DNA from: Acidimicrobiia bacterium | Lineage (GTDB): Bacteria; Actinomycetota; Acidimicrobiia; Acidimicrobiales; Bin134 | NCBI GenBank assembly: GCA_022822265.1 | Contig: JAJECA010000008.1 | Span: 186,001-250,000 of the forward strand | DNA length: 64,000 nt | Direction of reading: 5' to 3' | Shown: positions 1 through 64,000 of the stretch, one piece after another | How the letters are laid out: every line of letters starts with the position of its first letter | How positions within the stretch are numbered: the first letter of the stretch is position 1 | Program-made: the position numbers and the translations under genes | The notes under the pieces: generated by a model | Told to the model about the DNA's origin: nothing | Seen by the model: the letters and a program-made list of their open reading frames with translations, nothing else | Database searches by the model: none

Positions 1-1
1 G

Positions 2-1168
2 GCCCTGTTCGATCCCGGCGCCGGCTCTCTCACCGTAGACCACCCGCCCTCCTCGGCCGGATACACCTACGGGCAAGCCAAGGCCGACGCGGAGATGGTG
101 GCCCGCAAGCTCCAGGCCGATGGTGCTCCCTTGGCCATCGTGTATCCCAGCGCGGTTATCGGGCCGCCTGCGGGTTCGGCTCTCGGCGAGGCCAGCGAGG
201 ACATGGCCCGATTCACGGCAACCGGCATCATTCCCACCCGCAAGGCCGCAGTGGCAATCTCCGATGTCCGCGATATGGCCGATCTTCTAGTGGCGCTGCT
301 GGAATCAGGCCATGGCCCCCGCCGCGTGATGTGCGGCGGCCATCTGGTGGACATGAACCTCTTCGCTGCCATCTACCGCAACCTCACCGGTCGAAGGTTC
401 CCCATGATGCCGCTTCCCCCTTCAGCGCTCCGGGGAATGGGCCGCATGGCCGATGCTATTCGGCGCTTTGTGCCCATCAACGCGGCGATGAACAGGTTCA
501 GCATGAGCGTGCTCACCCAGTGGGAGGGGTCGGAAGACAGCGATCTCGCCACATACGGAGTTGAGTTCCGCCCTATTGAGGAGACCTTCGCCGACAGCCT
601 GGCTGCTTGGCACGAAGCCGGCCTCCTCTCCAAACGCCAGATAGGCAAAGCACTCCCCTCCCCTGACCTCGGCGAAGCGCCGACCCCTCCCAAGGGCTTC
701 CGCATGCCAGCCCGGGTGGTGCTGTCTCGGCCCTTCAGGACCCTCGGCCCTCTCGTCGTCCCGCGGGTCCACCGGGTGATCAACCGGCTCACCCGGGGCC
801 GAACGCTGCTCGACTCCGCGGCGCAGCCCATGCTCATGCTCTTCTCAACCGGGGCCAAGACCGGCCAGACTCGAGAAACACCGCTCGGCGCGGTTCCGCT
901 CGAAGAGGGTCGCTTCTTGGTGGTGGGCAGCAACTTCGCCCGCGAGCAGCACCCGGCCTGGACGGCAAACCTCGTCGCCAATCCCGATGCTGAGGTCACC
1001 TTCCGAGGCAAGAGAATTCCGGTGCGGGCCCGCCTCCTCTCCGGCGCCGAGCGTGAAACAAGGTGGCAGACCGCGGTCGCCTGGTATCCGCTGTGGACTG
1101 GCTACGACGCCATAACCCAGCGAGAGCTGCGCCTGTTCCAATTGGAGCCCGTCACAAGCAGAAGCTGA
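2..1168 (+). CDS. SDR/epimerase fused to DDN-type nitroreductase domain (5' truncated)
   Basis: The last 388 residues of a gene whose start lies before the window; the frame is open from base 2. The first ~230 residues look like an extended short-chain dehydrogenase/epimerase: the catalytic YxxxK pair is visible as YGQAK (residues 23-27), followed by VYPSAVIGPP. Residues ~235-388 form a second domain of the deazaflavin (F420)-dependent nitroreductase family (DDN/DUF385), shown by STGAKTGQTRETPLG and a P-x-W-x-x-NL-x-ANP stretch. The family normally exists as stand-alone proteins of ~140 residues, so this is a natural fusion of two redox domains, with NAD(P) and F420 as the likely cofactors. 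The substrate is unknown. It converges on the glutamine-synthetase-like gene with 22 bases between stop codons. Confidence 0.8.
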   Translation, partial: ALFDPGAGSLTVDHPPSSAGYTYGQAKADAEMVARKLQADGAPLAIVYPSAVIGPPAGSALGEASEDMARFTATGIIPTRKAAVAISDVRDMADLLVALLESGHGPRRVMCGGHLVDMNLFAAIYRNLTGRRFPMMPLPPSALRGMGRMADAIRRFVPINAAMNRFSMSVLTQWEGSEDSDLATYGVEFRPIEETFADSLAAWHEAGLLSKRQIGKALPSPDLGEAPTPPKGFRMPARVVLSRPFRTLGPLVVPRVHRVINRLTRGRTLLDSAAQPMLMLFSTGAKTGQTRETPLGAVPLEEGRFLVVGSNFAREQHPAWTANLVANPDAEVTFRGKRIPVRARLLSGAERETRWQTAVAWYPLWTGYDAITQRELRLFQLEPVTSRS

Positions 1169-1190
1169 TTGCCAGAACGGACCGACACTC

Positions 1191-2480
1191 CTAGTGGTAC
1201 GTCAGGTACTCGTTGAGCTCCCAATCGGTGACCGCTTGTGAGAATCGGCGCCATTCCTCTCGCTTCATGGCCACGAAGTTGGCCACCAGCTCCGACCCGA
1301 CAGCTTCGGCCAACTCTCTGTCGGCCTCTAGTGCATCGAGCGCTAGGGCCAGATTCTCGGGCGCACATCGGTCGGTGCTGGCGGTTTCTAGGCCATCGCC
1401 CTCCTCGTGTGGGGGCGGAGAGGTCTCGTTTTTCACCCCCAAGAGCGTGGCCTGGAGAATCGCCGCGGTGGCGACGTAGGGATTGGCCGCCCCGTCGGGG
1501 ACTCGGCTCTCCAGCCTGGTGCCCGCGCCTCGGTCGCTGGGTACCCGGATGGCCACGGCGCGATGGTCGTATCCCCAGTTGGCCCAATAGCCCGAAAGCT
1601 GCCCGGGAATTAGTCGCTTGTAGGCGTTGACGGTAGGCGCGCACAGCGCGGTCAGGGCCTCATGGTGCTCGAGCATTCCCCCGATCCCGTGGTGAGCCAT
1701 CGCAGAGAGCCCGTCGTCGGCTTGAGGGTCATGGAAAAGATGCTCGCCAGCGTCGTTTTGGAAGCTGATATTCACATGGAGGCCGTTGCCGCCGCGATCG
1801 CCGAATGGTCGACCGAGGAAGGTCATCAGGAGCCCGTGGCGGGCGGCCACCTCGCGGCTCAGCAGCTTGAGGAGGAACGTATTGTCGATGGCCTCCAAGG
1901 GCTCTTTGTGCTCGATGGTGACTTCGAATTGGGGCGTGTCGTACTCGCTGGCAATGGTCTCCAACCCGATCCCGGTGGATTCCGCGGCGGCCATGATGTC
2001 GTCCAGCAATCCAGAGGGGTCCACCAGCGGACCGGTTCCGTAGCAGTACGAGCCTGGAGTGTCCCATGGCTCCCAACCCCCTTTTCCGTCGGGCTGAAGA
2101 ACATAGGCCTCGAGCTCGATCCCAACCCGGGCTCGGAAGCCCGCGGCCGCTAGATCGTCCACCGCTTTGGCCAGCGCCTGTCGAGGCGAGATCGCCAGCG
2201 GCTCCCCTTTCTGGAACAGATCGGCGACAACGACGCCGGTCCCTTCTTGCCAACAGTCTCTGGCTTCCTCAGGGTCGTAGATGGCTCGGAAATCGCCCAG
2301 CCCCTCTAGGACCTTGGCCCCAGGGGCCGGGATAAGAGCCCGGTCATACCCCACCCCGAAGATGGCAATAGAAAAGCTCACCTCACCGGTGGCCGACGCC
2401 ATCGGGATGTACTTCCCCCGGGCGAAGCCGAACATGTCGGGATAGAGCACCCGCAATCGGGTGTGTTCAGGTTTGGTCAT
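1191..2480 (-). CDS. Glutamine synthetase-family ligase
   Basis: A 429-residue protein of the GlnA fold, which joins an amine or ammonia to a carboxylate through an acyl phosphate. Visible motifs are the substrate/metal strand RVGIELEAYVLQ, the NGLHVNISF segment (equivalent of the NGSGxHVHxS motif), PTVNAYKRLIPG, and TRLESRVPDGAANPYVA near the end. The N-terminal FGFARGKYIP resembles the beta-grasp end of gamma-glutamylamide-synthetase-like members rather than housekeeping GlnA, and there is no adenylylation-site context to suggest nitrogen-assimilation GS. The start at 2480 (MTKPEHTRL) is preferred because the longer frame runs into the upstream hydroxylase, which it overlaps by 14 bases. 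It probably forms an amide or gamma-glutamyl conjugate in the same pathway (inference). Confidence 0.82.
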   Translation of the reverse strand: MTKPEHTRLRVLYPDMFGFARGKYIPMASATGEVSFSIAIFGVGYDRALIPAPGAKVLEGLGDFRAIYDPEEARDCWQEGTGVVVADLFQKGEPLAISPRQALAKAVDDLAAAGFRARVGIELEAYVLQPDGKGGWEPWDTPGSYCYGTGPLVDPSGLLDDIMAAAESTGIGLETIASEYDTPQFEVTIEHKEPLEAIDNTFLLKLLSREVAARHGLLMTFLGRPFGDRGGNGLHVNISFQNDAGEHLFHDPQADDGLSAMAHHGIGGMLEHHEALTALCAPTVNAYKRLIPGQLSGYWANWGYDHRAVAIRVPSDRGAGTRLESRVPDGAANPYVATAAILQATLLGVKNETSPPPHEEGDGLETASTDRCAPENLALALDALEADRELAEAVGSELVANFVAMKREEWRRFSQAVTDWELNEYLTYH

Positions 2481-4776
2481 GGAGCACCTCCCATATCCGA
2501 TTTGGTGACAGCGGTGTGGCGACGTTGGTCCAGTCCACATCGGGCAGCGCGGCACAAACGGCGTTCACCACAGCAGCGAAGGCGCCGTTGGTCCCGCCCT
2601 CCCCCATGCCCTTCATTCCTCCCGGCGTGTAGGGACTGGGGATCTCCAAGTGCTCGATGCGGATGTCGGGCATCATCGCGCTGTCGGGAACGTGATAGTC
2701 GAGCAGTGTCGAACACTGCGGCTGACCCTGGCCGCTGTAGACGAATTCCTCGATCAGCGCGGCACCAAGGCCCTGGGCAACCCCGCCCTCGATCTGGCCT
2801 TCAACGATCGTCGGATTGACCATGGTGCCGCAGTCGCTCACCACTGCGTAGTCCTCGACTTCCACCAGTCCGGTGCCGGGATCGACAGCCACCCGGCAGG
2901 CGTGGGTGGCATAGGAGAAAGTGGGGCTGACCGGATCATAGGCGTAGGACGCCGCCAGACCGGGCTCGGTACCTTCGGGAAGCCGAAACCCCTGCCAGGC
3001 CCGCTGAGCCACCTCGGCGATGCTCACCCCGACGCCAGTACCGGCCACCCGAGCCTGACCCTCCTGAAGCTGGATGTCTGCCGGGCTAGCTTCGAGCATC
3101 TCAGCGGCGATGATTCTGAGCTTGTCGGCCACCCGCTGGGCGGCTACCACCGAAGCTCCGCCACCAACCGCGATCGAACGTGAGGCGGCCGTGCCATACG
3201 GGGAATACGGAGTGGTCTCGGTGTCTCCGTGGACCAGCTCGATCGACTCCAGGTCAACGCCCAACTCGTCGGCCACCAGTTGCGGGATCGTGGTTTCCAG
3301 ACCTTGACCGTGGGGGGATATGCCGGTGGCCACCCGAACCGAGCCGTCAGGTTCCAGGCGAATGGTGGCGCTCTCGAATCCGCCGATGCTGAGCCCGATG
3401 AACTCGTTCATGGTGCTCGGACCGATACCCGCCATCTGCACGTAGCAGCAATAGCCCACGCCGCGGAGCCGCCCGTCGTCGGGGGGCGCCGAGCCATCGC
3501 TGATGAGCCGTCGTGCCCGTTGCAGCGCCTCGGGGTAGTCGCCGTTGTCGTACTCGATCATGGTTCGTGTTCGATAAGGGAGCTCCTCGGGGGTGATCAT
3601 GTTCTGAAGCCGCAACTCCACCGGATCGCGCTGCAATGCCCCCGCCACCAGGTCAACCGCTCGTTCTCGAATGCACGCTGCCTGAGTCTGCCCGAAGCCG
3701 CGGTAAGCCCCGGTGGACATGGTGTTGGTGGCAACCACCTGGCCGTTGCAGCGCACGGCATCCCAGCGGTAGGGGCCGGGCACAACCCCGAACACCGTGA
3801 AGAGCGGCCCACCGCCGAAGACCGCGAATCGCCCCCCGGCGTTGCGTGTGCTCTCAACCCGCAGCCCCCGCAGGGTTCCGTCTTCGTCGAACGCCACCTC
3901 GATGTCGTGGATTTCGTCGCGGGCGTGGGTGGTGGCCAATAGCGACTCTGACCGGTCCTCAACCCACTTCACCGGGCGGCCCAGATCCAAGGCCGCTGCG
4001 GCCACGATGACCTCATCTTCGTACAGATGATCCTTGAGCCCGAAGCCTCCCCCCACGTCGGGGGCGACAACCCGCACTTGGCTTTGGGCCATGCCCAAGG
4101 TCTCGCACAGCGAATCGCGTACCGAGTGGGGCGCTTGCGTCGACGTGTACACGGTGAGCTTCCCCTGGGGTTGGGGCACCGCCACGATGCCCCGCCCTTC
4201 TATCGCCAGCCCGTGGATCCGTCCGATCCGCAGCCTGGTGCGAAGCGTGCGATCCGCATCCCCGAATATCGCGGTGGTGTGCTCCTCGGAATCACCCGCG
4301 TCAAAGGAAGCCAGCACATTGCTATCGAGCTCGGGGTACAGCAGGGTGGCATCGGCAGCCAGGGCCTGTTCGATCTCCAAAACCGGTGTGAGTTCATCGA
4401 TGTCTAGGGCGACCTTTTCTGCCTGGTCTTCGGCCTCGTATCGAGAGGCAGCTATTGCCACTCCGATCGGCTGGCCCACGTATCGAAGGATTGGGTCGAT
4501 CACCGGGGTGGAGCGCTGCTGTTGGCCTCCCAGAATCCACAAGACAGGCAGCTCTCCGGAAACAAGGGCGGCCAGTTGGTCGGGGCTGTACACCGTGCCC
4601 CGGTCGCAGCTCGCGGCGTCGAACCTGATGAGACGCCCGTGGGGCACCGGACTGCGAACGATGGCGGCATGAGCCATGTCCGGCAGCACGATGTCGTCGA
4701 GATAGCGTCCCGTCCCGCGCAAGAGATACTCGTCGTTGCGACGGGTCACTCGCTGGCCGACCAGTCGGGGCTTCAT
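2467..4776 (-). CDS. Molybdenum hydroxylase large subunit (xanthine dehydrogenase/CoxL family)
   Basis: A 769-residue molybdopterin-cytosine-dinucleotide-type large subunit, of the class that hydroxylates N-heterocycles or aldehydes with water. The N-terminal RNDEYLLRGTGRYLDDI is the usual a/b-hammerhead entry; GGGFGLKDHLYEDE follows; the loop over the Mo site reads AYRGFGQTQA, closer to the RGFG of xanthine dehydrogenases than to the AYRCSFR of CO dehydrogenase; and the catalytic glutamate is in GMGEGGTNGAF near the end. No FAD (CoxM) or 2Fe-2S (CoxS) subunit gene lies on either side, so its electron partners must be encoded elsewhere. It overlaps the ligase gene downstream and is divergent from the TrzN-type hydrolase. 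Purine or azaheterocycle hydroxylation is inferred from context. Confidence 0.88.
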   Translation of the reverse strand: MKPRLVGQRVTRRNDEYLLRGTGRYLDDIVLPDMAHAAIVRSPVPHGRLIRFDAASCDRGTVYSPDQLAALVSGELPVLWILGGQQQRSTPVIDPILRYVGQPIGVAIAASRYEAEDQAEKVALDIDELTPVLEIEQALAADATLLYPELDSNVLASFDAGDSEEHTTAIFGDADRTLRTRLRIGRIHGLAIEGRGIVAVPQPQGKLTVYTSTQAPHSVRDSLCETLGMAQSQVRVVAPDVGGGFGLKDHLYEDEVIVAAAALDLGRPVKWVEDRSESLLATTHARDEIHDIEVAFDEDGTLRGLRVESTRNAGGRFAVFGGGPLFTVFGVVPGPYRWDAVRCNGQVVATNTMSTGAYRGFGQTQAACIRERAVDLVAGALQRDPVELRLQNMITPEELPYRTRTMIEYDNGDYPEALQRARRLISDGSAPPDDGRLRGVGYCCYVQMAGIGPSTMNEFIGLSIGGFESATIRLEPDGSVRVATGISPHGQGLETTIPQLVADELGVDLESIELVHGDTETTPYSPYGTAASRSIAVGGGASVVAAQRVADKLRIIAAEMLEASPADIQLQEGQARVAGTGVGVSIAEVAQRAWQGFRLPEGTEPGLAASYAYDPVSPTFSYATHACRVAVDPGTGLVEVEDYAVVSDCGTMVNPTIVEGQIEGGVAQGLGAALIEEFVYSGQGQPQCSTLLDYHVPDSAMMPDIRIEHLEIPSPYTPGGMKGMGEGGTNGAFAAVVNAVCAALPDVDWTNVATPLSPNRIWEVLHDQT

Positions 4777-4860
4777 AGGTGTCGCGACACTAGCCAGCGT
4801 TAGCCCAGCCGATCAGCGGCGATTGCGCAGTCACAGGCCCAAGGGCGAGACTCGCAGGAG

Positions 4861-6258
4861 ATGCCCGACACTCTGATCCGCAATATCAGCCATCTCGTCA
4901 CCTTCGACGCCAACGACCGCGAGCTGGAGGGCGCAGACCTGTTGATGTCAGGGTCGCGTATTGCCGCGGTGGGCTACGACCTTGAGGTCGACGACTCCGT
5001 CGAGGTCATCGATGGCCGCGGCCTCCTCGTGCTCCCCGGGCTGATCAACGGGCACCAGCATCTCTACCAGGTGGGGCTGCGCTCGTTCGTGGAGCTTGAG
5101 CGGACACCCATTCACCCCTGGCTGACCGCGCTCCACGTGAAGACGCTGTACCTATGGCGCCAAGGGCACTACACGCCGGCCTCAGTCGGCGCTGTCGCCC
5201 GGGCGGGCATGGTGGAGTCGCTGCTCGGAGGGGTCACGACCGTCGCCGACCAGCACTACGTGTTCGTGGAGGGCAACACCGAGCCCTTCATCGAGGAGAT
5301 GATCCAAGGCGCCCTAGAGACCGGCATCCGGCTTCACGCCGGTCGAGGCTCCATGACCAAGGGCAAGCGGCACGGCGGTGTGGTCCCCGACATCGCATGC
5401 CAGAACATCGATGAGGTCTTGCGCCATTCTCAGGAGCTGTTGGATCGGTACCACGACCCCGATCCCCTTGCGCAGATCCGTATCGACCTGGCGCCCTGCG
5501 GCGTACACACCGACGAGCCGGAGATGTACCGGGAGTTCTCCGCGCTGGCGGCCGAATACCCAGAGGTCGGACTGCACACCCACCTATATGAGGTCATCGA
5601 CACGGGGTTCTGCGAAGAAACCTATGGCATCACACCGTGGCAATACCTTGGAGAGAACGGCTGGCACCACGACAGGGTGTGGCTGGCCCACATGGTTGAT
5701 CCCCCTCATGAGGAGATCCCCGAGTTTGCCGAGGCCGGAGTCGGCATTGTGCACCTGATCGCCCCAGATCTCCGCATGGGCTGGGGGCTGGCCCCCCTGC
5801 GGAAGTACCTCGATGCCGGATGCAAGGTCGGGTTCGGCACCACCGGGTCGGCCTCCAACGACGGCTGCAACCAGCTCGGCGATCTCCGCGTGGCCGCGCT
5901 AGCCCACCGGGATATGGATGTCTCACCGCAGAAGTGGCCCAGCGCCAGGGAGCTCCTGCACCTGGCCACTCGGGGCTCGGCCGCGTGTTTGGGCCGACAC
6001 GAGCTGGGGGTGATCGAGCCGGGCAAGGCGGCCGACATCGCGGCGTGGGACATGACCACCGTCGACCGTGTAGGGGTCCACGACGCGGTCATAGGACTAG
6101 TGCTAGGCGGACTCTCAGACCGGGCCTCTTTGGTGATGGTGGGCGGTGAGATTGTCGTACGAGACGGTCGCTGCACCACGGTGGACGAAACGGCCATCGC
6201 CGACGCGGCCCGCGAGGCCTACCCGGTACGCCCTTCCTCGCACCGGCGCCGCGGCTGA
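4861..6258 (+). CDS. TrzN-like amidohydrolase (s-triazine/8-oxoguanine deaminase group)
   Basis: A 465-residue subtype III amidohydrolase of the TrzN/AtzB/8-oxoguanine-deaminase group, acting on amino or chloro groups of nitrogen heterocycles. Seen: the HxH metal pair in NGHQHLYQ, the third His and catalytic Glu in LHTHLYE, AHMVDPP, and then HLIAPDLRMGWGLAPLRKYL before the last metal motif. That motif reads GFGTTGSASNDG: a threonine replaces the metal-ligating aspartate of almost all relatives. This replacement (Thr325) is the published hallmark of the atrazine chlorohydrolase TrzN, and the flanking blocks match TrzN as remembered. The native substrate is more likely a purine or other azaheterocycle. 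It starts at ATG just after GCAGGAG and is followed by the BMP importer in the same direction. Confidence 0.88.
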   Translation: MPDTLIRNISHLVTFDANDRELEGADLLMSGSRIAAVGYDLEVDDSVEVIDGRGLLVLPGLINGHQHLYQVGLRSFVELERTPIHPWLTALHVKTLYLWRQGHYTPASVGAVARAGMVESLLGGVTTVADQHYVFVEGNTEPFIEEMIQGALETGIRLHAGRGSMTKGKRHGGVVPDIACQNIDEVLRHSQELLDRYHDPDPLAQIRIDLAPCGVHTDEPEMYREFSALAAEYPEVGLHTHLYEVIDTGFCEETYGITPWQYLGENGWHHDRVWLAHMVDPPHEEIPEFAEAGVGIVHLIAPDLRMGWGLAPLRKYLDAGCKVGFGTTGSASNDGCNQLGDLRVAALAHRDMDVSPQKWPSARELLHLATRGSAACLGRHELGVIEPGKAADIAAWDMTTVDRVGVHDAVIGLVLGGLSDRASLVMVGGEIVVRDGRCTTVDETAIADAAREAYPVRPSSHRRRG

Positions 6259-6261
6259 CCT

Positions 6262-6308
6262 TCCGACACTCTCAATCGACACCCGATTGGCAAGGGGGTA
6301 GTGTCGGA
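6262..6308. promoter_or_regulatory. 9-bp inverted repeat before the importer operon
   Basis: TCCGACACT at 6262-6270 is matched exactly by AGTGTCGGA at 6300-6308, with a 29-base loop, in the gap between the TrzN-like gene and the BMP lipoprotein gene. It could be an operator, a leader hairpin or a weak terminator; there is no T-run after it, which argues against an intrinsic terminator. Confidence 0.4.
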
Positions 6309-6365
6309 TACTGTCAGATGCGCGCGTTGTCATACGACGGCGTCGCAAAAGGAGGGGGTATTTCC

Positions 6366-7436
6366 GTGAAACGGCGTTCTTCGATCTTGTTCAAGCTTCT
6401 TGCGCTGCTGATGGTGTTCGGCCTGGTAGCCGCAGCGTGCGGCAACGACGACGACTCCGAGGACGATGGCGCTCTCAAGGTTGCGCTGCTTCTTCCCGGC
6501 GTCCGAAACGACAACTCGTTCAGCCAAGCGGCCTACGAGGGTCTGCGCGACGCGGTGGCCGAAGACGGCAACGTCGAGACCGAGGTCCTCGAGGAGATAA
6601 TCGATCCCACCGACTCGCTTCCGGCGCTGCGCGATTTCGCCAGCCAGGGCTTCGACCTGATCCTGGGGCACGGCATCGAGTACGTGGATCCGATTCAACA
6701 GCTCTACGACGAGTTCCCCGACGTCGCCTTCTCCATGACCGGCGGCATCTTGGTTCCCGGCTCGGTCACCTCGAGCAACGTGGTGGACTGGCTGTACAAC
6801 GTTCAGGACATGGCCTATCCGAACGGGATTTTGGCTGCACAGGCAGTCATCGGCGACACCATCGGGATTGTCGGTGGTCCCGAGTTCGACTTCGTCAAGA
6901 CCATGCACCAGTCGTTCCGCGACGCGGCCCTGTCGGTGAACCCCGATCTGAACTTCCTTGAGGGCTTTGCCGGATCGTTCGTCGATGTCCAAGCTGCCGC
7001 CGAGGTCAGCCAGCAGCTGATCGACCAGGGTGCCGACTTCATCTACTGCTCCGGAGATGGAATCTGCATCGGAGCGGCTCAGACCGCATCAGCAGCCGGT
7101 ATCCCGATCTCCGTCGGTTTCGGCTCCCAAGAGCAGACCGCACCCGATGTCTATCTGGCGGCCACCGTCATCCGGATGAAGGATCTGTACCTGTCGTTCT
7201 TCGACCAGGTCCGCACCGGGACGTTCGGCACACCCGACGGCGAGGTGCATGCGGTGGGTGAAGAGGGATACGCCTTCTATCCGGGCGGTATCTTCAACGC
7301 TCAGGTAGAGGTCTTGCCGGTCAACATGGCAGCAACGGTGGACACCGCAGTGGGGCTCGACGAGCTGCAAGCCGCTCTCGACGAACTGGTCGCCTCCATC
7401 GAAGCCGGCGAGTTCTCGATCCCGTTCCCCGGCTAG
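6366..7436 (+). CDS. BMP-family ABC importer substrate-binding lipoprotein
   Basis: A 356-residue basic membrane protein (Med/PnrA)-family lipoprotein, the extracytoplasmic receptor of nucleoside-type ABC importers. A basic N-terminus, a hydrophobic stretch and Cys in LVAAACGND form a lipoprotein signal, followed by an acidic linker and the fold start VALLLPGVRNDNSFSQAAYE, with the family block DLILGHGIEY. The frame opens at 6318, but the GTG at 6366 is preferred: it sits 8-10 bases after a strong AAAGGAGGGG site and begins directly at the signal peptide. It is followed by its ATPase and two permeases with short or overlapping junctions. Relatives bind purine nucleosides; the neighbouring deaminases fit that, but the ligand is not proven by sequence. 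Confidence 0.9.
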   Translation: MKRRSSILFKLLALLMVFGLVAAACGNDDDSEDDGALKVALLLPGVRNDNSFSQAAYEGLRDAVAEDGNVETEVLEEIIDPTDSLPALRDFASQGFDLILGHGIEYVDPIQQLYDEFPDVAFSMTGGILVPGSVTSSNVVDWLYNVQDMAYPNGILAAQAVIGDTIGIVGGPEFDFVKTMHQSFRDAALSVNPDLNFLEGFAGSFVDVQAAAEVSQQLIDQGADFIYCSGDGICIGAAQTASAAGIPISVGFGSQEQTAPDVYLAATVIRMKDLYLSFFDQVRTGTFGTPDGEVHAVGEEGYAFYPGGIFNAQVEVLPVNMAATVDTAVGLDELQAALDELVASIEAGEFSIPFPG

Positions 7437-7443
7437 ACACTCG

Positions 7444-8994
7444 TTGACCTCCGAACCAGGCGCGGACCCGGCCACCGGCACGCCCCTCTCGGTAAGGGGC
7501 GTCTCCCGGCGGTTCGGGTCTGTCCAGGCGCTGGCCAACGTGGAATTCACACTGGAAGCCGGTGAGATTCACGCGCTCGTAGGTGAGAACGGAGCGGGCA
7601 AGTCCACCCTGGCCAAAATCGTCGCCGGATCGATCCGGTCTGATTCCGGTTCAATGAGCCTGTTCGGCCAGCCCTACCGGCCAACCTCCCGCCGGGAAGG
7701 CGCCGCCGCGGGCGTTGCCCACGTCCGGCAGCAGCTTTCGCTGGTACGAGGGCTCACCGTCGCCCAGAACCTCCAACTCGGACGACCGGGGGCACCCGCA
7801 ATCTTCAACGCCGCCTCGGCCCGGGCTGAGGTGGAGCGGTGGTCTGACGAGTTCTCCCTCAGCGTTCCGGCCGAGACCCTGGTAGACGACATGCCGTTGG
7901 CGGTGCGGCAGCAGGCCGAGATTCTCATCGCGGTGGCATGGGGAGCGCGGTTGCTGATTCTCGACGAGCCCAGCTCGGCACTGGGACCTCTCGAGACCAG
8001 GGCCCTCATCGCGCTGTGCCACCGCCTCCGATCTGAAGGCACCCCTATTCTCTACATCTCCCACCGACTGCCCGAGCTGGCCGAGTTGGCCGACCGGCTC
8101 ACGGTTCTCCGGTCCGGTCGGGTCATTGTCGAAGGGGCCGATGTGAGGGCCGCCGACCTGCGCGAGGTCGCCACGCTGATGATCGGGGACGTCTCTCTCC
8201 TCGAGGTGAATCGGCCTGAAATCGAGCGGGGCACATCTCGATTGACGGTAAACGACCTCTCCGTTTCATCAACGCAAGAGATCGGTTGCCACGGTCTCAA
8301 TTTCGAGGTGGCCGGTGGAGAGATTCTCGGTGTTGTCGGCATCGCCGGAAATGGCCAGGACTCGCTGGCCAAAGCCCTCACCGGACAAGCAAAACTGGCC
8401 AGCGGTCACGTCGTGGTCGATGGCGAGGACATCTCCGGCTCGGCTCGCCAGGCGATCGCCGCCGGCGTCGCCCACCTGCACGAAGACCGCTCCACCGGGC
8501 TGGCCGCCGCTTTCTCGGTGGCCGATAACGCCACCGCCCGCCATGTGAGGAGCGGTCGCTTCACCCGTTTCGGCGTCAGGTTGGCCGACAAGATCGCCCG
8601 CCATGCCGGGGAATTGGTCGAACGGTTCCAGGTCCGCCCTCCTGATCCTGCGGCAAGGGCGAGCTCGCTGTCGGGAGGGAATCAACAGAAGTTGATGGCC
8701 GCTCGGGAGCTTGAGAAAAACCCCACGGTTCTGGTGGCCCATGGCCCCACCAAGGGGCTCGATCCCGAGGCCGCCAAGGCCATGCGCGATCGCTGCTTCG
8801 CAGCCGCCCAGGCGGGTGGCGCCGTTGTGGTGATCTCGGCCGATCTTGACGAGGTGTCCGACCTGGCCCACCGGGTGGTCGTGCTCTACCGCGGGCGAGT
8901 GACCGATGCGTTCCCCATCGAGGACATGACATCTGAGCGACTGGGGGCGGCCATGGCCGGTTTGACCGAAACCATGGGGGCCACCAGTGGCTGA
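7444..8994 (+). CDS. BMP-type ABC importer ATPase (two nucleotide-binding domains)
   Basis: A 516-residue fused double ATPase that powers the nucleoside-type importer. The first domain has an intact Walker A (GENGAGKST) and a Walker B in LLILDEPSSAL, but its signature is degenerate (LAVRQQAE). The second has a degenerate Walker A (GIAGNGQDS), an intact LSGGNQQKL signature and a Walker B loop without glutamate (VAHGPTKGLD). This split of good and poor motifs is usual for the family. It starts at TTG, 7 bases after the lipoprotein stop, and its stop overlaps the first permease by 8 bases, so the four genes are surely one transcript. Confidence 0.9.
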   Translation: MTSEPGADPATGTPLSVRGVSRRFGSVQALANVEFTLEAGEIHALVGENGAGKSTLAKIVAGSIRSDSGSMSLFGQPYRPTSRREGAAAGVAHVRQQLSLVRGLTVAQNLQLGRPGAPAIFNAASARAEVERWSDEFSLSVPAETLVDDMPLAVRQQAEILIAVAWGARLLILDEPSSALGPLETRALIALCHRLRSEGTPILYISHRLPELAELADRLTVLRSGRVIVEGADVRAADLREVATLMIGDVSLLEVNRPEIERGTSRLTVNDLSVSSTQEIGCHGLNFEVAGGEILGVVGIAGNGQDSLAKALTGQAKLASGHVVVDGEDISGSARQAIAAGVAHLHEDRSTGLAAAFSVADNATARHVRSGRFTRFGVRLADKIARHAGELVERFQVRPPDPAARASSLSGGNQQKLMAARELEKNPTVLVAHGPTKGLDPEAAKAMRDRCFAAAQAGGAVVVISADLDEVSDLAHRVVVLYRGRVTDAFPIEDMTSERLGAAMAGLTETMGATSG

Positions 8995-10111
8995 CACCTT
9001 CCTCGGTGGCGACGTAGGCGACGCACCGCCTGAACCCCTCGAAGACGAGGGGCGCAGGCTCACCACGTCGCTGTCGACAAGCTGCCTCGCCGTCCTCATT
9101 GCCGTTGTCCTCGGCGGGCTGATCATGCTCATGTCCGGTGAGAACCCGCTGACCGCCTACACCGCCATGGTCGACGGCGCGTTCGGGTCGAAATTCGCCC
9201 TCGGAGAGACCCTCTCCCGGGCCGCACCGCTGGCCATCGTCGGGTATGGAACCGCGGTGGCGCTTCGCGCCGGTTTGATCACCATTGGCGCCCAAGGTCA
9301 GGTTGTGGCCGGCGCCATCGGTGCCCTGGTGACCGCCCAGTTCTTCGAGAGCGCACCTTCGGCTGTTGCCATTCCGGCTGCCGCCCTCGGTGGAGCCCTC
9401 TTCGGCATGGCGTGGGTGTTGATCCCCGCCCTGTTGCGGGCCCACTTCAGTGTCAACGAGATCCTCTCCACCCTGCTGTTCACCGAATTCGCCGCCCTGC
9501 TCATCGAATACCTCCTGAACAACCCGCTTAAGCCTCCGACCGCCATCACGCCACAGTCGGACCCCTACCCCGACAACGGCATTCTCGGACTGGTGATCGA
9601 TGGAACCCGCTTCCATGTCGGGGTGTTCGTCGCCGTGGCCATTGGACTGCTCTTCGTGTGGTGGGTTCGCTCTGATCGGGGGTTCAGCTACGACCTTTAC
9701 GGCGAGAACCCGAACCTGGCCCAGAGTCTGGGCATCTCCGGCAACCGCGTCATTGTCAACTCGCTTCTCATCTCCGGGGCCACCGCCGGTCTCGTCGGAT
9801 GGATACAGGCCGCAGGACTGCTCCAGCGGGTCTACGTGGAGATCGCATCCGACATCGGCTTCTTCGGCCTGGTCGTCGCCTTCCTCGGGGGCGCCACCCC
9901 GGGCGGTGTGCTGGTGGCCGCGCTGTTGTTCGGCGCCCTCCAGAGCGGCGGCTTGGCCATGCAGTCCTCGGAGGGCATCCCGGCCTCGCTCTCCGACATC
10001 ATTCAGGCGCTTCTACTGCTCGGGTTCTCCATCCGCTATGCGCCCCAGATCATCCGCCTCACCCGCGGGGTCATGGCCAACTTCACCCTCATCGGGAAGA
10101 GACGGAAATGA
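8987..10111 (+). CDS. BMP-type ABC importer permease 1
   Basis: A 374-residue inner-membrane permease of the BPD_transp_2 family (YufP-like), with about ten hydrophobic segments after a ~30-residue soluble N-terminus. Family features visible are NPLTAYTAMVDGAFGS near the start, the GYGTAVALRAGLITIGAQGQ loop, and NEILSTLLF before the middle helices. It starts at GTG inside the end of the ATPase gene and its stop overlaps the ATG of the second permease (ATGA), typical of tightly coupled subunits of one heterodimeric channel. The substrate is inferred from the family and its deaminase neighbours to be a nucleoside or nucleobase. Confidence 0.88.
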   Translation: MADTFLGGDVGDAPPEPLEDEGRRLTTSLSTSCLAVLIAVVLGGLIMLMSGENPLTAYTAMVDGAFGSKFALGETLSRAAPLAIVGYGTAVALRAGLITIGAQGQVVAGAIGALVTAQFFESAPSAVAIPAAALGGALFGMAWVLIPALLRAHFSVNEILSTLLFTEFAALLIEYLLNNPLKPPTAITPQSDPYPDNGILGLVIDGTRFHVGVFVAVAIGLLFVWWVRSDRGFSYDLYGENPNLAQSLGISGNRVIVNSLLISGATAGLVGWIQAAGLLQRVYVEIASDIGFFGLVVAFLGGATPGGVLVAALLFGALQSGGLAMQSSEGIPASLSDIIQALLLLGFSIRYAPQIIRLTRGVMANFTLIGKRRK

Positions 10112-11043
10112 GCCAGCTTCTCGAAGCCACGTTCTGGAGCGCCACAGTGGCCGGCGGGCTGCGCTTGGCCACCCCGTTGATCTACGCATCGATCGGCGAG
10201 ACGTTCGCCCAGCGAGCGGGGGTGCTGAATCTGGGACTCGAGGGCTACATGATCATCGGCGCCTTGACCTCCCTGTATGTGGCCGATCCGACCGTGGCTC
10301 CGCTCGGTTTTCTGGTGGGGGGCCTGGCCGGAATGGCGTTGGCCGCCTTGATGGTCTTGCTCTCAATTCGCCTCTTTGCCAACCAAGTTGTGGTCGGTTT
10401 CGGGCTGACAATCCTGGGCATCGGCACCACGGGGTACATCTTCCACGTCACCACCGATGTCGGCGGACGAGACCGCCAAGTCTCCCTGCCCTCGGAAATC
10501 GACATCCCGCTTCTGTCCGACATCCCGTGGCTAGGCGATGCCGTCTTCGGCCACAGCTGGTACACGTGGTTGTCGTTGGCGTTGGTTCTATTGGCCGGAT
10601 TCGTGGCCTCGCGAACCATCTTCGGGCTCGAGGTCAAAGCTGTTGGGGAGGATCCCGACGCCGCTGCCGCCAAGGGCGTCGACGTTTTGCGAATTCGCAC
10701 CCAGGCCACGCTGATCTCCGGATTCCTCGGCGGACTGGGCGGCGCTGCTCTGATGCTGGGCAGCGTGGGACGGTTCCAGCCCTACCTCACCGCCAACCGC
10801 GGGTTCATCGCTCTGATCGTGATCATCATGGCCAGTTGGAGCATCTGGGGGGCCGCGGTGGGCGCATTCGTCTTCGGGTTCTTCGAGGCCCTGGGCTTCA
10901 ACCTCAACAACGTGTTCGTGGACGTGCCCATTGAAGGCCTCAACGCCATTCCGTTCTTCGTGGCCCTTGTGATTCTCACGGTGAGCGCCCGTTGGGCCCG
11001 CATGCCCCGAGGGCTGGGAGAGAACTACGTCCCCACGGTTTGA
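10108..11043 (+). CDS. BMP-type ABC importer permease 2
   Basis: A 311-residue second permease (YufQ-like). The block ETFAQRAGVLNLGLEGYMI is the conserved loop that meets the ATPase in this family, and GVDVLRIRTQATLISGFLGG matches the second cytoplasmic loop. It starts at ATG within the preceding stop (ATGA overlap). Its 3' end runs 19 bases into the convergent adenosine-deaminase-family gene, so both stop codons lie inside the neighbour. A frame open from 9799 is only the upstream extension through permease 1 and is not the true start. Confidence 0.88.
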   Translation: MSQLLEATFWSATVAGGLRLATPLIYASIGETFAQRAGVLNLGLEGYMIIGALTSLYVADPTVAPLGFLVGGLAGMALAALMVLLSIRLFANQVVVGFGLTILGIGTTGYIFHVTTDVGGRDRQVSLPSEIDIPLLSDIPWLGDAVFGHSWYTWLSLALVLLAGFVASRTIFGLEVKAVGEDPDAAAAKGVDVLRIRTQATLISGFLGGLGGAALMLGSVGRFQPYLTANRGFIALIVIIMASWSIWGAAVGAFVFGFFEALGFNLNNVFVDVPIEGLNAIPFFVALVILTVSARWARMPRGLGENYVPTV

Positions 11044-12026
11044 TCTAGCAGCGCCCTGAGCGCCTGCTTGTCGGCGCTTGAGCAGAAGGCGGCGTCGATG
11101 GCTCGGTGCTGGGCAGCGACGAGATCGCCCAGACTCCAACCCAGGTGGTCGGCGGCCAGCTGAATCTCACTGCACAGCGAGATTCCCAGTGTCTCGGGGT
11201 CGTCGGTGTTGATGGTGAAGCGCACCCCCGCGTCGGCCAGATCTCTGATCGGATGTTCGTCCAGGCTGGAGTACAACAGGGTGCAGTTGGACGTCAGGCA
11301 GACATTCAGGGTGATGTCCCTCTTGAGGACCATGGCCAACACCTCGGGGTCCTCGATGCAGCGAACCCCGTGATCGACGCGGCTCACGCCTAGCAGTTCG
11401 ACGGCATCGCGAACGCCTTCGGCCCCCGAAGACTCGCCAGCGTGGGCGGTGCGCCCCAGCCCGATTCGGGCCGCGTAGTCATAGGCGGGAGCAAATCGAG
11501 GACCGGTGCGCCCAGCGGCCTCTTCGTTGCCGTCGATGGAGAGCCCGACGATTCGAGGCAGTCCTGCTCCCGAGATCCACTCCACCAGCTGTCGGGCTTC
11601 TTGTTCGGATTGCTGGCGGAGTATCGACGGCAGCAAGCGGAAATCACCCAGTCCGTCGACCTTGGCCCGATCGAGTCCTCGAGCACAGGCCGTGAAGAGC
11701 TCGCCAGTGGTCAGCCCCGACCAGTGGGTCGGGTTCACGATGACCTCCGCGTACACGATGCCCTGGTCATGGGCGTAGGAGGCGAAGTCGTAGGCCACCT
11801 GCTCGGCGGTGGGTTCGTCGCGGACGAGGCCGCACACCCAGTCGAGGGTTTCTAAGAAGTCGGCCAGGTTGTCCACCTCGAAGAGGCGGTCTACCGGTCG
11901 GGGCGGCTCCTCCCCGGCAATGGCAGCCAACTCGGCCACCCGTGCGGGGCGGAACGTGCCCTCCAGGTGGATGTGCAGCTCGATCTTGGGTACGGCTCTG
12001 ATTTGCTCTGAGCTGGGTACCGTCAT
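11025..12026 (-). CDS. Adenosine deaminase-family hydrolase
   Basis: A 333-residue member of the adenosine/adenine/aminodeoxyfutalosine deaminase family, zinc enzymes that hydrolyse the exocyclic amine of a purine. Metal and catalytic motifs in order: HxH in IELHIHLEGT (residues ~16-24), HAGESSGAEGV with the catalytic glutamate region, SRVDHGVRC, and the zinc aspartate in NTDDPETLG. The start at 12026 (MTVPSSEQ) overlaps the stop of the upstream flavoprotein (ATGA), so the longer frame to 12137 is rejected. Sequence alone does not separate adenosine from adenine or aminodeoxyfutalosine as substrate; the importer and adenine deaminases nearby support a purine. Confidence 0.87.
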   Translation of the reverse strand: MTVPSSEQIRAVPKIELHIHLEGTFRPARVAELAAIAGEEPPRPVDRLFEVDNLADFLETLDWVCGLVRDEPTAEQVAYDFASYAHDQGIVYAEVIVNPTHWSGLTTGELFTACARGLDRAKVDGLGDFRLLPSILRQQSEQEARQLVEWISGAGLPRIVGLSIDGNEEAAGRTGPRFAPAYDYAARIGLGRTAHAGESSGAEGVRDAVELLGVSRVDHGVRCIEDPEVLAMVLKRDITLNVCLTSNCTLLYSSLDEHPIRDLADAGVRFTINTDDPETLGISLCSEIQLAADHLGWSLGDLVAAQHRAIDAAFCSSADKQALRALLDQTVGT

Positions 12027-13261
12027 GTGTAGATGCCGGGGGGAGGATCCCAACCGGTGAGGACGTGGCGGCCGATCTCGGCGTGCTTCCACTCCACCGG
12101 ATCGTGCAGCGAGAGCGTGCGGACGTTTCTCCACCATCGGTCGAATCCCAGAGGACGCCGCACCGAGCGGGTGCCCATGAGCCCGAAGATGCCCTGCGCC
12201 GCGGCCAATCCGGCCCGGTCGGCGGCCGAGCGGGCGGCATAAATCGGGATGGCCAGATCGGTGCGGCTTATCTCCCCCCTCTCGAAGGCGTCAATCAGGC
12301 TCCCGCAGCGCATGGTCAGCTCATGGGCGGCGGCTAAGTCGGCTACCAACTCCCCCGTCGTCCTCTGCACCATGGGATCGTCGGCCGCGTTGTCCACCTC
12401 GGCTGAGGGCCATGGGCGGCTGTGCTCGTTTACGAACGGCACCGCGGCTTGTAGGGCACCGATGCCGATGCCCACATTCACCGCCGCGAAGCCGGCCTCA
12501 AACCGGACACCCGAATGGGGCAGCGGTGCCCTACCGGGGATGCTGGCATTCCACTCCGCACCCACATGGACGTTCTCAAAGCTGATGGACCCCGAATCGG
12601 TGGCCCGCTGACCGAGCGTGTCCCAATCGCGATGGACCGTCATTCCCGGCGTGTCCTTGGCTACCAAGTTCAACTGGAGCGCGAAGAACGGGTTCTCGGG
12701 GGTGAATCGTTCGGGGTTGACGCCCCATACCGCCACGTAGTCGGCCTCGGCGGACCCGGTGGTGTAGATCTTCTGGCCGTTGATCACATGGCTGCCGTCT
12801 TCTTGCTCAAGCGCCACCGTGGTGAACGGATCGGCCACTGTGCGCCCGGCCTCGGCCACAGCCAGGCCCAGCATGGCGTTGTCTTCGAGGATCAGTGCCG
12901 CGAGGCGGGGCTTCAGATCGTCGGAGCAGTAGCTGAAGATCTCCCGCACCAGCTCGTCGTGCACCTTGTAGACCTGGGCTACCGATGAGTCGGCTGCCGC
13001 CAGTCGAACTTGGGCATGCAGGCTGGCAGTGTGCGATGCCCCGATGCCGCCGAATTCCGCCGGCACGGCCAGCCCCAGGAATCCGCAGCCCTTGAGGGCC
13101 TCGACAGCTCGGGTGGGGTACCGGCCCTCATCGTCGTGCTCGGGAGCCAGCGGCGCCACCACGTCGGCGATCACCTCGTCCAGTGTCTCCAGGGCCTGCT
13201 CCTCGCGGTCGCCCAATACCGGTGGGGCAATCGCCGATCCCAACAACCGTGCCAATGTCAT
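12023..13261 (-). CDS. Acyl-CoA dehydrogenase-like flavoprotein (monooxygenase type)
   Basis: A 412-residue protein with the acyl-CoA dehydrogenase fold, closest in feel to the DszC/SfnB group of FMN-dependent monooxygenases. It shows LGLAVPAEFGGIGAS in the N-terminal helical domain, IYTTGSAEADYVAVWG in the beta domain, and ends in GTRSVRRPLGFDRWWRNVRTLSLHDPVEWKHAEIG, a tail characteristic of the monooxygenase branch; no Y-E-G-T/N catalytic-glutamate segment is seen. The start ATG at 13261 follows GAGGAGGAAACG directly; the 21 codons upstream are not needed. It is translationally coupled to the deaminase gene. Oxygenation of an N- or S-containing compound is possible; reduced flavin would have to come from a reductase elsewhere. 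Confidence 0.78.
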   Translation of the reverse strand: MTLARLLGSAIAPPVLGDREEQALETLDEVIADVVAPLAPEHDDEGRYPTRAVEALKGCGFLGLAVPAEFGGIGASHTASLHAQVRLAAADSSVAQVYKVHDELVREIFSYCSDDLKPRLAALILEDNAMLGLAVAEAGRTVADPFTTVALEQEDGSHVINGQKIYTTGSAEADYVAVWGVNPERFTPENPFFALQLNLVAKDTPGMTVHRDWDTLGQRATDSGSISFENVHVGAEWNASIPGRAPLPHSGVRFEAGFAAVNVGIGIGALQAAVPFVNEHSRPWPSAEVDNAADDPMVQRTTGELVADLAAAHELTMRCGSLIDAFERGEISRTDLAIPIYAARSAADRAGLAAAQGIFGLMGTRSVRRPLGFDRWWRNVRTLSLHDPVEWKHAEIGRHVLTGWDPPPGIYT

Positions 13262-13296
13262 CGTTTCCTCCTCGGTTTCATTTCCACCATCGTTCC

Positions 13297-15093
13297 CTAT
13301 CCGTTGTGAACGTGCTGAGGGCATCTACAGCACAACAGCACGGGTATGAACGACTGGGTGAAGGTGTCGATGAGACCCTTCTCGGTGAGGCCGTAGTCGG
13401 GAACACCGGCCAAACCAACGAAGGCCAGGATCATGTAGGGCGATGCAATCTCGCAACCCAGCGACGCCGCGGCACGGTTGGCCTCAATCGACTCGTCGTA
13501 CACCTGCTCCCACGGCTGGTCGCTCATGATGCCCCCCAAGGGGAGCGGAACGGTGGCCAACACCTCGCCGTCGGCCACGCACACATAGCCGCCGCCGATC
13601 TGTTGGAGGGTGCGGGCCGCGTGGGCCAAATCTTCATCGCTGGTGCCCACCACCACCAGATTCTGGTTCTCGCAGTTGCTGGTGATGCCCAGAGCGCCGC
13701 GGGTGAGCCCGAACCCCCGCACGAACCCTGTCGCTCGGGTGTCGGTGCCATGGTGGCGGTCGACCACCGTGATCTTGGCGATGTCGATGGCAGGATCGGG
13801 GATTACGTTGCCGTCCACTACTGGGAGTTCTGCCTCGATGGCCTGCTTGAAGTAGCCGTCGTACATCTCCATGGCTCTAACCACGGCCACCTCGTCGGGT
13901 GCGGCGTCGGCTTCCACCCGGAACATGTCGGGCCCGAAGTCACCGGGCAGATGAACCGTGTTGCGTATCCAATCCGGCATGGAGTCGGGATTGTCAAAGA
14001 CGGCCTCACCGTCTCGGCCGGCGACCTCTCCCCCCACGATGACCTGCGACGGCCGCACTTCGGCCAGATCGTCAAGGATCATCACGTCGGCCAGTCGGCT
14101 GGGGGTGATCGAGCCGAGCAGGTGATCGAGCCGGTAATGCTGCGCGGCGTTGAGCGAGGCCATCCGGTAGGCCTCTACAACCGGGACTCCCTCGGCAATA
14201 GCACTGCGCACGTGGTGGTCGATGTGCCCCTCGTCCCGGAGATCCTCCACGTGGCGGTCATCGGCGCAGAAACTCATATGGTCGAACCCTCCGGCCACTG
14301 CGCCCACATCCTCGAACACCAACGGCACGTTGTCGTTCATCGACCCCGACATCACCGTGATCATCACCCCGAGGCGAAGCCGGTCGATCACCTCGGCAGT
14401 GTTGAACGCGTTGTGATCGTCGCTGACCCCGCCGGCCAGGTAGGCCCACAGCGGCTCATCGGCGATTCGGGCGGTGTGGCCGGTGAGCCTTCGGCCCGCG
14501 GCGATAGCGGTGTGGGCCTTGCGGGCAGCGGATAGGTCCAGGTCGAACGGGTTGCTCTCGCCCAATGTGGCCACGTTGGGCGCGGTGAGACGCTCCAGCA
14601 CGTCTTCTTCGGGCACCACCGCTCCGCCCAGCTCCAGGTCGGGCACCCGGGGAATCTTGTGGGATATCTGCTGGAAGATGCGCATCGGCGTGGCCGTGGA
14701 GGCCATGGCGTCCACGCCCCGTGTCCCGACCACGTTGGCCAGGCAATTGGGATCGGCCAACACGGTGGTGGTGCCCCGGGGCACCACCAGTCGGGCCAAC
14801 TCCCCCGGGGTGAGCATGGTGTATTCGATGTGGAGATGGACGTCGATGAACGTCGGCGCCACAAACCGGCCCGACGCGTCGATTTCGACGGTGGCCTCCA
14901 GCCGCCCGGGGGGCGTCACCGCGGCGATGTGCTCCCCTACGATCAGAACGTCGCGCTCGATGAGCTCGCGATTGTGGAGCGCCAGCACAGTGCCGCCCCG
15001 AATGGCCAGGTCGGCCGGCTGGTCACCCCGGGCTGCGGCTTGAAGCCGCAGGATCTGCTCGGGGCTGGGAGCGAGGTCGGCGCCAATGAACAT
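13297..15093 (-). CDS. Adenine deaminase paralogue A (divergent metal-site motifs)
   Basis: A 598-residue protein of the adenine deaminase (Ade) family, aligned along its full length with the family layout. Compared with the remembered E. coli enzyme it keeps HLHIE, PRGTTTV, GH in TGHTARI, ADDR and the EGHIDHHVR block. Three conserved blocks differ: DPHE reads DPNC (about 14,738-14,749), the second-site CHES/SDHE reads DDHN, and the late SHDSHN reads SNCENQN. The ATG at 15093 has GGTGAG just upstream; GTG 15102 and TTG 15105 are alternatives. It lies 44 bases after the stop of paralogue B. It may be inactive alone, have another substrate, or work as a partner of B. Confidence 0.82.
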   Translation of the reverse strand: MFIGADLAPSPEQILRLQAAARGDQPADLAIRGGTVLALHNRELIERDVLIVGEHIAAVTPPGRLEATVEIDASGRFVAPTFIDVHLHIEYTMLTPGELARLVVPRGTTTVLADPNCLANVVGTRGVDAMASTATPMRIFQQISHKIPRVPDLELGGAVVPEEDVLERLTAPNVATLGESNPFDLDLSAARKAHTAIAAGRRLTGHTARIADEPLWAYLAGGVSDDHNAFNTAEVIDRLRLGVMITVMSGSMNDNVPLVFEDVGAVAGGFDHMSFCADDRHVEDLRDEGHIDHHVRSAIAEGVPVVEAYRMASLNAAQHYRLDHLLGSITPSRLADVMILDDLAEVRPSQVIVGGEVAGRDGEAVFDNPDSMPDWIRNTVHLPGDFGPDMFRVEADAAPDEVAVVRAMEMYDGYFKQAIEAELPVVDGNVIPDPAIDIAKITVVDRHHGTDTRATGFVRGFGLTRGALGITSNCENQNLVVVGTSDEDLAHAARTLQQIGGGYVCVADGEVLATVPLPLGGIMSDQPWEQVYDESIEANRAAASLGCEIASPYMILAFVGLAGVPDYGLTEKGLIDTFTQSFIPVLLCCRCPQHVHNG

Positions 15094-15136
15094 ATTGCTC
15101 ACCAAATTTCGATTTCGGGGACGACAGACAACCGGG

Positions 15137-16906
15137 TCACGACAACACGAGGTCGTCGACCAACTGCCCCAATGTCCCGTCCACGACTCCTATGTCGGTC
15201 ACATGCGGTCCCGTCAGGCAGGCCAAGCTCATCAGCATGACCGAGAACAGCGGCTGGGTTAGCGGCCCGGGCGGCAAGCCGATGGCTTGGGCCGCGGCGC
15301 CGACTTCTTCTTGCAGTCGGGCCACGTCGGCGGCGGGCAATGGCGACAAGATCCCGGCCACGGGGAGTTCGAGGATCGAGACCACCTCGCCGCTCTGCGC
15401 CACCGCCACTCCCCCTCCGGTGGCGATCACCGCGTTGGCCGCCACCGCCATGTCGGAGGGGTCTCGGCCGAACACCGACAGATTGTGGGTGTCGTGGCTG
15501 AGCGTGGTGGCGACCGCACCGGTCCAGTGGCCCCAGCCGCCGAGCAGCCCCGCTACCGGCGTGGCCGGAATCCGTCCGTGGCGGTGCACAACCACGTTCA
15601 GCAAGTACCCGTCGGGAATGGCGACCACCCCGCCGGCTACATCCACTTCGGCCTCGCCCCATTCCGTCATCACCACGCCCTCTACAACCTTCATGCGGTG
15701 GCGTCCGTCGGGGACGCCGGGCAGGCGGAACACGAAGTCGTCGGCCGTCATCGTCGGAAGCCTGATCGTGTCGAGCGGCGGATTCGACGGCGCCTCAGCG
15801 ACGGGTTCGAGCATCGCTCCCTTGTGGGCCACCCGACGACCGTCGAAGAACACATCGTCTACCGCGACCTCCTCCAACGACGACAGCACCACTATGTCGG
15901 CCCGGCGCCCAGCGGCCACCATGCCGAGGTCGGTGCGCTGGAGGCGATAGGCCGCGTTGTAGGTGGCAATTCTCATTGCTCTCACCGGTGCCAGGCCGTA
16001 GCGGATCAAGCGGCGCAGGAGATCGTCGATACCGCCTTCTTCCAGCAGCGTTGCGGCGAACAAATCGTCGGTGGCGGCGATGAGGTGGGTGGGAAACTCC
16101 GGCAGTTTGGCCAGCTCCTCCACCAGGAGCGGCAGCACGAAGTCGAAGGCCCCTCGCAGCTCGACGGTCATGCCGGCCCGAAGCTTCTCCATGGCGTCCA
16201 CGTGCGCGAAAACCTCGTGGTCGGAGAAGATGCCCGCGCTGAGATAGGCCTGAAGGGCCGGCCCGGTCAGGCCGGCGGCGTGCCCGCTGACCAACTTGCC
16301 GCTCTCATGGCCGGCAGCCACGATGCCCACCATGCGGGCGTCGCGGGTAAGTACTCCGCCCATGTCCATGACCTCGGCCAAGCCGCCCACTTCGTCCCAA
16401 GAGAGCATCTCGGCGATATCGGCCGCGTGCAGGTCGTGGCCCGATAGCTCCAAGCCGGGAAGGGGCGGAACGCACGAGGGGGCTTGCACCACAAACCGAA
16501 CGGGCAGCCCTCGGCTGGCGTCGACGGCGTAGCGGACTCCCTCAACCCCGGCAATGTTGGCCAGCTCATGGGGGTCGATGAACACGGTGGTGGTGCCGCG
16601 GGGACAGATGGCGGCGGCGTATTGACCGGGTGTGAGCATGGAGCTCTCGAAGTGCACGTGCATGTCGATGAATCCGGGGGCGATGTACCGGCCGGTGCAG
16701 TCAAACGAGTCGGCAGTGTCGGTGCGCGATCCCGCTGGGTGGATGCTGGCGACTACCGGACCGATGATTCCGACATCGGCTTGGTGCAGCTCTCCGGTTC
16801 CAACGTCGACCACAGTGCCGCCCGCCAGGATCAGGTCGAAGGGTTCGTTGCCGAGCGCGGCCCCCACCGCTCGTGCCCGGGTCTCCTCCTCAAGGTGGCT
16901 GTTCAT
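15137..16906 (-). CDS. Adenine deaminase paralogue B
   Basis: A 589-residue Ade-family protein converting adenine to hypoxanthine in characterised relatives, with a binuclear metal site. It keeps GFIDMHVHFESSMLTPG, PRGTTTVFIDPHELANI, GLAEVMDMGGVL (bridging Glu), GHAAGLTG, SDHEVF and SHDTHNLSVFGRD. Two blocks depart from the family: TDDR reads TDDL, and EGHID reads EEGGIDD, so the His next to the active site is Gly (near 16,030). Those are two of the blocks that paralogue A retains. ATG start at 16906; divergent from the 17031 amidohydrolase with a 124-base gap. Confidence 0.85.
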   Translation of the reverse strand: MNSHLEEETRARAVGAALGNEPFDLILAGGTVVDVGTGELHQADVGIIGPVVASIHPAGSRTDTADSFDCTGRYIAPGFIDMHVHFESSMLTPGQYAAAICPRGTTTVFIDPHELANIAGVEGVRYAVDASRGLPVRFVVQAPSCVPPLPGLELSGHDLHAADIAEMLSWDEVGGLAEVMDMGGVLTRDARMVGIVAAGHESGKLVSGHAAGLTGPALQAYLSAGIFSDHEVFAHVDAMEKLRAGMTVELRGAFDFVLPLLVEELAKLPEFPTHLIAATDDLFAATLLEEGGIDDLLRRLIRYGLAPVRAMRIATYNAAYRLQRTDLGMVAAGRRADIVVLSSLEEVAVDDVFFDGRRVAHKGAMLEPVAEAPSNPPLDTIRLPTMTADDFVFRLPGVPDGRHRMKVVEGVVMTEWGEAEVDVAGGVVAIPDGYLLNVVVHRHGRIPATPVAGLLGGWGHWTGAVATTLSHDTHNLSVFGRDPSDMAVAANAVIATGGGVAVAQSGEVVSILELPVAGILSPLPAADVARLQEEVGAAAQAIGLPPGPLTQPLFSVMLMSLACLTGPHVTDIGVVDGTLGQLVDDLVLS

Positions 16907-17030
16907 AACCAGAAGCTAGCCTCTGGTCACTGTCGCAGGCTTTGGAATGGGCAGCAATCGACCACAGGCAAACTCGGGGTATAGGAACCACTACCGTGAC
17001 CCGCAGATGCGGCTCTGAAAGGCAGGCACG

Positions 17031-18401
17031 GTGACCAATTTCTTGTTGCGCGGCGGAACGGTGCTCCCGATGGAGGGCGCCAAAACGGTCTTCGATCCGG
17101 GCTCAGTGCTGGTGATCGACGGCAAGATCGAGTTGGTGGGCCGAGTGGACGATGTCGATCAGCACCCCGCGGCCTCAGATGTCGAGACAGTCGACGCCAC
17201 CGGGCACGCGGTGGTCCCGGGCTTTCACAACTGCCATCTGCATTCGGGCCTGCTGCGAGGCACCGCGGAATCTCTGGCCCTGTGGGAGTGGCTGGAAGAC
17301 CACATCGATCCGGCGCACCGGGCGCTCACGCCCGAGATAGCCGAGGCGGCCTCGTGGATGGCCTACACCGAAGGGCTGCGGGGCGGCACCATCTCGGTGC
17401 TGGACATGTGGCGGCACATGGAGGGCTCGGCCCGGGCCGCCGACGCGATCGGCATCCGGGCCACGTTGGCCCCCTACACCGCCGATCTGTACGACTACTT
17501 CGAGACCCTGGAGACCAACCGGCGGCTGCTGGAGACCCACCGGGTGGCCGCCGACGGCCGGGTGCGCACCTGGGTGGGCCTGGAGCACATCTTCTACTGC
17601 TCGCCCGACATGTTCCGGGGAGCGGCCGAGCTGGCCGAAGAGTTCGACACCGGCATCCACACCCATTCCTCGGAGTCGATCTGGGAAGTGCAGGAGTGCC
17701 TGCGCCAGTTCGGCCGCCGTCCCATCGAGGAGTTCTACAACCGGGGGATTCTGGGACCCCAGACCGTGATCGCCCACGGGGTGTGGCTCGACGACCGGGA
17801 GGTGCAGCTGATGGTGCAAACCGGCACCAGCGTTACCCACTGCCCTTGCTCCAACATGAAGCTGTCGTCGGGCCCGGCACGGATCGGCTTTTATCGCCAG
17901 CAGGGCATGACGGTGGCCTTGGGTACCGACGGAGAGAAGGAGAACAACAACCTCGACATGCTCGAGGAGATGAAGTTCGCGTCGCTACTACAGAAGGTGA
18001 GCACCCTCGATCCCACCACCGGCGATCCCTGGGACATCCTCGACATGGCCACGCTGTCGGGCGCTCGGGCACTCGGCCTCGACGACGTGACCGGCTCCCT
18101 GGAATCCGGCAAGGACGCCGACATCGTCACCGTCGCCCTGGGCGGGCTGCACTTCGTGCCGGTCATGCACGGCGACGACTTCAACATCGCCGCCCATCTG
18201 GTATTCACCGCGTCATCCCACGACGTGGCCAACGTCTGGGTGCAGGGACGACAGCTAGTGGCCGACGGCGACGTGACCTCAGTGGATGTCCGAGAGGTCG
18301 CCGAGCAGGCCCAGGCCGCGGCCGAGGAGCTGTTCGAGCGTCGCCGCCAGCTTCAAGGCGCCACCCCGAGCCCCGCCACAACGCTGGGAAAGAACGCCTA
18401 A
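17031..18401 (+). CDS. Amidohydrolase, cytosine/nucleoside deaminase-like (MtaD/SsnA group)
   Basis: A 456-residue subtype III amidohydrolase. The metal ligands are all present: HxH in NCHLHSGLLRG (~residues 68-77), His in GIHTHSSES, His in IAHGVW, and the aspartate in LGTDGEKENNNLD, unlike the threonine-containing TrzN-like protein at 4861. Substrates in this group include S-adenosylhomocysteine, methylthioadenosine, guanine, cytosine and s-triazines; the residues around TDGEKENNN differ from the TDGAASNN of SAH/MTA deaminases, so a precise substrate is not assigned. GTG start preceded by AAAGGCAGG. Its last 4 bases overlap the convergent dioxygenase gene. Confidence 0.83.
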   Translation: MTNFLLRGGTVLPMEGAKTVFDPGSVLVIDGKIELVGRVDDVDQHPAASDVETVDATGHAVVPGFHNCHLHSGLLRGTAESLALWEWLEDHIDPAHRALTPEIAEAASWMAYTEGLRGGTISVLDMWRHMEGSARAADAIGIRATLAPYTADLYDYFETLETNRRLLETHRVAADGRVRTWVGLEHIFYCSPDMFRGAAELAEEFDTGIHTHSSESIWEVQECLRQFGRRPIEEFYNRGILGPQTVIAHGVWLDDREVQLMVQTGTSVTHCPCSNMKLSSGPARIGFYRQQGMTVALGTDGEKENNNLDMLEEMKFASLLQKVSTLDPTTGDPWDILDMATLSGARALGLDDVTGSLESGKDADIVTVALGGLHFVPVMHGDDFNIAAHLVFTASSHDVANVWVQGRQLVADGDVTSVDVREVAEQAQAAAEELFERRRQLQGATPSPATTLGKNA

Positions 18402-19279
18402 GTCGGGAAAGGCCGGTGACCCCAAAAGCTCGGGCGGGAGATCTGGTAGGTGCCGGCATGGTCTGGGTCCTCGACCCGTAGCCCACCCCATCCGAACTCG
18501 ACCATCATCGAGTCGGGCGCTTGGCAATAGAAAGAGATCATCTCGTCGTTGGTGTGACGTCCCAAGCACATGCGGACAGGGACTCCCTGGTCGAGGCAGC
18601 GGTCTTGCGCCATGCCGACATCATCGATGGTCGCCGCTTCGACCATGATGTGCCCAAGCGGATGGGTCCGAGGCAGACCGGCGCTGAATCCCAGCGTGTG
18701 GTGACGCGGGTTGCAGCCCAAAAACGCCATCGATATCGCACCGACATGCCAGGTGTTCCGCAGGTGGAAGCCGAGCACGTCTCGGTAGAAGTTCAGGACC
18801 GGCTCGAGTTCATCGACCTTCAAAACGGCGTGTCCGAAGCCCATGTCTCCGGTCACGAAGCTCGAAACAAGGGGTGTCACCACTGGAATGTCGTTGCGAA
18901 TGGGGCCGTGGTAGAGCTCCAGCGGCGTGCCGGCGGGATCTTCGAATGAGACGTAGCCGGTCACGAGACGGGCGGCGGCCTCTTCGTCGGAGCCTGCTCT
19001 CACGTCGACACCCGCCCGCTCGAGGCGAGAGACCTGGGCGTGCAAGTCAGTGTCGTCGATGACTTCGAACCCGATGGCGTCGACTCCCGCGGTGTCAGCT
19101 TCGGCGACGACCAGGCGGTAGGGGTAGTTGTCCCATCGGAAATAGGCCGCGGTCGCGTCGGGGCCGGGTGTGGGCATGAAGCCGAGCACGTCGGTAGCGA
19201 ACCTGCGCCACTCGTCCAGGTGTGGACTGGCGAGCCGGACGTACCCAAGGGACAGGACAGCGCTCTTTCGTGTGCTCAT
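18398..19279 (-). CDS. Extradiol ring-cleavage dioxygenase (HsaC/BphC-like, VOC fold)
   Basis: A 293-residue type I extradiol dioxygenase with two vicinal-oxygen-chelate domains, cleaving a catechol next to its hydroxyls using Fe(II). The C-terminal, catalytic domain shows the three iron ligands in order: His in GFGHAVLKV, His in PLGHIMVEA, and Glu in SMMVEFGWGG; the Tyr/His region DEMISFYCQAP is also typical. Length matches BphC/HsaC (~290-300). It overlaps the hydrolase gene upstream by an ATGA junction, so ring cleavage is coupled to hydrolysis of the product. A steroid or biaryl catechol is likely from the family; which one is not visible. Confidence 0.86.
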   Translation of the reverse strand: MSTRKSAVLSLGYVRLASPHLDEWRRFATDVLGFMPTPGPDATAAYFRWDNYPYRLVVAEADTAGVDAIGFEVIDDTDLHAQVSRLERAGVDVRAGSDEEAAARLVTGYVSFEDPAGTPLELYHGPIRNDIPVVTPLVSSFVTGDMGFGHAVLKVDELEPVLNFYRDVLGFHLRNTWHVGAISMAFLGCNPRHHTLGFSAGLPRTHPLGHIMVEAATIDDVGMAQDRCLDQGVPVRMCLGRHTNDEMISFYCQAPDSMMVEFGWGGLRVEDPDHAGTYQISRPSFWGHRPFPT

Positions 19280-20157
19280 AGGGTGGTCTCCGACTCATCG
19301 CGGGTGAGGAACTCGATCACGACCCGCTCAAACTCGTCCTTGCGTTCAATCATCGTCCAGTGCCCACAGTCCGGGAAGATGTGAACTTCGCAGTCGCGAA
19401 TCAGGCGCATTGCGGGGATCAACCCGTCAGGGGGCGTGACCCGGTCGTCTCGCCCCCAGGTGACCAGCGTCGGCGCCTGGATCCCGCGCAGCGTCACGAA
19501 CTCGTTGGTGTTGTCGAGCATGACGTCGCGTAGAAACGACAGCATTTCCCGGCTGTAGATCTGGCGGATACCGGCGAGCGCCTCGGGCTCGGTTGCTGCC
19601 TCCCAGCGACGGTCGATCATCTCCTCGGTGAGGGTGGCGGTGTCGAAAACCATCGATCGCATCCAGGCGATGAGCAGTTCGCGGGTGGGGTTCTCAACGA
19701 AGTCGACGAGCCGACTGATGCCTTCCGACGGCAACGGGCTGAACAGCGGAAGTCCGACCCCGCCGATGGTCGCCAGCCGCCGCACCTGGTTGGGGCGAGC
19801 CGCCGCCACCTGAGAAGCGAACTTTCCCCCCAGTGAATTGCCGAGCAGCGAGAACGAATCCAGGCCGAGCCCGTCAACGAAGGCAGCAACGGCCTCGGCC
19901 CCGTGAAGTACAAGATTGGTGGGCGGGGTGTAGCTGCGACCGAAGCCCGGCAGATCCAGCACCAGGCAACGGAAGTGGGGAGCGAACGCCGCGAGGTTCT
20001 CGCCGAAGTTGGCCCAGCCGGTAGCCCCCGGGCCAGAGCCGTGCAGCATGACCAACGGCGGACCATGGCCCACCTCGTGAAAGTGCAGGACACCGTGCTC
20101 GGTGCGTAGCGTTCGGCTGGTGTCCTCTTCGGTGAAGGGTGGCGTCGTTGCGTTCAT
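19276..20157 (-). CDS. Meta-cleavage product hydrolase (HsaD/BphD-like)
   Basis: A 293-residue alpha/beta hydrolase that would cut the C-C bond of the ring-fission product made by the neighbouring dioxygenase. The oxyanion region is HGSGPGATGW, the nucleophile elbow is GNSLGG, the acid is in TWGRDDRVTPPDG and the catalytic His in FPDCGHWTMIE, all in the spacing of MCP hydrolases. HGSGPGA near the N-terminus is characteristic of the BphD/HsaD subgroup. It lies between the monooxygenase (19-base gap) and the dioxygenase (overlap). Confidence 0.86.
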   Translation of the reverse strand: MNATTPPFTEEDTSRTLRTEHGVLHFHEVGHGPPLVMLHGSGPGATGWANFGENLAAFAPHFRCLVLDLPGFGRSYTPPTNLVLHGAEAVAAFVDGLGLDSFSLLGNSLGGKFASQVAAARPNQVRRLATIGGVGLPLFSPLPSEGISRLVDFVENPTRELLIAWMRSMVFDTATLTEEMIDRRWEAATEPEALAGIRQIYSREMLSFLRDVMLDNTNEFVTLRGIQAPTLVTWGRDDRVTPPDGLIPAMRLIRDCEVHIFPDCGHWTMIERKDEFERVVIEFLTRDESETTL

Positions 20158-20176
20158 GGACTGAGAACCTCTGCGC

Positions 20177-21364
20177 TCAGATGGTGACCGCTGATGGACC
20201 GGTGGGCGGCAGGCCCATCAGGACCCCTCCGGCGAGGTCGAGCAGCGGGCCTCGGAGGAAAATGCCGTGATGGAGCCCGGCGTGCATGCCCCGCCAGAAT
20301 CGCTGCACCGGCTTGTCGAGACGGATCGCGTTCCCACCGCAGATGTCATAAACGGTGTTGGCTGCCTCCGCCGCCCGCCACGCCGCGCGGACCTGATCAC
20401 GCCGAAGCGCAACCCGCTGGTCGATCCCAATCGTGTGGCCGGCTCGAACCGCGTCGTATGCCTCGCCGATGTTGTGGACCAACTGAATGCGAGCGCTGGC
20501 GATTTCGGCGGCCGCCTCGCCGAGCACCCGCCGAGAATGGGGGTCGTCGGCCTGCACGACCCCGAGGTTGGAGACCCGCCCTGCCTGGTATTCAATGCCC
20601 CGCTGGAGTACGCCTTCGGCGATTCCGATCAGCCCTGCTGCCACCCCACCGGGAAACACGGCTGACCACGGCACGTTGAACAGGGGATCGCCGCTGCGGA
20701 CCGACTCCTTGGCGGCGCGACCGTCGAGGAGCTTGCGCACATCGAGTGTGCGATAGTCGGGCACGAACTTGCCATCGACGATGATGTCTTTGCTCCCGGT
20801 CCCTTCGAGTCCAATCGTGTTCCACGAATCCTCGACGATTTCGTAGTCGGCGCGAGGCAACATGACGTGGAGACTGCCGATGGGCGGATCGTCCGGTCCG
20901 GCGGAGGCCGCCTTGACCATCGCACCCAGCACGATCCAGTCGCAGAGATCGGTGCCGGAGGAGAACGACCAGCGGCCATTGACGATGAAGCCGCCGTCGG
21001 TCGGCGTTGCGACTCCCGAGGGTGCGTACGGCGATGCAACCCATGTGTCGGGGTCGTCACCCCAGACCTCCTCTTGCAACCGAGTGTCATTGAGGGCCAG
21101 CTCCCAGGGGTGAACGCCGACCACACCAGCGGTCCAGCCCGCCGAGGGGCAGTAGTTCCCGATGTCCATCACGGCGTTGAGGAAGTCGCGGGGATCGGCC
21201 TCCAGGCCTCCGAAGTCCCGCGGCTGCAACATCCGAACGACTCCGGTCTCCTTCAGCAACTTGCCCGTGTCGTCGGGAAGCCGTCCGAGTGCATCGGCGT
21301 GGCTCGAGTGGTCGGCCAGGTAGGGCCCGAGCTCGGCGATCTGTTCGATGGTGGGATGGGCCAT
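20177..21364 (-). CDS. HsaA-like flavin-dependent monooxygenase
   Basis: A 395-residue acyl-CoA-dehydrogenase-fold monooxygenase resembling HsaA/HpaB-type group D enzymes that hydroxylate a phenol to a catechol with reduced FMN. Blocks seen are GVVRMLQPRDFGGLEADP, CPSAGWTAGVVGVHPWE (with the Ser/Cys-rich flavin region) and NGRWSFSSGTDLCDW. Together with the dioxygenase and hydrolase downstream it makes the HsaA-C-D order of ring opening. The HsaB flavin reductase is not in the window. Start at ATG 21364, preceded by GGAGGACACACACGC; the frame to 21388 has no better site. Confidence 0.82.
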   Translation of the reverse strand: MAHPTIEQIAELGPYLADHSSHADALGRLPDDTGKLLKETGVVRMLQPRDFGGLEADPRDFLNAVMDIGNYCPSAGWTAGVVGVHPWELALNDTRLQEEVWGDDPDTWVASPYAPSGVATPTDGGFIVNGRWSFSSGTDLCDWIVLGAMVKAASAGPDDPPIGSLHVMLPRADYEIVEDSWNTIGLEGTGSKDIIVDGKFVPDYRTLDVRKLLDGRAAKESVRSGDPLFNVPWSAVFPGGVAAGLIGIAEGVLQRGIEYQAGRVSNLGVVQADDPHSRRVLGEAAAEIASARIQLVHNIGEAYDAVRAGHTIGIDQRVALRRDQVRAAWRAAEAANTVYDICGGNAIRLDKPVQRFWRGMHAGLHHGIFLRGPLLDLAGGVLMGLPPTGPSAVTI

Positions 21365-21484
21365 GCGTGTGTGTCCTCCGGATAGCACTATGGCTCAAGG
21401 GGCGGTCAGTAGCGTCACGCAGGCGTCGATGAGAATAAGCTAGTAGCTAATCACGACCTCTACTGCGACGGGACGCAGCCCTGC

Positions 21485-22435
21485 ATGAAAGTGATCAATA
21501 AAGCCCAGGGAACGATCGATGCTGGCGACCGGGTCGAGGTTCTTCCGATGTCTCAGCACACGGGTGCGGAGATTCACGGCGTCGATCTCCGCGAACCGAT
21601 GGATGACTCCACAATTAGCGCCATCCGCGCCGCTCTCCTGCGGTGGAAGGTCGTGTTCTTCCGGGACCAGGAACTCACCCGAGACGAGCACGTGGCGTTT
21701 GGCCGCGGCTTCGGATCAGTGATCTCTGGCCATCCGACGCTGGCACCGCGGTTCCCGGAGCATCCGGAAATCGTGATGATCGAAAAGGAACACCACCGCG
21801 ACGACCCAGACGCCAACGAGATCGAGCACCGCTGGCACAACGACCTGTCGTACACGGCCGCGCCGCCGATGGGGTCGATTCTTCGCGCAATTTCCGTGCC
21901 GCCGTTCGGTGCCGATACCGAATGGACGAATCTCGCGGCGGCGTACGCGACCCTGTCTGCCCCCATCCGTGAGCTCATCGACGGGCTTACCGCGGTCCAC
22001 CACAACGTCTTGCACGTCGTGAAGGGGGAACCGAACAAACTCGCCCGCGAGTTCATGGCCACTCCTCTCCGAGCCCGGCACCCCGTGGTGACCGTGCACC
22101 CCGAAACTGGCGAGCGCCAGCTGTACGTGAACCCCGACTACACAAGCCACATAGTCGAGCTCTCACGCCAGGAGAGCGGCCATCTGCTCGAAATGCTCAA
22201 CGAACACTTGTGCAGCCGAGAGTTCACGGTTCGGTTCCGTTGGCGACCAGGCAGCATCGCATTCTGGGACAACCGGGCTACGGCCCACATTGCGCCGGCG
22301 GACGTGGTGCCGGGCTATCGGCGCGTCATGGAGCGCATCACGCTCGACGGTGCTTCGTTCGTCGGCCCGACCGGCTTCGAGTCGGTGACGGTGGACGAGT
22401 CAGGTGCTCCCGTGGTCGGCACCCGGAGCCCGTGA
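21485..22435 (+). CDS. TauD/TfdA-family 2-oxoglutarate dioxygenase
   Basis: A 316-residue Fe(II)/2-oxoglutarate-dependent dioxygenase. The facial triad is visible as HxD in RWHNDLSYT and the distal His in NRATAHIAPADVVPGYRR, with the 2-oxoglutarate-binding Arg in the same stretch; the N-terminal block GAEIHGVDLREPM is typical of TauD/TfdA. Members remove sulfonate, sulfate-ester or aryloxy side groups by hydroxylation. It is divergent from the HsaA-like gene (120-base gap) and is followed after 28 bases by an arylsulfatase, so removal of a sulfur-containing group is a reasonable inference. An internal ATG at 21548 is an alternative start. Confidence 0.87.
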   Translation: MKVINKAQGTIDAGDRVEVLPMSQHTGAEIHGVDLREPMDDSTISAIRAALLRWKVVFFRDQELTRDEHVAFGRGFGSVISGHPTLAPRFPEHPEIVMIEKEHHRDDPDANEIEHRWHNDLSYTAAPPMGSILRAISVPPFGADTEWTNLAAAYATLSAPIRELIDGLTAVHHNVLHVVKGEPNKLAREFMATPLRARHPVVTVHPETGERQLYVNPDYTSHIVELSRQESGHLLEMLNEHLCSREFTVRFRWRPGSIAFWDNRATAHIAPADVVPGYRRVMERITLDGASFVGPTGFESVTVDESGAPVVGTRSP

Positions 22436-22463
22436 GCAACCCGGAGTACACAATCACACGAGC

Positions 22464-24749
22464 ATGAACGACAACCATCGGGACCAGCCGCAGCCCTTCG
22501 GCGGCCACATTGCCCGTCTGGCCGGCGATTCGACCCCATGGTGGCCCGAACCGGTTCGGCCCGCTCAGGGCAACCCCAACATCATTGTCGTCCTACTTGA
22601 CGATCTCGGCTTCTCCGACATCAGCCCCTACGGCTCGGAGATCTCCACCCCTACCCTCGACCGCCTCAGCGCCGGGGGCCTGCGCTTCACCAACTATCAC
22701 ACCGCCCCGCTGTGCTCACCGTCTCGTGCGTCCATCCACACCGGGATGAACCCGCACCGGGCCGGGTTCGCCGGAGTCGCCAACTTCGACCCGGGCTTTC
22801 CGGGTTGGACGATGGAGATCGATCCCTCGATCGACACGCTCCCCCACCTGCTTCGCAACGCGGGGTACGCCACCTTCGCCGTCGGCAAGTGGCACTTGAC
22901 TCGCGACGGGGCGATGCACGACGGCGCTCCCCGCAATTCGTGGCCGCTACAGGTCGGCTACGACCGGTTCTACGGCGTGCTGGAGGGCTGGACCAACATG
23001 CACCATCCCCATCGGCTCGTGCGCGACAACTCACCGGTGGCGGTCGACACGTACCCCGACGGCTACTACTTCACCGACGACATCACCGATGAGGCGATCT
23101 CCTATCTCAAATCGCTGCGATCCCACGACTCGACCCGCCCTTACTTCCTGTACCTGGCCCACGGGGCGGTCCACGGACCGCTCCAGGCCAAGGCGAACGA
23201 CATCGCCACGCATCGGGGCCGTTACCAGCAGGGGTGGGATGAGGTCCGAGCACGCCGATTCGCAAATCAGATCGAGCTGGGCTTGTTCGACAAGGGCACG
23301 GCGCTACCGCCGCGCAACCACGAGCCTGGCTACGAGGTTGAGGCTTGGGCCACCCTCCCCGCTGAGGCTCAGGACAGGTACGCGAGGTACATGGAGGTCT
23401 ACGCCGCGATGGTCGACAACGTCGACCAGAACCTCGCCCGCCTATTGGCTGCAGTCGAAGCGCTGGGCGACCTGGACAACACGGTCGTCTTGTTCACCTC
23501 CGACAACGGCGCGACCCGAGAGGGCGGGGCGCAGGGAACGCGGAGCTACTACCGCCAGTTCGGAAACCCAGCAGGGTTTGGACGCGACTTCGACGTCGAG
23601 CGCGATCCCGATCTCATCGGCGGTCCTCAAGCGATGGTGCACTACCCCCGCGGATGGGGGATGGCGTCTAACACGCCGTTTCGGCTCTACAAGTCCTGTA
23701 CCCACGCTGGCGGCGTGCGGGTGCCCATGATCGTTTCGTGGCCAAAGGGCATCGGACTCGACCGCGCCGGCACGATCCATCACCAGTACCAGTACGTCAC
23801 CGACCTCCTCCCGACAATCCTCGAACTCGCTCAGGTCGAGACGCCAAAGGACCTCGACGGCGCCAGCTTCGCCTCCGCCATCACCCATGGAGCCACCGAA
23901 AGCACCCACCTGGAGCAATACTCGGAGTGCTTCGGCAATCGAAGCTTCTACCGCAATGGATGGAAACTCGTCACGCTCCACCAGCGTGGGGCCGCGTATG
24001 ACGACACAGAGTGGGAGCTCTACAACATCACCACCGACCCCACCGAGGTCAACGACGTCGCCGCCCAGCACCCAGAAGTCGTCGCGGAACTCGCCGATGC
24101 CTGGGAACGCACCGCCTGGAACAACCAGGTGTTCCCGCTCGACGACGGCCTCGGGCTTCTCCAAGTGTTGCGCCGACCCGATGAAGCCTCGCTCAACGAA
24201 CCCGTCCGTCTCCTGGCGGGCACACCGTCACTCGAGCGCTACCGGTCCCAGAAGCTCGTCGCACTCCGGGACTTCGACATCGAGATCGACATCGTGCACC
24301 AAGACGCCGACGGTGTCCTCGTCGCCCACGGTGACCAGGGAGGCGGATACGTGGTGTACATCGAGCATGGCACCGTGCATTTTGGATATAACGAGTACGG
24401 CATCGAAAAGATCGTCGCGGCGAACCTCTTGGACCCGGGCCGGCACCAGATCCACATCGCGGCTCGTTGTGGCGAGCCCTACACCTGGAATTTCACGATA
24501 AGCGTGGACGGCCGCCCGCAGGCAACCCTCGACGGAGTAGAGATGCTGATGGGCTTTGCTCCATTCCAAGGCATCGACGTCGGCATCGATCGCCGCTCCC
24601 CTGTCCTGTGGTCGACGTTTGAGACCCACGGCGCCTTCGCCTACCCCGGCGTCATCGAAGCGGTTACCTATCTACCCGGCCCCCCGGCACCCTACGACCC
24701 GGCCGAACTCATACAGCTGATGCGTAGCGCAGGAAGACGAACGGAATAG
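22464..24749 (+). CDS. Arylsulfatase (formylglycine type)
   Basis: A 761-residue sulfatase hydrolysing sulfate esters. The activation motif is CSPSRASIHTG, the Cys being the one oxidised to formylglycine; the metal aspartates are in VVLLDDLGFSDISPYGSE; FAVGKWHL supplies the conserved Lys and His, and LFTSDNGAT the later metal pair. The length fits the large arylsulfatase subgroup, with ~200 C-terminal residues forming a beta-rich module after the catalytic domain. There is no signal peptide at the chosen start (ATG 22464, MNDNHRDQ), so it looks cytoplasmic; a start at 22404 would overlap the dioxygenase. A formylglycine-generating enzyme is not in the window. Confidence 0.9.
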   Translation: MNDNHRDQPQPFGGHIARLAGDSTPWWPEPVRPAQGNPNIIVVLLDDLGFSDISPYGSEISTPTLDRLSAGGLRFTNYHTAPLCSPSRASIHTGMNPHRAGFAGVANFDPGFPGWTMEIDPSIDTLPHLLRNAGYATFAVGKWHLTRDGAMHDGAPRNSWPLQVGYDRFYGVLEGWTNMHHPHRLVRDNSPVAVDTYPDGYYFTDDITDEAISYLKSLRSHDSTRPYFLYLAHGAVHGPLQAKANDIATHRGRYQQGWDEVRARRFANQIELGLFDKGTALPPRNHEPGYEVEAWATLPAEAQDRYARYMEVYAAMVDNVDQNLARLLAAVEALGDLDNTVVLFTSDNGATREGGAQGTRSYYRQFGNPAGFGRDFDVERDPDLIGGPQAMVHYPRGWGMASNTPFRLYKSCTHAGGVRVPMIVSWPKGIGLDRAGTIHHQYQYVTDLLPTILELAQVETPKDLDGASFASAITHGATESTHLEQYSECFGNRSFYRNGWKLVTLHQRGAAYDDTEWELYNITTDPTEVNDVAAQHPEVVAELADAWERTAWNNQVFPLDDGLGLLQVLRRPDEASLNEPVRLLAGTPSLERYRSQKLVALRDFDIEIDIVHQDADGVLVAHGDQGGGYVVYIEHGTVHFGYNEYGIEKIVAANLLDPGRHQIHIAARCGEPYTWNFTISVDGRPQATLDGVEMLMGFAPFQGIDVGIDRRSPVLWSTFETHGAFAYPGVIEAVTYLPGPPAPYDPAELIQLMRSAGRRTE

Positions 24750-24765
24750 CAGTGAGGCTGGTTTC

Positions 24766-25977
24766 CTAGCCCCCGGTCGGAGTGAAGGTAAGGGGCATGG
24801 ACTTGGGCGCCCGGGTGAATACCCCCTCGGGGGTGGGCGGCATGCCATCGAACTCGACGTCGTCCATGGCGTCGAGCAGTTGGTTGGTGGCGATGTCTAC
24901 CTCTGTTTTGGCCAGCATCGCTCCGATGCAGAAATGCCGCCCCAGGCAGAAGCCGGTGTGATTGGCCGCCCCGGAGAACGCCTTGGACACGTCTAGGTCT
25001 TCGCGGAAGATGTTGAAGGTGTCGGGATCGGCGTAGTGGCGGGGGTCGCGGTTGGCCCCGGCGATGAGGCAAGTCACCGTGGAGCCGGCCGGGATGGTCA
25101 CGCCGTGCATTTCCACGTCGGTCTCGGGCTGACGCATGATCATCTGCACCGGTGGTGAGTGCCTCAGCGTCTCGGCGAAGGCGTTGTCGATGAGGCTGCG
25201 ATCTTCACGAACGGCCTGGAGCTGATCGGGATTGGCGATCAGATTCATCATCATGTTGGCCATGGCCTTGTCGGTGGTCTCTCCCCCGGCTACCAACAGC
25301 AGCGACACGAACGCCTTGATCTCCAGGTCGGTCATCTGCTCACCGTCGATGACGGCGGTACACAGGGTGCTGAGCAGATCGTCGCCGGGGTTGGCCCGCC
25401 GCTCGGCGATGATCGGCATCATGTAGGCCTCAAGCTCTTCTTTGGTCTGGAGCCCTTGAGCCATGACCTCCTCGTCGCCGGTGAGGTTGCTGAGGAACAT
25501 CATGATCGAGTGGTACCACTTCTGGAACCGCTCGTGATCCGACTTGTCCAAGCCCAGCATGTCGACGATTACGTTGATCGGGAAGCGGATGGAGAACTGG
25601 TCGACCAGGTCGACCTTGCCGTCGTGGCGGAAGCCGTCGATGAGGTCGCGGGCGTTGGCCTCGATGACCGGGACGAACTTGGCGGTGAGCTCGCTGCCCC
25701 GGAACGCCGGCGCAATCAGGTTCCGGTGGGCTGAGTGGTCGCGCCCCTCCATCTGGAGGATGGTCCGGCCGTGGACGGGCTCAAGCTGCCACTCGTAGTT
25801 CTTGGAGGTGAACGCCTTGTCCTTGAAGGCCCGCTCCACATCGTCATAGCGCGAGATGAGCCACGCTTCGGTGGCCTCGTGGTACACCACCGGGTATTCC
25901 TCCCGCATGACCTCAAGCACGGCATTGGGATCCTCAAAAAACTCCGGCGACAAGATGTCGGGTTCGATTGCGGTCAT
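24766..25977 (-). CDS. Cytochrome P450
   Basis: A 403-residue soluble bacterial P450. The I-helix reads LLVAGGETTDKAM, the ExxR motif is ETLR, and the heme loop is GFCLGRHFCIG with the axial Cys, in the order and spacing of CYP families of actinobacteria. No ferredoxin or reductase gene adjoins it. ATG start with AAGGGGGAG upstream. It converges with the sulfatase gene (16 bases apart) and lies upstream of nothing co-directional for 96 bases on its 5' side except the enolase gene end. Substrate unknown; hydroxylation of a terpenoid or steroid-like compound would suit the neighbours. Confidence 0.92.
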   Translation of the reverse strand: MTAIEPDILSPEFFEDPNAVLEVMREEYPVVYHEATEAWLISRYDDVERAFKDKAFTSKNYEWQLEPVHGRTILQMEGRDHSAHRNLIAPAFRGSELTAKFVPVIEANARDLIDGFRHDGKVDLVDQFSIRFPINVIVDMLGLDKSDHERFQKWYHSIMMFLSNLTGDEEVMAQGLQTKEELEAYMMPIIAERRANPGDDLLSTLCTAVIDGEQMTDLEIKAFVSLLLVAGGETTDKAMANMMMNLIANPDQLQAVREDRSLIDNAFAETLRHSPPVQMIMRQPETDVEMHGVTIPAGSTVTCLIAGANRDPRHYADPDTFNIFREDLDVSKAFSGAANHTGFCLGRHFCIGAMLAKTEVDIATNQLLDAMDDVEFDGMPPTPEGVFTRAPKSMPLTFTPTGG

Positions 25978-26073
25978 TGTCTCCCCCTTTTGACCCAGTT
26001 ATCTGCTGGGCGCGCCCTCAGGATAGTGCCGGCATTCAGGGCGAGGGGCACCCAGTCGGATCGGGCAAATCGC

Positions 26074-27219
26074 TCACTGGCTGAGCACCCTTTCGCTGCG
26101 GTAGCGGTCGACAACCTCATCTCGGACGGTGATACCCAAGCCGGGCCGGTCCACGGGTGGATATACCCAGCCGTCCTGATGGGCGAAGGGCACATCTACC
26201 AGCTCGTGCTGCATGGGATTCTCAAGCGGTTTGAACTCAAAGAGCTTGCAAGCGGTGCTGGAGAATGAGATGGCGAGGCTAGCGGCGCTGCAAATGGCCG
26301 AAGACCAAGCATGGGCATTGGCCTGACGGCGATATGCCTCCACCCTGTCTGTGACCTTCTTGAACCCGGTAATGCCCTCAGCCCTACCCGGGTCAACACC
26401 CACGACATCGCAGGTGCCGGTGGCCAGGACTCGCTCGAAGCCTTGGAGGGTCCACTCCTTTTCGCCGTAGGCGATCAGAGTCTTGGTCTTCGCCCTCAAG
26501 GTGGCGTACCCCTCGGGATCCCAAGCCCCCAGCGGCTCCTCGATCCAGTCGATGCCGTATTCGTCGAAGGCCTGGACTCGCCTGACAGCGGTGGCCACAT
26601 CCCACTGAATCTTGATTCCGAGGTCGATCATCAGCATCTTGTCGTCGCCGATCGTCTCCCGCATTGCCCTTACGTAGGCAACGTCGCGGTCATGGTCGTA
26701 GCCGAGGTGGGCGTCGCCTCGCTTCCCGAATCCGACCTTCATCCCTTGAAGCCCTGTCGAGAGCCAACCAGCAGCCTCTTCGGCCATCTTCGGAATGGAC
26801 GCGTGGTGGGCATGAGACGACGCAATGGCGGGCAAGCGCTCGTGGACCGGTCCGCCGAGCAGTTCGCACACGCTTACCCCGAGGGCCTGGCCCTTCAGGT
26901 CCCACAACGCCATGTCGATGGCGGAAATCGCGTAAGACGCAATGCCGCCCTCATAGCCATACCACCAAGCCCGGTCTTTGAGTGATCGCCAAATGGCGTC
27001 ATTGTTCACTGGGTCCTTGCCCAAAGCCTCTTCGGCCATACCTTCAACGATGGCCTTCGTAGCGAAGTTGGCCTCGGTGAACTGCGTAATCGACTCGCCC
27101 CAACCCACGGCGCCTTCATCAGTTGTGATCTTCACCAGACACAGGTGCCGCAGGGCATTGAAGTCATTCGGCTCCGGATAGGAAACCGGAATGGCCTCGA
27201 CCTTCTCAATTCTCATCAT
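26074..27219 (-). CDS. Mandelate racemase/enolase-superfamily enzyme
   Basis: A 381-residue member of the mandelate racemase subgroup, which abstracts a proton next to a carboxylate to racemise or dehydrate it. Seen in order: the barrel-strand Lys in GMKVGFGK, metal ligands in LMIDLGIKI, WIEEPLGAWD and AYGEKEW, the Asp of a D-H dyad in VGVDPGRAEG, and the His in ANAHAWSS. The active-site set therefore looks complete. Start at the first of two ATGs (27219) behind GAAAGGCAA; the much longer frame to 27447 overlaps the next gene and is rejected. Probably an acid-sugar or hydroxy-acid dehydratase; the specific substrate cannot be read. Confidence 0.86.
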   Translation of the reverse strand: MMRIEKVEAIPVSYPEPNDFNALRHLCLVKITTDEGAVGWGESITQFTEANFATKAIVEGMAEEALGKDPVNNDAIWRSLKDRAWWYGYEGGIASYAISAIDMALWDLKGQALGVSVCELLGGPVHERLPAIASSHAHHASIPKMAEEAAGWLSTGLQGMKVGFGKRGDAHLGYDHDRDVAYVRAMRETIGDDKMLMIDLGIKIQWDVATAVRRVQAFDEYGIDWIEEPLGAWDPEGYATLRAKTKTLIAYGEKEWTLQGFERVLATGTCDVVGVDPGRAEGITGFKKVTDRVEAYRRQANAHAWSSAICSAASLAISFSSTACKLFEFKPLENPMQHELVDVPFAHQDGWVYPPVDRPGLGITVRDEVVDRYRSERVLSQ

Positions 27220-27239
27220 TTGCCTTTCGGAGGTTTCGG

Positions 27240-28133
27240 TCAGGCGGGGTTGTTGAGAACCAGGCGGCGGATGCCGTCTTGCCAGCTCACCAGGCGGTCG
27301 GGGCGCAGGGCCTCGATGCGGCTGGTGTCCATGACGGTGCTGGGGATGGCATTGTCGGACTCGACGATCTGGGGCGGGCCGCAGCCGTCGATCTCGGCCA
27401 TGAACTCGCACCATTCGGCAACCGACACCAAACCGGGGCTGGCCCAATTGAGCGTGGTGGCCGGCACCGAGGCCTGGTCGAGCAGCACCGGGATGTCGGC
27501 GGCGATGTCCTCGTCGTGGTTGAGGTTGTAGCGGGCACCGTCGGTGTGGACTTCGATGGCCATGCCCGCCCGCATCATCAGCAAATGGAACAGCGGCCAG
27601 CCGTTGGTATCGCCGTAGGGCACATTCAGTCGAGCGATCACCGTGGGCAAGTTGAACTCCCGGGCCGCGAACCGGGCCACCGACTCCGAGGCGATCTTGG
27701 AGATCGAATATGTCGGCATCATGTGGGCGTGGTGGTTGCCATGGGGGCTGTCCTCGGTGAACGGCTCGCCGCCGCTGGGCTGATAAACCGCCCCCGAAGA
27801 GCAGTGTAGAAATGCCCCCGCGTCACGGAAATGGCTCATCAGGTGGCCGGTGGCCTCCGAGCACACCGCCAAGTCGGTCTTCCAGTCACCGGTCTTGATC
27901 ACCGCCAGGTTCACCACCGCATCCACGTCGCGAGGCACGCCTGAGAAGTCTGCGTTCACGAAGTCGACCGCAATGCACTCCACTCCCCCGGCCTCAAGAT
28001 CTTCTCGCGCACTGGGGTCTGAGAACCGGGCCAGGGCGATCACCCGATTGTCCACAGCCAAGGTCTTGCACAGCGGCGGCCCCACCATTCCCGTCGGCCC
28101 CGTCACCACAATGGTCTTGTTCCGCAATTCCAC
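27240..28133 (-). CDS. NAD-dependent epimerase/dehydratase (extended SDR)
   Basis: A 297-residue extended SDR. The nucleotide loop is VVTGPTGMVGPPL, the catalytic Tyr-Lys is YSISK (in MPTYSISKIASESV), and LNVPYGDTNGWPLFHLL lies where sugar epimerases bind substrate. It starts at GTG 28133 after TAAAGGAG. It ends 20 bases before the enolase-superfamily gene, so the two are probably one transcript, with the ThDP enzyme divergent from them (122-base gap). An acid-sugar or hydroxyketone pathway would fit; not proven. Confidence 0.84.
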   Translation of the reverse strand: MELRNKTIVVTGPTGMVGPPLCKTLAVDNRVIALARFSDPSAREDLEAGGVECIAVDFVNADFSGVPRDVDAVVNLAVIKTGDWKTDLAVCSEATGHLMSHFRDAGAFLHCSSGAVYQPSGGEPFTEDSPHGNHHAHMMPTYSISKIASESVARFAAREFNLPTVIARLNVPYGDTNGWPLFHLLMMRAGMAIEVHTDGARYNLNHDEDIAADIPVLLDQASVPATTLNWASPGLVSVAEWCEFMAEIDGCGPPQIVESDNAIPSTVMDTSRIEALRPDRLVSWQDGIRRLVLNNPA

Positions 28134-28255
28134 AATGGGCTCCTTTACAGCTTGATGGGCTCAAACTAATCCCCGCCCCTTTGGGGCGACACCCCAAGAA
28201 GCAGAGCACCCCGCGAATTGGCAGCCATCCCGGGAACGGCAAGGCTGAGGGCACC

Positions 28256-29872
28256 ATGACTGAGCGAATCGAGGCCCAGCCGACGCGATCGGGCGGATCG
28301 GCGGTTGTTGAGCAGCTTGGGCGAGAAGGCGTCGAGGTGGTATTCGGCATCCCTGGAGTGCAGCTCATGCATATCCTCGACTCGTTCCACCAAGGCGCCG
28401 ACAAGATCCGCTACATCACCACCCGCCATGAGCAAGCCACGGCCTACATGGCCGATGGCTATGCCCGAGTGAGCGGGCGACCGGGCACGACGCTCATTGT
28501 GCCCGGCCCCGGCGTGTACAACGCGGGGGCGGGGCTGGCCACGGCGTACGCCGCGTCGTCGCCGGTCTTCCAAATCTCGGGGCAGATCAACCGCGATGCG
28601 ATCGGTCAAGGCAACAGCCTTCCCCACGAGGTACACGATCAACTCGACGTTGTCCGGCCGATCACCAAGCACGCTGAGCGAGTCACCGAGGCCGATCAGC
28701 TCCCCGCCGCGGTGCGACGGGCCTTCGCGGCGATGACCAGCGGGCGTCCGCGCCCGACCCACCTCGAGATCCCACCCGAGACGATGGGAGAGCCGACGGT
28801 CGCACCGGTGATCGACCCCGTTGTTAGCGATCCTCTGCGGCCTGATACCGAATTGGTAGCTCAGGCCGCCCGGTTACTGGCCGAAGCCGGCAATCCCCTC
28901 ATCGTGGTGGGCGGCGGGGCCCATGGCGCTGCTCAGGTGCTGCGCGAACTGCAACATCACCTCCAAGCAGCGACCATCTCCACTCGCGAGGGCAAGGGCG
29001 TGATGGACGGGCGCGAACCCGCGGCAATAGGCACCATGTTCGTCCACCAGCGCCTCGCGCCTGTCATCGCCAATGCTGATGTGGTGCTCGCGGTGGGAAC
29101 CCGTCTCCAGGGCATCGGGCTAGGCGAAAGCAGCCGACTGATCCATCTCGACGTCGATCCTGCGGAGATCGGGCGATTCACCCGGCCCGAGGTGGCCCTG
29201 GTGGGCGACGCCGAAGCGGGGGCAACCGACCTGCTCGGCGCGCTGCGGCAGATCAGCGATCCGAGCACCGACCGCTCTGACGAATGGCAGGAGGCTCGCC
29301 GACAGGTCGATGCCGCCCACCGAGCCGCCGGTCCGCAGGCCACAATCGTCGAAGCCCTGAGCGACAGCCTGCCCGAGGATGCGATCTTGGCCGTCGACGC
29401 CACCATGGTGGGCTACATGTGCCACATGTACCTGCCGGTGGCCCACCCGCGCTCCTATCTCACTTCCTCGTACATGGGCACCCTCGGCTTCGCCATGAAT
29501 ATGTCCCTCGGCGCCAAGCTGGCCGCCTCCGAGCGCCCAGCCGTGTCAATCAGCGGCGACGGCGGCTTCCTGTTCGCCAGCAACGAGCTGGCCACCGCCG
29601 TCCAATACGACATCGGCGCCCTCCACATCGTGATCAACGACCGCGGCTACGGCAACACCCGCCTCGACCAAGAGCTCAACTACGGCGGAAGGCTCCTCGG
29701 CACCGAGTTGCGCAATCCCGACCTGGTGAAATACGCCGAGTCGTTCGGCTGCGCCGCCACCCGCGTGACCGACGAAACCGGCCTCAGCCACGCAATTCGG
29801 GAAATGATCCCCGAAACTCGCCCCGCAGTCATCGAGCTGGCCATCGACCCCCTCCCCACCAACGCATTCTGA
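28256..29872 (+). CDS. Thiamine diphosphate enzyme, acetolactate synthase/decarboxylase family
   Basis: A 538-residue ThDP-dependent enzyme with the three-domain IlvB-like layout. The cofactor-activating Glu is in TTRHEQATAYMADGYAR, and the ThDP/Mg motif GDGGFLFASNELATAVQY continues to the Asn in INDRGYGN. No regulatory subunit gene (ilvN) adjoins it, and the sequence around the active site is not that of housekeeping IlvB, so it is more likely a 2-keto acid decarboxylase, oxalyl-CoA-type or lyase enzyme of a catabolic route. Start at ATG 28256 (TERIEAQ) behind CTGAGG; the 25 codons further up are unlikely to be translated. Confidence 0.85.
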   Translation: MTERIEAQPTRSGGSAVVEQLGREGVEVVFGIPGVQLMHILDSFHQGADKIRYITTRHEQATAYMADGYARVSGRPGTTLIVPGPGVYNAGAGLATAYAASSPVFQISGQINRDAIGQGNSLPHEVHDQLDVVRPITKHAERVTEADQLPAAVRRAFAAMTSGRPRPTHLEIPPETMGEPTVAPVIDPVVSDPLRPDTELVAQAARLLAEAGNPLIVVGGGAHGAAQVLRELQHHLQAATISTREGKGVMDGREPAAIGTMFVHQRLAPVIANADVVLAVGTRLQGIGLGESSRLIHLDVDPAEIGRFTRPEVALVGDAEAGATDLLGALRQISDPSTDRSDEWQEARRQVDAAHRAAGPQATIVEALSDSLPEDAILAVDATMVGYMCHMYLPVAHPRSYLTSSYMGTLGFAMNMSLGAKLAASERPAVSISGDGGFLFASNELATAVQYDIGALHIVINDRGYGNTRLDQELNYGGRLLGTELRNPDLVKYAESFGCAATRVTDETGLSHAIREMIPETRPAVIELAIDPLPTNAF

Positions 29873-29880
29873 CCATGAGC

Positions 29881-29903
29881 GTGTTGGCAAAGTTTGCCAA
29901 CAC
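29881..29903. promoter_or_regulatory. 23-bp perfect palindrome (operator-like)
   Basis: GTGTTGGCAAA at 29881-29891 and TTTGCCAACAC at 29893-29903 are exact reverse complements around one central base. The site lies 16 bases before a ParD-like reading frame, the usual place for an autoregulatory antitoxin operator. Because the ParD frame is truncated, this may be a relic. Confidence 0.55.
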
Positions 29904-29919
29904 GCTAAACACAGGGGTC

Positions 29920-30030
29920 ATGGCCACGATGAACGTGTCTCTTCCTGACGATCTCAAGAGCTTTGTCGACTCTCAGGTCAACCATCGACGAGACATCCCC
30001 GCACACCTGTCACCGACATCACCTACGTGA
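29920..30030 (+). pseudogene. ParD-like antitoxin N-terminal stub
   Basis: Thirty-six codons starting MATMNVSLPDDLKSFVDSQV, which is the opening ribbon-helix-helix segment of ParD antitoxins (they begin M-x-x-MNVSLP). The frame then stops, where full ParD proteins run ~80-90 residues, and no ParE toxin follows. A perfect palindrome sits immediately upstream. It is most likely the broken left end of a former parDE module, next to the intact mazEF pair. Confidence 0.55.
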
Positions 30031-30065
30031 GGTTCCGCTGATTCAACGCATGTGGACACCGAGGT

Positions 30066-30410
30066 CTACCCGGGGATATCGAGGATCAGGCCGAGAACCT
30101 CACGGATCTGGGTCAGCGCAGTCCCTCCGACGTTGCCCCTCTTGCTCTCGATGCGGGTGGAGGCGACGGCGCGGATGTGCTGGCACTGGGCGGCTGAGGC
30201 ATCGTCCAGCCCGTTGCCGGGATCGGCTTCAACCTCCACTTCTGATGCGAATCCTCGAATAGCCGTCGTCAGCGGCACGACTTGGACAACGCTCGGGTTT
30301 GCGTCGAGCACACGCTGGGCGGTCACCACAACTGCGGGATGCCGAAACCCAGCTTCTCGTCCCTCAGGTGCCCCCAGATCTAAGTCAACGACATCACCCG
30401 AGGTCAGCAT
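30066..30410 (-). CDS. mazF: MazF-family endoribonuclease toxin
   Basis: A 114-residue toxin of the MazF/PemK family, which cleaves RNA at short sequences. The N-terminal SGDVVDLDLGAPEGREAGFRHPAVVV matches the family's G-D-(I/V)-(V/W)-x-(V/L)-D-L start and the R-P-x-(V/L)-V-(V/I) strand, and VVQVVPLTT is the next conserved strand. Start at ATG 30410, overlapping the antitoxin's 3' end by 17 bases, the usual toxin-antitoxin coupling; the longer frame to 30497 runs antiparallel in register with the antitoxin gene and is not needed. Confidence 0.82.
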   Translation of the reverse strand: MLTSGDVVDLDLGAPEGREAGFRHPAVVVTAQRVLDANPSVVQVVPLTTAIRGFASEVEVEADPGNGLDDASAAQCQHIRAVASTRIESKRGNVGGTALTQIREVLGLILDIPG

Positions 30411-30588
30411 CGAGCCAACTGACCTCTTCAATAGTGAGTTCACCGTGCAACTCAGCTCCGATCTTGTCTTGGCGCAACCGCCGCACCGCGATAGCAACCG
30501 TGTCGCCCACCGTGGTGCCCAGGGAAGCGGCCAGTTCCTTCAACTCTCGGTGCGTAGCGATGTCGATCCGCACGCTAGTGCTTTGCAT
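30394..30588 (-). CDS. mazE: MazE-like ribbon-helix-helix antitoxin
   Basis: A 64-residue antitoxin. STSVRIDIATHRELKELAASLG is a ribbon-helix-helix DNA-binding start, and the acidic tail (ELTIEEVSWLDADLG) is the part expected to wrap the toxin. It precedes mazF with a 17-base overlap. A 6-bp inverted repeat straddles its start (30,587-30,612), a likely autoregulatory operator. Confidence 0.78.
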   Translation of the reverse strand: MQSTSVRIDIATHRELKELAASLGTTVGDTVAIAVRRLRQDKIGAELHGELTIEEVSWLDADLG

Positions 30589-30612
30589 GCAGAAATGTTA
30601 GCAGGGCTGCAT
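30587..30612. promoter_or_regulatory. Inverted repeat at the mazE start
   Basis: ATGCAG at 30587-30592 and CTGCAT at 30607-30612 are exact inverted repeats 14 bases apart, covering the antitoxin start codon region. Antitoxins of this type usually repress their own promoter through such a site; function here is inferred. Confidence 0.4.
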
Positions 30613-30713
30613 ACTTCGAATTACTCCGAGACCAAGCGCAGGCCAACACCTGAGTTGCAGATGCCCGCCCTAGCGGCCAATGCAGCACCCGGCGAGCGGT
30701 CATAGGCCAGCAA

Positions 30714-30910
30714 TCACAGGCTGAGTGCGATTCGCAGGATCTCGTCTATCGACCCATCCTCAGTGTTCATCAAAACCGTCTCTTGCAGCAGTATCCAACT
30801 GCCGGCCCTCAATCTGGTAGGTGTCAACCTCCGACGGGGCAAGATCATCGAGCGCATCCCGCACCAACAACCACCACTCGTCACGGCCAAGCCGATGTGC
30901 TGATCGGATA
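30714..30910 (-). pseudogene. Frameshifted remnant of a small unknown gene
   Basis: Two overlapping minus-strand frames look like halves of one protein. The upstream half reads GRDEWWLLVRDALDDLA then SEVDTYQIEGRQLD and stops at 30760; in the next frame the sequence continues protein-like, LLQETVLMNTEDGSIDEILR, and stops at 30714. One lost or gained base near 30,790-30,800 would join them. The combined protein is not recognised. It lies upstream of mazEF on the same strand, in the same decayed patch as the ParD stub. Confidence 0.35.
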
Positions 30911-30960
30911 CGTCGTCTATCGCGCAGTGCTCCGCATCATCGACTGACTACCGTTCCGAT

Positions 30961-32148
30961 ATGTCTCAAATGCAGCAGGGTTGGATCGATTTCTGTGAGG
31001 AGCTGAAGGGGTCGGTGCACTACATCTTCGCCGACGATCAGGTGACCGAGTCCCCCATCGACGAAGCCGAGGGAATTCGCCACGTCGTGCGGTCGCTGGT
31101 CAAGGCGTGCCTGGCGACGTTCGAGAACGCCGACCCGAGGTTCCCGGAGCTCGCCTGGTTCCACCCGTCGAAGATGGGGCTCGACAATCCTGATGCGCTC
31201 TATCAGTCCGCCCCGATCGACTTGGTCTACGACTACGAGTTCTCCGGCAACATCGGGTCGGTTGCGTACCTCGGTATCGCCTTGATGAGCATGAAGTGGG
31301 GCACGGGCGATTTCGAGTTCGTGAGGAACATCCACGCCTCCGAGCTCGGTGCCGACGAGAACGGCGACTTCACGGTGACGCTGAGCTCACAACCCGATCC
31401 GGGGACCACCGGCCATCCGTGGTTCCAGCTCCCGGCCAAGCGCACCTCCCTGCTTGTGCGTCAGTTTTTCTCGGACTGGGAGAGCGAGTCGTTGGCAGCC
31501 CTGTCGCTGCGATGCCTCTCCGAAGATCCACCGGCATCTCGGATCACCCCCGAACTGCTGGCCTCCAAATTGCGCTCGGTAGCCGCCGAGGTAAACCGTG
31601 TTCCCCCATTCTGGAACAGCTACTACCGGGAGCACATTGCCCGGGGGGAGGTCAACTCGTTCGAACATATCGAGCCGACCCCACCCGAAGATGTTGGATC
31701 ATTGGGCGGCGCCACCGATCAGGCCTATGCCGAGTGCTGGTACGACATCTCCCCAGGCCAAGCGCTCCTCCTCGAAGTGGAGATCCCCGAGTGCGTCTAC
31801 TGGAATGTGCAGCTCGGTGACATCTGGGGACAGTCCACCGACTGGGTCAACCGGCAATCCAGTCTCAATGCGGGGCAAGCGGTGCTCGACAACGGCACCC
31901 TTCGTGTGGTTGTGAGCGAAGCCGACCCCGGCTACAACAACTGGCTCGATCTCGGCGGCTGCACGCAGGGCCAGATCCTCTTCCGGTGGAATCAAGCCAG
32001 CGTGATCCCCAAACCCGTCGCCCGGCTGCTCGCAATCGAAGACCTCCCTGCCGCGATGCCCAGCACCGAAGCCGTGCTGACCGCCGATGCACGATCGGCC
32101 GCCCTCGCGCGAAGACGCCGAGCCGCCCTCGCCCGCTTTCGCCGATAA
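30961..32148 (+). CDS. DUF1214-domain protein
   Basis: A 395-residue protein of unknown function. Residues ~260-335 carry the DUF1214 block: ECVYWNVQLGDIWGQSTDW, then the SxNAGQAVLDNGTLRVVVSE strand and PGYNNWLDLGG. This domain is often found with DUF1254 and in oxidoreductase contexts, but no catalytic role is established. No signal peptide or membrane helix is seen. The C-terminus ends in an Arg/Ala-rich stretch. It stands alone between the toxin-antitoxin patch and the island's left end. Confidence 0.72.
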   Translation: MSQMQQGWIDFCEELKGSVHYIFADDQVTESPIDEAEGIRHVVRSLVKACLATFENADPRFPELAWFHPSKMGLDNPDALYQSAPIDLVYDYEFSGNIGSVAYLGIALMSMKWGTGDFEFVRNIHASELGADENGDFTVTLSSQPDPGTTGHPWFQLPAKRTSLLVRQFFSDWESESLAALSLRCLSEDPPASRITPELLASKLRSVAAEVNRVPPFWNSYYREHIARGEVNSFEHIEPTPPEDVGSLGGATDQAYAECWYDISPGQALLLEVEIPECVYWNVQLGDIWGQSTDWVNRQSSLNAGQAVLDNGTLRVVVSEADPGYNNWLDLGGCTQGQILFRWNQASVIPKPVARLLAIEDLPAAMPSTEAVLTADARSAALARRRRAALARFRR

Positions 32149-32220
32149 CAGCGTCAGCCTCCAAGTTTAACGCCAAACAAGCCGCAACAACCGTCTGATT
32201 CTGATAGCACCTCGTGGCCC

Positions 32221-32246
32221 TGGTGTCGGAGGAGGGACTTGAACTC
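32221..32246 (-). repeat. Truncated tRNA 3' end (candidate attachment site)
   Basis: On the minus strand this reads as the T-arm and acceptor 3' strand of a tRNA ending in an encoded CCA. Bases 32224-32244 match the 3' end of the intact tRNA-Leu at 56846-56866 at 20 of 21 positions and in the same orientation. The rest of a tRNA is absent: the T-stem's 5' strand already fails to pair. This is the structure left at the far end of an element that integrated into a tRNA gene. Confidence 0.65.
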
Positions 32247-32256
32247 ACCTCCCCCA

Positions 32257-32359
32257 TCCGGCAACTGGCGGCAATAGGAGGCAGGGAGCGGCAAAGAACG
32301 GCAACTGGCGACCGGCCGAAACGCTCCTTGCCGCTTGCTGCCATTAGCAATGCGACACC
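32257..32359. repeat. cggca-type short repeats, left inner end of the island
   Basis: A cluster of degenerate copies of (a)cggcaa follows the tRNA fragment: CCGGCAACTGGCGGCAAT, GAGCGGCAAAGAACGGCAAC, then the reverse form TTGCCGCTTG. It ends with CCATTAGCAATGCGACACC at 32341-32359, which has a close copy at the other end of the island (56673-56690). Such short repeats beside tRNA-based attachment sites are typical integrase arm-binding regions; here it is an inference. Confidence 0.5.
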
Positions 32360-32396
32360 TCCGCTCTGTGGCTGTCGGCGGGGGGGCAGACTGCAA

Positions 32397-32633
32397 CTAC
32401 GATGCGAGGGGCTCTATGTGAGCCAGAACCCGGTCGCCGTCCGCGCTCATCCAGCCTTTGGACGCGGCATAGTCCAGCATCCCCGCGAACCCGCGTTCCC
32501 AACTGGGGTCATCGGTGGGGGCCATCTCCCGGATGCGACCGATCGGAGCGTAGACGTGATCGGCTGTGTCGGGCAGCTGGGTGCCAAGCACCGCCGCAAC
32601 GCTTGTTGCCGGCGTTTCAGCGGTCGACGGCAC
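32397..32633 (-). CDS. Small conserved-looking protein (78 residues), unknown
   Basis: A 78-residue frame starting at GTG 4 bases after the SDR stop codon, so translation is probably coupled. It reads TADHVYAPIGRIREMAPTDD, then WERGFAGMLDYAASKGWMS and ends DRVLAHIEPLAS. The periodic W, Y and charged residues look like a real small helical protein. No known domain is recognised. The track's longer frame through 32750 runs antisense-register over the SDR and is not the true start. It would be the last gene of the SDR transcript at the island edge. Confidence 0.55.
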   Translation of the reverse strand: MPSTAETPATSVAAVLGTQLPDTADHVYAPIGRIREMAPTDDPSWERGFAGMLDYAASKGWMSADGDRVLAHIEPLAS

Positions 32634-32637
32634 GGGG

Positions 32638-33390
32638 CTACCCGTGAGGGACCCAGAGGCTGGACACGCCACCGTCGACAGGGATGATCGCTCCGTGGAA
32701 GTAGCTCGCGGCCGGGCTTGCGAGGAAGCAGATCGCTGATGCCAGCTCATTGGCGTGGCCGAGCCGCCTAAGCGGGATCATGCCTTCCATGGCGGCTTTG
32801 ACCTCGGCGGCGTTGGGCGTGGCACCAAGCGTCTCCTCTACCCAGGGGGTCTCGGTCGATCCCGGGCAGACCGCGTTGATTCTGATTCCGTCGCCCATGT
32901 GATCGGCCGCCATCATCATGGTCATGGCCACCACAGCGCCCTTAGTTGCTCCGTAGGCAACTCGGTTGCGGTAGCCGCGGATGCCAGCGAGGGAAGCGAC
33001 GTTGACGATGGCCGCGTCGTTGCTTTGCTTCAGTGCGGGCATCGCGGCACGAGTGACGCGAATGATGCCGTAGACGTTGACGTCCATCACCCAAGCCATC
33101 TCCTCGAGGTCGAGGGTTTCGACGGTGCCTGGCTTGCCGCCCACGCCGGCGCAGTTCAAGAGGATGTCGAGTCCGCCGAGTTGCTCGACGGCACTGTGGA
33201 CTGCAGCCCGGGCCTTGCCGTCATCGGTGATGTCGGCCTCGATCCCTATGCATCCCTCTGGCACACCCTCGGTCTTGAGGTCTAGCCCGGCCACGGTGCC
33301 ACCGCCTGCCGCTATGAGCTCGGAGCAGGCCTGGCCCATGCCGGATCCGGCCCCGGTCACTATGGCCCGGAGCCCCTCGAAGCCTCCCAT
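32638..33390 (-). CDS. Short-chain dehydrogenase/reductase
   Basis: A 250-residue classical SDR. Cofactor loop VTGAGSGMGQ, NNAG-equivalent LNCAGVGGKPG, catalytic Ser in VNVASLAGIRG, YxxxK as YGATK, and the VCPGSTETPW segment after the active site; the Asp in GLDLK suggests NAD(H). Start ATG 33390 (GGFEGLRA), with a GGGGAT stretch upstream. A 26-base element shared with the 46.2 kb operon lies 44 bases upstream. It is intact, unlike the related SDR pseudogene just behind it. Confidence 0.85.
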   Translation of the reverse strand: MGGFEGLRAIVTGAGSGMGQACSELIAAGGGTVAGLDLKTEGVPEGCIGIEADITDDGKARAAVHSAVEQLGGLDILLNCAGVGGKPGTVETLDLEEMAWVMDVNVYGIIRVTRAAMPALKQSNDAAIVNVASLAGIRGYRNRVAYGATKGAVVAMTMMMAADHMGDGIRINAVCPGSTETPWVEETLGATPNAAEVKAAMEGMIPLRRLGHANELASAICFLASPAASYFHGAIIPVDGGVSSLWVPHG

Positions 33391-33710
33391 CTCACTATCC
33401 CCTTCTCTGCGGTCCGTTTCTTGATTTCCCAATTCGGAATATAGTTTGTAATTCGCAACACCTCAAATGGTGACGCATAGATGTCAGCACGGCAGCCGCC
33501 AGGAGGGAGCGTCCGGTCACGGCAGTGTCCGACCCACAGGCCGCGCGGGCGACGTGAACGCCTCCGCTGAACTCCTCGACCGTCGCCTGAGGGCGACTTG
33601 CGCACATCCCTCAGCGGTAAGCGGCGGCGCTCACTCCCCGGTCGAGCTGGTATCCCAGTGCGTAGGAGGCGCACTGGTCCAAGAACCGGGTTCGCTTTCG
33701 GAAGAGACCA
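33391..33710. other. Gene-free 320 bases with a regulatory element
   Basis: The part nearest the SDR carries the shared 26-base element (33434-33459). The remainder has no convincing gene. One minus-strand run just below 33,711 looks protein-like (TRFLDQCASYALGYQLDRG, ending at a stop near 33,612) and may be a small remnant. The string CCCTTCTCTGCGG (near 33,399) recurs at ~34,627 before the SDR pseudogene, as does a GTGACGCA-AGAT block (33,470 and 34,677), so the two SDR upstream regions are probably duplicates. Confidence 0.4.
33434..33459. promoter_or_regulatory. Operator-like element, copy A
   Basis: A 26-base AT-rich element beginning TCGGAATATAG and ending TAATTCGCAAC. It matches the element at 46206-46231 at 21 of 26 positions with no gaps. 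Both precede minus-strand operons of the island. It may bind one of the two IclR regulators at 40.6-42.3 kb (inference). Confidence 0.45.
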
Positions 33711-34612
33711 TCAGTGCCCCTTGGACGGCTCGGACTCCTGGCCCGCGGCGACCAAGTTCAGTTGTGCATACGTCGGATAGTGAGCGGTGAAACCTCCGTC
33801 GATCGAGATGACCTGGCCGGTGACAAACTCCGACTCCTCGCTGGCCAGCCAGACCGATGCGTGAGCGATGTCGTCCGGGAGCCCAAGACGGGGCGTCAGA
33901 TGGTTCTGCTAGAAGATGTCGCGCGAAGCGTCGTCGAACAGCGTCTCGTTCGCCGGCGTGCGTATCACGCCCGGAGCAAGCGCGTTGGCACGGATGCCAC
34001 GCTTGCCATATGCAGTCGCGACGCAGCGCATGAGCGCGTTCACACCGCTCTTGGAGGCGGCGTGGGCCGCCAGGATGGTGCCGCCGAGCTGCGCTATCAC
34101 CGACGACGTGTAGATGATCGAACCACGCTGTCGCTCCAACATGTGCCGGAGAGCGTGCTTCGTGCCCAGCATCAGACTCCTGAGGTTCACCGACATCGCA
34201 TGGTCCCAGAGTGCGGCGTCCATCGTCGCGACCTCGGTGTCGACCAGAATCACCTCCGCCCTCGTGTCAGCTGCGTTGTTTTACAGGACATCGAGCGGAC
34301 CCGACTCGCGGATGACCTCGTCCAACATACGGATCCAGGCCTCCTCGTCCGATACATAGAGCGCCGCCCCGCGGCATGAGTGCCCGCCCGATGTGAGCTC
34401 GGCGGCCGTGGAACTGGCCGCGTCCTCGTTCACGTCAGTGACCCAGACGAACGCGCCTGCCTCGGTGAACCTCGTCGCGCAGGCGCCGCCGATCCCCGAT
34501 CCGGCGCCAGTGACCAGCGCTACGCGACCGCCAAGCCGGAGACCAGGCTCTCGTTCACGTCGCGAATCCCCCGCTCTCGGGGAGGTCAACATTTGGCCCC
34601 TTGGAGTCTGCC
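33711..34612 (-). pseudogene. SDR with two in-frame stop codons
   Basis: A classical SDR recognisable from end to end: VALVTGAGSGIGGACATRF, then (stop TAA at 34281-34283) NNAADTRAEVILVD, SSVIAQLGG with the catalytic Ser region, a Tyr-site block reading HAASK instead of YxASK, ALAPGVIRTPANE, (stop TAG at 33909-33911), and the C-terminal half FVTGQVISIDGGF ending at 33711. All three pieces are in the same frame, so the two lesions are nonsense changes. The likely ATG at 34612 (MADSKGPNVDLPE) is in another frame, implying a further indel near the N-terminus. With the Tyr also replaced by His it is a decayed gene. Confidence 0.8.
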
Positions 34613-34701
34613 ATCTGCCACTAATTCCCTTCTCTGCGGCAAAGCTCACGGTTTTTCAGTTCGGCGTCCCAATGTGGTGACGCAAAGATCCCTGACGCGC
34701 G

Positions 34702-36279
34702 CTACACGAGCTCCCGTAGATCGCGGCGGAGGATCTTGCCCGCGGCGGAGGATCTTGCCCGCGGCGGATTTGGGGATGGAGTCGACGAAGCCGACACGTT
34801 CGATGCGATTGTATCGGGCCACGCGGTTGGCAACGAAGGCCTTGACGTCCGGCTCTGCCAGTGTCGCACTGACCCTTGCAACCACAAATGCGATGGGGAT
34901 CTCGCCGCTCTCGTCGTCGGGGACGCCGATGACGGCTGCGTCGGCGATGTCGGGATGTTCGAGGAGGGTTGCTTCGAGCTCCGCCGGAGCGACTTGGAAG
35001 GCCTTGACCTTGATGAGCTCTTTCAGCCGGTCGACGATGGACAGGTGGTGGTCTTCGTCGATTCGAGCGATGTCGCCCGTGTGCAGCCAACCTTCGGTGT
35101 CAATGGTTGCGGCTGTCGCGTCGGGATTGTTCAGGTAGCCCTTCATCACTTGCGGGCCTCGAATCCAGAGTTCACCTTCGGCTCCTGCTGGCTGATCCTC
35201 CCCCGTGTCGGGGTCAACGAGCCTCCCTTCCGTGTTGCTCACGGTGACACCGACCGACCCTGGCTTGAAGCCGCCCGGTGGGGTGACCTGGGAGACGGGA
35301 CTGAGTTCGGTCAAGCCGTAGCCCTGAACGACCTCACAGCCGATTCGGTCGCTCGCCTCTGCGGCGAGCTCGGCGCCGAGGGGTGCCGCGCCTGAGAAGA
35401 CCTGCCGGAGGGTCGACAGATCGAAGTCATCCACGGCGGGGTGTTTCGCAAGAGCGAGGACGACGGGGGGACCGCGAAGAACCGACTGACGCGGTGGCGC
35501 TCGATGAGCGCGAGGGCCCCAAGCAGGTCGAAGCGCGGCATCGTGACCACGGTCGCGCCGTTGTGCAACAGATCGTTCATGAGGACCTGCATCCCGTAGA
35601 TGTGAAAGAACGGCAGCACCGCAAGGGCCACGTCGCCGGGCTGGGATACCAGAGCGGTCGAACTCTGCTCGATGTTGTTGACCAGGTTCGCGTGGGTGAG
35701 CATGACTCCCTTGGGCAACCCCGTGGTCCCCGAGGAGTAGGGCAAGACCACCACGTCTTGGTTTGGATGGACATCGACTTGGTCGATGGCGTCTCCCAGC
35801 AACGATTTCATCGCCACGCCGTCTCGGGGCTCGTCGTCGTCGATGACCACGACGTCGCCGGGCAGTCCCGCGCAGCGGGACGCCTCGCGTGCGGCGTCGA
35901 TGGAGTCGCTCGTGGTGAAGAGTCGCGTCGCGGCCGAGTCGCGGAGTTGGAAAGCAATCTCCTCGGCGCCGTACGTGGGGTTGATCGTTGTGACAGCGCC
36001 CGCTGCGGTGGCTGCCGCGTGGAAGACGACGGGATACCACGGCGAGTTCGGAGCCATCAACGCCACTACGTCGCCACGCTCGAAGCCCTCGGCCCGGAGT
36101 CCCCCAGCCAGGGACCGGGTACAATGCTCGAGCTCTCCATAGTTGAGGGACCAGTCGCCTGGACCATCGACCAGCGGCAGCTGGCTGGCGAGCTCCTGTG
36201 CCCGTTCGAGCACGAAGCTGGTGATGGGTTCGGCGGTGAGCTCAACGCTGGGCAGGGGACTTCGGTGCACGATCGGCAT
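34702..36279 (-). pseudogene. Acyl-CoA synthetase (4-coumarate-CoA ligase-like), frameshifted
   Basis: An AMP-forming ligase of ~520 residues in two frames. The first holds the P-loop SSGTTGLPKGVMLTHANL and stops making sense after RFFAVPP; the second resumes at VVLALAKHPAVDDFDLSTLR and holds YGLTELSPV, WLHTGDIARID and KELIKVKAFQVAP. One C missing from a run of six (G run at 35465-35470 on the plus strand) explains the break. A 19-bp tandem duplication at 34722-34759 then shifts the last codons away from KSAAGKILRRDLRELV. Either a pseudogene or, for the homopolymer, an assembly error. It would activate a carboxylic acid for the neighbouring CoA enzymes. Confidence 0.8.
34722..34759. repeat. 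19-bp tandem duplication inside the ligase
   Basis: CGCGGCGGAGGATCTTGCC occurs twice head to tail (34722-34740, 34741-34759), with a 9-base third start. Nineteen is not a multiple of three, so it disrupts the ligase C-terminus containing the catalytic GKILRR lysine. Confidence 0.85.
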
Positions 36280-36313
36280 GGGTGGGACTCCTAGGCCTGA
36301 GCCGCTCGTCGGG

Positions 36314-37801
36314 CTATTTCAGTGGGAACTGGATCGACTTGATCTCGAAGAACTCGAGGAAGCCTTCTTCGCCCATCTCGCGACCCAGGCCGCTCGACTT
36401 GTACCCGCCGAAGGCGACATCGGCACGCTGGGGGCTGCCTCCGTTGACGGTGACGCCACCCGAGCGGATCCGGCGGGCGACATCGATCGCCTCCGGAGTT
36501 GGTCCCCACACGTTCGCGTTGAGGCCGTACCTGGAGTCGTTCGCGTGGCGAACCATCTCGTCTATGTCGGTGTACGGCATGATCACACCGACGGGACCAA
36601 AGAGCTCTTCCTGTGCGATCTCGGAGCTGTTGTCGAGCCCACCCACGAGGGCGGGGTTCATGAAGAACCCGTGGGGTTCGTCAGGTCGGCCGCCGCCGGC
36701 CTCGATGGTGCCGCCAGCGGCAATGGCGCGGTCCACGAATCCTTCGACGCGGTCGCGGTGTTCGGCCCGGATCAGTGGGCTGATGACAGTGTCGTCGTTC
36801 CAGGGATTGCCGACCGGCATCGCCGCGAACAGTTCCTTGGTGTGCGCTACGTAGTCGTCGTGTTGCGACTCGTGCACGAAGGTCCGGGTCGTGGCTCCAC
36901 AGCCCTGGCCGGAGTTCCGACAGAAACGCATGACCGACGGAGGGACGGCCGAGGCGATATCGGCGCCGGGTAGGACGATGTTTGGCGACTTCCCACCGAG
37001 CTCCAGCACGACTCGCTTGATGGTCTTTGCGCCTTGGGCCATGACGCTGGACCCGACGTGCTCGGATCCCGTGAAGGTGATCATGTCGACGCCCACGTGC
37101 TCGGTCAGCGCTTGACCCACTGCGGCCTCGCCGCCAATGAAGTTGAAGACACCCGGCGGGAGGTCGGCGTCGGCGAGGAGCTTCGCGAACAGCTGCGAGG
37201 TGAGCTGAGCGCGAGGCGAAGGCAGGAGCACGGTGCTGCAACCCGCGGCCAACGCTCCACCGATCTTCCAGACCGCTCCCATGATCGGGATGTTGTACGG
37301 GGTGATGCCGGCCACGACCCCTATGGGCTCTTGCATCATGATCGTCATCGCTGGCACGAGACCCGTCTGCATGGGCATTGTGTATTCCCAGCCTCCGCGC
37401 GGGCCTCTTGCCGCCGCGTCGCAGTACCACCGGAAGTGGTCCTCGGTGATCTGTTGCATCATGCGGGCAAGAGAGATGGCCATGCCGCCCTCGACCACCA
37501 TCAGCTGAGCGAAGTGCTCACGGAGATCCACCATGGCGTCGCAGATGCCGTGGAGGATCTCGCTGCGGGTCTTGGGGTCGAGCCCGCTCCATATCCAATC
37601 GTCAAAGGTGCGTCGTGCTGCGGTGACCGCGGCCTCGACCTGGCCGATGTCGGCGCCTCGGGGCTCGCCGAGCTGTTGTTCGGTGTAGGGATCGATGGCG
37701 TCGATCGCCTCCCCGTTCGCGTCCGTCCACTCGCCGTCTATGTAGAGCTGCGGCCTGGCAAGGATCTCGGTAACATCGGGCAGGGTCTCGGTTGTGGTCA
37801 T
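36314..37801 (-). CDS. NAD(P)-dependent aldehyde dehydrogenase
   Basis: A 495-residue aldehyde dehydrogenase oxidising an aldehyde to its acid. Glu in VVLELGGKSPNIVL and the nucleophilic Cys in NSGQGCGATTR are both present, with ITPYNIPIMGAVWKIGGALAAG in the cofactor domain and ELFGPVGVIMPY near the end. The length is that of the family. It is the only intact gene between the damaged ligase and the hydrolase/SDR remnant, suggesting continued selection. ATG 37801, weak CGGAGCAG site. Confidence 0.92.
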   Translation of the reverse strand: MTTTETLPDVTEILARPQLYIDGEWTDANGEAIDAIDPYTEQQLGEPRGADIGQVEAAVTAARRTFDDWIWSGLDPKTRSEILHGICDAMVDLREHFAQLMVVEGGMAISLARMMQQITEDHFRWYCDAAARGPRGGWEYTMPMQTGLVPAMTIMMQEPIGVVAGITPYNIPIMGAVWKIGGALAAGCSTVLLPSPRAQLTSQLFAKLLADADLPPGVFNFIGGEAAVGQALTEHVGVDMITFTGSEHVGSSVMAQGAKTIKRVVLELGGKSPNIVLPGADIASAVPPSVMRFCRNSGQGCGATTRTFVHESQHDDYVAHTKELFAAMPVGNPWNDDTVISPLIRAEHRDRVEGFVDRAIAAGGTIEAGGGRPDEPHGFFMNPALVGGLDNSSEIAQEELFGPVGVIMPYTDIDEMVRHANDSRYGLNANVWGPTPEAIDVARRIRSGGVTVNGGSPQRADVAFGGYKSSGLGREMGEEGFLEFFEIKSIQFPLK

Positions 37802-37841
37802 GGACTGCTCCGTCGGTGTTCTGTTATTCAGATGTTATTCC

Positions 37842-38160
37842 TTATTGCGGATTGTTGTCAATAGGCTCGGATCCGCACAGGAACGATGCGACGGTGTCGA
37901 GAACGCCCGGAGTGCCGTCGAAGAGGTGCAGGTGACCTCCGTCGTCGATCAGCTCGAGACGGCAGTCGGGTATCCGCCCTGCCAGCGCCCGCGCGATCCA
38001 GGCGGGGATGATCGGATCGTCGGCGCCGGCGGTCACAAGCGTGGGCGCCGTGAGCCTGCCGAGCGCCGTGAGCCTGCCGAGCGACGGTCGGGACGATGGC
38101 CCCCCCGGCCGAGTTCATCCACGCCTCCCACGCGGCGCGGGCCATCTCGAAGGGCGCGCA
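37842..38160 (-). pseudogene. Alpha/beta hydrolase C-terminal remnant
   Basis: The last ~100 residues of an alpha/beta hydrolase: PFEMARAAWEAWMNSAGG, then the acid region PTLVTAGADDPIIP and the catalytic His in LIDDGGHLHLFDG. The nucleophile half is missing, replaced abruptly by SDR sequence near 38,155. An 18-bp in-frame duplication (38045-38080) doubles LGRLTA, and a frame change lies just before it. It cannot make an active enzyme. Confidence 0.65.
38045..38080. repeat. 18-bp tandem duplication in the hydrolase remnant
   Basis: GCGCCGTGAGCCTGCCGA occurs twice head to tail (38045-38062 and 38063-38080). Like the 19-bp duplication at 34.7 kb it sits inside a decayed gene. Confidence 0.85.
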
Positions 38161-38519
38161 CGTTGGCGGCCATGGTCTTGTCGAACGCTGGCAACGACAT
38201 CGCCTGGAGGGACCCAACCCCAGGATTGATGCCAGCGTTGTTGATCAGAATGTCGAGTCGCCCGAAGGGCTCCCAGGCTGGCGTAGAGCACTTCTTCGGC
38301 GTAACCGGCATCGGTGATCGAGCCCTGCACCGTGACGATCCGGCCGCTGTCGGAAGCCGCAGCCACCTCATTGAGGGACGCCTGGGCCCGCCCGGTCACT
38401 TCCACCGAGGCTCCAGCATCGGCGAGGAACTCGGCGATCCCGCGGCCGATGCCGCGACTCCCGCCGGTCACGATGGCCGCTTTGCCGGCGAAGTCCCACT
38501 GAATTGGATCGTGCGCCAC
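38155..38519 (-). pseudogene. SDR N-terminal remnant, frameshifted and fused to hydrolase remnant
   Basis: Starts like a normal SDR (MAHDPIQWDF, then AAIVTGGSRGIGRGI), runs to about residue 78 (GSITDAGYAEEV), and continues in another frame as RLDILINNAGINPGVGSLQ to DKTMAANVRA, where hydrolase sequence begins. So it has one frameshift near 38,285 and a deletion joining it to the hydrolase. The Ser-Tyr-Lys half is lost. Confidence 0.7.
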
Positions 38520-38633
38520 CTCTTGCCTTTCATCAGATGTCGTCTATAATAGAAGGACTTCCGATTATTGGTACTCCAGATGACAACCGGTCAACCTGGT
38601 CAACGGGAGATCGGTCGAGCAGCGAGGTAAGCG

Positions 38634-39572
38634 ATGGCGGTGGTGGCAACCGCAACCGGACTCATCGACCCGGCCAGTCTTGGCCGGGTGCTCCCCCACG
38701 AGCACATCGCGACGCGCATCCTGGGCGTGGCCGAGAACTGGCCGACCACGTTCCCCCGCGACACAGTCATCGATACGTGCGTCGCCGTCCTCGAAAGGGT
38801 CCGGGACTCCGGCGTCGACACCGTTGTCGATCACACCACCTTCGATATCGGCCGCGATCCCCAACTCCTTGCCGAGGCGTCTCGTCGGAGCGGAGTGCAC
38901 ATCGTGGCCACGACTGGGGTCTGGGTGAAGGTCCCGAGGTTCTTCGACACGACGACAACAGAAGAAATGGCGGAACTGTTCACTCAAGACATCGAAGAGG
39001 GCATCGCCGGCACCGGAATCCGTGCCGGGATCGTGAAGGCATGTCTCGATGTGATCGAGCCCACACCTCTGGACCGGAAGGCCATCGAGGCCGCGGCGAT
39101 CGTGCAGCGCCGCACCGGCGTGGCGATCACGACCCACACCTCGGCCCAGACGCAGAGCGGGCGCGTCATGGTCGAGCTGCTCGCCGCAGTTGGCGCGGAC
39201 CTGAGCCGCGTGTTGGTGGGCCACGCCGGCGACACGACGGATCTGGACTACCTCACCGCCCTACTGGAGACCGGTTGCTTCGTCGGCCTCGACCGCTTTG
39301 GCGTACAGGCCATCCTCCCCGACCCCGACCGAATCTCGACCGTCGCCGAACTGGTCCGACAGGGCTGGACATCACAGCTCTTGTTGTCCCAGGACGCGTC
39401 GTGTTGGAGCGGCTGGCGCACCGACGCACAACGCCAACAACAGCACCCAACATGGGACATGGCGAGGCTGACCACCGAGATCCTCCCGGCTCTGGCCGAC
39501 GCCGGCGTACCACAACGCGACATCGACATGATGACGATCGACAACCCGCGCCGTCTGCTCACGGTCCCCTGA
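38634..39572 (+). CDS. Phosphotriesterase-family hydrolase (lactonase-like)
   Basis: A 312-residue amidohydrolase-superfamily member of the PTE family, most of which are lactonases with a binuclear metal centre. HxH in LPHEHIATR, the lysine expected to be carboxylated in GIVKACLD, His in THTSAQ and in VGHAGDT, and the Asp in LLSQDASCW are all present. The ATG is preceded by CGAGGTAAGCG. It opens a plus-strand operon with the RibF-like gene and two IclR regulators. Opening of a lactone intermediate is the most plausible role; phosphotriester hydrolysis is less likely for such a context. Confidence 0.86.
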   Translation: MAVVATATGLIDPASLGRVLPHEHIATRILGVAENWPTTFPRDTVIDTCVAVLERVRDSGVDTVVDHTTFDIGRDPQLLAEASRRSGVHIVATTGVWVKVPRFFDTTTTEEMAELFTQDIEEGIAGTGIRAGIVKACLDVIEPTPLDRKAIEAAAIVQRRTGVAITTHTSAQTQSGRVMVELLAAVGADLSRVLVGHAGDTTDLDYLTALLETGCFVGLDRFGVQAILPDPDRISTVAELVRQGWTSQLLLSQDASCWSGWRTDAQRQQQHPTWDMARLTTEILPALADAGVPQRDIDMMTIDNPRRLLTVP

Positions 39573-39606
39573 TCCAGACCATTCTCGACGATCGACAGGA
39601 GAACGA

Positions 39607-40548
39607 ATGCAGGTTCACCACAGCACCGCACACGACGACCCAGGCTCCCATGTTGTAGCGGTGGGGGCCTTCGACGGCGTCCATCGAATCCACCGTCACC
39701 TCCTCGGTGCCCTCCGCGAGCACGCCAGTGAGCGATCCGCAGCCGTGGGCGTTGGCCTCTATGAAGGCTTTCGATTTGACGATCAGGAGCGGCTCACAAG
39801 CTTGGATGACCGCCTGGGCCTGCTCGAGTCGACGGGGTATGTCGACGATGTCTGGGTCTTCCCAGAGACATTTCACGACGACCCCCCATCCCACGTCTCC
39901 AGCTGGCTCAACGAGATCCAGCCGGTTGCCATGAGCGCACCCCAGGGGTTCAGCGTTGGCGACGGGGCCAGCATCCTCGACGCGCGCTGCCTCAAGGAGA
40001 TTGCAGCGTCACAAGGCTCGTCTTTCCTCGATGTCGAGGACCGGCTGCCTGGCGACGCTGACACACGACGCCTCTACACCACCGGCCACATCCGACGACT
40101 CCTGCGGGAAGGACGCCTCCGAATCGCCGGCCGCCTGCTCGGCCGCCTCTATGAGATGCATGGCACCGTCAGCCAGGGCGACCAACGCGGCCGCACCTTG
40201 GGATTCCCCACGGCGAATATCCATGTCGACCAACGCCAGATCATCCCCGGCGACGGCGTCTGGGCGGGCGTCGCCGTGACCGAGGACGGCACCGGCCACG
40301 AGGCGGCGATCTCGCTTGGACGTCGGCAAACATTCTACGACAACGGGATTCTGCTGCTCGAAACCCATCTCATCGACTTCGATGACGATCTCTACGGCCA
40401 GCAGCTTCGGGTGCTCTTCGTGGACCACCTCCGATCCCAGCAGAAGTTCAACGGGCCCGATGAACTGGTCGAACAGCTCCGAGTCGACGTCGCGACTGTC
40501 CGTGATCTACAGCCACTGTCGGCTTGGGCCGAGAGCAAGAACTGGTGA
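39607..40548 (+). CDS. RibF-like riboflavin kinase/FAD synthetase homologue
   Basis: A 313-residue protein with the two-domain layout of RibF. The N-terminal nucleotidyltransferase part is divergent: the usual NFDGVHxGH reads GAFDGVHRIHRHLL. The C-terminal flavokinase part is well kept: VSQGDQRGRTLGFPTANI, GVWAG, ISLGRRQTF, and ETHLIDFDDDLYGQ through QQKFNGPDELVEQL. It probably makes FMN and possibly FAD. A second flavin-synthesis gene inside a catabolic operon fits the many flavin enzymes nearby (inference). ATG with CAGGAGAACGA upstream. Confidence 0.83.
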   Translation: MQVHHSTAHDDPGSHVVAVGAFDGVHRIHRHLLGALREHASERSAAVGVGLYEGFRFDDQERLTSLDDRLGLLESTGYVDDVWVFPETFHDDPPSHVSSWLNEIQPVAMSAPQGFSVGDGASILDARCLKEIAASQGSSFLDVEDRLPGDADTRRLYTTGHIRRLLREGRLRIAGRLLGRLYEMHGTVSQGDQRGRTLGFPTANIHVDQRQIIPGDGVWAGVAVTEDGTGHEAAISLGRRQTFYDNGILLLETHLIDFDDDLYGQQLRVLFVDHLRSQQKFNGPDELVEQLRVDVATVRDLQPLSAWAESKNW

Positions 40549-40648
40549 CAGCACAAGAACAACGGCTGCCGCTTAACGGTCTTGGCCGTTGCTCAAGATA
40601 GACTTCGTTCTGTTATCCGGAAAGACGTCTTGGAGCGGGAGAGAGCTG

Positions 40649-41425
40649 TTGACCTCGGACTTCAACAAGGCAACGGTCAGAACGCTCCAAGTGCTCTCGG
40701 CAGTCGTGGCTCGCCCGGGAAGCCACGGCGTGTCGGAGCTCGCTGCCGAGCTCGACATGACCAAGACAATGGTGCATCGAGCCCTCGCCACGCTGGAAAC
40801 GGAGGCGTTCATCGTCAGGGATGCCTCAGGGTCCCGCTACCAACTGGGTCATGGCGTTCTCGAACTGGCACCTGCCGAAGCAGGTACGGCAAGCCTTGTC
40901 GACCTCGCCCAACCATTCCTCCACAACCTGAGAGAGCTCACCGGCGAGACAATCACGCTCTCCGTGCGACAAGATGACTCGGTTGTGTACACCGCTTCGC
41001 TCCAGGGGCGCGGAAGCGTGTCAGAGCGCGCCTCGGTCGGTCGGGTGGTTCCCATCTACGGGACGATTGGCGGCCTCGCAATCCTGGCCTTCCTCCCGAA
41101 AGCCGAGCGAGAGGACGTCTTCACCGCTGAATTGGTCCCTGTGAGCCTCGATACGACCACCGACCCTGACGCCCTGCGCGACCGTCTCGACGAGATTCGA
41201 ACCTCAGGCGTGGCAGTCGCCTGGGCTCGAGGAGACGACCTCGCTGGCTTCTCGTGTCCAGTCTTCGACCGCGGCGACGGACCCATTGCTTCCGTCACCG
41301 TTTCGGGACCGGCCGAACGATTCGCCGACGACCGAATCAAGGATCTCATCGAACCGGTCCGCGACATCGTCAATGAGCTCGACCGCAAGACGCGCCTTCT
41401 CCCCCGGCGAGCCCCACTCACATGA
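40649..41425 (+). CDS. IclR-family transcriptional regulator 1
   Basis: A 258-residue IclR-type regulator. An N-terminal winged helix (VRTLQVLSAVV, HGVSELAAELDMTKTMVHRAL) is followed by the IclR ligand domain with YQLGHGVLELA, and the late block VAWARGDDLAGFSCPVFD. TTG 40649 is preferred because it follows a GGGAGAGAG site; the frame is open back to 40589. Its stop overlaps the second regulator (ATGA), so the pair is co-translated. It probably controls this operon or the facing minus-strand operon. Confidence 0.85.
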   Translation: MTSDFNKATVRTLQVLSAVVARPGSHGVSELAAELDMTKTMVHRALATLETEAFIVRDASGSRYQLGHGVLELAPAEAGTASLVDLAQPFLHNLRELTGETITLSVRQDDSVVYTASLQGRGSVSERASVGRVVPIYGTIGGLAILAFLPKAEREDVFTAELVPVSLDTTTDPDALRDRLDEIRTSGVAVAWARGDDLAGFSCPVFDRGDGPIASVTVSGPAERFADDRIKDLIEPVRDIVNELDRKTRLLPRRAPLT

Positions 41426-42285
41426 CCACCACCGAGCCAACTCCAGCGCCCAAACGCGTGAATACCACGGTGGCGCAAGCGTTCGAGGCAATGCGAGTGA
41501 TCTCACAATCACCGCACCCGCTCACCTTCACCGAAGTGGCAGAGCGACTTGGCCTTCCGGTCGCGACCGCCCACCGCGTCCTCGTCAGTCTCGAGACAAC
41601 GAGATACGTCGAACGTCTCGGCGACGACCACTTCGTCGCCGGAGTCGCATTGAACGAGGCCCGCGACGCCGTCCTTCGATCCTTCCCGGTGGTCGAGCAC
41701 AGCGCTGAGATCCTCGCCGAGTTGGCCGACCTCAGCGGCGAGACTGCAGCGCTGAACTGCCGGCTCGGCTCATATGTCGTCAGAGCCGACGGATTCGAGA
41801 GCCGAAGCGAGATGCGGCGCCGACTCCATCTCGGAGAGGTCTACCCGCTTCATCTCGGAGCCGGGGGCCGTGCCATCCTCGCATACCTCAACGACAACGA
41901 GATCAAGGCATACGGTGGCGCCGACCTCATCGCCGAGTATCCGACCAGCTCCTTCCAGACGATGCGACGGCTCCGTCAGGAACTGCGCCGCGTGACCGCA
42001 GACGGGTTCGCCCTCGACAGCGGCGACTTCTACCCCGCAGCGCACTCGATTGCCTGGCCGGTGTTCGGCGACACCGAGGGCACACCGATCGCCTCACTGT
42101 TGATTGCGGGACCAGCACGACGATTCGAGCCCGCCGGGGACGCGAAACTGCAGAAGAAGGCGGCGGCGGCCATCGCTGACTTCCAGAAGCAGCTCACCGC
42201 AGGCGGCGACGTCCCCGCCTGCCGCTACGACGACCCGGATCAGATCCGCCTCCGGCTCGCGCCCTACGAGCAAGCAAACCACTGA
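41422..42285 (+). CDS. IclR-family transcriptional regulator 2
   Basis: A 287-residue second IclR-type regulator, only distantly like the first. Helix-turn-helix PLTFTEVAERLGLPVATAHRVL, then the effector domain with LHLGEVYPLHLGAGGRAILAY and the C-terminal SIAWPVFGDTEGTPIASLLIAGP. The ~40-residue tail after the effector domain is longer than usual. It converges with the cupin-lipocalin gene, 46 bases away. Two overlapping IclR genes suggest heteromeric or sequential control; not tested. Confidence 0.85.
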   Translation: MTTTEPTPAPKRVNTTVAQAFEAMRVISQSPHPLTFTEVAERLGLPVATAHRVLVSLETTRYVERLGDDHFVAGVALNEARDAVLRSFPVVEHSAEILAELADLSGETAALNCRLGSYVVRADGFESRSEMRRRLHLGEVYPLHLGAGGRAILAYLNDNEIKAYGGADLIAEYPTSSFQTMRRLRQELRRVTADGFALDSGDFYPAAHSIAWPVFGDTEGTPIASLLIAGPARRFEPAGDAKLQKKAAAAIADFQKQLTAGGDVPACRYDDPDQIRLRLAPYEQANH

Positions 42286-42331
42286 GCCCCCGGCCAGCTG
42301 GTGTCACACGAGCCCGGGCACCCCGGCGCCC

Positions 42332-43171
42332 TCAGCGATCGATCCGAGTGAACACCAGTCGGCCGATCTGTTCAATGTCGTCGACGACGCGAGTTGGCGT
42401 TCGGATGGTGAGGGTATCGCCCCGCACGGCGAAGAAGCGGATCTGCTCGGAGCCGATCCAGTCGGGGATCGACGCGCACTCCACGACCGTCACCAGTCGG
42501 CCGGCGCCGGGATCGGCCTGGTAGCGGCCGGAGTAGCCCAGGTACGAGTTGAAGGCGGCGACGATCTCGTCGGGATCACCAGCACCGAACTGCACCGCGG
42601 TTGTTCGCTCACTGGCGAATCGCGGCCGGTCCGACGCCATCATCTGGCCCTGCATCATCCCCTCGGGCGTGAACGTGATGAACCCCACTGGGTCTGTGCC
42701 GAATGGCTCGTTGATCGGCTCCTCGTCGGTGGCGGTGACGGCCTGCCAGGATCGGAGCCGCCAGGTGCCGATGATTGCATCGGCACCTGGCGGCTCCTGG
42801 AGGGGGATCATCAACGTTCGCCTCGGCGTGGCCCCGAGTGAGCGAGTGATGTGGCCCTCGCCTGTGGTGTCGTCGACGAGCACCACGGTTTCGGGGCCCA
42901 CGCGTCGGACCTCTCCATCGCTGACCTCGAGTTCGATCTCGCCTTCCAGGTGCACCACGAACTGAGGTCGCGGTGCGGGATGTGCCTCGGCTTGGCCGTG
43001 CTCTTGGACGACCTCGCGGAAGATCACACCCTCGGTGGGGATGAGCGGGGCGTACAGCGACCGCGCAGAGGAAACGCCCGAGCCTCGTTCGGCCCCGTCG
43101 AGGACAACGTCTTCGAAGTGGGTCTCCCCTTTCTCGTCGGTCCAGATTCGGAGATAGCCGAGCTCAGACAC
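42332..43171 (-). CDS. Cupin-lipocalin-like fusion protein
   Basis: A 279-residue two-part protein. Residues ~1-130 look like a cupin barrel (PQFVVHLEGEIELEVSDGEVRRVGPETVVLVDDTTGEGH, the pattern of a small-molecule or dioxygenase-like cupin). Residues ~145-275 match the lipocalin-like family: GTWRLRSWQAV, then FITFTPEGMMQGQMMASDRP. No catalytic triad is evident; binding or isomerising a hydrophobic metabolite is possible. It begins at GTG 43171, overlapping the MDR reductase stop by 8 bases, and is the last gene of a four-gene operon. Confidence 0.68.
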   Translation of the reverse strand: MSELGYLRIWTDEKGETHFEDVVLDGAERGSGVSSARSLYAPLIPTEGVIFREVVQEHGQAEAHPAPRPQFVVHLEGEIELEVSDGEVRRVGPETVVLVDDTTGEGHITRSLGATPRRTLMIPLQEPPGADAIIGTWRLRSWQAVTATDEEPINEPFGTDPVGFITFTPEGMMQGQMMASDRPRFASERTTAVQFGAGDPDEIVAAFNSYLGYSGRYQADPGAGRLVTVVECASIPDWIGSEQIRFFAVRGDTLTIRTPTRVVDDIEQIGRLVFTRIDR

Positions 43172-44153
43172 GAAGGACCACCTTGCCGAAGTGCTTGTTG
43201 GCTTCCATGTAGTACTGCGCGGCAGTGGCGTCTTCGAGATTGAAGACCCGATCGATCGTGGGTGCGAGCCGACCGTCGGCAAGCGCAACACCGAGTTCGT
43301 CCACCATTGCCTGCTTCACGGCGGCGTACTCGTCGATCGTCCGGGTGCGAAAGCTCACCCCGATCAGCTCGAGACGCTTCCTGGCCAGCAGATCGAGATC
43401 GATCGGCCCGACGAAGGGACCGAGGCGTCCGATGCTGATCAGACGACCCTTCACCGCCATCAACTCCAGATTGCGTTCCAGGTCGGGGCCCCCGACGTGG
43501 TCGAGCACGATGTCGACGCCACTGCCGCCGGTGGCCTCGAGAACCTGCGCGACGAGATCGTCGGCGAACGCATCAAGCACCTCGTCGACGCCGATCCCTC
43601 GAACCCTGTCGGCGAGACTCGCGTCGGCGATGGTGCCGAAGATGGTTCCGGCACCGAGGAACCTCGCGATCTTGACGCCCGTCATGGCCACCGCAGCGCT
43701 GGCCGCCGTGATCAAGACCGAGGCACCGGGTTCGAAGCGGGCGCGCGTGACCAGGGCATCGTGCTCGGTCTGGAACGCAACCGGGATGGCCGCCGCCTCC
43801 TCGAAACTGATGCGATCTGGGATGGGAATGGCAATGCGATGATCGACGACAGTTCGTTCGGCATACCCACCACCACACATGGCCATGACGCAGTCTCCGG
43901 GGGAGAATCCGTCGACATCGCGTCCGGTCGCTACCACGACACCCGCCGACTCGAGCCCAGCGATCACGTGCTCGCCCCGGTTTGCAGTCGCCTCCTGGCG
44001 GTAGCGCCCCGCCCGTTGTGAGAGGTCAGCGCGATTGAGCGCGGTCGCCTTCACGTCGATCAGGAGCTCGGTCGGCTCCGGGGTCGGTTCAGGCACATCA
44101 CGAACCTCGAGAGTCCCCCCATCGGCCCCAGCGACAATCACCATCGCCTTCAT
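43164..44153 (-). CDS. Zinc-independent MDR-family quinone/enoyl reductase
   Basis: A 329-residue medium-chain reductase of the quinone oxidoreductase type. The N-terminal half has DVKATALNRADLSQRAGRY and GLESAGVVVATG; the cofactor half has the loop VLITAASAAVAMTGVKIARF in place of a glycine-rich GxGxxG, and DIVLDHVGG later. Structural zinc cysteines are lacking. It probably reduces a C=C bond of an enone with NADPH. It lies 6 bases after the LLM gene and overlaps the cupin-lipocalin gene. Confidence 0.85.
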   Translation of the reverse strand: MKAMVIVAGADGGTLEVRDVPEPTPEPTELLIDVKATALNRADLSQRAGRYRQEATANRGEHVIAGLESAGVVVATGRDVDGFSPGDCVMAMCGGGYAERTVVDHRIAIPIPDRISFEEAAAIPVAFQTEHDALVTRARFEPGASVLITAASAAVAMTGVKIARFLGAGTIFGTIADASLADRVRGIGVDEVLDAFADDLVAQVLEATGGSGVDIVLDHVGGPDLERNLELMAVKGRLISIGRLGPFVGPIDLDLLARKRLELIGVSFRTRTIDEYAAVKQAMVDELGVALADGRLAPTIDRVFNLEDATAAQYYMEANKHFGKVVLRV

Positions 44154-44159
44154 CGGCGA

Positions 44160-45416
44160 TCAGCCCTCGTCTCGCTGGCTCAGCACCCGCTCTTCGGTAT
44201 CGGCATGGATCTGCGACTGGTCGAACTCCTCCAACCGAGGCAGAACCTCCTTGGAGAACAGCTCCAAGTTGGCGCATGCCTCGTGGTGGGGCATCTCGCC
44301 GCCCTGGGCCATGATGACGAAGTTCCCGACCCCCCCTGCGTGGGAGATGAACTCGGTCATCTGCTCGTACACGTCATCAGGCGTCCCACAGAAGGCGATG
44401 GCTGCGTCGGCCATGTCCTGAGCACTCACGCCGAGCCCGGTCCCAACCCCGGATCCGATCGCAAGCTTCTCGCCGTCGCGCTTCGCAGCTTGGAAGTGAT
44501 TCCCCGCACGTCCTCGTGTCTGGTTCGCCTTCAGCCAACGGACGTTGCCTGCGACGTCCATGTAGCCCGGCGGGTTCATGAATGCCTCCCCCACCTTGGA
44601 GGTCGTCCGGAAGTAGCCGGCGATGTCCATGAGCCGGCGGTGCCCTTCCTCGCGAGTCTCGCCAACACCCATGAGTGCCGTGTACACGAACTTCGACCAA
44701 GGCGTAACGCCGTGCCCAGCCTCAAGGCTGGCGAGGCGGTGCATGTCGAACAACGTCCTCGCGTTCCATCCGCTGAGGATGTTGATGAACCCGTGTCCGT
44801 TCGCTCCGCTGGACTTAGCGGTTCCCGGGGACCCACCGGTGACGAAGACCGAAGGCCGAGGTTGCTGATAAGGCCTGGGCCAGATGTTGACCTGGCGGAA
44901 GTGATACCACTCGCTTTCCCAGCTGAAGGGCCCATCCTGGTGAGTGAGTGCCTTGAGGATCAGGTCGTTCGCGTCCCAGAACCGCTCGGTAATCTTCACG
45001 GGGTTCGCGTTGGTCGGAGAGATCTCGTACGGTGCTCCCTTGACGAAGCCAACGTCGAGGCGCCCGCGGGTCGCCACATCGATGTAGGCGATCTCCTCAG
45101 CGAGGCGAATCGGGTCCGGACGTTGCGCTATCGCATATCCGGAGGCCATGATCCGGGCCCGCTGGGTACGACCCGCCATCATTGCGATAGGCATGTTCAC
45201 AGACGCCGACAGGCACGTTGCGGAACTGTGGTGCTCGTTGCACGCGATGTTCAACCCGAGCTCGTCGCAGAGCTGCCATTCGTCGAGCCGCCAGTTGATG
45301 AGGTCTGCGGCCACCTTCGGGTCGCAATGCTTGTTCGGCAACGTCACCCGCAGTGAGGGAGCATCCGCCTCCCACGCGCCGTGATATGGCTGTTCTGAGA
45401 AATGGTAGACCCTCAT
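44160..45416 (-). CDS. Luciferase-like (LLM) flavin monooxygenase
   Basis: A 418-residue TIM-barrel flavoprotein of the bacterial luciferase family. Visible blocks are CNEHHSSATCLSASVNMPIA, RPDPIRLAEEIAYIDVATRGRLDVGF, PSVFVTGGSPGTAKSSGANG, and FCGTPDDVYEQM. These match Baeyer-Villiger-like or alkane/N-oxygenating LLM enzymes rather than the shorter F420 reductases. ATG 45416 shares its A with the stop of the hydrolase gene (TGATG), with GAGGAG just upstream. An oxygenated ester or lactone product would suit the hydrolase and lactonase nearby. Confidence 0.85.
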   Translation of the reverse strand: MRVYHFSEQPYHGAWEADAPSLRVTLPNKHCDPKVAADLINWRLDEWQLCDELGLNIACNEHHSSATCLSASVNMPIAMMAGRTQRARIMASGYAIAQRPDPIRLAEEIAYIDVATRGRLDVGFVKGAPYEISPTNANPVKITERFWDANDLILKALTHQDGPFSWESEWYHFRQVNIWPRPYQQPRPSVFVTGGSPGTAKSSGANGHGFINILSGWNARTLFDMHRLASLEAGHGVTPWSKFVYTALMGVGETREEGHRRLMDIAGYFRTTSKVGEAFMNPPGYMDVAGNVRWLKANQTRGRAGNHFQAAKRDGEKLAIGSGVGTGLGVSAQDMADAAIAFCGTPDDVYEQMTEFISHAGGVGNFVIMAQGGEMPHHEACANLELFSKEVLPRLEEFDQSQIHADTEERVLSQRDEG

Positions 45417-46192
45417 CACTCCTCCTCAAGGAAGCTGTCGATCAGGTCGAGTACCGCCTGCGGCTGCTCGACCTCTGGGTAGTGGCCGGCGTTGGCGATC
45501 CGAGACAAGCGAGCGTTGGGCAGCGACTCGACGAATCCCTCTAGGTAGCCGGACCGCAGGAGCCCGTCGTCGGTGCCCCCGATCACGAGAACTGGCTGCT
45601 TGATCCGATGCAACCATCGCCGCAGCGTCGGGTTGTGCATGTAAGGCTGCCATCCGAAAAACGCGTAGCTCTCCCGACTACGAGCGAGTGCTGTCAGGTC
45701 CTCGTCAGACATGGTTGAGTAGTCGCGCTTTCGCCTCTCCGGCTCTGCGTACGCCGCCTCGGTGAGCTCGTCCTGACTCATTGCGAAGACATCCTCGATG
45801 TCCCGGGTCTCCCGGTCGCCGACCTTGATGCCCACAGGGCTGATCATCACGAGCTTTGCCAGCCGGTGGGCATCGCGGACCGCGATCTCGGCGGCCAACC
45901 ATGCCCCGAACGAAACTCCGACGAGCACGACTTCCTCGAACCCCTCTTGCTCCAGGAAGTCGAGGTAGAAGAGCGCCAAGTCCCCGACCGATCGATACTC
46001 GCCCGGGAGCTCGGAGTGCCCGAAACCCGGGTGCCAAGGAGCAGTCAACGAACCGCGGTCAGCAAGCCCTTGCAAGAACGCCCCGTCCCTATCGACCCCA
46101 CCGACGCTGTGAAGGAAGACCAACGGGCGGCCGCTTCCGGCGCGGACCACGTCAATTCCGACGTGATCAACTGTCATCGTTGCTGTCTGCAT
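45416..46192 (-). CDS. Alpha/beta hydrolase
   Basis: A 258-residue alpha/beta hydrolase. LVFLHSVGGVDRDG forms the oxyanion region, GVSFGAW the nucleophile elbow, GGTDDGLL the acid turn, and ANAGHYPEVEQP the catalytic His. ATG 46192 is chosen because the shared operator-like element (46206-46231) lies right before it; the frame to 46258 would translate through that element. First gene of the hydrolase-LLM-MDR-cupin operon. It probably hydrolyses an ester or lactone; HSVGG is unlike the MCP hydrolase at 19.3 kb. Confidence 0.85.
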   Translation of the reverse strand: MQTATMTVDHVGIDVVRAGSGRPLVFLHSVGGVDRDGAFLQGLADRGSLTAPWHPGFGHSELPGEYRSVGDLALFYLDFLEQEGFEEVVLVGVSFGAWLAAEIAVRDAHRLAKLVMISPVGIKVGDRETRDIEDVFAMSQDELTEAAYAEPERRKRDYSTMSDEDLTALARSRESYAFFGWQPYMHNPTLRRWLHRIKQPVLVIGGTDDGLLRSGYLEGFVESLPNARLSRIANAGHYPEVEQPQAVLDLIDSFLEEE

Positions 46193-46205
46193 GCTGTTGC
46201 TCTTA

Positions 46206-46231
46206 TCGGAATGTACTCTGTAATGCGAAAC
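46206..46231. promoter_or_regulatory. Operator-like element, copy B
   Basis: A 26-base element beginning TCGGAATGTAC and ending TAATGCGAAAC, 21/26 identical to the one at 33434-33459 and in the same orientation relative to the gene it precedes. Its closeness to the start (14 bases) suits a repressor site. Confidence 0.45.
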
Positions 46232-46299
46232 AGTAGCAGAACGGCTGTTTTCTGCCAAGCGGCAGTTCGTACCCTGACGGGGCTGGGTCCCCGCGGAGC

Positions 46300-47028
46300 T
46301 CAGCCGATGCTGTAGCCGCCGTCGACGGTCAAGGAGGTGCCTGTGATGTATCCGGCCTCGTCGGAGAGCAGGAATGCCACAGCGGCTGCGACGTCGCTCG
46401 TCTCGCCCGGTCGGCCCATGGGCACCGCACCGACGACACCGGCTTGGACCTCGGGGCCGAGCTTGTCGTAGAGGGGCGTACGGATCGGCCCGGGAATCAC
46501 GGTGTTGAAGCGGACGTTCTGTGCCGCGTACTCACGGGCAGCTTGCTTGGTCAACGCTTCGACCGCGCCCTTGGCGGCGATGTAGGTGGCGTGGTTCTCG
46601 AGGGGGCGGTTCAGCGCGGCAGATCCGACGGAGACGATCGAGCCACGGCCGGCTTCGAACATCGCCGGGAGCACGGCCCGAATGCCCCGCCAGGTGCCCT
46701 GCACCGCAGTGTCGATGATCTCGCGCCAGCCCTCCTCAGTCTGCTCGAGGATGGTATCAGGGAAGATCGTGCCGCCGCTCATGTTGACCATGCCCTCGAT
46801 GTCCCCAGCAAGCTCTGCTGCCTCGGCTACTGCGGTCGCCCAGGTGTCTGGGTCACACACGTCACCATCGACGTGACGGAACTCGACACCGTCCGGTGGC
46901 TCGATCTCTGGGGCGACTCGGTCGATGGAGATCACGGTGTCGCCGTCAGCGAGTAGCCGTTCGGCGACCCCTCTCCCGAGCCCGCCGGCAGCCCCGGCCA
47001 CTATCACGATCCGGTTCCGATCAGACAC
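46300..47028 (-). CDS. Short-chain dehydrogenase/reductase
   Basis: A 242-residue classical SDR. Cofactor loop VIVAGAAGGLGRG, Ser in SIVSVGSAAL, then a Tyr-Lys block ATYIAAKGAVEAL (YxxxK as YIAAK), and the end ITGTSLTVDGGYSIG. The Asp in ISIDR suggests NAD(H). GTG 47028 follows AAGGAGAAGCAAGT. It is the last gene of the long minus-strand transcript headed by the CUT2 importer. Confidence 0.86.
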   Translation of the reverse strand: MSDRNRIVIVAGAAGGLGRGVAERLLADGDTVISIDRVAPEIEPPDGVEFRHVDGDVCDPDTWATAVAEAAELAGDIEGMVNMSGGTIFPDTILEQTEEGWREIIDTAVQGTWRGIRAVLPAMFEAGRGSIVSVGSAALNRPLENHATYIAAKGAVEALTKQAAREYAAQNVRFNTVIPGPIRTPLYDKLGPEVQAGVVGAVPMGRPGETSDVAAAVAFLLSDEAGYITGTSLTVDGGYSIG

Positions 47029-47101
47029 TTGCTTCTCCTTCAAAGTTATCGTGCGTCGCTTCCTCGCTACCGGCTGCGCCTGCAACGAGGCCCGCTAGCT
47101 C

Positions 47102-47524
47102 TCAGGGAGCTAGCACGACACTCCTGCGCTTGAACCGCCAGCCGCCACTACCGTTGACGAGATGGTCGGTGAAGATCCCTGTCACCGAGATGGCGGGCAC
47201 CCCGCTGCGGAGGTCGACGATCATGGCGTAGACCTTCGCGGTCGCCGCTTCGCCATCACCGTCGATGACGTGGTTGCTGGCCCAGTGCCGGACCTGACCT
47301 TGTTCTATCTCGAAGAGATCGCGGCAGAACTGCATCAGCGCGTCGCGCCCTTCGATGTGAACGGCATCGGCCAGCTCCTCGACCGCGTCGGAGGCCGCGA
47401 CACGCTCCCAGATTCCATCGGCGGTGAACAGGTCGGCCCAACCTTCGGCGTCGCCCGCGTCCCAGCGATGCGCGTACTGGCCGTAGAGCTCCAGGATTTC
47501 GGCTCGGTCGGTCGGTGAGATCAT
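47102..47524 (-). CDS. SnoaL/NTF2-like small protein
   Basis: A 140-residue protein of the SnoaL-like/NTF2 cone fold: YGQYAHRWDAGDAEGWADLF, then TADGIWE, HIEGRDAL and RHWASNHVIDGDGE. Family members include isomerases, dehydratases and small subunits with no catalysis. A polar pair (RHW, N-H) in the cavity is consistent with an enzyme, but no reaction can be named. Between two SDRs in one transcript. ATG with CAGGAGGACTCAG upstream. Confidence 0.78.
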   Translation of the reverse strand: MISPTDRAEILELYGQYAHRWDAGDAEGWADLFTADGIWERVAASDAVEELADAVHIEGRDALMQFCRDLFEIEQGQVRHWASNHVIDGDGEAATAKVYAMIVDLRSGVPAISVTGIFTDHLVNGSGGWRFKRRSVVLAP

Positions 47525-47555
47525 TTCTGAGTCCTCCTGCTGTGGCTTCCAACGG

Positions 47556-48332
47556 TCATCGAGTGAACAGCCCCCCGTCCGGATTGACCATTTGACCAGT
47601 CAAGTAAGCGGCATCGGGGCCGCAGAGGAACGAGACTGTCGAGGCCACGTCCTCTGGGGTGCCCAGTGCTCCAAGGGGAATCGTCGCCTCCGTCGAGGCC
47701 CGAACCTCGCTGTCGCCGAAGTGGTCGGCCGTCATCGGACTTAAGATGTGCCCGGGGGCAACGCAGTTGACCCGAACGCCGCGGGGGGCGTACTCCAGGG
47801 CCGCGACCTTCGTCAGCATCCACACACCGGCCTTTGACACGCAGTACGAGGAACGTCCGCCGAACGGGATCAGCGCAGCTCCCGATGCCACGGTTACCAC
47901 GCACGACCCTGACTCGAGATGAGGTCCGACCGCTCGCAGCGTTAGCAGGGTGCCGCGCAGGTTGACGTCGACGATCAGGTCCCACGTCGCGAGCGGAGTG
48001 GATTCGATGAACCCGGCTCGCGGTGAGGCCCAATCCTCACCGTCGGCGCCTGTCAGAACGGGCTGGAACAGACCGGCGGCGGTTACGACTGCGCTGAGAT
48101 GACCAAGCTCCCGCGCTGTGGTGACTGCGTCGGCCAACTCATTCTCCGAGGTGACATCTGCGGTCACTGCGACCGCCTGGCCACCATCGTCGTTGATCGC
48201 CGTTGCCGTGGCTTGCGCGCCGTGGGAGTCGCGGTCGACCGCAGCCACAGCGAGCCCATCTGCGGCGAGGCGCATTGCGCAGGCTCGACCAATGCCGCTC
48301 GCTGCCCCGGTGATAAGCGCGGCGGCCGTCAT
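47556..48332 (-). CDS. Short-chain dehydrogenase/reductase
   Basis: A 258-residue classical SDR. LITGAASGIGRACAMRL, Asp in AAVDRD (NAD preference), VTAAGLF in place of NNAG, Ser in VTVASGAAL, YxxxK as YCVSK, and APGHILSPMT. ATG 48332 is preceded by CAGGAGAACGCAC. It lies 38 bases after the permease gene of the ABC importer, implying that it oxidises or reduces the imported compound. Confidence 0.86.
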   Translation of the reverse strand: MTAAALITGAASGIGRACAMRLAADGLAVAAVDRDSHGAQATATAINDDGGQAVAVTADVTSENELADAVTTARELGHLSAVVTAAGLFQPVLTGADGEDWASPRAGFIESTPLATWDLIVDVNLRGTLLTLRAVGPHLESGSCVVTVASGAALIPFGGRSSYCVSKAGVWMLTKVAALEYAPRGVRVNCVAPGHILSPMTADHFGDSEVRASTEATIPLGALGTPEDVASTVSFLCGPDAAYLTGQMVNPDGGLFTR

Positions 48333-48370
48333 TGTGCGTTCTCCTGAACACTGGTCCGCATACTGACGCC

Positions 48371-49393
48371 CTACCTGCTCGCCCGGGTGCGGGAGAAGGC
48401 GTCGATTGCTACGGCCACGATAAGGATGAGACCGGTTGCCAGCAGCTGCGCCGACACCGACCATGCAGCGCGATCGAAGAGGTTGTTCAAGATGGCGAGC
48501 GTCAACAATCCGACCCCCGTGCGCCACATCGCCCCTTCACCGCCGAACAGAGAGGTACCGCCGATGATGACAATGGCGATGGGGTCGAGGGGATAGTCGG
48601 CCCGCCCGAGATCCGCCTGGGCAATCCCGGTGCGGGCGCTGATTAAGACACCAGCGAGCGCCGCGCAGCCACCGGTGAGGACATACGTGCTCGTGCGAAC
48701 TGTGTCGACACGCATGCCGACGAGCCGAGATGCTTCGAGGTTGCCGCCAACGGAGTACACCGATCTTCCATAGACGGTGAGATGGAGGGCGATCGCCCCC
48801 AGGATGAAGACGGCGAACAGCATCCAAACCGTCACCGGAAGGCCAAACCAACGGGTCGTCGCCAGCCAGCGGATGTTCTCGTTGTCGGGCGCGATTGACT
48901 TGCTGTCGGAGTACATGAACGCGATGCCGCTGACCACTGACAACGTCCCGAGGGTGGCGACAAACGGGTTGACGTTGGCTTTGGTAACGATCAGGCCATT
49001 GCCCAGGCCGACCAGGAGCCCGACGCCGATCGCAACCAAGAATGCGACCGGGAGCCCGGGCCCGTCTGCGAGATCGGCGTAGACGACCGCGCCGAGGGCG
49101 AAGGTTGAGCCAACCGAGAGATCGAAGCCTCCCGCGATGATGACGATCGTCATGCCCACAGCGACGATTCCGACGCTGGCGTTCTGGGTCAACATGTTGC
49201 GGATGTTGGGGAACTCGAAGAAGCCCGGGTATATGAGCTCCGAGGTGATCGCGAGTGCGATCAGCACGTACACCATCGGGAAGTGGAGGAGACTCCGGGC
49301 CACTCGACGCAAGATCGTCACGCCGAAGGCCTGTTCTTCTGTTGCGGCTACTGTCGTCATTTGTGTCTCACTAGGCACGTTCTTTGGCGTCAT
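48371..49393 (-). CDS. CUT2 (ribose-type) ABC importer permease
   Basis: A 340-residue permease of the RbsC/AraH family with ~9 hydrophobic segments. The opening NMLTQNASVGIVAVGMTIVIIAGGFDLSVGS and the late PLDPIAIVIIGGTSLFGGEG are family signatures. It is 5 bases downstream of the ATPase gene. Relatives import pentoses, deoxyhexoses, polyols and autoinducer-2; the neighbours here are SDRs and SnoaL proteins rather than sugar kinases. Confidence 0.9.
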   Translation of the reverse strand: MTPKNVPSETQMTTVAATEEQAFGVTILRRVARSLLHFPMVYVLIALAITSELIYPGFFEFPNIRNMLTQNASVGIVAVGMTIVIIAGGFDLSVGSTFALGAVVYADLADGPGLPVAFLVAIGVGLLVGLGNGLIVTKANVNPFVATLGTLSVVSGIAFMYSDSKSIAPDNENIRWLATTRWFGLPVTVWMLFAVFILGAIALHLTVYGRSVYSVGGNLEASRLVGMRVDTVRTSTYVLTGGCAALAGVLISARTGIAQADLGRADYPLDPIAIVIIGGTSLFGGEGAMWRTGVGLLTLAILNNLFDRAAWSVSAQLLATGLILIVAVAIDAFSRTRASR

Positions 49394-49398
49394 GACGG

Positions 49399-50967
49399 CT
49401 ATGAGGTGAGCACCTCCGGTCGTGCTTCTTCGGGGTTGTCGACTCCGAAGGCGTGTCCAAGGATTCCTTCGACCGTGATCTCCTCGCCAGTTCGGTCGAG
49501 GGTTGCGACGTGTTGTCCGTGGGCTAGGACGATCGCGTTGTCACAGAGTGCTGCGCTCTCTTCGAGGTCAGAGGAGACCAACACGATCGACAGTCCGCTG
49601 TCGGCCATGGCCATCAGTGACTCGACGATCTCTGCCTTGGCGCCGATGTCGATACCGCGCGTTGGCTCATCGGCGAGCAGGAACCGTGGCGCGTTGTGGC
49701 GCCAGCGGGCCAGGAGGAGTTTCTGTTGGTTCCCTCCAGACAATGTGGAGGCCGCGTGACGTAGGCGTGAGGTAGCGAACCCGAACCGGCTTGCCGCGTT
49801 CGCGGCTGCCTCGTAGCTCGCTTTCTTCGACATGAAGCCGGCGGTCGACACCGCAGAGCGATCGGCGCAGACGATGTTGTCGCCGCTGCTCATGGCGGCG
49901 AACAGCCCCAGGCCCTTCCGGTCCTCGGGGATCATCGCGATCCCCAGCTTCAACGCTTCGATCACCGTGCGCGGAATGCGGTATTCGACGCCGTCGATTC
50001 GGAGCCTGCCTCGTGCCGATGGCACCAGGCCGGCCAGGCAGCGCAGCACCGTCGATCTTCCGGAGCCGACCAGGCCGCCGATACCAAGGACCTCTCCCTC
50101 GCGCAGACTGAAGCTCACGCCAGCGAGCACGCCGTCCAACTCGAGTTCCTCGACCTCGAGGACTGGCGCATCGACGCAATCGCGAACCCGCTCGGCTGTC
50201 GCCGATCCCGCTCGAACGTACGCCTCGGTATCCACAACACGGCCGATCATGGCCTCGACCAACTGCGCCTTCGTCCAATCCGCCACCGGCCTGGTCGCTT
50301 GGAGCTCACCGTTGCGGAACACCGTGACGGTGTCGGCCAGAGCCAGGACCTCGTCGAGATCGTGGCTGACGAAGAGGATCGTCTTGCCCGCCTCGCGCAG
50401 CCGCCGGATCAGAGCGTGCAGTGCATCCTTCTCGGCCCTGGCCAGGGACGCGCTCGGCTCGTCGAACAACAAGATGTCCGCGGATCGGACCTGTGAGCGG
50501 AGGATCTCGAGTACCTGTTGGTCAGCGACGGAGAGATCCTGTGCACGTACACCGGGGTAGGCCGCTACTCCCATCGCTCGCGCGACGTCGAGGTACTGTT
50601 GGCGCATTTCCGTCGACTTGAGGAACCCACGGTTCGAAAGCGGGTTCCCCAGGAAGACATTGGCTTCAGCGGACAGCGCCGGGACGACCTCGAGCTCCTG
50701 GTAGATGGCGGCGACGCCGGCGGCGGCCGAGGCTCGAGGGTCTCCTTGCCTCAGCGGCCGCCCATCGATCACGAGCAGGCCTTCGGATGCCGGGATGCGA
50801 CCCGAGACGAGCCCAAGGCACGTGGACTTCCCTGCGCCGTTCTCCCCGACCAGAGCGTGAACCTCTCCTCGTGTGACGGTGAAGGAGATGTCCTTGAGAG
50901 CCTGCGTTGCTCCAAAGGACTTCGAGACCCGATCGAAGCGAATCGCTGCCTGGTCGCCAGAACTCAT
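49399..50967 (-). CDS. CUT2 (ribose-type) ABC importer ATPase
   Basis: A ~522-residue fused double ATPase of the RbsA type. Domain 1: GENGAGKST, Walker B in LLFDEPSASL. Domain 2: degenerate Walker A GLVGSGRST, intact LSGGNQQKLLLARW and LLADEPTRGIDIG. ATG 50967 (SSGDQAAIRF) lies 6-8 bases after a G-rich run; GTG 50976 is the alternative. Placed between the receptor and permease genes. Confidence 0.9.
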   Translation of the reverse strand: MSSGDQAAIRFDRVSKSFGATQALKDISFTVTRGEVHALVGENGAGKSTCLGLVSGRIPASEGLLVIDGRPLRQGDPRASAAAGVAAIYQELEVVPALSAEANVFLGNPLSNRGFLKSTEMRQQYLDVARAMGVAAYPGVRAQDLSVADQQVLEILRSQVRSADILLFDEPSASLARAEKDALHALIRRLREAGKTILFVSHDLDEVLALADTVTVFRNGELQATRPVADWTKAQLVEAMIGRVVDTEAYVRAGSATAERVRDCVDAPVLEVEELELDGVLAGVSFSLREGEVLGIGGLVGSGRSTVLRCLAGLVPSARGRLRIDGVEYRIPRTVIEALKLGIAMIPEDRKGLGLFAAMSSGDNIVCADRSAVSTAGFMSKKASYEAAANAASRFGFATSRLRHAASTLSGGNQQKLLLARWRHNAPRFLLADEPTRGIDIGAKAEIVESLMAMADSGLSIVLVSSDLEESAALCDNAIVLAHGQHVATLDRTGEEITVEGILGHAFGVDNPEEARPEVLTS

Positions 50968-51008
50968 GAGTCGCACCCCCCCCGGCGTGGCTCGCTCGGA
51001 TTCGTGGC

Positions 51009-52250
51009 CTAGTACTGGGCTACGAAGTCGCCGGCGTTGTCGCCATCGATGATGAATGGCTCCGAGACCGTGCCGCCAATGGTCTGCGGGAAGGTGTCGA
51101 TGAAGCGCTCGACCGATTCGCCGGCAAAGGCGTCGAAGACCGCATCGACGACCAGCTCGCCGCTACCCCGCGGATCGTATGGCGCGGTCATCGTGATTGT
51201 TCCGGCCTGGATCTGCTCGATCGAGTACTCGTTAGCACCAATGTCGTAGACTTCGATCCCGTCGCGACCCGATTCCTCGATCGCCTGCACCACACCGCGC
51301 GTCACGTCGGAGAAGAGCGAGAGCACCGCGTCGAGGTCCTGGTTCGCTTGCAGGATGTTCTCGGCCTTCGCCTGCCCATCGGGCGTCGTGAAATCGGTCC
51401 GCAGGGTGGACACGATCTCGATGTCCGGCCGGTCCGGCCCGACAACCTCGAGGGCAGCTTCATAGGTGAGGGTGTTGCCGTTGAGCTCCGGGCCAGTCAG
51501 AACGGCAACCTTGGCGTTCTCAGGGAGGCGCTCGAATACCTCGCGCAGCCAGCCAATCTTGTACGTGACTGTGTTTTCGCCATTGACCATGGTCAGCGTC
51601 CCGGGCGACCAGAGTGCATCGCCCGCGGCCTCGAAGTCACGACCGCACGCCGGCAGGATTGTGATCGCGACCAGGATGCCGGCGTCGGGGGCGTCCTCGG
51701 TCAGGATGTTGCAGAGGAGGTTCCCGTCGAAGGGCGTGACGATCCACGCGTTGAACTCGCCGCTCGTCAGTGCGTTCTCCAGCTGGGAGAGCTGTGTCTG
51801 CGGATCGAATGGGGAGTCGAAGAAGGTGACGCTGCCGCCCAGCTCCTCGACTCGATCCTGCAGCCCCGCCACGAAAACGTTCAGGAAGCTGTTGCCGCTA
51901 GCGGAGAAGAACCCGATATTGGGAACCGTCCCCGCAGGGAACGACACAGTGCGACCGTCACCGAGGTCGATGACGACGTCGTCGCTTCCAGCTGAATCAT
52001 CGCTTGCCGCGTCGTCATCGCCACCAGCTGAATCATCGCTTGCCGCGTCGTCATCGCTTCCAGCTGAATCATCGCTTGCCGCGTCGTCATCGCCACTAGC
52101 TGAATCATCGCTTGCCGCGTCGTCATCACCCGCGTCGGCGGTTACGGTCCCGTCACCTCCCGGTGCCGAGCCGTCGTCGTCGTCGCCGCATCCAGCAGCT
52201 ACGAGCGCTAGCAGAATCAAGATCGAAAGCAGAAGCTTCTTGGTAGACAT
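51009..52250 (-). CDS. CUT2 substrate-binding lipoprotein with repetitive acidic linker
   Basis: A 413-residue periplasmic-binding protein (type 1 fold, RbsB-like) anchored as a lipoprotein: basic start, hydrophobic stretch, Cys in LVAAGCGDDDD. Residues ~35-90 are an Asp/Ser/Ala linker built from four near-identical 12-residue repeats (DDAASDDSAGSD type). The binding domain begins at VPNIGFFSASGNSFLNVFVAGLQD. GGAGGGGAGC lies before the ATG. First gene of the importer transcript; divergent from an F420-type LLM gene. Confidence 0.88.
   Translation of the reverse strand: MSTKKLLLSILILLALVAAGCGDDDDGSAPGGDGTVTADAGDDDAASDDSASGDDDAASDDSAGSDDDAASDDSAGGDDDAASDDSAGSDDVVIDLGDGRTVSFPAGTVPNIGFFSASGNSFLNVFVAGLQDRVEELGGSVTFFDSPFDPQTQLSQLENALTSGEFNAWIVTPFDGNLLCNILTEDAPDAGILVAITILPACGRDFEAAGDALWSPGTLTMVNGENTVTYKIGWLREVFERLPENAKVAVLTGPELNGNTLTYEAALEVVGPDRPDIEIVSTLRTDFTTPDGQAKAENILQANQDLDAVLSLFSDVTRGVVQAIEESGRDGIEVYDIGANEYSIEQIQAGTITMTAPYDPRGSGELVVDAVFDAFAGESVERFIDTFPQTIGGTVSEPFIIDGDNAGDFVAQY
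51991..52134. repeat. Four 36-bp tandem repeats in the lipoprotein linker
   Basis: The block GCTGAATCATCGCTTGCCGC starts at 51991, 52027, 52063 and 52099, an exact 36-base period with few substitutions. It encodes the 12-residue acidic linker units, so copy number can change without breaking the frame. Confidence 0.9.
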
Positions 52251-52410
52251 GCTCCCCTCCTATGTGTTACACATATCGGAATTGCTACAGAATAATAGAA
52301 CACCTAGCATGGCGCAAGACAAATTGGTGCCCGAAACAGATCCACTGCCGCATATTAGAAAGTCACCAGGCGGCCTATCGCTGCGTTGGGAAGAAGCAAT
52401 AGGAGATGAC

Positions 52411-53262
52411 GTGAAGTACGGGATCACAGCATTCGTGGACGAACAGGGCATCGGAATGGCCGACCTGGCCAGGTCCGCGGAAGACGCCGGGTTCGAGAGC
52501 CTTTTCGTCGCCGAACACACCCATCACCCCGCAGCAAGCGTCCTCCCTGACGGCTCCGAGATCCCCGACGAGCTCGCCCACCACTTCCTCCATTGCCTTG
52601 ACCCGTTCGTCGCTCTCACGGCTGCCGCGGCGGCAACGACCGAACTGAAGGTCGGGACTGGAATCTGCCTCTTGCCACAACACGACACCATCGCCATCGC
52701 CAAGACGACGGCGACCCTGGACTGGATCAGCGGAGGCCGGCTGATCTTCGGCGTTGCGGCCGGGTGGAATGCGGCCGAGACCGGCAACCATGGCGTGGAG
52801 CCTTCGAGCCGCTGGGAGCGGATGGCGGAGCAGCTGGAAGCCATTAAGGCCATCTGGACCGAGCCCGTTGCTTCCTACTCGGGCAACCACGTGCGGTTCG
52901 AGGGCGTGCAGGCACACCCCAAACCCGTACAGAACCCGCACCCGGAGATCCTGGTCGGCGGCGACAGCGACGGCACTCGACGCCGAGCCCACGACATCGG
53001 CACCGGATGGATGCCGACACACGACCGCAGCGGCCCCGACCTCCACGACAACATCCGGGACCTCATCGCAAAGGGCAGCGCATCGGGCCAGAACACCACG
53101 GTGACTGTCTCCTACGTACCACCCGATCCCGCCATCCTCACGACCTACGCCGAGCTCGGCGCCTCACGGCTCGTCTTCCTCGTCCCCACGAACAGCGGCT
53201 CGGACTTTGGCGAGGCACTCGAGGCATGCACAGCGGCGATGAGCGAAGCCGACCTAGGTTGA
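52411..53262 (+). CDS. F420-dependent LLM-class oxidoreductase
   Basis: A 283-residue luciferase-like protein in the size class of F420-dependent oxidoreductases. Blocks: GIGMADLARSAEDAGFESLFVAEHTH, TELKVGTGICLLPQHDTIAIAKTTATLDWISGGRLIFGVAAGWN, and HPKPVQNPHPEILVGG. GTG 52411 follows AGGAGATGAC at the ideal distance; the very long upstream frame is antisense to the lipoprotein and rejected. Divergent from the importer. Confidence 0.87.
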   Translation: MKYGITAFVDEQGIGMADLARSAEDAGFESLFVAEHTHHPAASVLPDGSEIPDELAHHFLHCLDPFVALTAAAAATTELKVGTGICLLPQHDTIAIAKTTATLDWISGGRLIFGVAAGWNAAETGNHGVEPSSRWERMAEQLEAIKAIWTEPVASYSGNHVRFEGVQAHPKPVQNPHPEILVGGDSDGTRRRAHDIGTGWMPTHDRSGPDLHDNIRDLIAKGSASGQNTTVTVSYVPPDPAILTTYAELGASRLVFLVPTNSGSDFGEALEACTAAMSEADLG

Positions 53263-53332
53263 AGGCACTCGCCCACTCGCCGAAGGTGCTCGCGAGCCAG
53301 TCCTCGGCGAAGAACAGGCAAGAACACCCGGC

Positions 53333-54577
53333 TCATCCCGTTATGTCTCGACCGAGAATCTGCCGTGCGATGATCCACCGCTGAAGTTCGTTGGCACCCT
53401 CGTAGATCTCGCCGATCTTCGAGTCTCTGTAGAGCGCCTCGACTGGGTAGTCCGCCTCTTCGCCAGTGAGCGTCTGCACGAACCCGTAGCCGCCGAAGAT
53501 CTGCACCGCGTCCCGCGCGGCGTCGACGGCAACCTCAGTGCCTGCGATCTTGGCCATCGCAGCGTGGGGCTCTGGCACGCGGTCGCCCCGGTCCAACCGA
53601 AGGGCGGCCTTCAGACAAAGACCCCGTGCCATCTCCACCCGCGCAGCGAGGTCGGCGATCCGGAACTGCCAATGCTGGTTGGCCCCGATCGGGCGGCCAA
53701 ACGCGTGCCGACTCGCGAGGCGCTCGCTCGCCAGATCGACCGCACGCTGGGCCATCCCAACACCCGCTGACCCGATGCCGATTCGACCGTAGGTCAGTGC
53801 CCGAAGCGCGACTGACAGCCCACTGCCCACATCACCGAGTCGGTGATGATCTGACACCGCCACGCCATCGAGTTCGATGTCGGCCGTCAACTGGCCGCGG
53901 TTGCCCATCTTCCGGTCCGGAGCGCCGACCGTCACCCCTGGGGCCTTCAGGTCGATGAGCAACGTCACCGTCCTGCCCTCGTGGTGACAGAGACACACGA
54001 GCACCTCAGCAACTGGAGAGTTCGTTATCCACCGCTTGTGCCCACGGACGACCCAGTCATTCCCGACCTTTTCTGCCACAGTCTGAATCGCGTCGGGTGA
54101 CAAATCGCTCGACGCGGCGGGCTCGCTTGTCGCGAACGATGCCACGAACGAACCGCGGACGAGACCCTGGAGAACCGCCTTCATTTCGTCTGTCCGCGCA
54201 CCGGCATGCAAGGACTGACCCGCCAGGATGCAGTGCACGTCGTAGATCGCAGCGACGCTGTTGCTGTAGTACGCCAACTCTTCAACGACGGCCACGGTGG
54301 CTGCCGCTGGGTGCGCAAGGCCACGTCCCCCGACCTCGACCGGGAACGGAACGCCGAGCAACCCGCTGGCTGCAAGGCCATCGAAGACCTCTCGAGGGAA
54401 GGATGCAGGATCCTCCTCGCGGCACGCGATCTCGTGCGCTACGGGCGCCACGACCTCCTCCGCGAACGCACGCGCCTCCAGCCGCACGGCTGAGACATCG
54501 GACGGCGTGAAGACATCGTCCTTTGCGGGATCGAAGACCCGGGTGTTGGCGCGATCGTCTGGGCGGAGTGCCGTCAT
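53333..54577 (-). CDS. Acyl-CoA dehydrogenase
   Basis: A 414-residue acyl-CoA dehydrogenase. ASFATSEPAASSDLS in the FAD/substrate domain, KRWITNSPVAEVLVC, GRIGIGSAGVGMAQRAVD, QIFGGYGFVQ, and the catalytic-glutamate segment YEGANELQR near the end, so it looks like a true dehydrogenase unlike the two monooxygenase-like relatives at 12 and 20 kb. ATG 54577 overlaps the SnoaL-like stop (ATGA). Introduces a C=C next to a CoA thioester. Confidence 0.9.
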   Translation of the reverse strand: MTALRPDDRANTRVFDPAKDDVFTPSDVSAVRLEARAFAEEVVAPVAHEIACREEDPASFPREVFDGLAASGLLGVPFPVEVGGRGLAHPAAATVAVVEELAYYSNSVAAIYDVHCILAGQSLHAGARTDEMKAVLQGLVRGSFVASFATSEPAASSDLSPDAIQTVAEKVGNDWVVRGHKRWITNSPVAEVLVCLCHHEGRTVTLLIDLKAPGVTVGAPDRKMGNRGQLTADIELDGVAVSDHHRLGDVGSGLSVALRALTYGRIGIGSAGVGMAQRAVDLASERLASRHAFGRPIGANQHWQFRIADLAARVEMARGLCLKAALRLDRGDRVPEPHAAMAKIAGTEVAVDAARDAVQIFGGYGFVQTLTGEEADYPVEALYRDSKIGEIYEGANELQRWIIARQILGRDITG

Positions 54578-55116
54578 TGGCCTGACCCTGGCCTGCGTGC
54601 AGGAGTCAAGTGATAGAGCGGGTCCTCGTCGTTCCGTGTACCCCACCGATACTCGGCACCACCGTCGTCCCATCCGCCGACGATCGGGTCCTTGCGAGTC
54701 CAGTCCCACGCGAGGACTCGATCGGCAATTCGCCATTGGCCGTGCCGACGCTCGAACCGGTCGAGGTACCGAATCTGTGTGAAGAGGTCGTACGGTGCGT
54801 CGTCGTCAATGGCTCGGTGGCAGCCGATGGAGTACGTCTCTGCGTGCGCCGTGTCACCGTCCACATCAATGAGGCAGTTGAGGATCAGGTGGCTTGTGGA
54901 TTCAGTCCAGCTCGGCAGGAACTCGCGGCCCCAGGCCACGAACTCATCTGGGGCACCTTCGAAGGGGCCGTGGTCATCGTGGGCATCGTCCCAGTAGCAG
55001 TCGCGGACCGACTGCCAGTCCAGCCGGTCGAGCCCGCGTGCAAACCTCAGAATCACATCACGGATGGCATCTCTTGCCAGCAGTTCGTCGATGAGTTGGT
55101 CGCGGGTCTTGCTCAT
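54574..55116 (-). CDS. SnoaL/NTF2-like protein (ring-hydroxylation beta-subunit-like fold)
   Basis: A 180-residue SnoaL-like protein: RDVILRFARGLDRLDWQSVRDCYWDDAHDDHGPFEG, then TSHLILNCLIDVDGDTAHAETYS. The cavity motif with Tyr, Asp-Asp-His and a later His resembles dehydratase/isomerase members such as scytalone-dehydratase-like proteins, but the reaction is unknown. ATG 55116 after GACGGAGGCGAGC. Third gene of a four-gene overlapping operon. Confidence 0.78.
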   Translation of the reverse strand: MSKTRDQLIDELLARDAIRDVILRFARGLDRLDWQSVRDCYWDDAHDDHGPFEGAPDEFVAWGREFLPSWTESTSHLILNCLIDVDGDTAHAETYSIGCHRAIDDDAPYDLFTQIRYLDRFERRHGQWRIADRVLAWDWTRKDPIVGGWDDGGAEYRWGTRNDEDPLYHLTPARRPGSGQ

Positions 55117-55127
55117 GCTCGCCTCCG

Positions 55128-55844
55128 TCACAGCAGCAGCTGGCCGCCATCCATGAGGATCGTGGAGCCGGTCATGAACTCGCACGCCATGACGAACAAT
55201 GCCAGCTCTGCTACTTCCGAAGGTTGACCGATGCGGCCGACGGGCAACGCCTCGGCGATCCCTGCGACTGCGGATTCGAGATCATCGCCGAAGAACTCAG
55301 CAAGCGCGCCGGTCTCGATGACCCCAGGGAGCAGTGTGTTGACTCGCACTGGCGAGAGCTCCACGGCCATGTACGGGGCGAGGCGCTCGATCGCTCCCTG
55401 ACTTGCCGCAGGGCCAGCCGCGCCCGGGAACATTGTGTGCGCGGCCAGGCCGGACATGAACGTGATCGACCCGTTTCCGCGCACTCGCGGGCCGCCGTGC
55501 TTGCAGACGTTGTAGTGCCCCCAGTAGCGGGTCTCCATATTGATCTCGAACGCCTCGCGGGGCGCTTCGAGGATCGGTCCCACACCAGGTTGAGCAGCGC
55601 AGATGAAGATGTGGTCACACTCCCCGACAGCCTCGAAGAGCGCTTGCACCGACGCCTCGTCACTGATGCTGCACTCGTGAGTCTCGACGCCGCCAAGTTG
55701 GTCTGAAGCGGCTGCCAGACGCTCCGAGGTTCGGCTGGCTATGACGACTTCAGCCCCGCGCTCCTTGGCCAACTTGGCCGTGGCGAAGCCGATGCCGGCG
55801 CTGCCCCCGGGGATGACGATTCTTGAACCTTCGATTGACTTCAC
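55128..55844 (-). CDS. SDR-fold protein lacking the Tyr-Lys pair
   Basis: A 238-residue SDR with an intact cofactor loop (VIPGGSAGIGFATAKLA) and Ser site (ITFMSGLAAH), but where YxxxK should be it reads PAASQ (in AAGPAASQGAIERLAPYM): Pro for Tyr and Gln for Lys. The rest, including LLPGVIETG, is well kept. So it is either not a dehydrogenase, uses another acid, or is a binding partner. GTG 55844 overlaps the preceding stop. Confidence 0.78.
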   Translation of the reverse strand: MKSIEGSRIVIPGGSAGIGFATAKLAKERGAEVVIASRTSERLAAASDQLGGVETHECSISDEASVQALFEAVGECDHIFICAAQPGVGPILEAPREAFEINMETRYWGHYNVCKHGGPRVRGNGSITFMSGLAAHTMFPGAAGPAASQGAIERLAPYMAVELSPVRVNTLLPGVIETGALAEFFGDDLESAVAGIAEALPVGRIGQPSEVAELALFVMACEFMTGSTILMDGGQLLL

Positions 55845-56332
55845 GGGCCATCGACCTCCTTATTTGCGATCTGCTCAGGCGTTCCAGCGGCCGTCAGGGG
55901 GCCGTCCATCCACGGTCCGACTCCGAGGACCTTGTCGACGGTGATGCGCACGACGACCTGTGGGTGGGCGTCCGGTGCGCGCAAGTCGGCGAAGGGCAAC
56001 TTCGGAACCCCGAGGTAGAGCTCCGCAAGTCGATCCATCAGATCGGCGGCCGCCGCCTGCCCGTGTTCGACGGTGGCTGTGCCGTGGAGGAGCAGACTGC
56101 GATGCAGACCAGCCGCGTTCGTCTCCGGGGCCGCCAGGGACAAGGCGATGCGAGGGTCCCGCAAGAGGTTCTGGGCCTTCCTCCTCGTAAGACCAGTGCC
56201 GAACAGAACATCGTCGCCATCATCGATAACCCACACCAGCGATACCTGTGGACTCCCGTCGGAGTTCAACGTCACGCAGTGAGCGTCGATGGGCGCCTGA
56301 AGCACCGCTCGCGCCGAGTCGGATATTTTCAC
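55841..56332 (-). CDS. PPOX-family flavin/F420-binding protein
   Basis: A 163-residue split-barrel protein of the pyridoxamine-phosphate-oxidase-like family, many of whose actinobacterial members bind F420 or FMN. VTLNSDGSPQVSLVWVIDDGDDVLFGT and the basic TRRKAQNLLRDPRIALSL are typical. First gene of an operon with SDR, SnoaL and acyl-CoA dehydrogenase genes. GTG 56332 with GGGGTAGG upstream; a near-perfect 26-base palindrome lies 26 bases upstream. Confidence 0.8.
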   Translation of the reverse strand: MKISDSARAVLQAPIDAHCVTLNSDGSPQVSLVWVIDDGDDVLFGTGLTRRKAQNLLRDPRIALSLAAPETNAAGLHRSLLLHGTATVEHGQAAAADLMDRLAELYLGVPKLPFADLRAPDAHPQVVVRITVDKVLGVGPWMDGPLTAAGTPEQIANKEVDGP

Positions 56333-56357
56333 GGCCTACCCCATCACACGTTGTAAC

Positions 56358-56383
56358 GGTATTCAGAATGCATTCAGAATACC
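56358..56383. promoter_or_regulatory. 26-bp near-perfect palindrome (operator-like)
   Basis: GGTATTC at the left is matched by GAATACC at the right, around GAATGCATTC; only two of 26 positions break the symmetry. It lies just before the PPOX gene, the head of a four-gene operon, and is a good repressor-site candidate. Confidence 0.55.
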
Positions 56384-56672
56384 GACACTCACCCCGCGAG
56401 GCAAGGAGACTCCTCCGTCTGCGTTGCGGCGCAGGACCGACCAGTCCGCGCTCTGCTTCGCCGAAGACCCTGGCGCCTCAGACGCGTTGACCGAAGCTGG
56501 CGACGACATCGGACGACGGGGCAGCCTGGCACCGGCTGTGACCCAGGCCTCGCAGGAGCCGTCGGCGCTTCGCGCCTCACGTTGTCCGGCCATTTACCCG
56601 TGAGAAGGGGCGCTGAAGCACCTCGCTCAACGACTCGCCAGGGCGGTAGCCCGCAGGTCGGCATTTGCAGAT
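56384..56672. other. Gene-free stretch inside the island's right end
   Basis: No convincing gene on either strand. Short open frames here have the composition of non-coding high-GC DNA. No tRNA, repeat or integrase fragment was recognised. Confidence 0.4.
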
Positions 56673-56841
56673 CCATTAGCAAGCGACACCCCTCCACCGC
56701 CCATACCCATCCTCACCAGGGCAAACGCCGAAAGCCGAAAAGGACGTCAGAATCTGCACACCCGTCCGACACCCCGCCCGCTACGTGGCAACGAGCGGAA
56801 GGGAACGGCAATGCGCGGCAGCCAGCGGCACCGAGCGGCAA
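56673..56841. repeat. Island right inner end: shared block and cggca repeats
   Basis: CCATTAGCAAGCGACACC (56673-56690) is the counterpart of the block at 32341-32359. From 56784 the sequence is a run of degenerate (a)cggca units (GTGGCAACGAGCGG, GGGAACGGCAATGCGCGGCA, CAGCGGCACCGAGCGGCAAA) up to the tRNA 3' end, as on the inner side of the left fragment. Probable arm-type integrase sites. Confidence 0.5.
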
Positions 56842-56845
56842 ATCG

Positions 56846-56930
56846 TGTCGGAGGGGGGACTTGAACCCCCACGCCCGTATTGGGCACTAGCCCCTCAAGC
56901 TAGCGCGTCTGCCAATTCCGCCACTCCGAC
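56846..56930 (-). tRNA. tRNA-Leu (anticodon GAG)
   Basis: A complete class II tRNA on the minus strand. Acceptor GTCGGAG pairs with CTCCGAC; the anticodon stem CTAGC/GCTAG encloses the loop TTGAGGG, giving anticodon GAG; a long variable arm and a perfect five-pair T-stem (GGGGG/CCCCC) follow. CCA is not encoded. Its 3' end is repeated at 32.2 kb. Confidence 0.93.
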
Positions 56931-57067
56931 GTGGACGCCGGGAAACCGGCGCAGAGGGCACCCTATCGCGCTGGATGCCCAGGGCTCTATGAGATTGCCA
57001 GCAGGCCTATACGGCTGCCGGCCAGCGGGAGAGGGGGTTCCCGCTGGCCGGCTGGCCGTCACTGGGC

Positions 57068-59738
<2,671 letters not shown>

Positions 59739-59744
59739 GCGGAC

Positions 59745-59750
59745 ATACTA
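59745..59750 (-). promoter_or_regulatory. furA-katG -10 element
   Basis: TAGTAT on the minus strand, about 7 bases before the furA ATG, as expected for transcription starting at or beside the start codon. Confidence 0.5.
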
Positions 59751-59757
59751 ACAGCAA

Positions 59758-59776
59758 TTCTGGACTAAATCCAAAA
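59758..59776. promoter_or_regulatory. Fur-type operator
   Basis: TGGACTAAATCCA, with TGGA/TCCA inverted around a 5-base AT-rich core and flanks that extend the symmetry. It lies 20-38 bases before furA, overlapping the expected promoter, as FurA boxes do. Confidence 0.6.
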
Positions 59777-59793
59777 TCCTGATGAATCTAATC

Positions 59794-60666
59794 TCAGGAT
59801 CTTTCTGCGGCTAGTTCGTCCTTCATCTCCTCATAGCTGATCTCGCCCCGCAACATGCGCCGGGTGGCTTCGGCGAGGGAGTAGCTCGGCCACCGGTCCT
59901 CCCCCACCAGGTGAACCTCGCTGGCAACCGACCCGTCATCGTTGAACTCGTAGGTGCGGTATCCGGGCGGAAGAGTGGTGTATTCGCCGAGGTCGAGGTT
60001 GACCGACAGCGACGGGCACTGGTGGACGGGGCGTCCCGCGCACTCATGGGTCGTGTTGGTATGGGTGTGACCGGCCCCAACGCCGCGGATGGCGGGGGCC
60101 ATATCGATCAGGTGGGCAAATTCGGCGTCATGGTCGTCTTTGTGGAAGAAGCCGAACGCTCCCGGCGGATGGTGGGTCCAGACGAAGGCGTGGTCAGCAT
60201 CGCTCTGGTTGACAGTTTCGGCGATCCAGGTCACTTCAGCATCCCCGAAGCGTCCGTGCTTGTGGGTTCGATCCTCACGATCCACCAGCGAGCCGTCGGG
60301 ACGCTGATCTCGCCCCTCGGCGTTGGAGTCGGCAAACAGGAACAGCCAGCTCCCGACGCGCAACGTGCGCCCGCTGCTCAGCCCCGGCCGCGGAAGGATG
60401 GCGTCGAAGGGCACCTGTCGGTCGTGATTGCCCGGGCACACCACCGCATCAACTGGGAGGCGGGCCAGCTTCTCGGCCACCTTCTCATACTCGGCCTCGG
60501 TGCCGTCATTGGCGATATCCCCGGTTACCACCACCAGATCGGGAATCGGCCGACCTGTCTCGAATGCGTCGGCATAAACAGCGTCCCAGGCATCATCGGT
60601 GTTGCGCGGCTCCCCGTCCGGCTCGGTGCTGAAGTGGGTGTCTGAGAACTGGGTGACGCGAAACAC
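59794..60666 (-). CDS. Metallophosphoesterase (CpdA-like phosphodiesterase)
   Basis: A 290-residue calcineurin-type phosphoesterase. All five metal blocks are seen: SDTHF, GDIAND, PGNHDRQ, THHPPG and GAGHTHTN. The layout is that of class III cyclic-nucleotide phosphodiesterases. ATG 60666; stands alone between furA and the divergent YdeI-family gene. Confidence 0.87.
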   Translation of the reverse strand: MFRVTQFSDTHFSTEPDGEPRNTDDAWDAVYADAFETGRPIPDLVVVTGDIANDGTEAEYEKVAEKLARLPVDAVVCPGNHDRQVPFDAILPRPGLSSGRTLRVGSWLFLFADSNAEGRDQRPDGSLVDREDRTHKHGRFGDAEVTWIAETVNQSDADHAFVWTHHPPGAFGFFHKDDHDAEFAHLIDMAPAIRGVGAGHTHTNTTHECAGRPVHQCPSLSVNLDLGEYTTLPPGYRTYEFNDDGSVASEVHLVGEDRWPSYSLAEATRRMLRGEISYEEMKDELAAERS

Positions 60667-60754
60667 GCCCCAAGTATTCCAAATCCAGCGACCCGAGTTC
60701 GCGGGTTCTGCTCCGGGCTAAGTTTGTTGCTGCACGAGTAAGCCGGAAGATGAC

Positions 60755-61330
60755 ATGAACCCCCAGGTTGATGCTTACATCGAGAGTTCTGACATGTGGC
60801 CGGAGGAGTTGGCCGCCTTGCGGCCGATCCTGCTCGGCTGTGGATTGACCGAGGACTTCAAGTGGACAAAGCCCTGTTACAGCCATGGGGGCAAGAACAT
60901 CGTCATCATCCAGGAAATGAAGAACTTCCTGGCCCTCATGTTCTTCAAGGGCGCCTTGTTGAGCGACTCGGGCGGCATCCTCAAATACCAGGGTCCGAAC
61001 TCCCGGTCAGCCCGCCGCATCCAATTCACCTCAGTCGAGCAAGTAGCCCAGCTAGCCGAGTCCGTCAAAGTATTGGTCGGTGAGGCGATCAACGTGGAGG
61101 AAGCCGGCCTCAAGGTGGACTCGGCCCCAGAGTCTGTCCTAGTTGCAGAACTTCAAAACCGCCTCGACCAAGACCCCGAGCTCAAGGCCGCGTTCGAAGC
61201 GCTCACCCCTGGAAGACAGCGTGAATACAACCTGTATTTCTCCGGCGCCAAACAGACCAAGACCCGTGAGGCTCGAGTCGAGAAGTACGCCCCCAAGATC
61301 CTCGCCGGCAAAGGCTTCCGAGACCGGTAA
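60755..61330 (+). CDS. YdeI/OmdA-family protein (DUF1801 + OmdA-type tail)
   Basis: A 191-residue protein of the YdeI family. The N-terminal DUF1801 domain shows EDFKWTKPCYSHGGKNIV and LALMFFKGALLSD; the C-terminal helical part (AFEALTPGRQREYNLYFSGAKQTKTREARVEKY) is the bacteriocin-protection/OmdA-type tail. Function is not established. Five bases before the molybdopterin gene, so probably co-transcribed with it. Confidence 0.8.
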   Translation: MNPQVDAYIESSDMWPEELAALRPILLGCGLTEDFKWTKPCYSHGGKNIVIIQEMKNFLALMFFKGALLSDSGGILKYQGPNSRSARRIQFTSVEQVAQLAESVKVLVGEAINVEEAGLKVDSAPESVLVAELQNRLDQDPELKAAFEALTPGRQREYNLYFSGAKQTKTREARVEKYAPKILAGKGFRDR

Positions 61331-61335
61331 TTCCC

Positions 61336-63492
61336 ATGGGCATCAAGACCACTTACACCCACTGTCGAATCTGTGAACCGCAGTGTGGGCTGGTAGCTAC
61401 GGTCGAGGATGGTCGCCTGATAGGTGTTCGAGGAGACCCCGAACATGTGAACTCGGAGGGATTCCTATGCACCAAGGCAGCGGGAGCCATCGAAGTCGCC
61501 TATGACCCCGATCGTGTCACTCGGCCGATGAAGCGAGTCGGCAAGCCCGGAGAATTCGAGCCTGTTTCCTGGAACGACGCGCTCGAGGACATTGCCCGGC
61601 GCTTTACTAGTACCCGAAGCAAGTGGGGCGCTGACTCGCTGGCAACGTTCGTCGGAAACCCACCTGCGTTCAGCTACGCCACGTCCATGTGGCTGGCGGG
61701 CTTTCAGCAGACGCTCGGGATCCGGTGGCGCTATGGCATCAACTCTGAGGATGCCAGTGCTCGTTTGGTGGCCAATGCCCTTCTTTACGGATCGGTGGCC
61801 ATTGCACCCAAGCCGGACCTGTGGCGCACCCGCCACGCCATCCTGATCGGAGCCAATCCACTTGTCTCACATGGATCGTTGGTAACCGAAGCGCGGTTCC
61901 GAGAAGCCCTCGACTCCATTGTTGGCCGTGGTGGCCGAGTCGTGGTCGTGGATCCCCGACGAACCGAGACGGCAAGGCGCTACGAGCACCTCTTTGTGAA
62001 ACCAGGCACCGACGCCTTTCTGCTACTAGGGATCATACGGACCCTTGTCGATGAGGAATTGGTCGATATGCCCTTTGTCGACAACCACACCCAAGGATTT
62101 GATGCACTAGTCGACGCCATACAGCCATTCAATCTCGAAGAGTGCGCTGCTCGCTCTGGTGTCTCGGCGGCAGAGATTCAGCAGCTTTCGCGGGACTTTG
62201 CCGCCGCAGACAGCGCCGTCGTCTACGGCCGAACCGGTACTTGCACCCAGCGCTTTGGCACCCTCACCAACATCCTCCAGGATCTCGTCGCAATCCTCAC
62301 GGGCAATATTGAGCGTGAAGGTGGCCTGCTCTTCGGCTGGGCCGCGGTCGATCTCGGCAGCTTTGCCCGGGCGTCGGGTTTGGACACCTACGGCAAGGTC
62401 CGAACCCGTGTCAACGGCCACCCAGATGTATACGGAATGATCCCTTCGACCGACCTGGCCGTCGACATCATCACACCAGGCAGGGGCCAGATCAAGGCCC
62501 TCGCCCTCGTCGGGGCCAACCCTGTAATCAGCAGCGCCGGAGGAGGTCCCGATCTCGCCCACGCCCTTGAGCAGCTCGAAGTGAGCTTTTCCCTGGACCT
62601 CTACATCAATGAGACCAACAAACATGCCGACTACGTGCTGCCTGTTGCTCACTTCTACGAGCGCGACGACGTGCCCCTGGGCCCTGCTTTGAACATGTTG
62701 CGCCCGGCGATCTGGGCAACAGAGGCTGTCATCGAACCGCGCGGCGAAGCCCGCCAGGAATGGGAGATACTCAACGAGATCGCCCAGCGAATGGGCCACG
62801 GAGGTGCCTACCCCATTCGTCCGCTGCACTGGCTGGCCAAGCTCGGCTACCAAGTCAAGCCGCGACAAATGGCAGACTTGCTCCTCCGAACCAGCAAGGT
62901 GGGCGACCGCTTCGGGTTGAGGCGCAGTGGCATCTCATTCAGGAAGCTCGTTCGCGACCATCCCCACGGCAAGAAGCTGATGGATGAGCTTCCCACCGGC
63001 CAGTTGAACCAGAAACTTCTGACGCCAGATAAGAAGCTCCCGCTGTCTACCCCGGAAATGCTTGGCGAGCTCGTGGAGCTGGGAAGGCACTCAGACGACA
63101 GGCGCTATCCCTTCCGGCTCATTGGCAGGCGCGAGCTGCTTTCCCACAACACTTGGATGCACAACGTGCCCAGGCTGATGCCGCAAGGCCGCTGCTTAAC
63201 CGCGCTAGTCAATTCCGAAGATGCCCAGAGACTTGGACTCGCTGACGGGGGCGAAGTGGAAATCACCTCCGCATCAGGCAGCGTCCGCGTTCAGGCGACG
63301 GTAAGCGACGAAGTCGGCGCGGGCACCGTAGCCCTTCCCCACGGGTGGGGTCACTCCGGGGGTTGGAACCGAGCAAATTCGGCGGGTGGCGTCAATAGCA
63401 ATATCTTGGCCAGTTCAGACCGCGAAGACATTGAAAGGCTTGCCGGGATGAGCATCCTCAATGGCATCCCTGTCAGCCTCGCAGCCGTTTAA
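61336..63492 (+). CDS. Molybdopterin oxidoreductase (DMSO-reductase superfamily)
   Basis: A 718-residue bis-MGD oxidoreductase. An N-terminal 4Fe-4S site is formed by C-x2-C-x3-C-x27-C (CRICEPQCG, then LCTKA). LIGANPLVSHGS and IKALALVGANPVIS bind the cofactor, and QRLGLADGGEVEITSASG opens the C-terminal barrel. Where many relatives have a Cys or Sec ligand this reads GINSEDASARLV with no Cys, as in several actinobacterial homologues. No partner subunits adjoin it. Substrate unknown. Confidence 0.85.
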   Translation: MGIKTTYTHCRICEPQCGLVATVEDGRLIGVRGDPEHVNSEGFLCTKAAGAIEVAYDPDRVTRPMKRVGKPGEFEPVSWNDALEDIARRFTSTRSKWGADSLATFVGNPPAFSYATSMWLAGFQQTLGIRWRYGINSEDASARLVANALLYGSVAIAPKPDLWRTRHAILIGANPLVSHGSLVTEARFREALDSIVGRGGRVVVVDPRRTETARRYEHLFVKPGTDAFLLLGIIRTLVDEELVDMPFVDNHTQGFDALVDAIQPFNLEECAARSGVSAAEIQQLSRDFAAADSAVVYGRTGTCTQRFGTLTNILQDLVAILTGNIEREGGLLFGWAAVDLGSFARASGLDTYGKVRTRVNGHPDVYGMIPSTDLAVDIITPGRGQIKALALVGANPVISSAGGGPDLAHALEQLEVSFSLDLYINETNKHADYVLPVAHFYERDDVPLGPALNMLRPAIWATEAVIEPRGEARQEWEILNEIAQRMGHGGAYPIRPLHWLAKLGYQVKPRQMADLLLRTSKVGDRFGLRRSGISFRKLVRDHPHGKKLMDELPTGQLNQKLLTPDKKLPLSTPEMLGELVELGRHSDDRRYPFRLIGRRELLSHNTWMHNVPRLMPQGRCLTALVNSEDAQRLGLADGGEVEITSASGSVRVQATVSDEVGAGTVALPHGWGHSGGWNRANSAGGVNSNILASSDREDIERLAGMSILNGIPVSLAAV

Positions 63493-64000
63493 GGACTCCG
63501 GGTGAAGAACAGCTGGAGTTCGACGATGCCGTGGTCTTCGGCTGATAACACGATGGGTACCCGGGGAACGGTCACGTCGTAGTCGGCGAAGACCACCTCG
63601 GTGGTGCCCACCACGACAACGGTTTCGTCCACTAGCTGGGCCTCCAGCTCAATCTCAACGGCGCGGGTGATGTCCTTGACAGTGAGCTCTCCTACTGCGG
63701 CGGTGTTGATGGGGCCGCCGGAGCCGGGATCCGTGCCCAAGTCGATGGGCTCGGTGAGCGTGAAAATGGCCGTGGGGAATCTGCCGGTGCTGAGCGCCGA
63801 CTGGATGGCGCGATCGCGGCGGCTGTCGTCGGTGATGATGCCGGTCATATCGGCCTCAACCGTGACCGAAGTCACGGCTTCTCCGTCGATGGTCAATGAG
63901 CCGCTGACTAGGGGGGTGCGCCCTACCGCGGTTGTGGATCCGATGCTGGCCAGCTCTTCTTCGACACGAAAGCCGACAAATGTGCCTGCGGACTCGTCGT
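63489..64000 (-). CDS. YceI-family protein (5' end outside window)
   Basis: The last ~170 residues of a YceI-like lipid-binding beta barrel: EADMTGIITDDSRRDRAIQS, FPTAIFTLTEPI, GELTVKDITRAVEIELEAQL. The frame stays open to base 64000 (VGFRVEEELASIG), so the signal peptide lies beyond. It overlaps the molybdopterin gene end by 4 bases, tail to tail. Confidence 0.85.
   Translation of the reverse strand, partial: DESAGTFVGFRVEEELASIGSTTAVGRTPLVSGSLTIDGEAVTSVTVEADMTGIITDDSRRDRAIQSALSTGRFPTAIFTLTEPIDLGTDPGSGGPINTAAVGELTVKDITRAVEIELEAQLVDETVVVVGTTEVVFADYDVTVPRVPIVLSAEDHGIVELQLFFTRSP

Follow-up and report, generated by a model that had tools for sequence, protein, structure and literature searches.

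The 64,000-nt window, that is, the whole stretch of DNA analysed, carries two adjacent, full-length open reading frames on the minus strand, as reported in the preliminary description. Copy A (13297..15105; 602 aa) and copy B (15137..16906; 589 aa) are 31 nt apart as listed. The listed start of copy A is TTG, with possible alternative starts at GTG 15102 and ATG 15093. Both proteins scored above the Pfam cut-offs for Amidohydro_1 and Adenine_deam_C, and they were the only PF13382 matches in the genome of the window among seven candidates scored. On the basis of the open reading frame, the Pfam matches, the tree and an AlphaFold model, copy A was classed as a divergent amidohydrolase with the adenine-deaminase fold, belonging to what is hereafter called the A clade. 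Copy B was assigned by homology to the Atu4426-type adenine deaminases, using the phmmer match to 3NQB, its clade and its residues.

Directly downstream of A lies the gene of a DszC/SfnB-like flavoprotein with an acyl-CoA-dehydrogenase fold (12023..13324, minus strand), a recurrent partner, and near it that of an adenosine-deaminase-family protein (11025..12137, minus strand), which recurs beside A more widely than any other neighbour. A BMP-type (nucleoside-like) ABC transporter, comprising a binding protein, an ATPase and two permeases, is encoded at 6318..11043 (plus strand). The surroundings further include an amidohydrolase related to MTA/SAH/5'-deoxyadenosine deaminases (17031..18401, plus strand), an 8-oxoguanine-deaminase-like amidohydrolase (4861..6258, plus strand) and a molybdopterin-binding large subunit of the xanthine dehydrogenase / CO dehydrogenase family (2467..4776, minus strand).

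Copy B matched 3NQB with 566 bits in phmmer and shares a clade of 12 rows (support 100/100) with Agrobacterium Atu4426, for which adenine deamination is reported in the accessible portions of PMC12133300 and PMC13296781. The two proteins are 48% identical, compared with about 30% for A and B, and they agree at 19 of 20 tabulated positions, the remaining one being Leu for Val. The motifs of B read DPHE, SDHE, SHDTHN, TDDL and EGGID, and the metal ligands, Arg260, DPHE and HDxHN were kept in all 12 rows of its clade. TDDL (residues 279–282; 16061..16072, minus strand) and EGGID (residues 290–294; 16025..16039, minus strand, within EEGGID) had been described as the loss of an Arg and a His. The letters are correct, but the aligned segments of Atu4426 are themselves TDDV and GGGLD, so that B lacks nothing known to be needed. 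Homology thus suggests that B is an Atu4426-type adenine deaminase, complete by itself, which would convert adenine to hypoxanthine and ammonia.

Copy A carries the motifs DPNC, DDHN, NCENQN, ADDR and EGHID. In the alignment, DPNC (residues 118–121; 14743..14754, minus strand) replaces DPHE, and NCENQN (residues 477–482; 13660..13677, minus strand) replaces SHDSHN. The motif changes reported earlier for A were confirmed in their letters; of the alleged loss at DDHN, only the change of the Glu following the His held, the His itself being kept. A further substitution, absent from that list, is Met252 (14350..14352, minus strand), aligned with the Arg of LRG or LREGS that most of the family carries (Atu4426 Arg260, YerA Arg252). 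The adenine-contacting role of this Arg derives from docking, according to the portion of PMC12133300 available. The metal-ligand positions predicted by alignment are 90, 92, 183, 210, 231 and 283. With these six positions, general-base Asp among them, and a PF13382 match, A was classed as a putative two-metal amidohydrolase with an AdeC C-terminal domain. The AlphaFold model (pLDDT 93.8) had 3nqb as its best PDB match, with a TM score of 0.88.

In the tree, A belongs to a separate deep clade of 17 rows (support 100/100). Throughout these rows, down to 53% identity, the six catalytic metal-ligand positions, including the general-base Asp, are invariant. The His and Glu of DPHE are replaced in 17/17, as are both His of HDSHN, and neither DPHE nor HDxHN occurs in any row. 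The adenine-contacting Arg has become Met (16 rows) or Gln (one row), and the new residues N232 and C478 are likewise invariant (17/17). The dN/dS values of A against six relatives were 0.058–0.178; A is under purifying selection, and a pseudogene is ruled out by these values. Plasmid records yielded only relatives below 60% identity (388/388), and the 60 rows listed were at most about 39% identical. Our search of the published literature retrieved nothing on A-like proteins, the A–B pair or the A clade.

Because DPHE, HDSHN and the Arg are gone, A could be a catalytically dead paralogue, retained for regulation or structure. This is quite improbable given that none of the six ligand positions, the one of the general-base Asp among them, varies within the clade, and that A was the only family member found in four genomes. 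A somewhat better case, though still an unlikely one, can be made for A remaining an adenine deaminase whose pocket recognizes adenine differently: fold and metal site are unchanged, purine genes lie close by, and the same four genomes have it as their only AdeC-family gene. Against this, the Arg was kept in 18/18 canonical rows counted and 12/12 rows of the B clade but in 0/17 A rows, none of which has the combination of Arg, DPHE and HDxHN found in AdeC/Atu4426 enzymes, and the genome of the window already possesses B for the adenine role. The NCBIfam model TIGR01178 does not settle the matter: A (371.5 bits) and B (369.2 bits) both fall below its cut-off of 472.5 bits, but so does Atu4426 (364.9 bits for the residues in its phmmer alignment), and the cut-off therefore does not decide activity.

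The preliminary description had proposed that the losses in A and B are complementary, as expected of a heteromeric enzyme with shared or specialised sites, or else that the copies had diverged to a new substrate. The two genes do lie 31 nt apart on the same strand, and 6 of 15 other genomes with an A-type gene have the pair as well. However, B resembles an enzyme reported as deaminating adenine, A and B are only some 30% identical, and each type occurs alone. When strict co-occurrence was checked, 9 of the 15 yielded no B-type gene (genome completeness not being stated), and in four of the 15, A was the sole AdeC-family member found. Conversely, three of the four B-carrying genomes of the order sample (G015, G094 and G140) had the B-type without the A-type. 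In the relative L034, B appears to have been cleanly deleted and A kept, with the first codons of B now heading the A gene; this locus represents a natural control. Moreover, the alignment places the six predicted ligands within the barrel of a single chain, and YerA is reported to be monomeric in the accessible part of PMC12133300, from data that its authors do not show. A heteromer in which each chain supplies motifs missing from the other is thus the least credible of the readings considered, and an obligate one is very unlikely. Subfamilies of the adenine-deaminase fold differ at the motif sites, and one differing member is reported to be active on adenine. The split-site inference is therefore wrong, an artefact of reading motifs against a composite consensus. 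The second proposal, divergence to a new substrate, is supported for A only, which combines a conserved, re-modelled pocket with a seemingly intact metal site. A recent tandem duplication was discarded because of the 30% identity and because B is closer to the Agrobacterium protein than to A; a deep sister grouping of A and B is possible (AU test p 0.18, 59 rows).

A more substantial alternative, although still a minority one, is that A brings a known activity to a new clade as a YerA-type deaminase of N6-methyladenine or N6-methyladenosine. The accessible text of PMC12133300 reports that YerA acts on both compounds, and that of PMC13296781 lists YerA/Bsu06560 and Bh0637 as N6-methyladenine (-adenosine) deaminases of subgroup 2 of cog1001. 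The predicted ligands correspond (87, 89, 179, 210, 231 and 283 in YerA; 90, 92, 183, 210, 231 and 283 in A), and YerA is reported to lack the third-metal residues of Atu4426, while A lacks those presumed to form that site. The C-terminal part of A also matches YerA (9jql) with 44 bits, B giving no such match at E 0.001, and the gene setting is one of purines and nucleosides. Yet YerA Arg252 and Phe91 correspond to Met252 and Glu94 in A, and the score against 9jql is low: another clade of the family contains rows with similar values (54 and 45 bits). These matches were likewise too weak for naming that other clade a YerA group. A glutamine-synthetase-like gene of the region, whose best PDB match is a glutamate–methylamine ligase, speaks for the YerA reading, but its product is nearly as close to true glutamine synthetases (182 vs 204 bits). 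An assignment as gamma-glutamylmethylamide synthetase was thus not adopted, even though the best two PDB matches, one of them 7CQL (described in the portion of PMC7948447 available), are such enzymes.

We consider it probable that B is a complete adenine deaminase and A a separate hydrolase of the same fold, with another substrate and perhaps a pathway shared with its neighbours. A would be a self-sufficient two-metal enzyme in which both catalytic metals and the general-base Asp are retained; the DPHE and HDSHN residues, which in Atu4426 probably form an accessory site for a third metal, and the adenine-contacting Arg are gone. Its most likely reaction would be the removal of an amine or amide group, with adenine replaced as the substrate by a related heterocycle or, as our best guess, a modified purine. 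A non-hydrolytic or still-adenine activity is possible. The compound would be imported by the nucleoside-type ABC transporter, and the probable co-workers of A are the adenosine-deaminase-family enzyme and, in many hosts, the DszC/SfnB-like flavin monooxygenase.

The adenosine-deaminase-family gene is found beside A at 11 of 14 informative loci and is missing at the other three. The flavoprotein gene accompanies A at 9/17 loci and, at E 1e-40, was not found in 8 of 18 distinct genomes (9 of 19 handles), one of which has no more than a fragment of A; the flavoprotein is thus dispensable for the presence of A. That each of these neighbours was missing from, or not found in, some A loci or genomes runs counter to the preferred explanation.

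More tentatively, the A clade may represent a new activity, in which the two-metal hydrolase, the flavin monooxygenase and the adenosine-deaminase-family enzyme strip substituents off a modified purine or other amino-heterocycle, the small gene set being carried between Actinomycetota and Gammaproteobacteria. In any case, it is a distinct, conserved subfamily that a domain-derived name would label adenine deaminase, and the recurrent partner genes could reveal its substrate.

Among known systems, Atu4426 (adenine deaminase 2; PDB 3NQB, 3T81 and 3T8L) shares with A the fold (TM 0.88) and the six ligand positions at about 32% identity, but differs by DPHE → DPNC, HDSHN → CENQN, Arg260 → Met and SDHE → DDHN. 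Canonical AdeC proteins (TIGR01178; e.g. L011 and L048) have the domains of A and B, and A further shares their CxDDR and GHI-type motifs; L011 and L048 exceed the TIGR01178 cut-off, unlike A and B. The best PDB matches of the gene adjoining A are flavoproteins of the DszC, methanesulfinate monooxygenase and SfnB type (168 and 135 bits), although its scores stay under the SfnB and DszC thresholds of NCBIfam. Finally, A resembles YerA in keeping the ligands of the two catalytic metals and in the apparent loss of the presumed third-site residues, but it lacks the specificity residues Arg252 and Phe91 described in the accessible text of PMC12133300, and it is therefore not simply a YerA.

The two neighbouring adenine-deaminase-like genes lie on the minus strand of the window as full-length open reading frames, with copy A at 13297–15105 (602 residues) and copy B at 15137–16906 (589 residues), separated by 31 nt. 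Profile searches assigned Amidohydro_1 and Adenine_deam_C domains to both, and no other gene of the window's genome matched PF13382. Inspection of the sequences and the alignment confirmed the motif letters given for each copy in the preliminary description, as well as its statement that both are full length and adjacent. The dN/dS ratios, calculated by NG86 with our own script, were 0.058–0.178 for A against six relatives and 0.053–0.196 for B against five.

The closest solved relative of B was Atu4426, adenine deaminase 2 of Agrobacterium (PDB 3NQB), with 566 bits and 48% identity, compared with 226 bits for A. B and Atu4426 are identical at 19 of the 20 tabulated positions. Two motifs had been counted as lost in B, but Atu4426 shows the same states in the printed alignment (CTDDVF and GGGLDD); within the 12-row B clade, the last letter of TDDx is Leu in 10 rows and Val in 2, and Gly invariably occupies the GHID position. 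In all 12 rows, 3NQB included, DPHE keeps its His and Glu and HDxHN its two His, and the bridging Glu, the barrel His residues, the Arg and the two Asp are likewise present. According to PMC12133300, which mentions solved structures and a proposed mechanism for the enzyme, Atu4426 deaminates unmethylated adenine. Since B carries Atu4426-like residues, there is no sign that it requires help from A; judged by its sequence, it would be complete by itself and would deaminate adenine. Against TIGR01178 (NCBIfam, canonical AdeC), B scored 369.2 bits, below the 472.5 cut-off, as did the Atu4426 residues (364.9 bits), so that this cut-off does not divide active from inactive proteins.

For A, Atu4426 numbering was set by our own inference as chain position minus 3, which agrees with His94 and Arg260 in PMC12133300. 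Residues H90, H92, E183, H210, H231, D282 and D283 of A were each kept in 17/17 rows of the A clade; the same source predicts ligands at 87, 89, 179, 210, 231 and 283 for YerA, an N6-methyladenine (-adenosine) deaminase. Within the clade, the His of DPHE is replaced by Asn (16) or Val (1) and its Glu by Cys (15) or Ala (2), the Glu of SDHE by Asn (17/17), the Arg260 position by Met (16) or Gln (1), and in HDSHN the first His by Cys (17) and the second by Gln (15) or Met (2). DPHE and HDSHN would form the third metal site of Atu4426, whose residues, according to PMC12133300, are not conserved in YerA. In docking models described there, the Arg (residue 260 of Atu4426 and 252 of YerA) is one of those that hydrogen-bond the adenine ring.

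Matches to A at E 1e-20 were found in 20 of 148 genomes of the order, with up to eight best candidates scored per genome. By motif and identity, G000, G056 and G134 carry an A-type gene and G098 a fragment of one; B-type genes belong to G000, G015, G094 and G140, so that both types occur together only in G000. Three members of the window's genus (G035, G085 and G119) lacked a match at this threshold, so the A gene is patchy even inside the genus. Among 396 phylum genomes (up to three best candidates each), only G000 and G134 reached A-clade scores (>1100 bits); the next best gave 438 bits, and the next eight carry canonical motifs. In the class of G535 (369 genomes), nothing beyond G535 itself passed 1e-120. 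A scan of genome contigs yielded 15 A-clade loci, recorded as Acidimicrobiia/Acidimicrobiales (6), 'bacterium' (3), and one each of 'marine group bacterium Sva0996', Actinomycetota, Actinomycetales, Microbacterium, Gammaproteobacteria (L040, a 3.1-kb MAG contig) and Mangrovimicrobium sediminis (L041, Halieaceae); G531 and G056 are apparently one genome. A B-type gene adjoined A in six of the 15 (G524–G527, G529 and G530). The PF13382 search found no B-type gene in the other nine, and A was the sole PF13382 gene found in four (G528, G532, G536 and G537), genome completeness not being stated for either count. A does not need B. The proposed heteromeric enzyme with shared or specialised sites is thus unsupported, given an Atu4426-like B and an A-type gene that, in the suggested co-occurrence survey, often stands without a B-type one.

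At locus L034 (G528), about 156 nt separate the matched stretches of A and of the MTA/SAH-deaminase-like amidohydrolase gene. This stretch aligns with the upstream region, start and first ~10 codons of B in the window and L031 (in the short slices L032 and L033, over its first 38 nt only), and continues in frame into A as a 615-residue reading frame beginning MQSHLGEET, where B has MNSHLEEET. The apparent loss of B, with its start and ~10 codons left joined in frame to A, is placed at L034:9959–10020. The simplest reading is that B was deleted and A now lies behind B's start.

The family tree comprised 63 rows and was rerun with 59 after removal of four, among them L052, which contains an internal stop. 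One branch split off the 17 A-type rows and another the 12 B-type rows, each with 100/100 support. A shares 30% identity with B and 30–39% with canonical rows. A recent local duplication giving A and B was excluded by this 30% against the 48% between B and 3NQB; a single A + B clade was not rejected in the 59-row tree (AU p 0.18), so that a deep sister relation is possible on these sequences. The tree tool warned that the A and third-clade branches are long and that their joining may be false. The A clade amounts to an uncharacterised subfamily that is open to testing and does not represent a novel type of system.

The third clade (matched reading frames of L006, L007, L008, L012, L056, L057 and L065) keeps DPHE and HDSHN; in 7/7 rows the bridging Glu is Gly (GGDINP), one barrel His is Gln (GH to GQ) and the Arg is Thr, changes nearly the reverse of those in A. 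At L007 (G094), its gene divergently adjoins a B-type gene. A fourth clade in the residue table (L024, L037:15766–17523, L044:18938–20695, L081 and the plasmid locus L084) has AFDQ/GLDE at DPHE and SPDDEN/APDDNN at HDSHN and retains the Arg in 5/5 rows; its gene lies ~4 kb (L037) and ~7 kb (L044) from an A-clade gene.

On the minus strand of the window, B is followed by A, then by the gene of a DszC/SfnB-like flavoprotein and finally by that of an adenosine-deaminase-family protein. Neighbours were counted at 17 A loci (window, L030–L044 and L086), of which L035, L039 and L040 were too short to judge the adenosine-deaminase-family gene. It was present at 11 of the 14 loci with enough flank (window, L030–L034, L036, L041–L043 and L086) and unmatched at L037, L038 and L044. 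The flavoprotein, with DszC and methanesulfinate monooxygenase as best PDB matches, follows A in the window and eight loci (L030–L034, L036, L040 and L041; 53–97% identity) and was matched at E 1e-40 in 10/19 genome handles; another acyl-CoA-dehydrogenase-type protein takes its place at L042 and L043. Further cluster genes encode a BMP-type ABC transporter, an 8-oxoguanine-deaminase-like protein, a molybdenum hydroxylase large subunit and the MTA/SAH-deaminase-like amidohydrolase. The cluster probably serves purine or nucleoside catabolism. A glutamine-synthetase-like gene (1191–2555) overlaps the molybdenum hydroxylase gene; its best PDB matches were glutamate-methylamine ligases, with true glutamine synthetases close behind. 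Beside the cluster, 18398–24749 carries HsaA/HsaC/HsaD-like ring-cleavage genes, a TauD-type dioxygenase and a sulfatase, with 98–100% matches at the corresponding position of L032 and L033 but none in L030, L031, L034 and L035, so this block seems to be variable.

An AlphaFold2 model of A (38 rows) had a mean pLDDT of 93.8 and a pTM of 0.93, and its best Foldseek match was 3nqb (TM 0.88, rmsd 2.7, 31% identity). Divergence to a new substrate, also raised in the preliminary description, is supported for A only, with metal ligands kept in 17/17 rows and Arg260 and the DPHE/HDSHN residues replaced. A would use the same two-metal water attack as B on a substrate other than B's, most likely a modified purine. 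Arg252 and Phe91 of YerA are absent from A; YerA is the nearest precedent for the kind of substrate change proposed.
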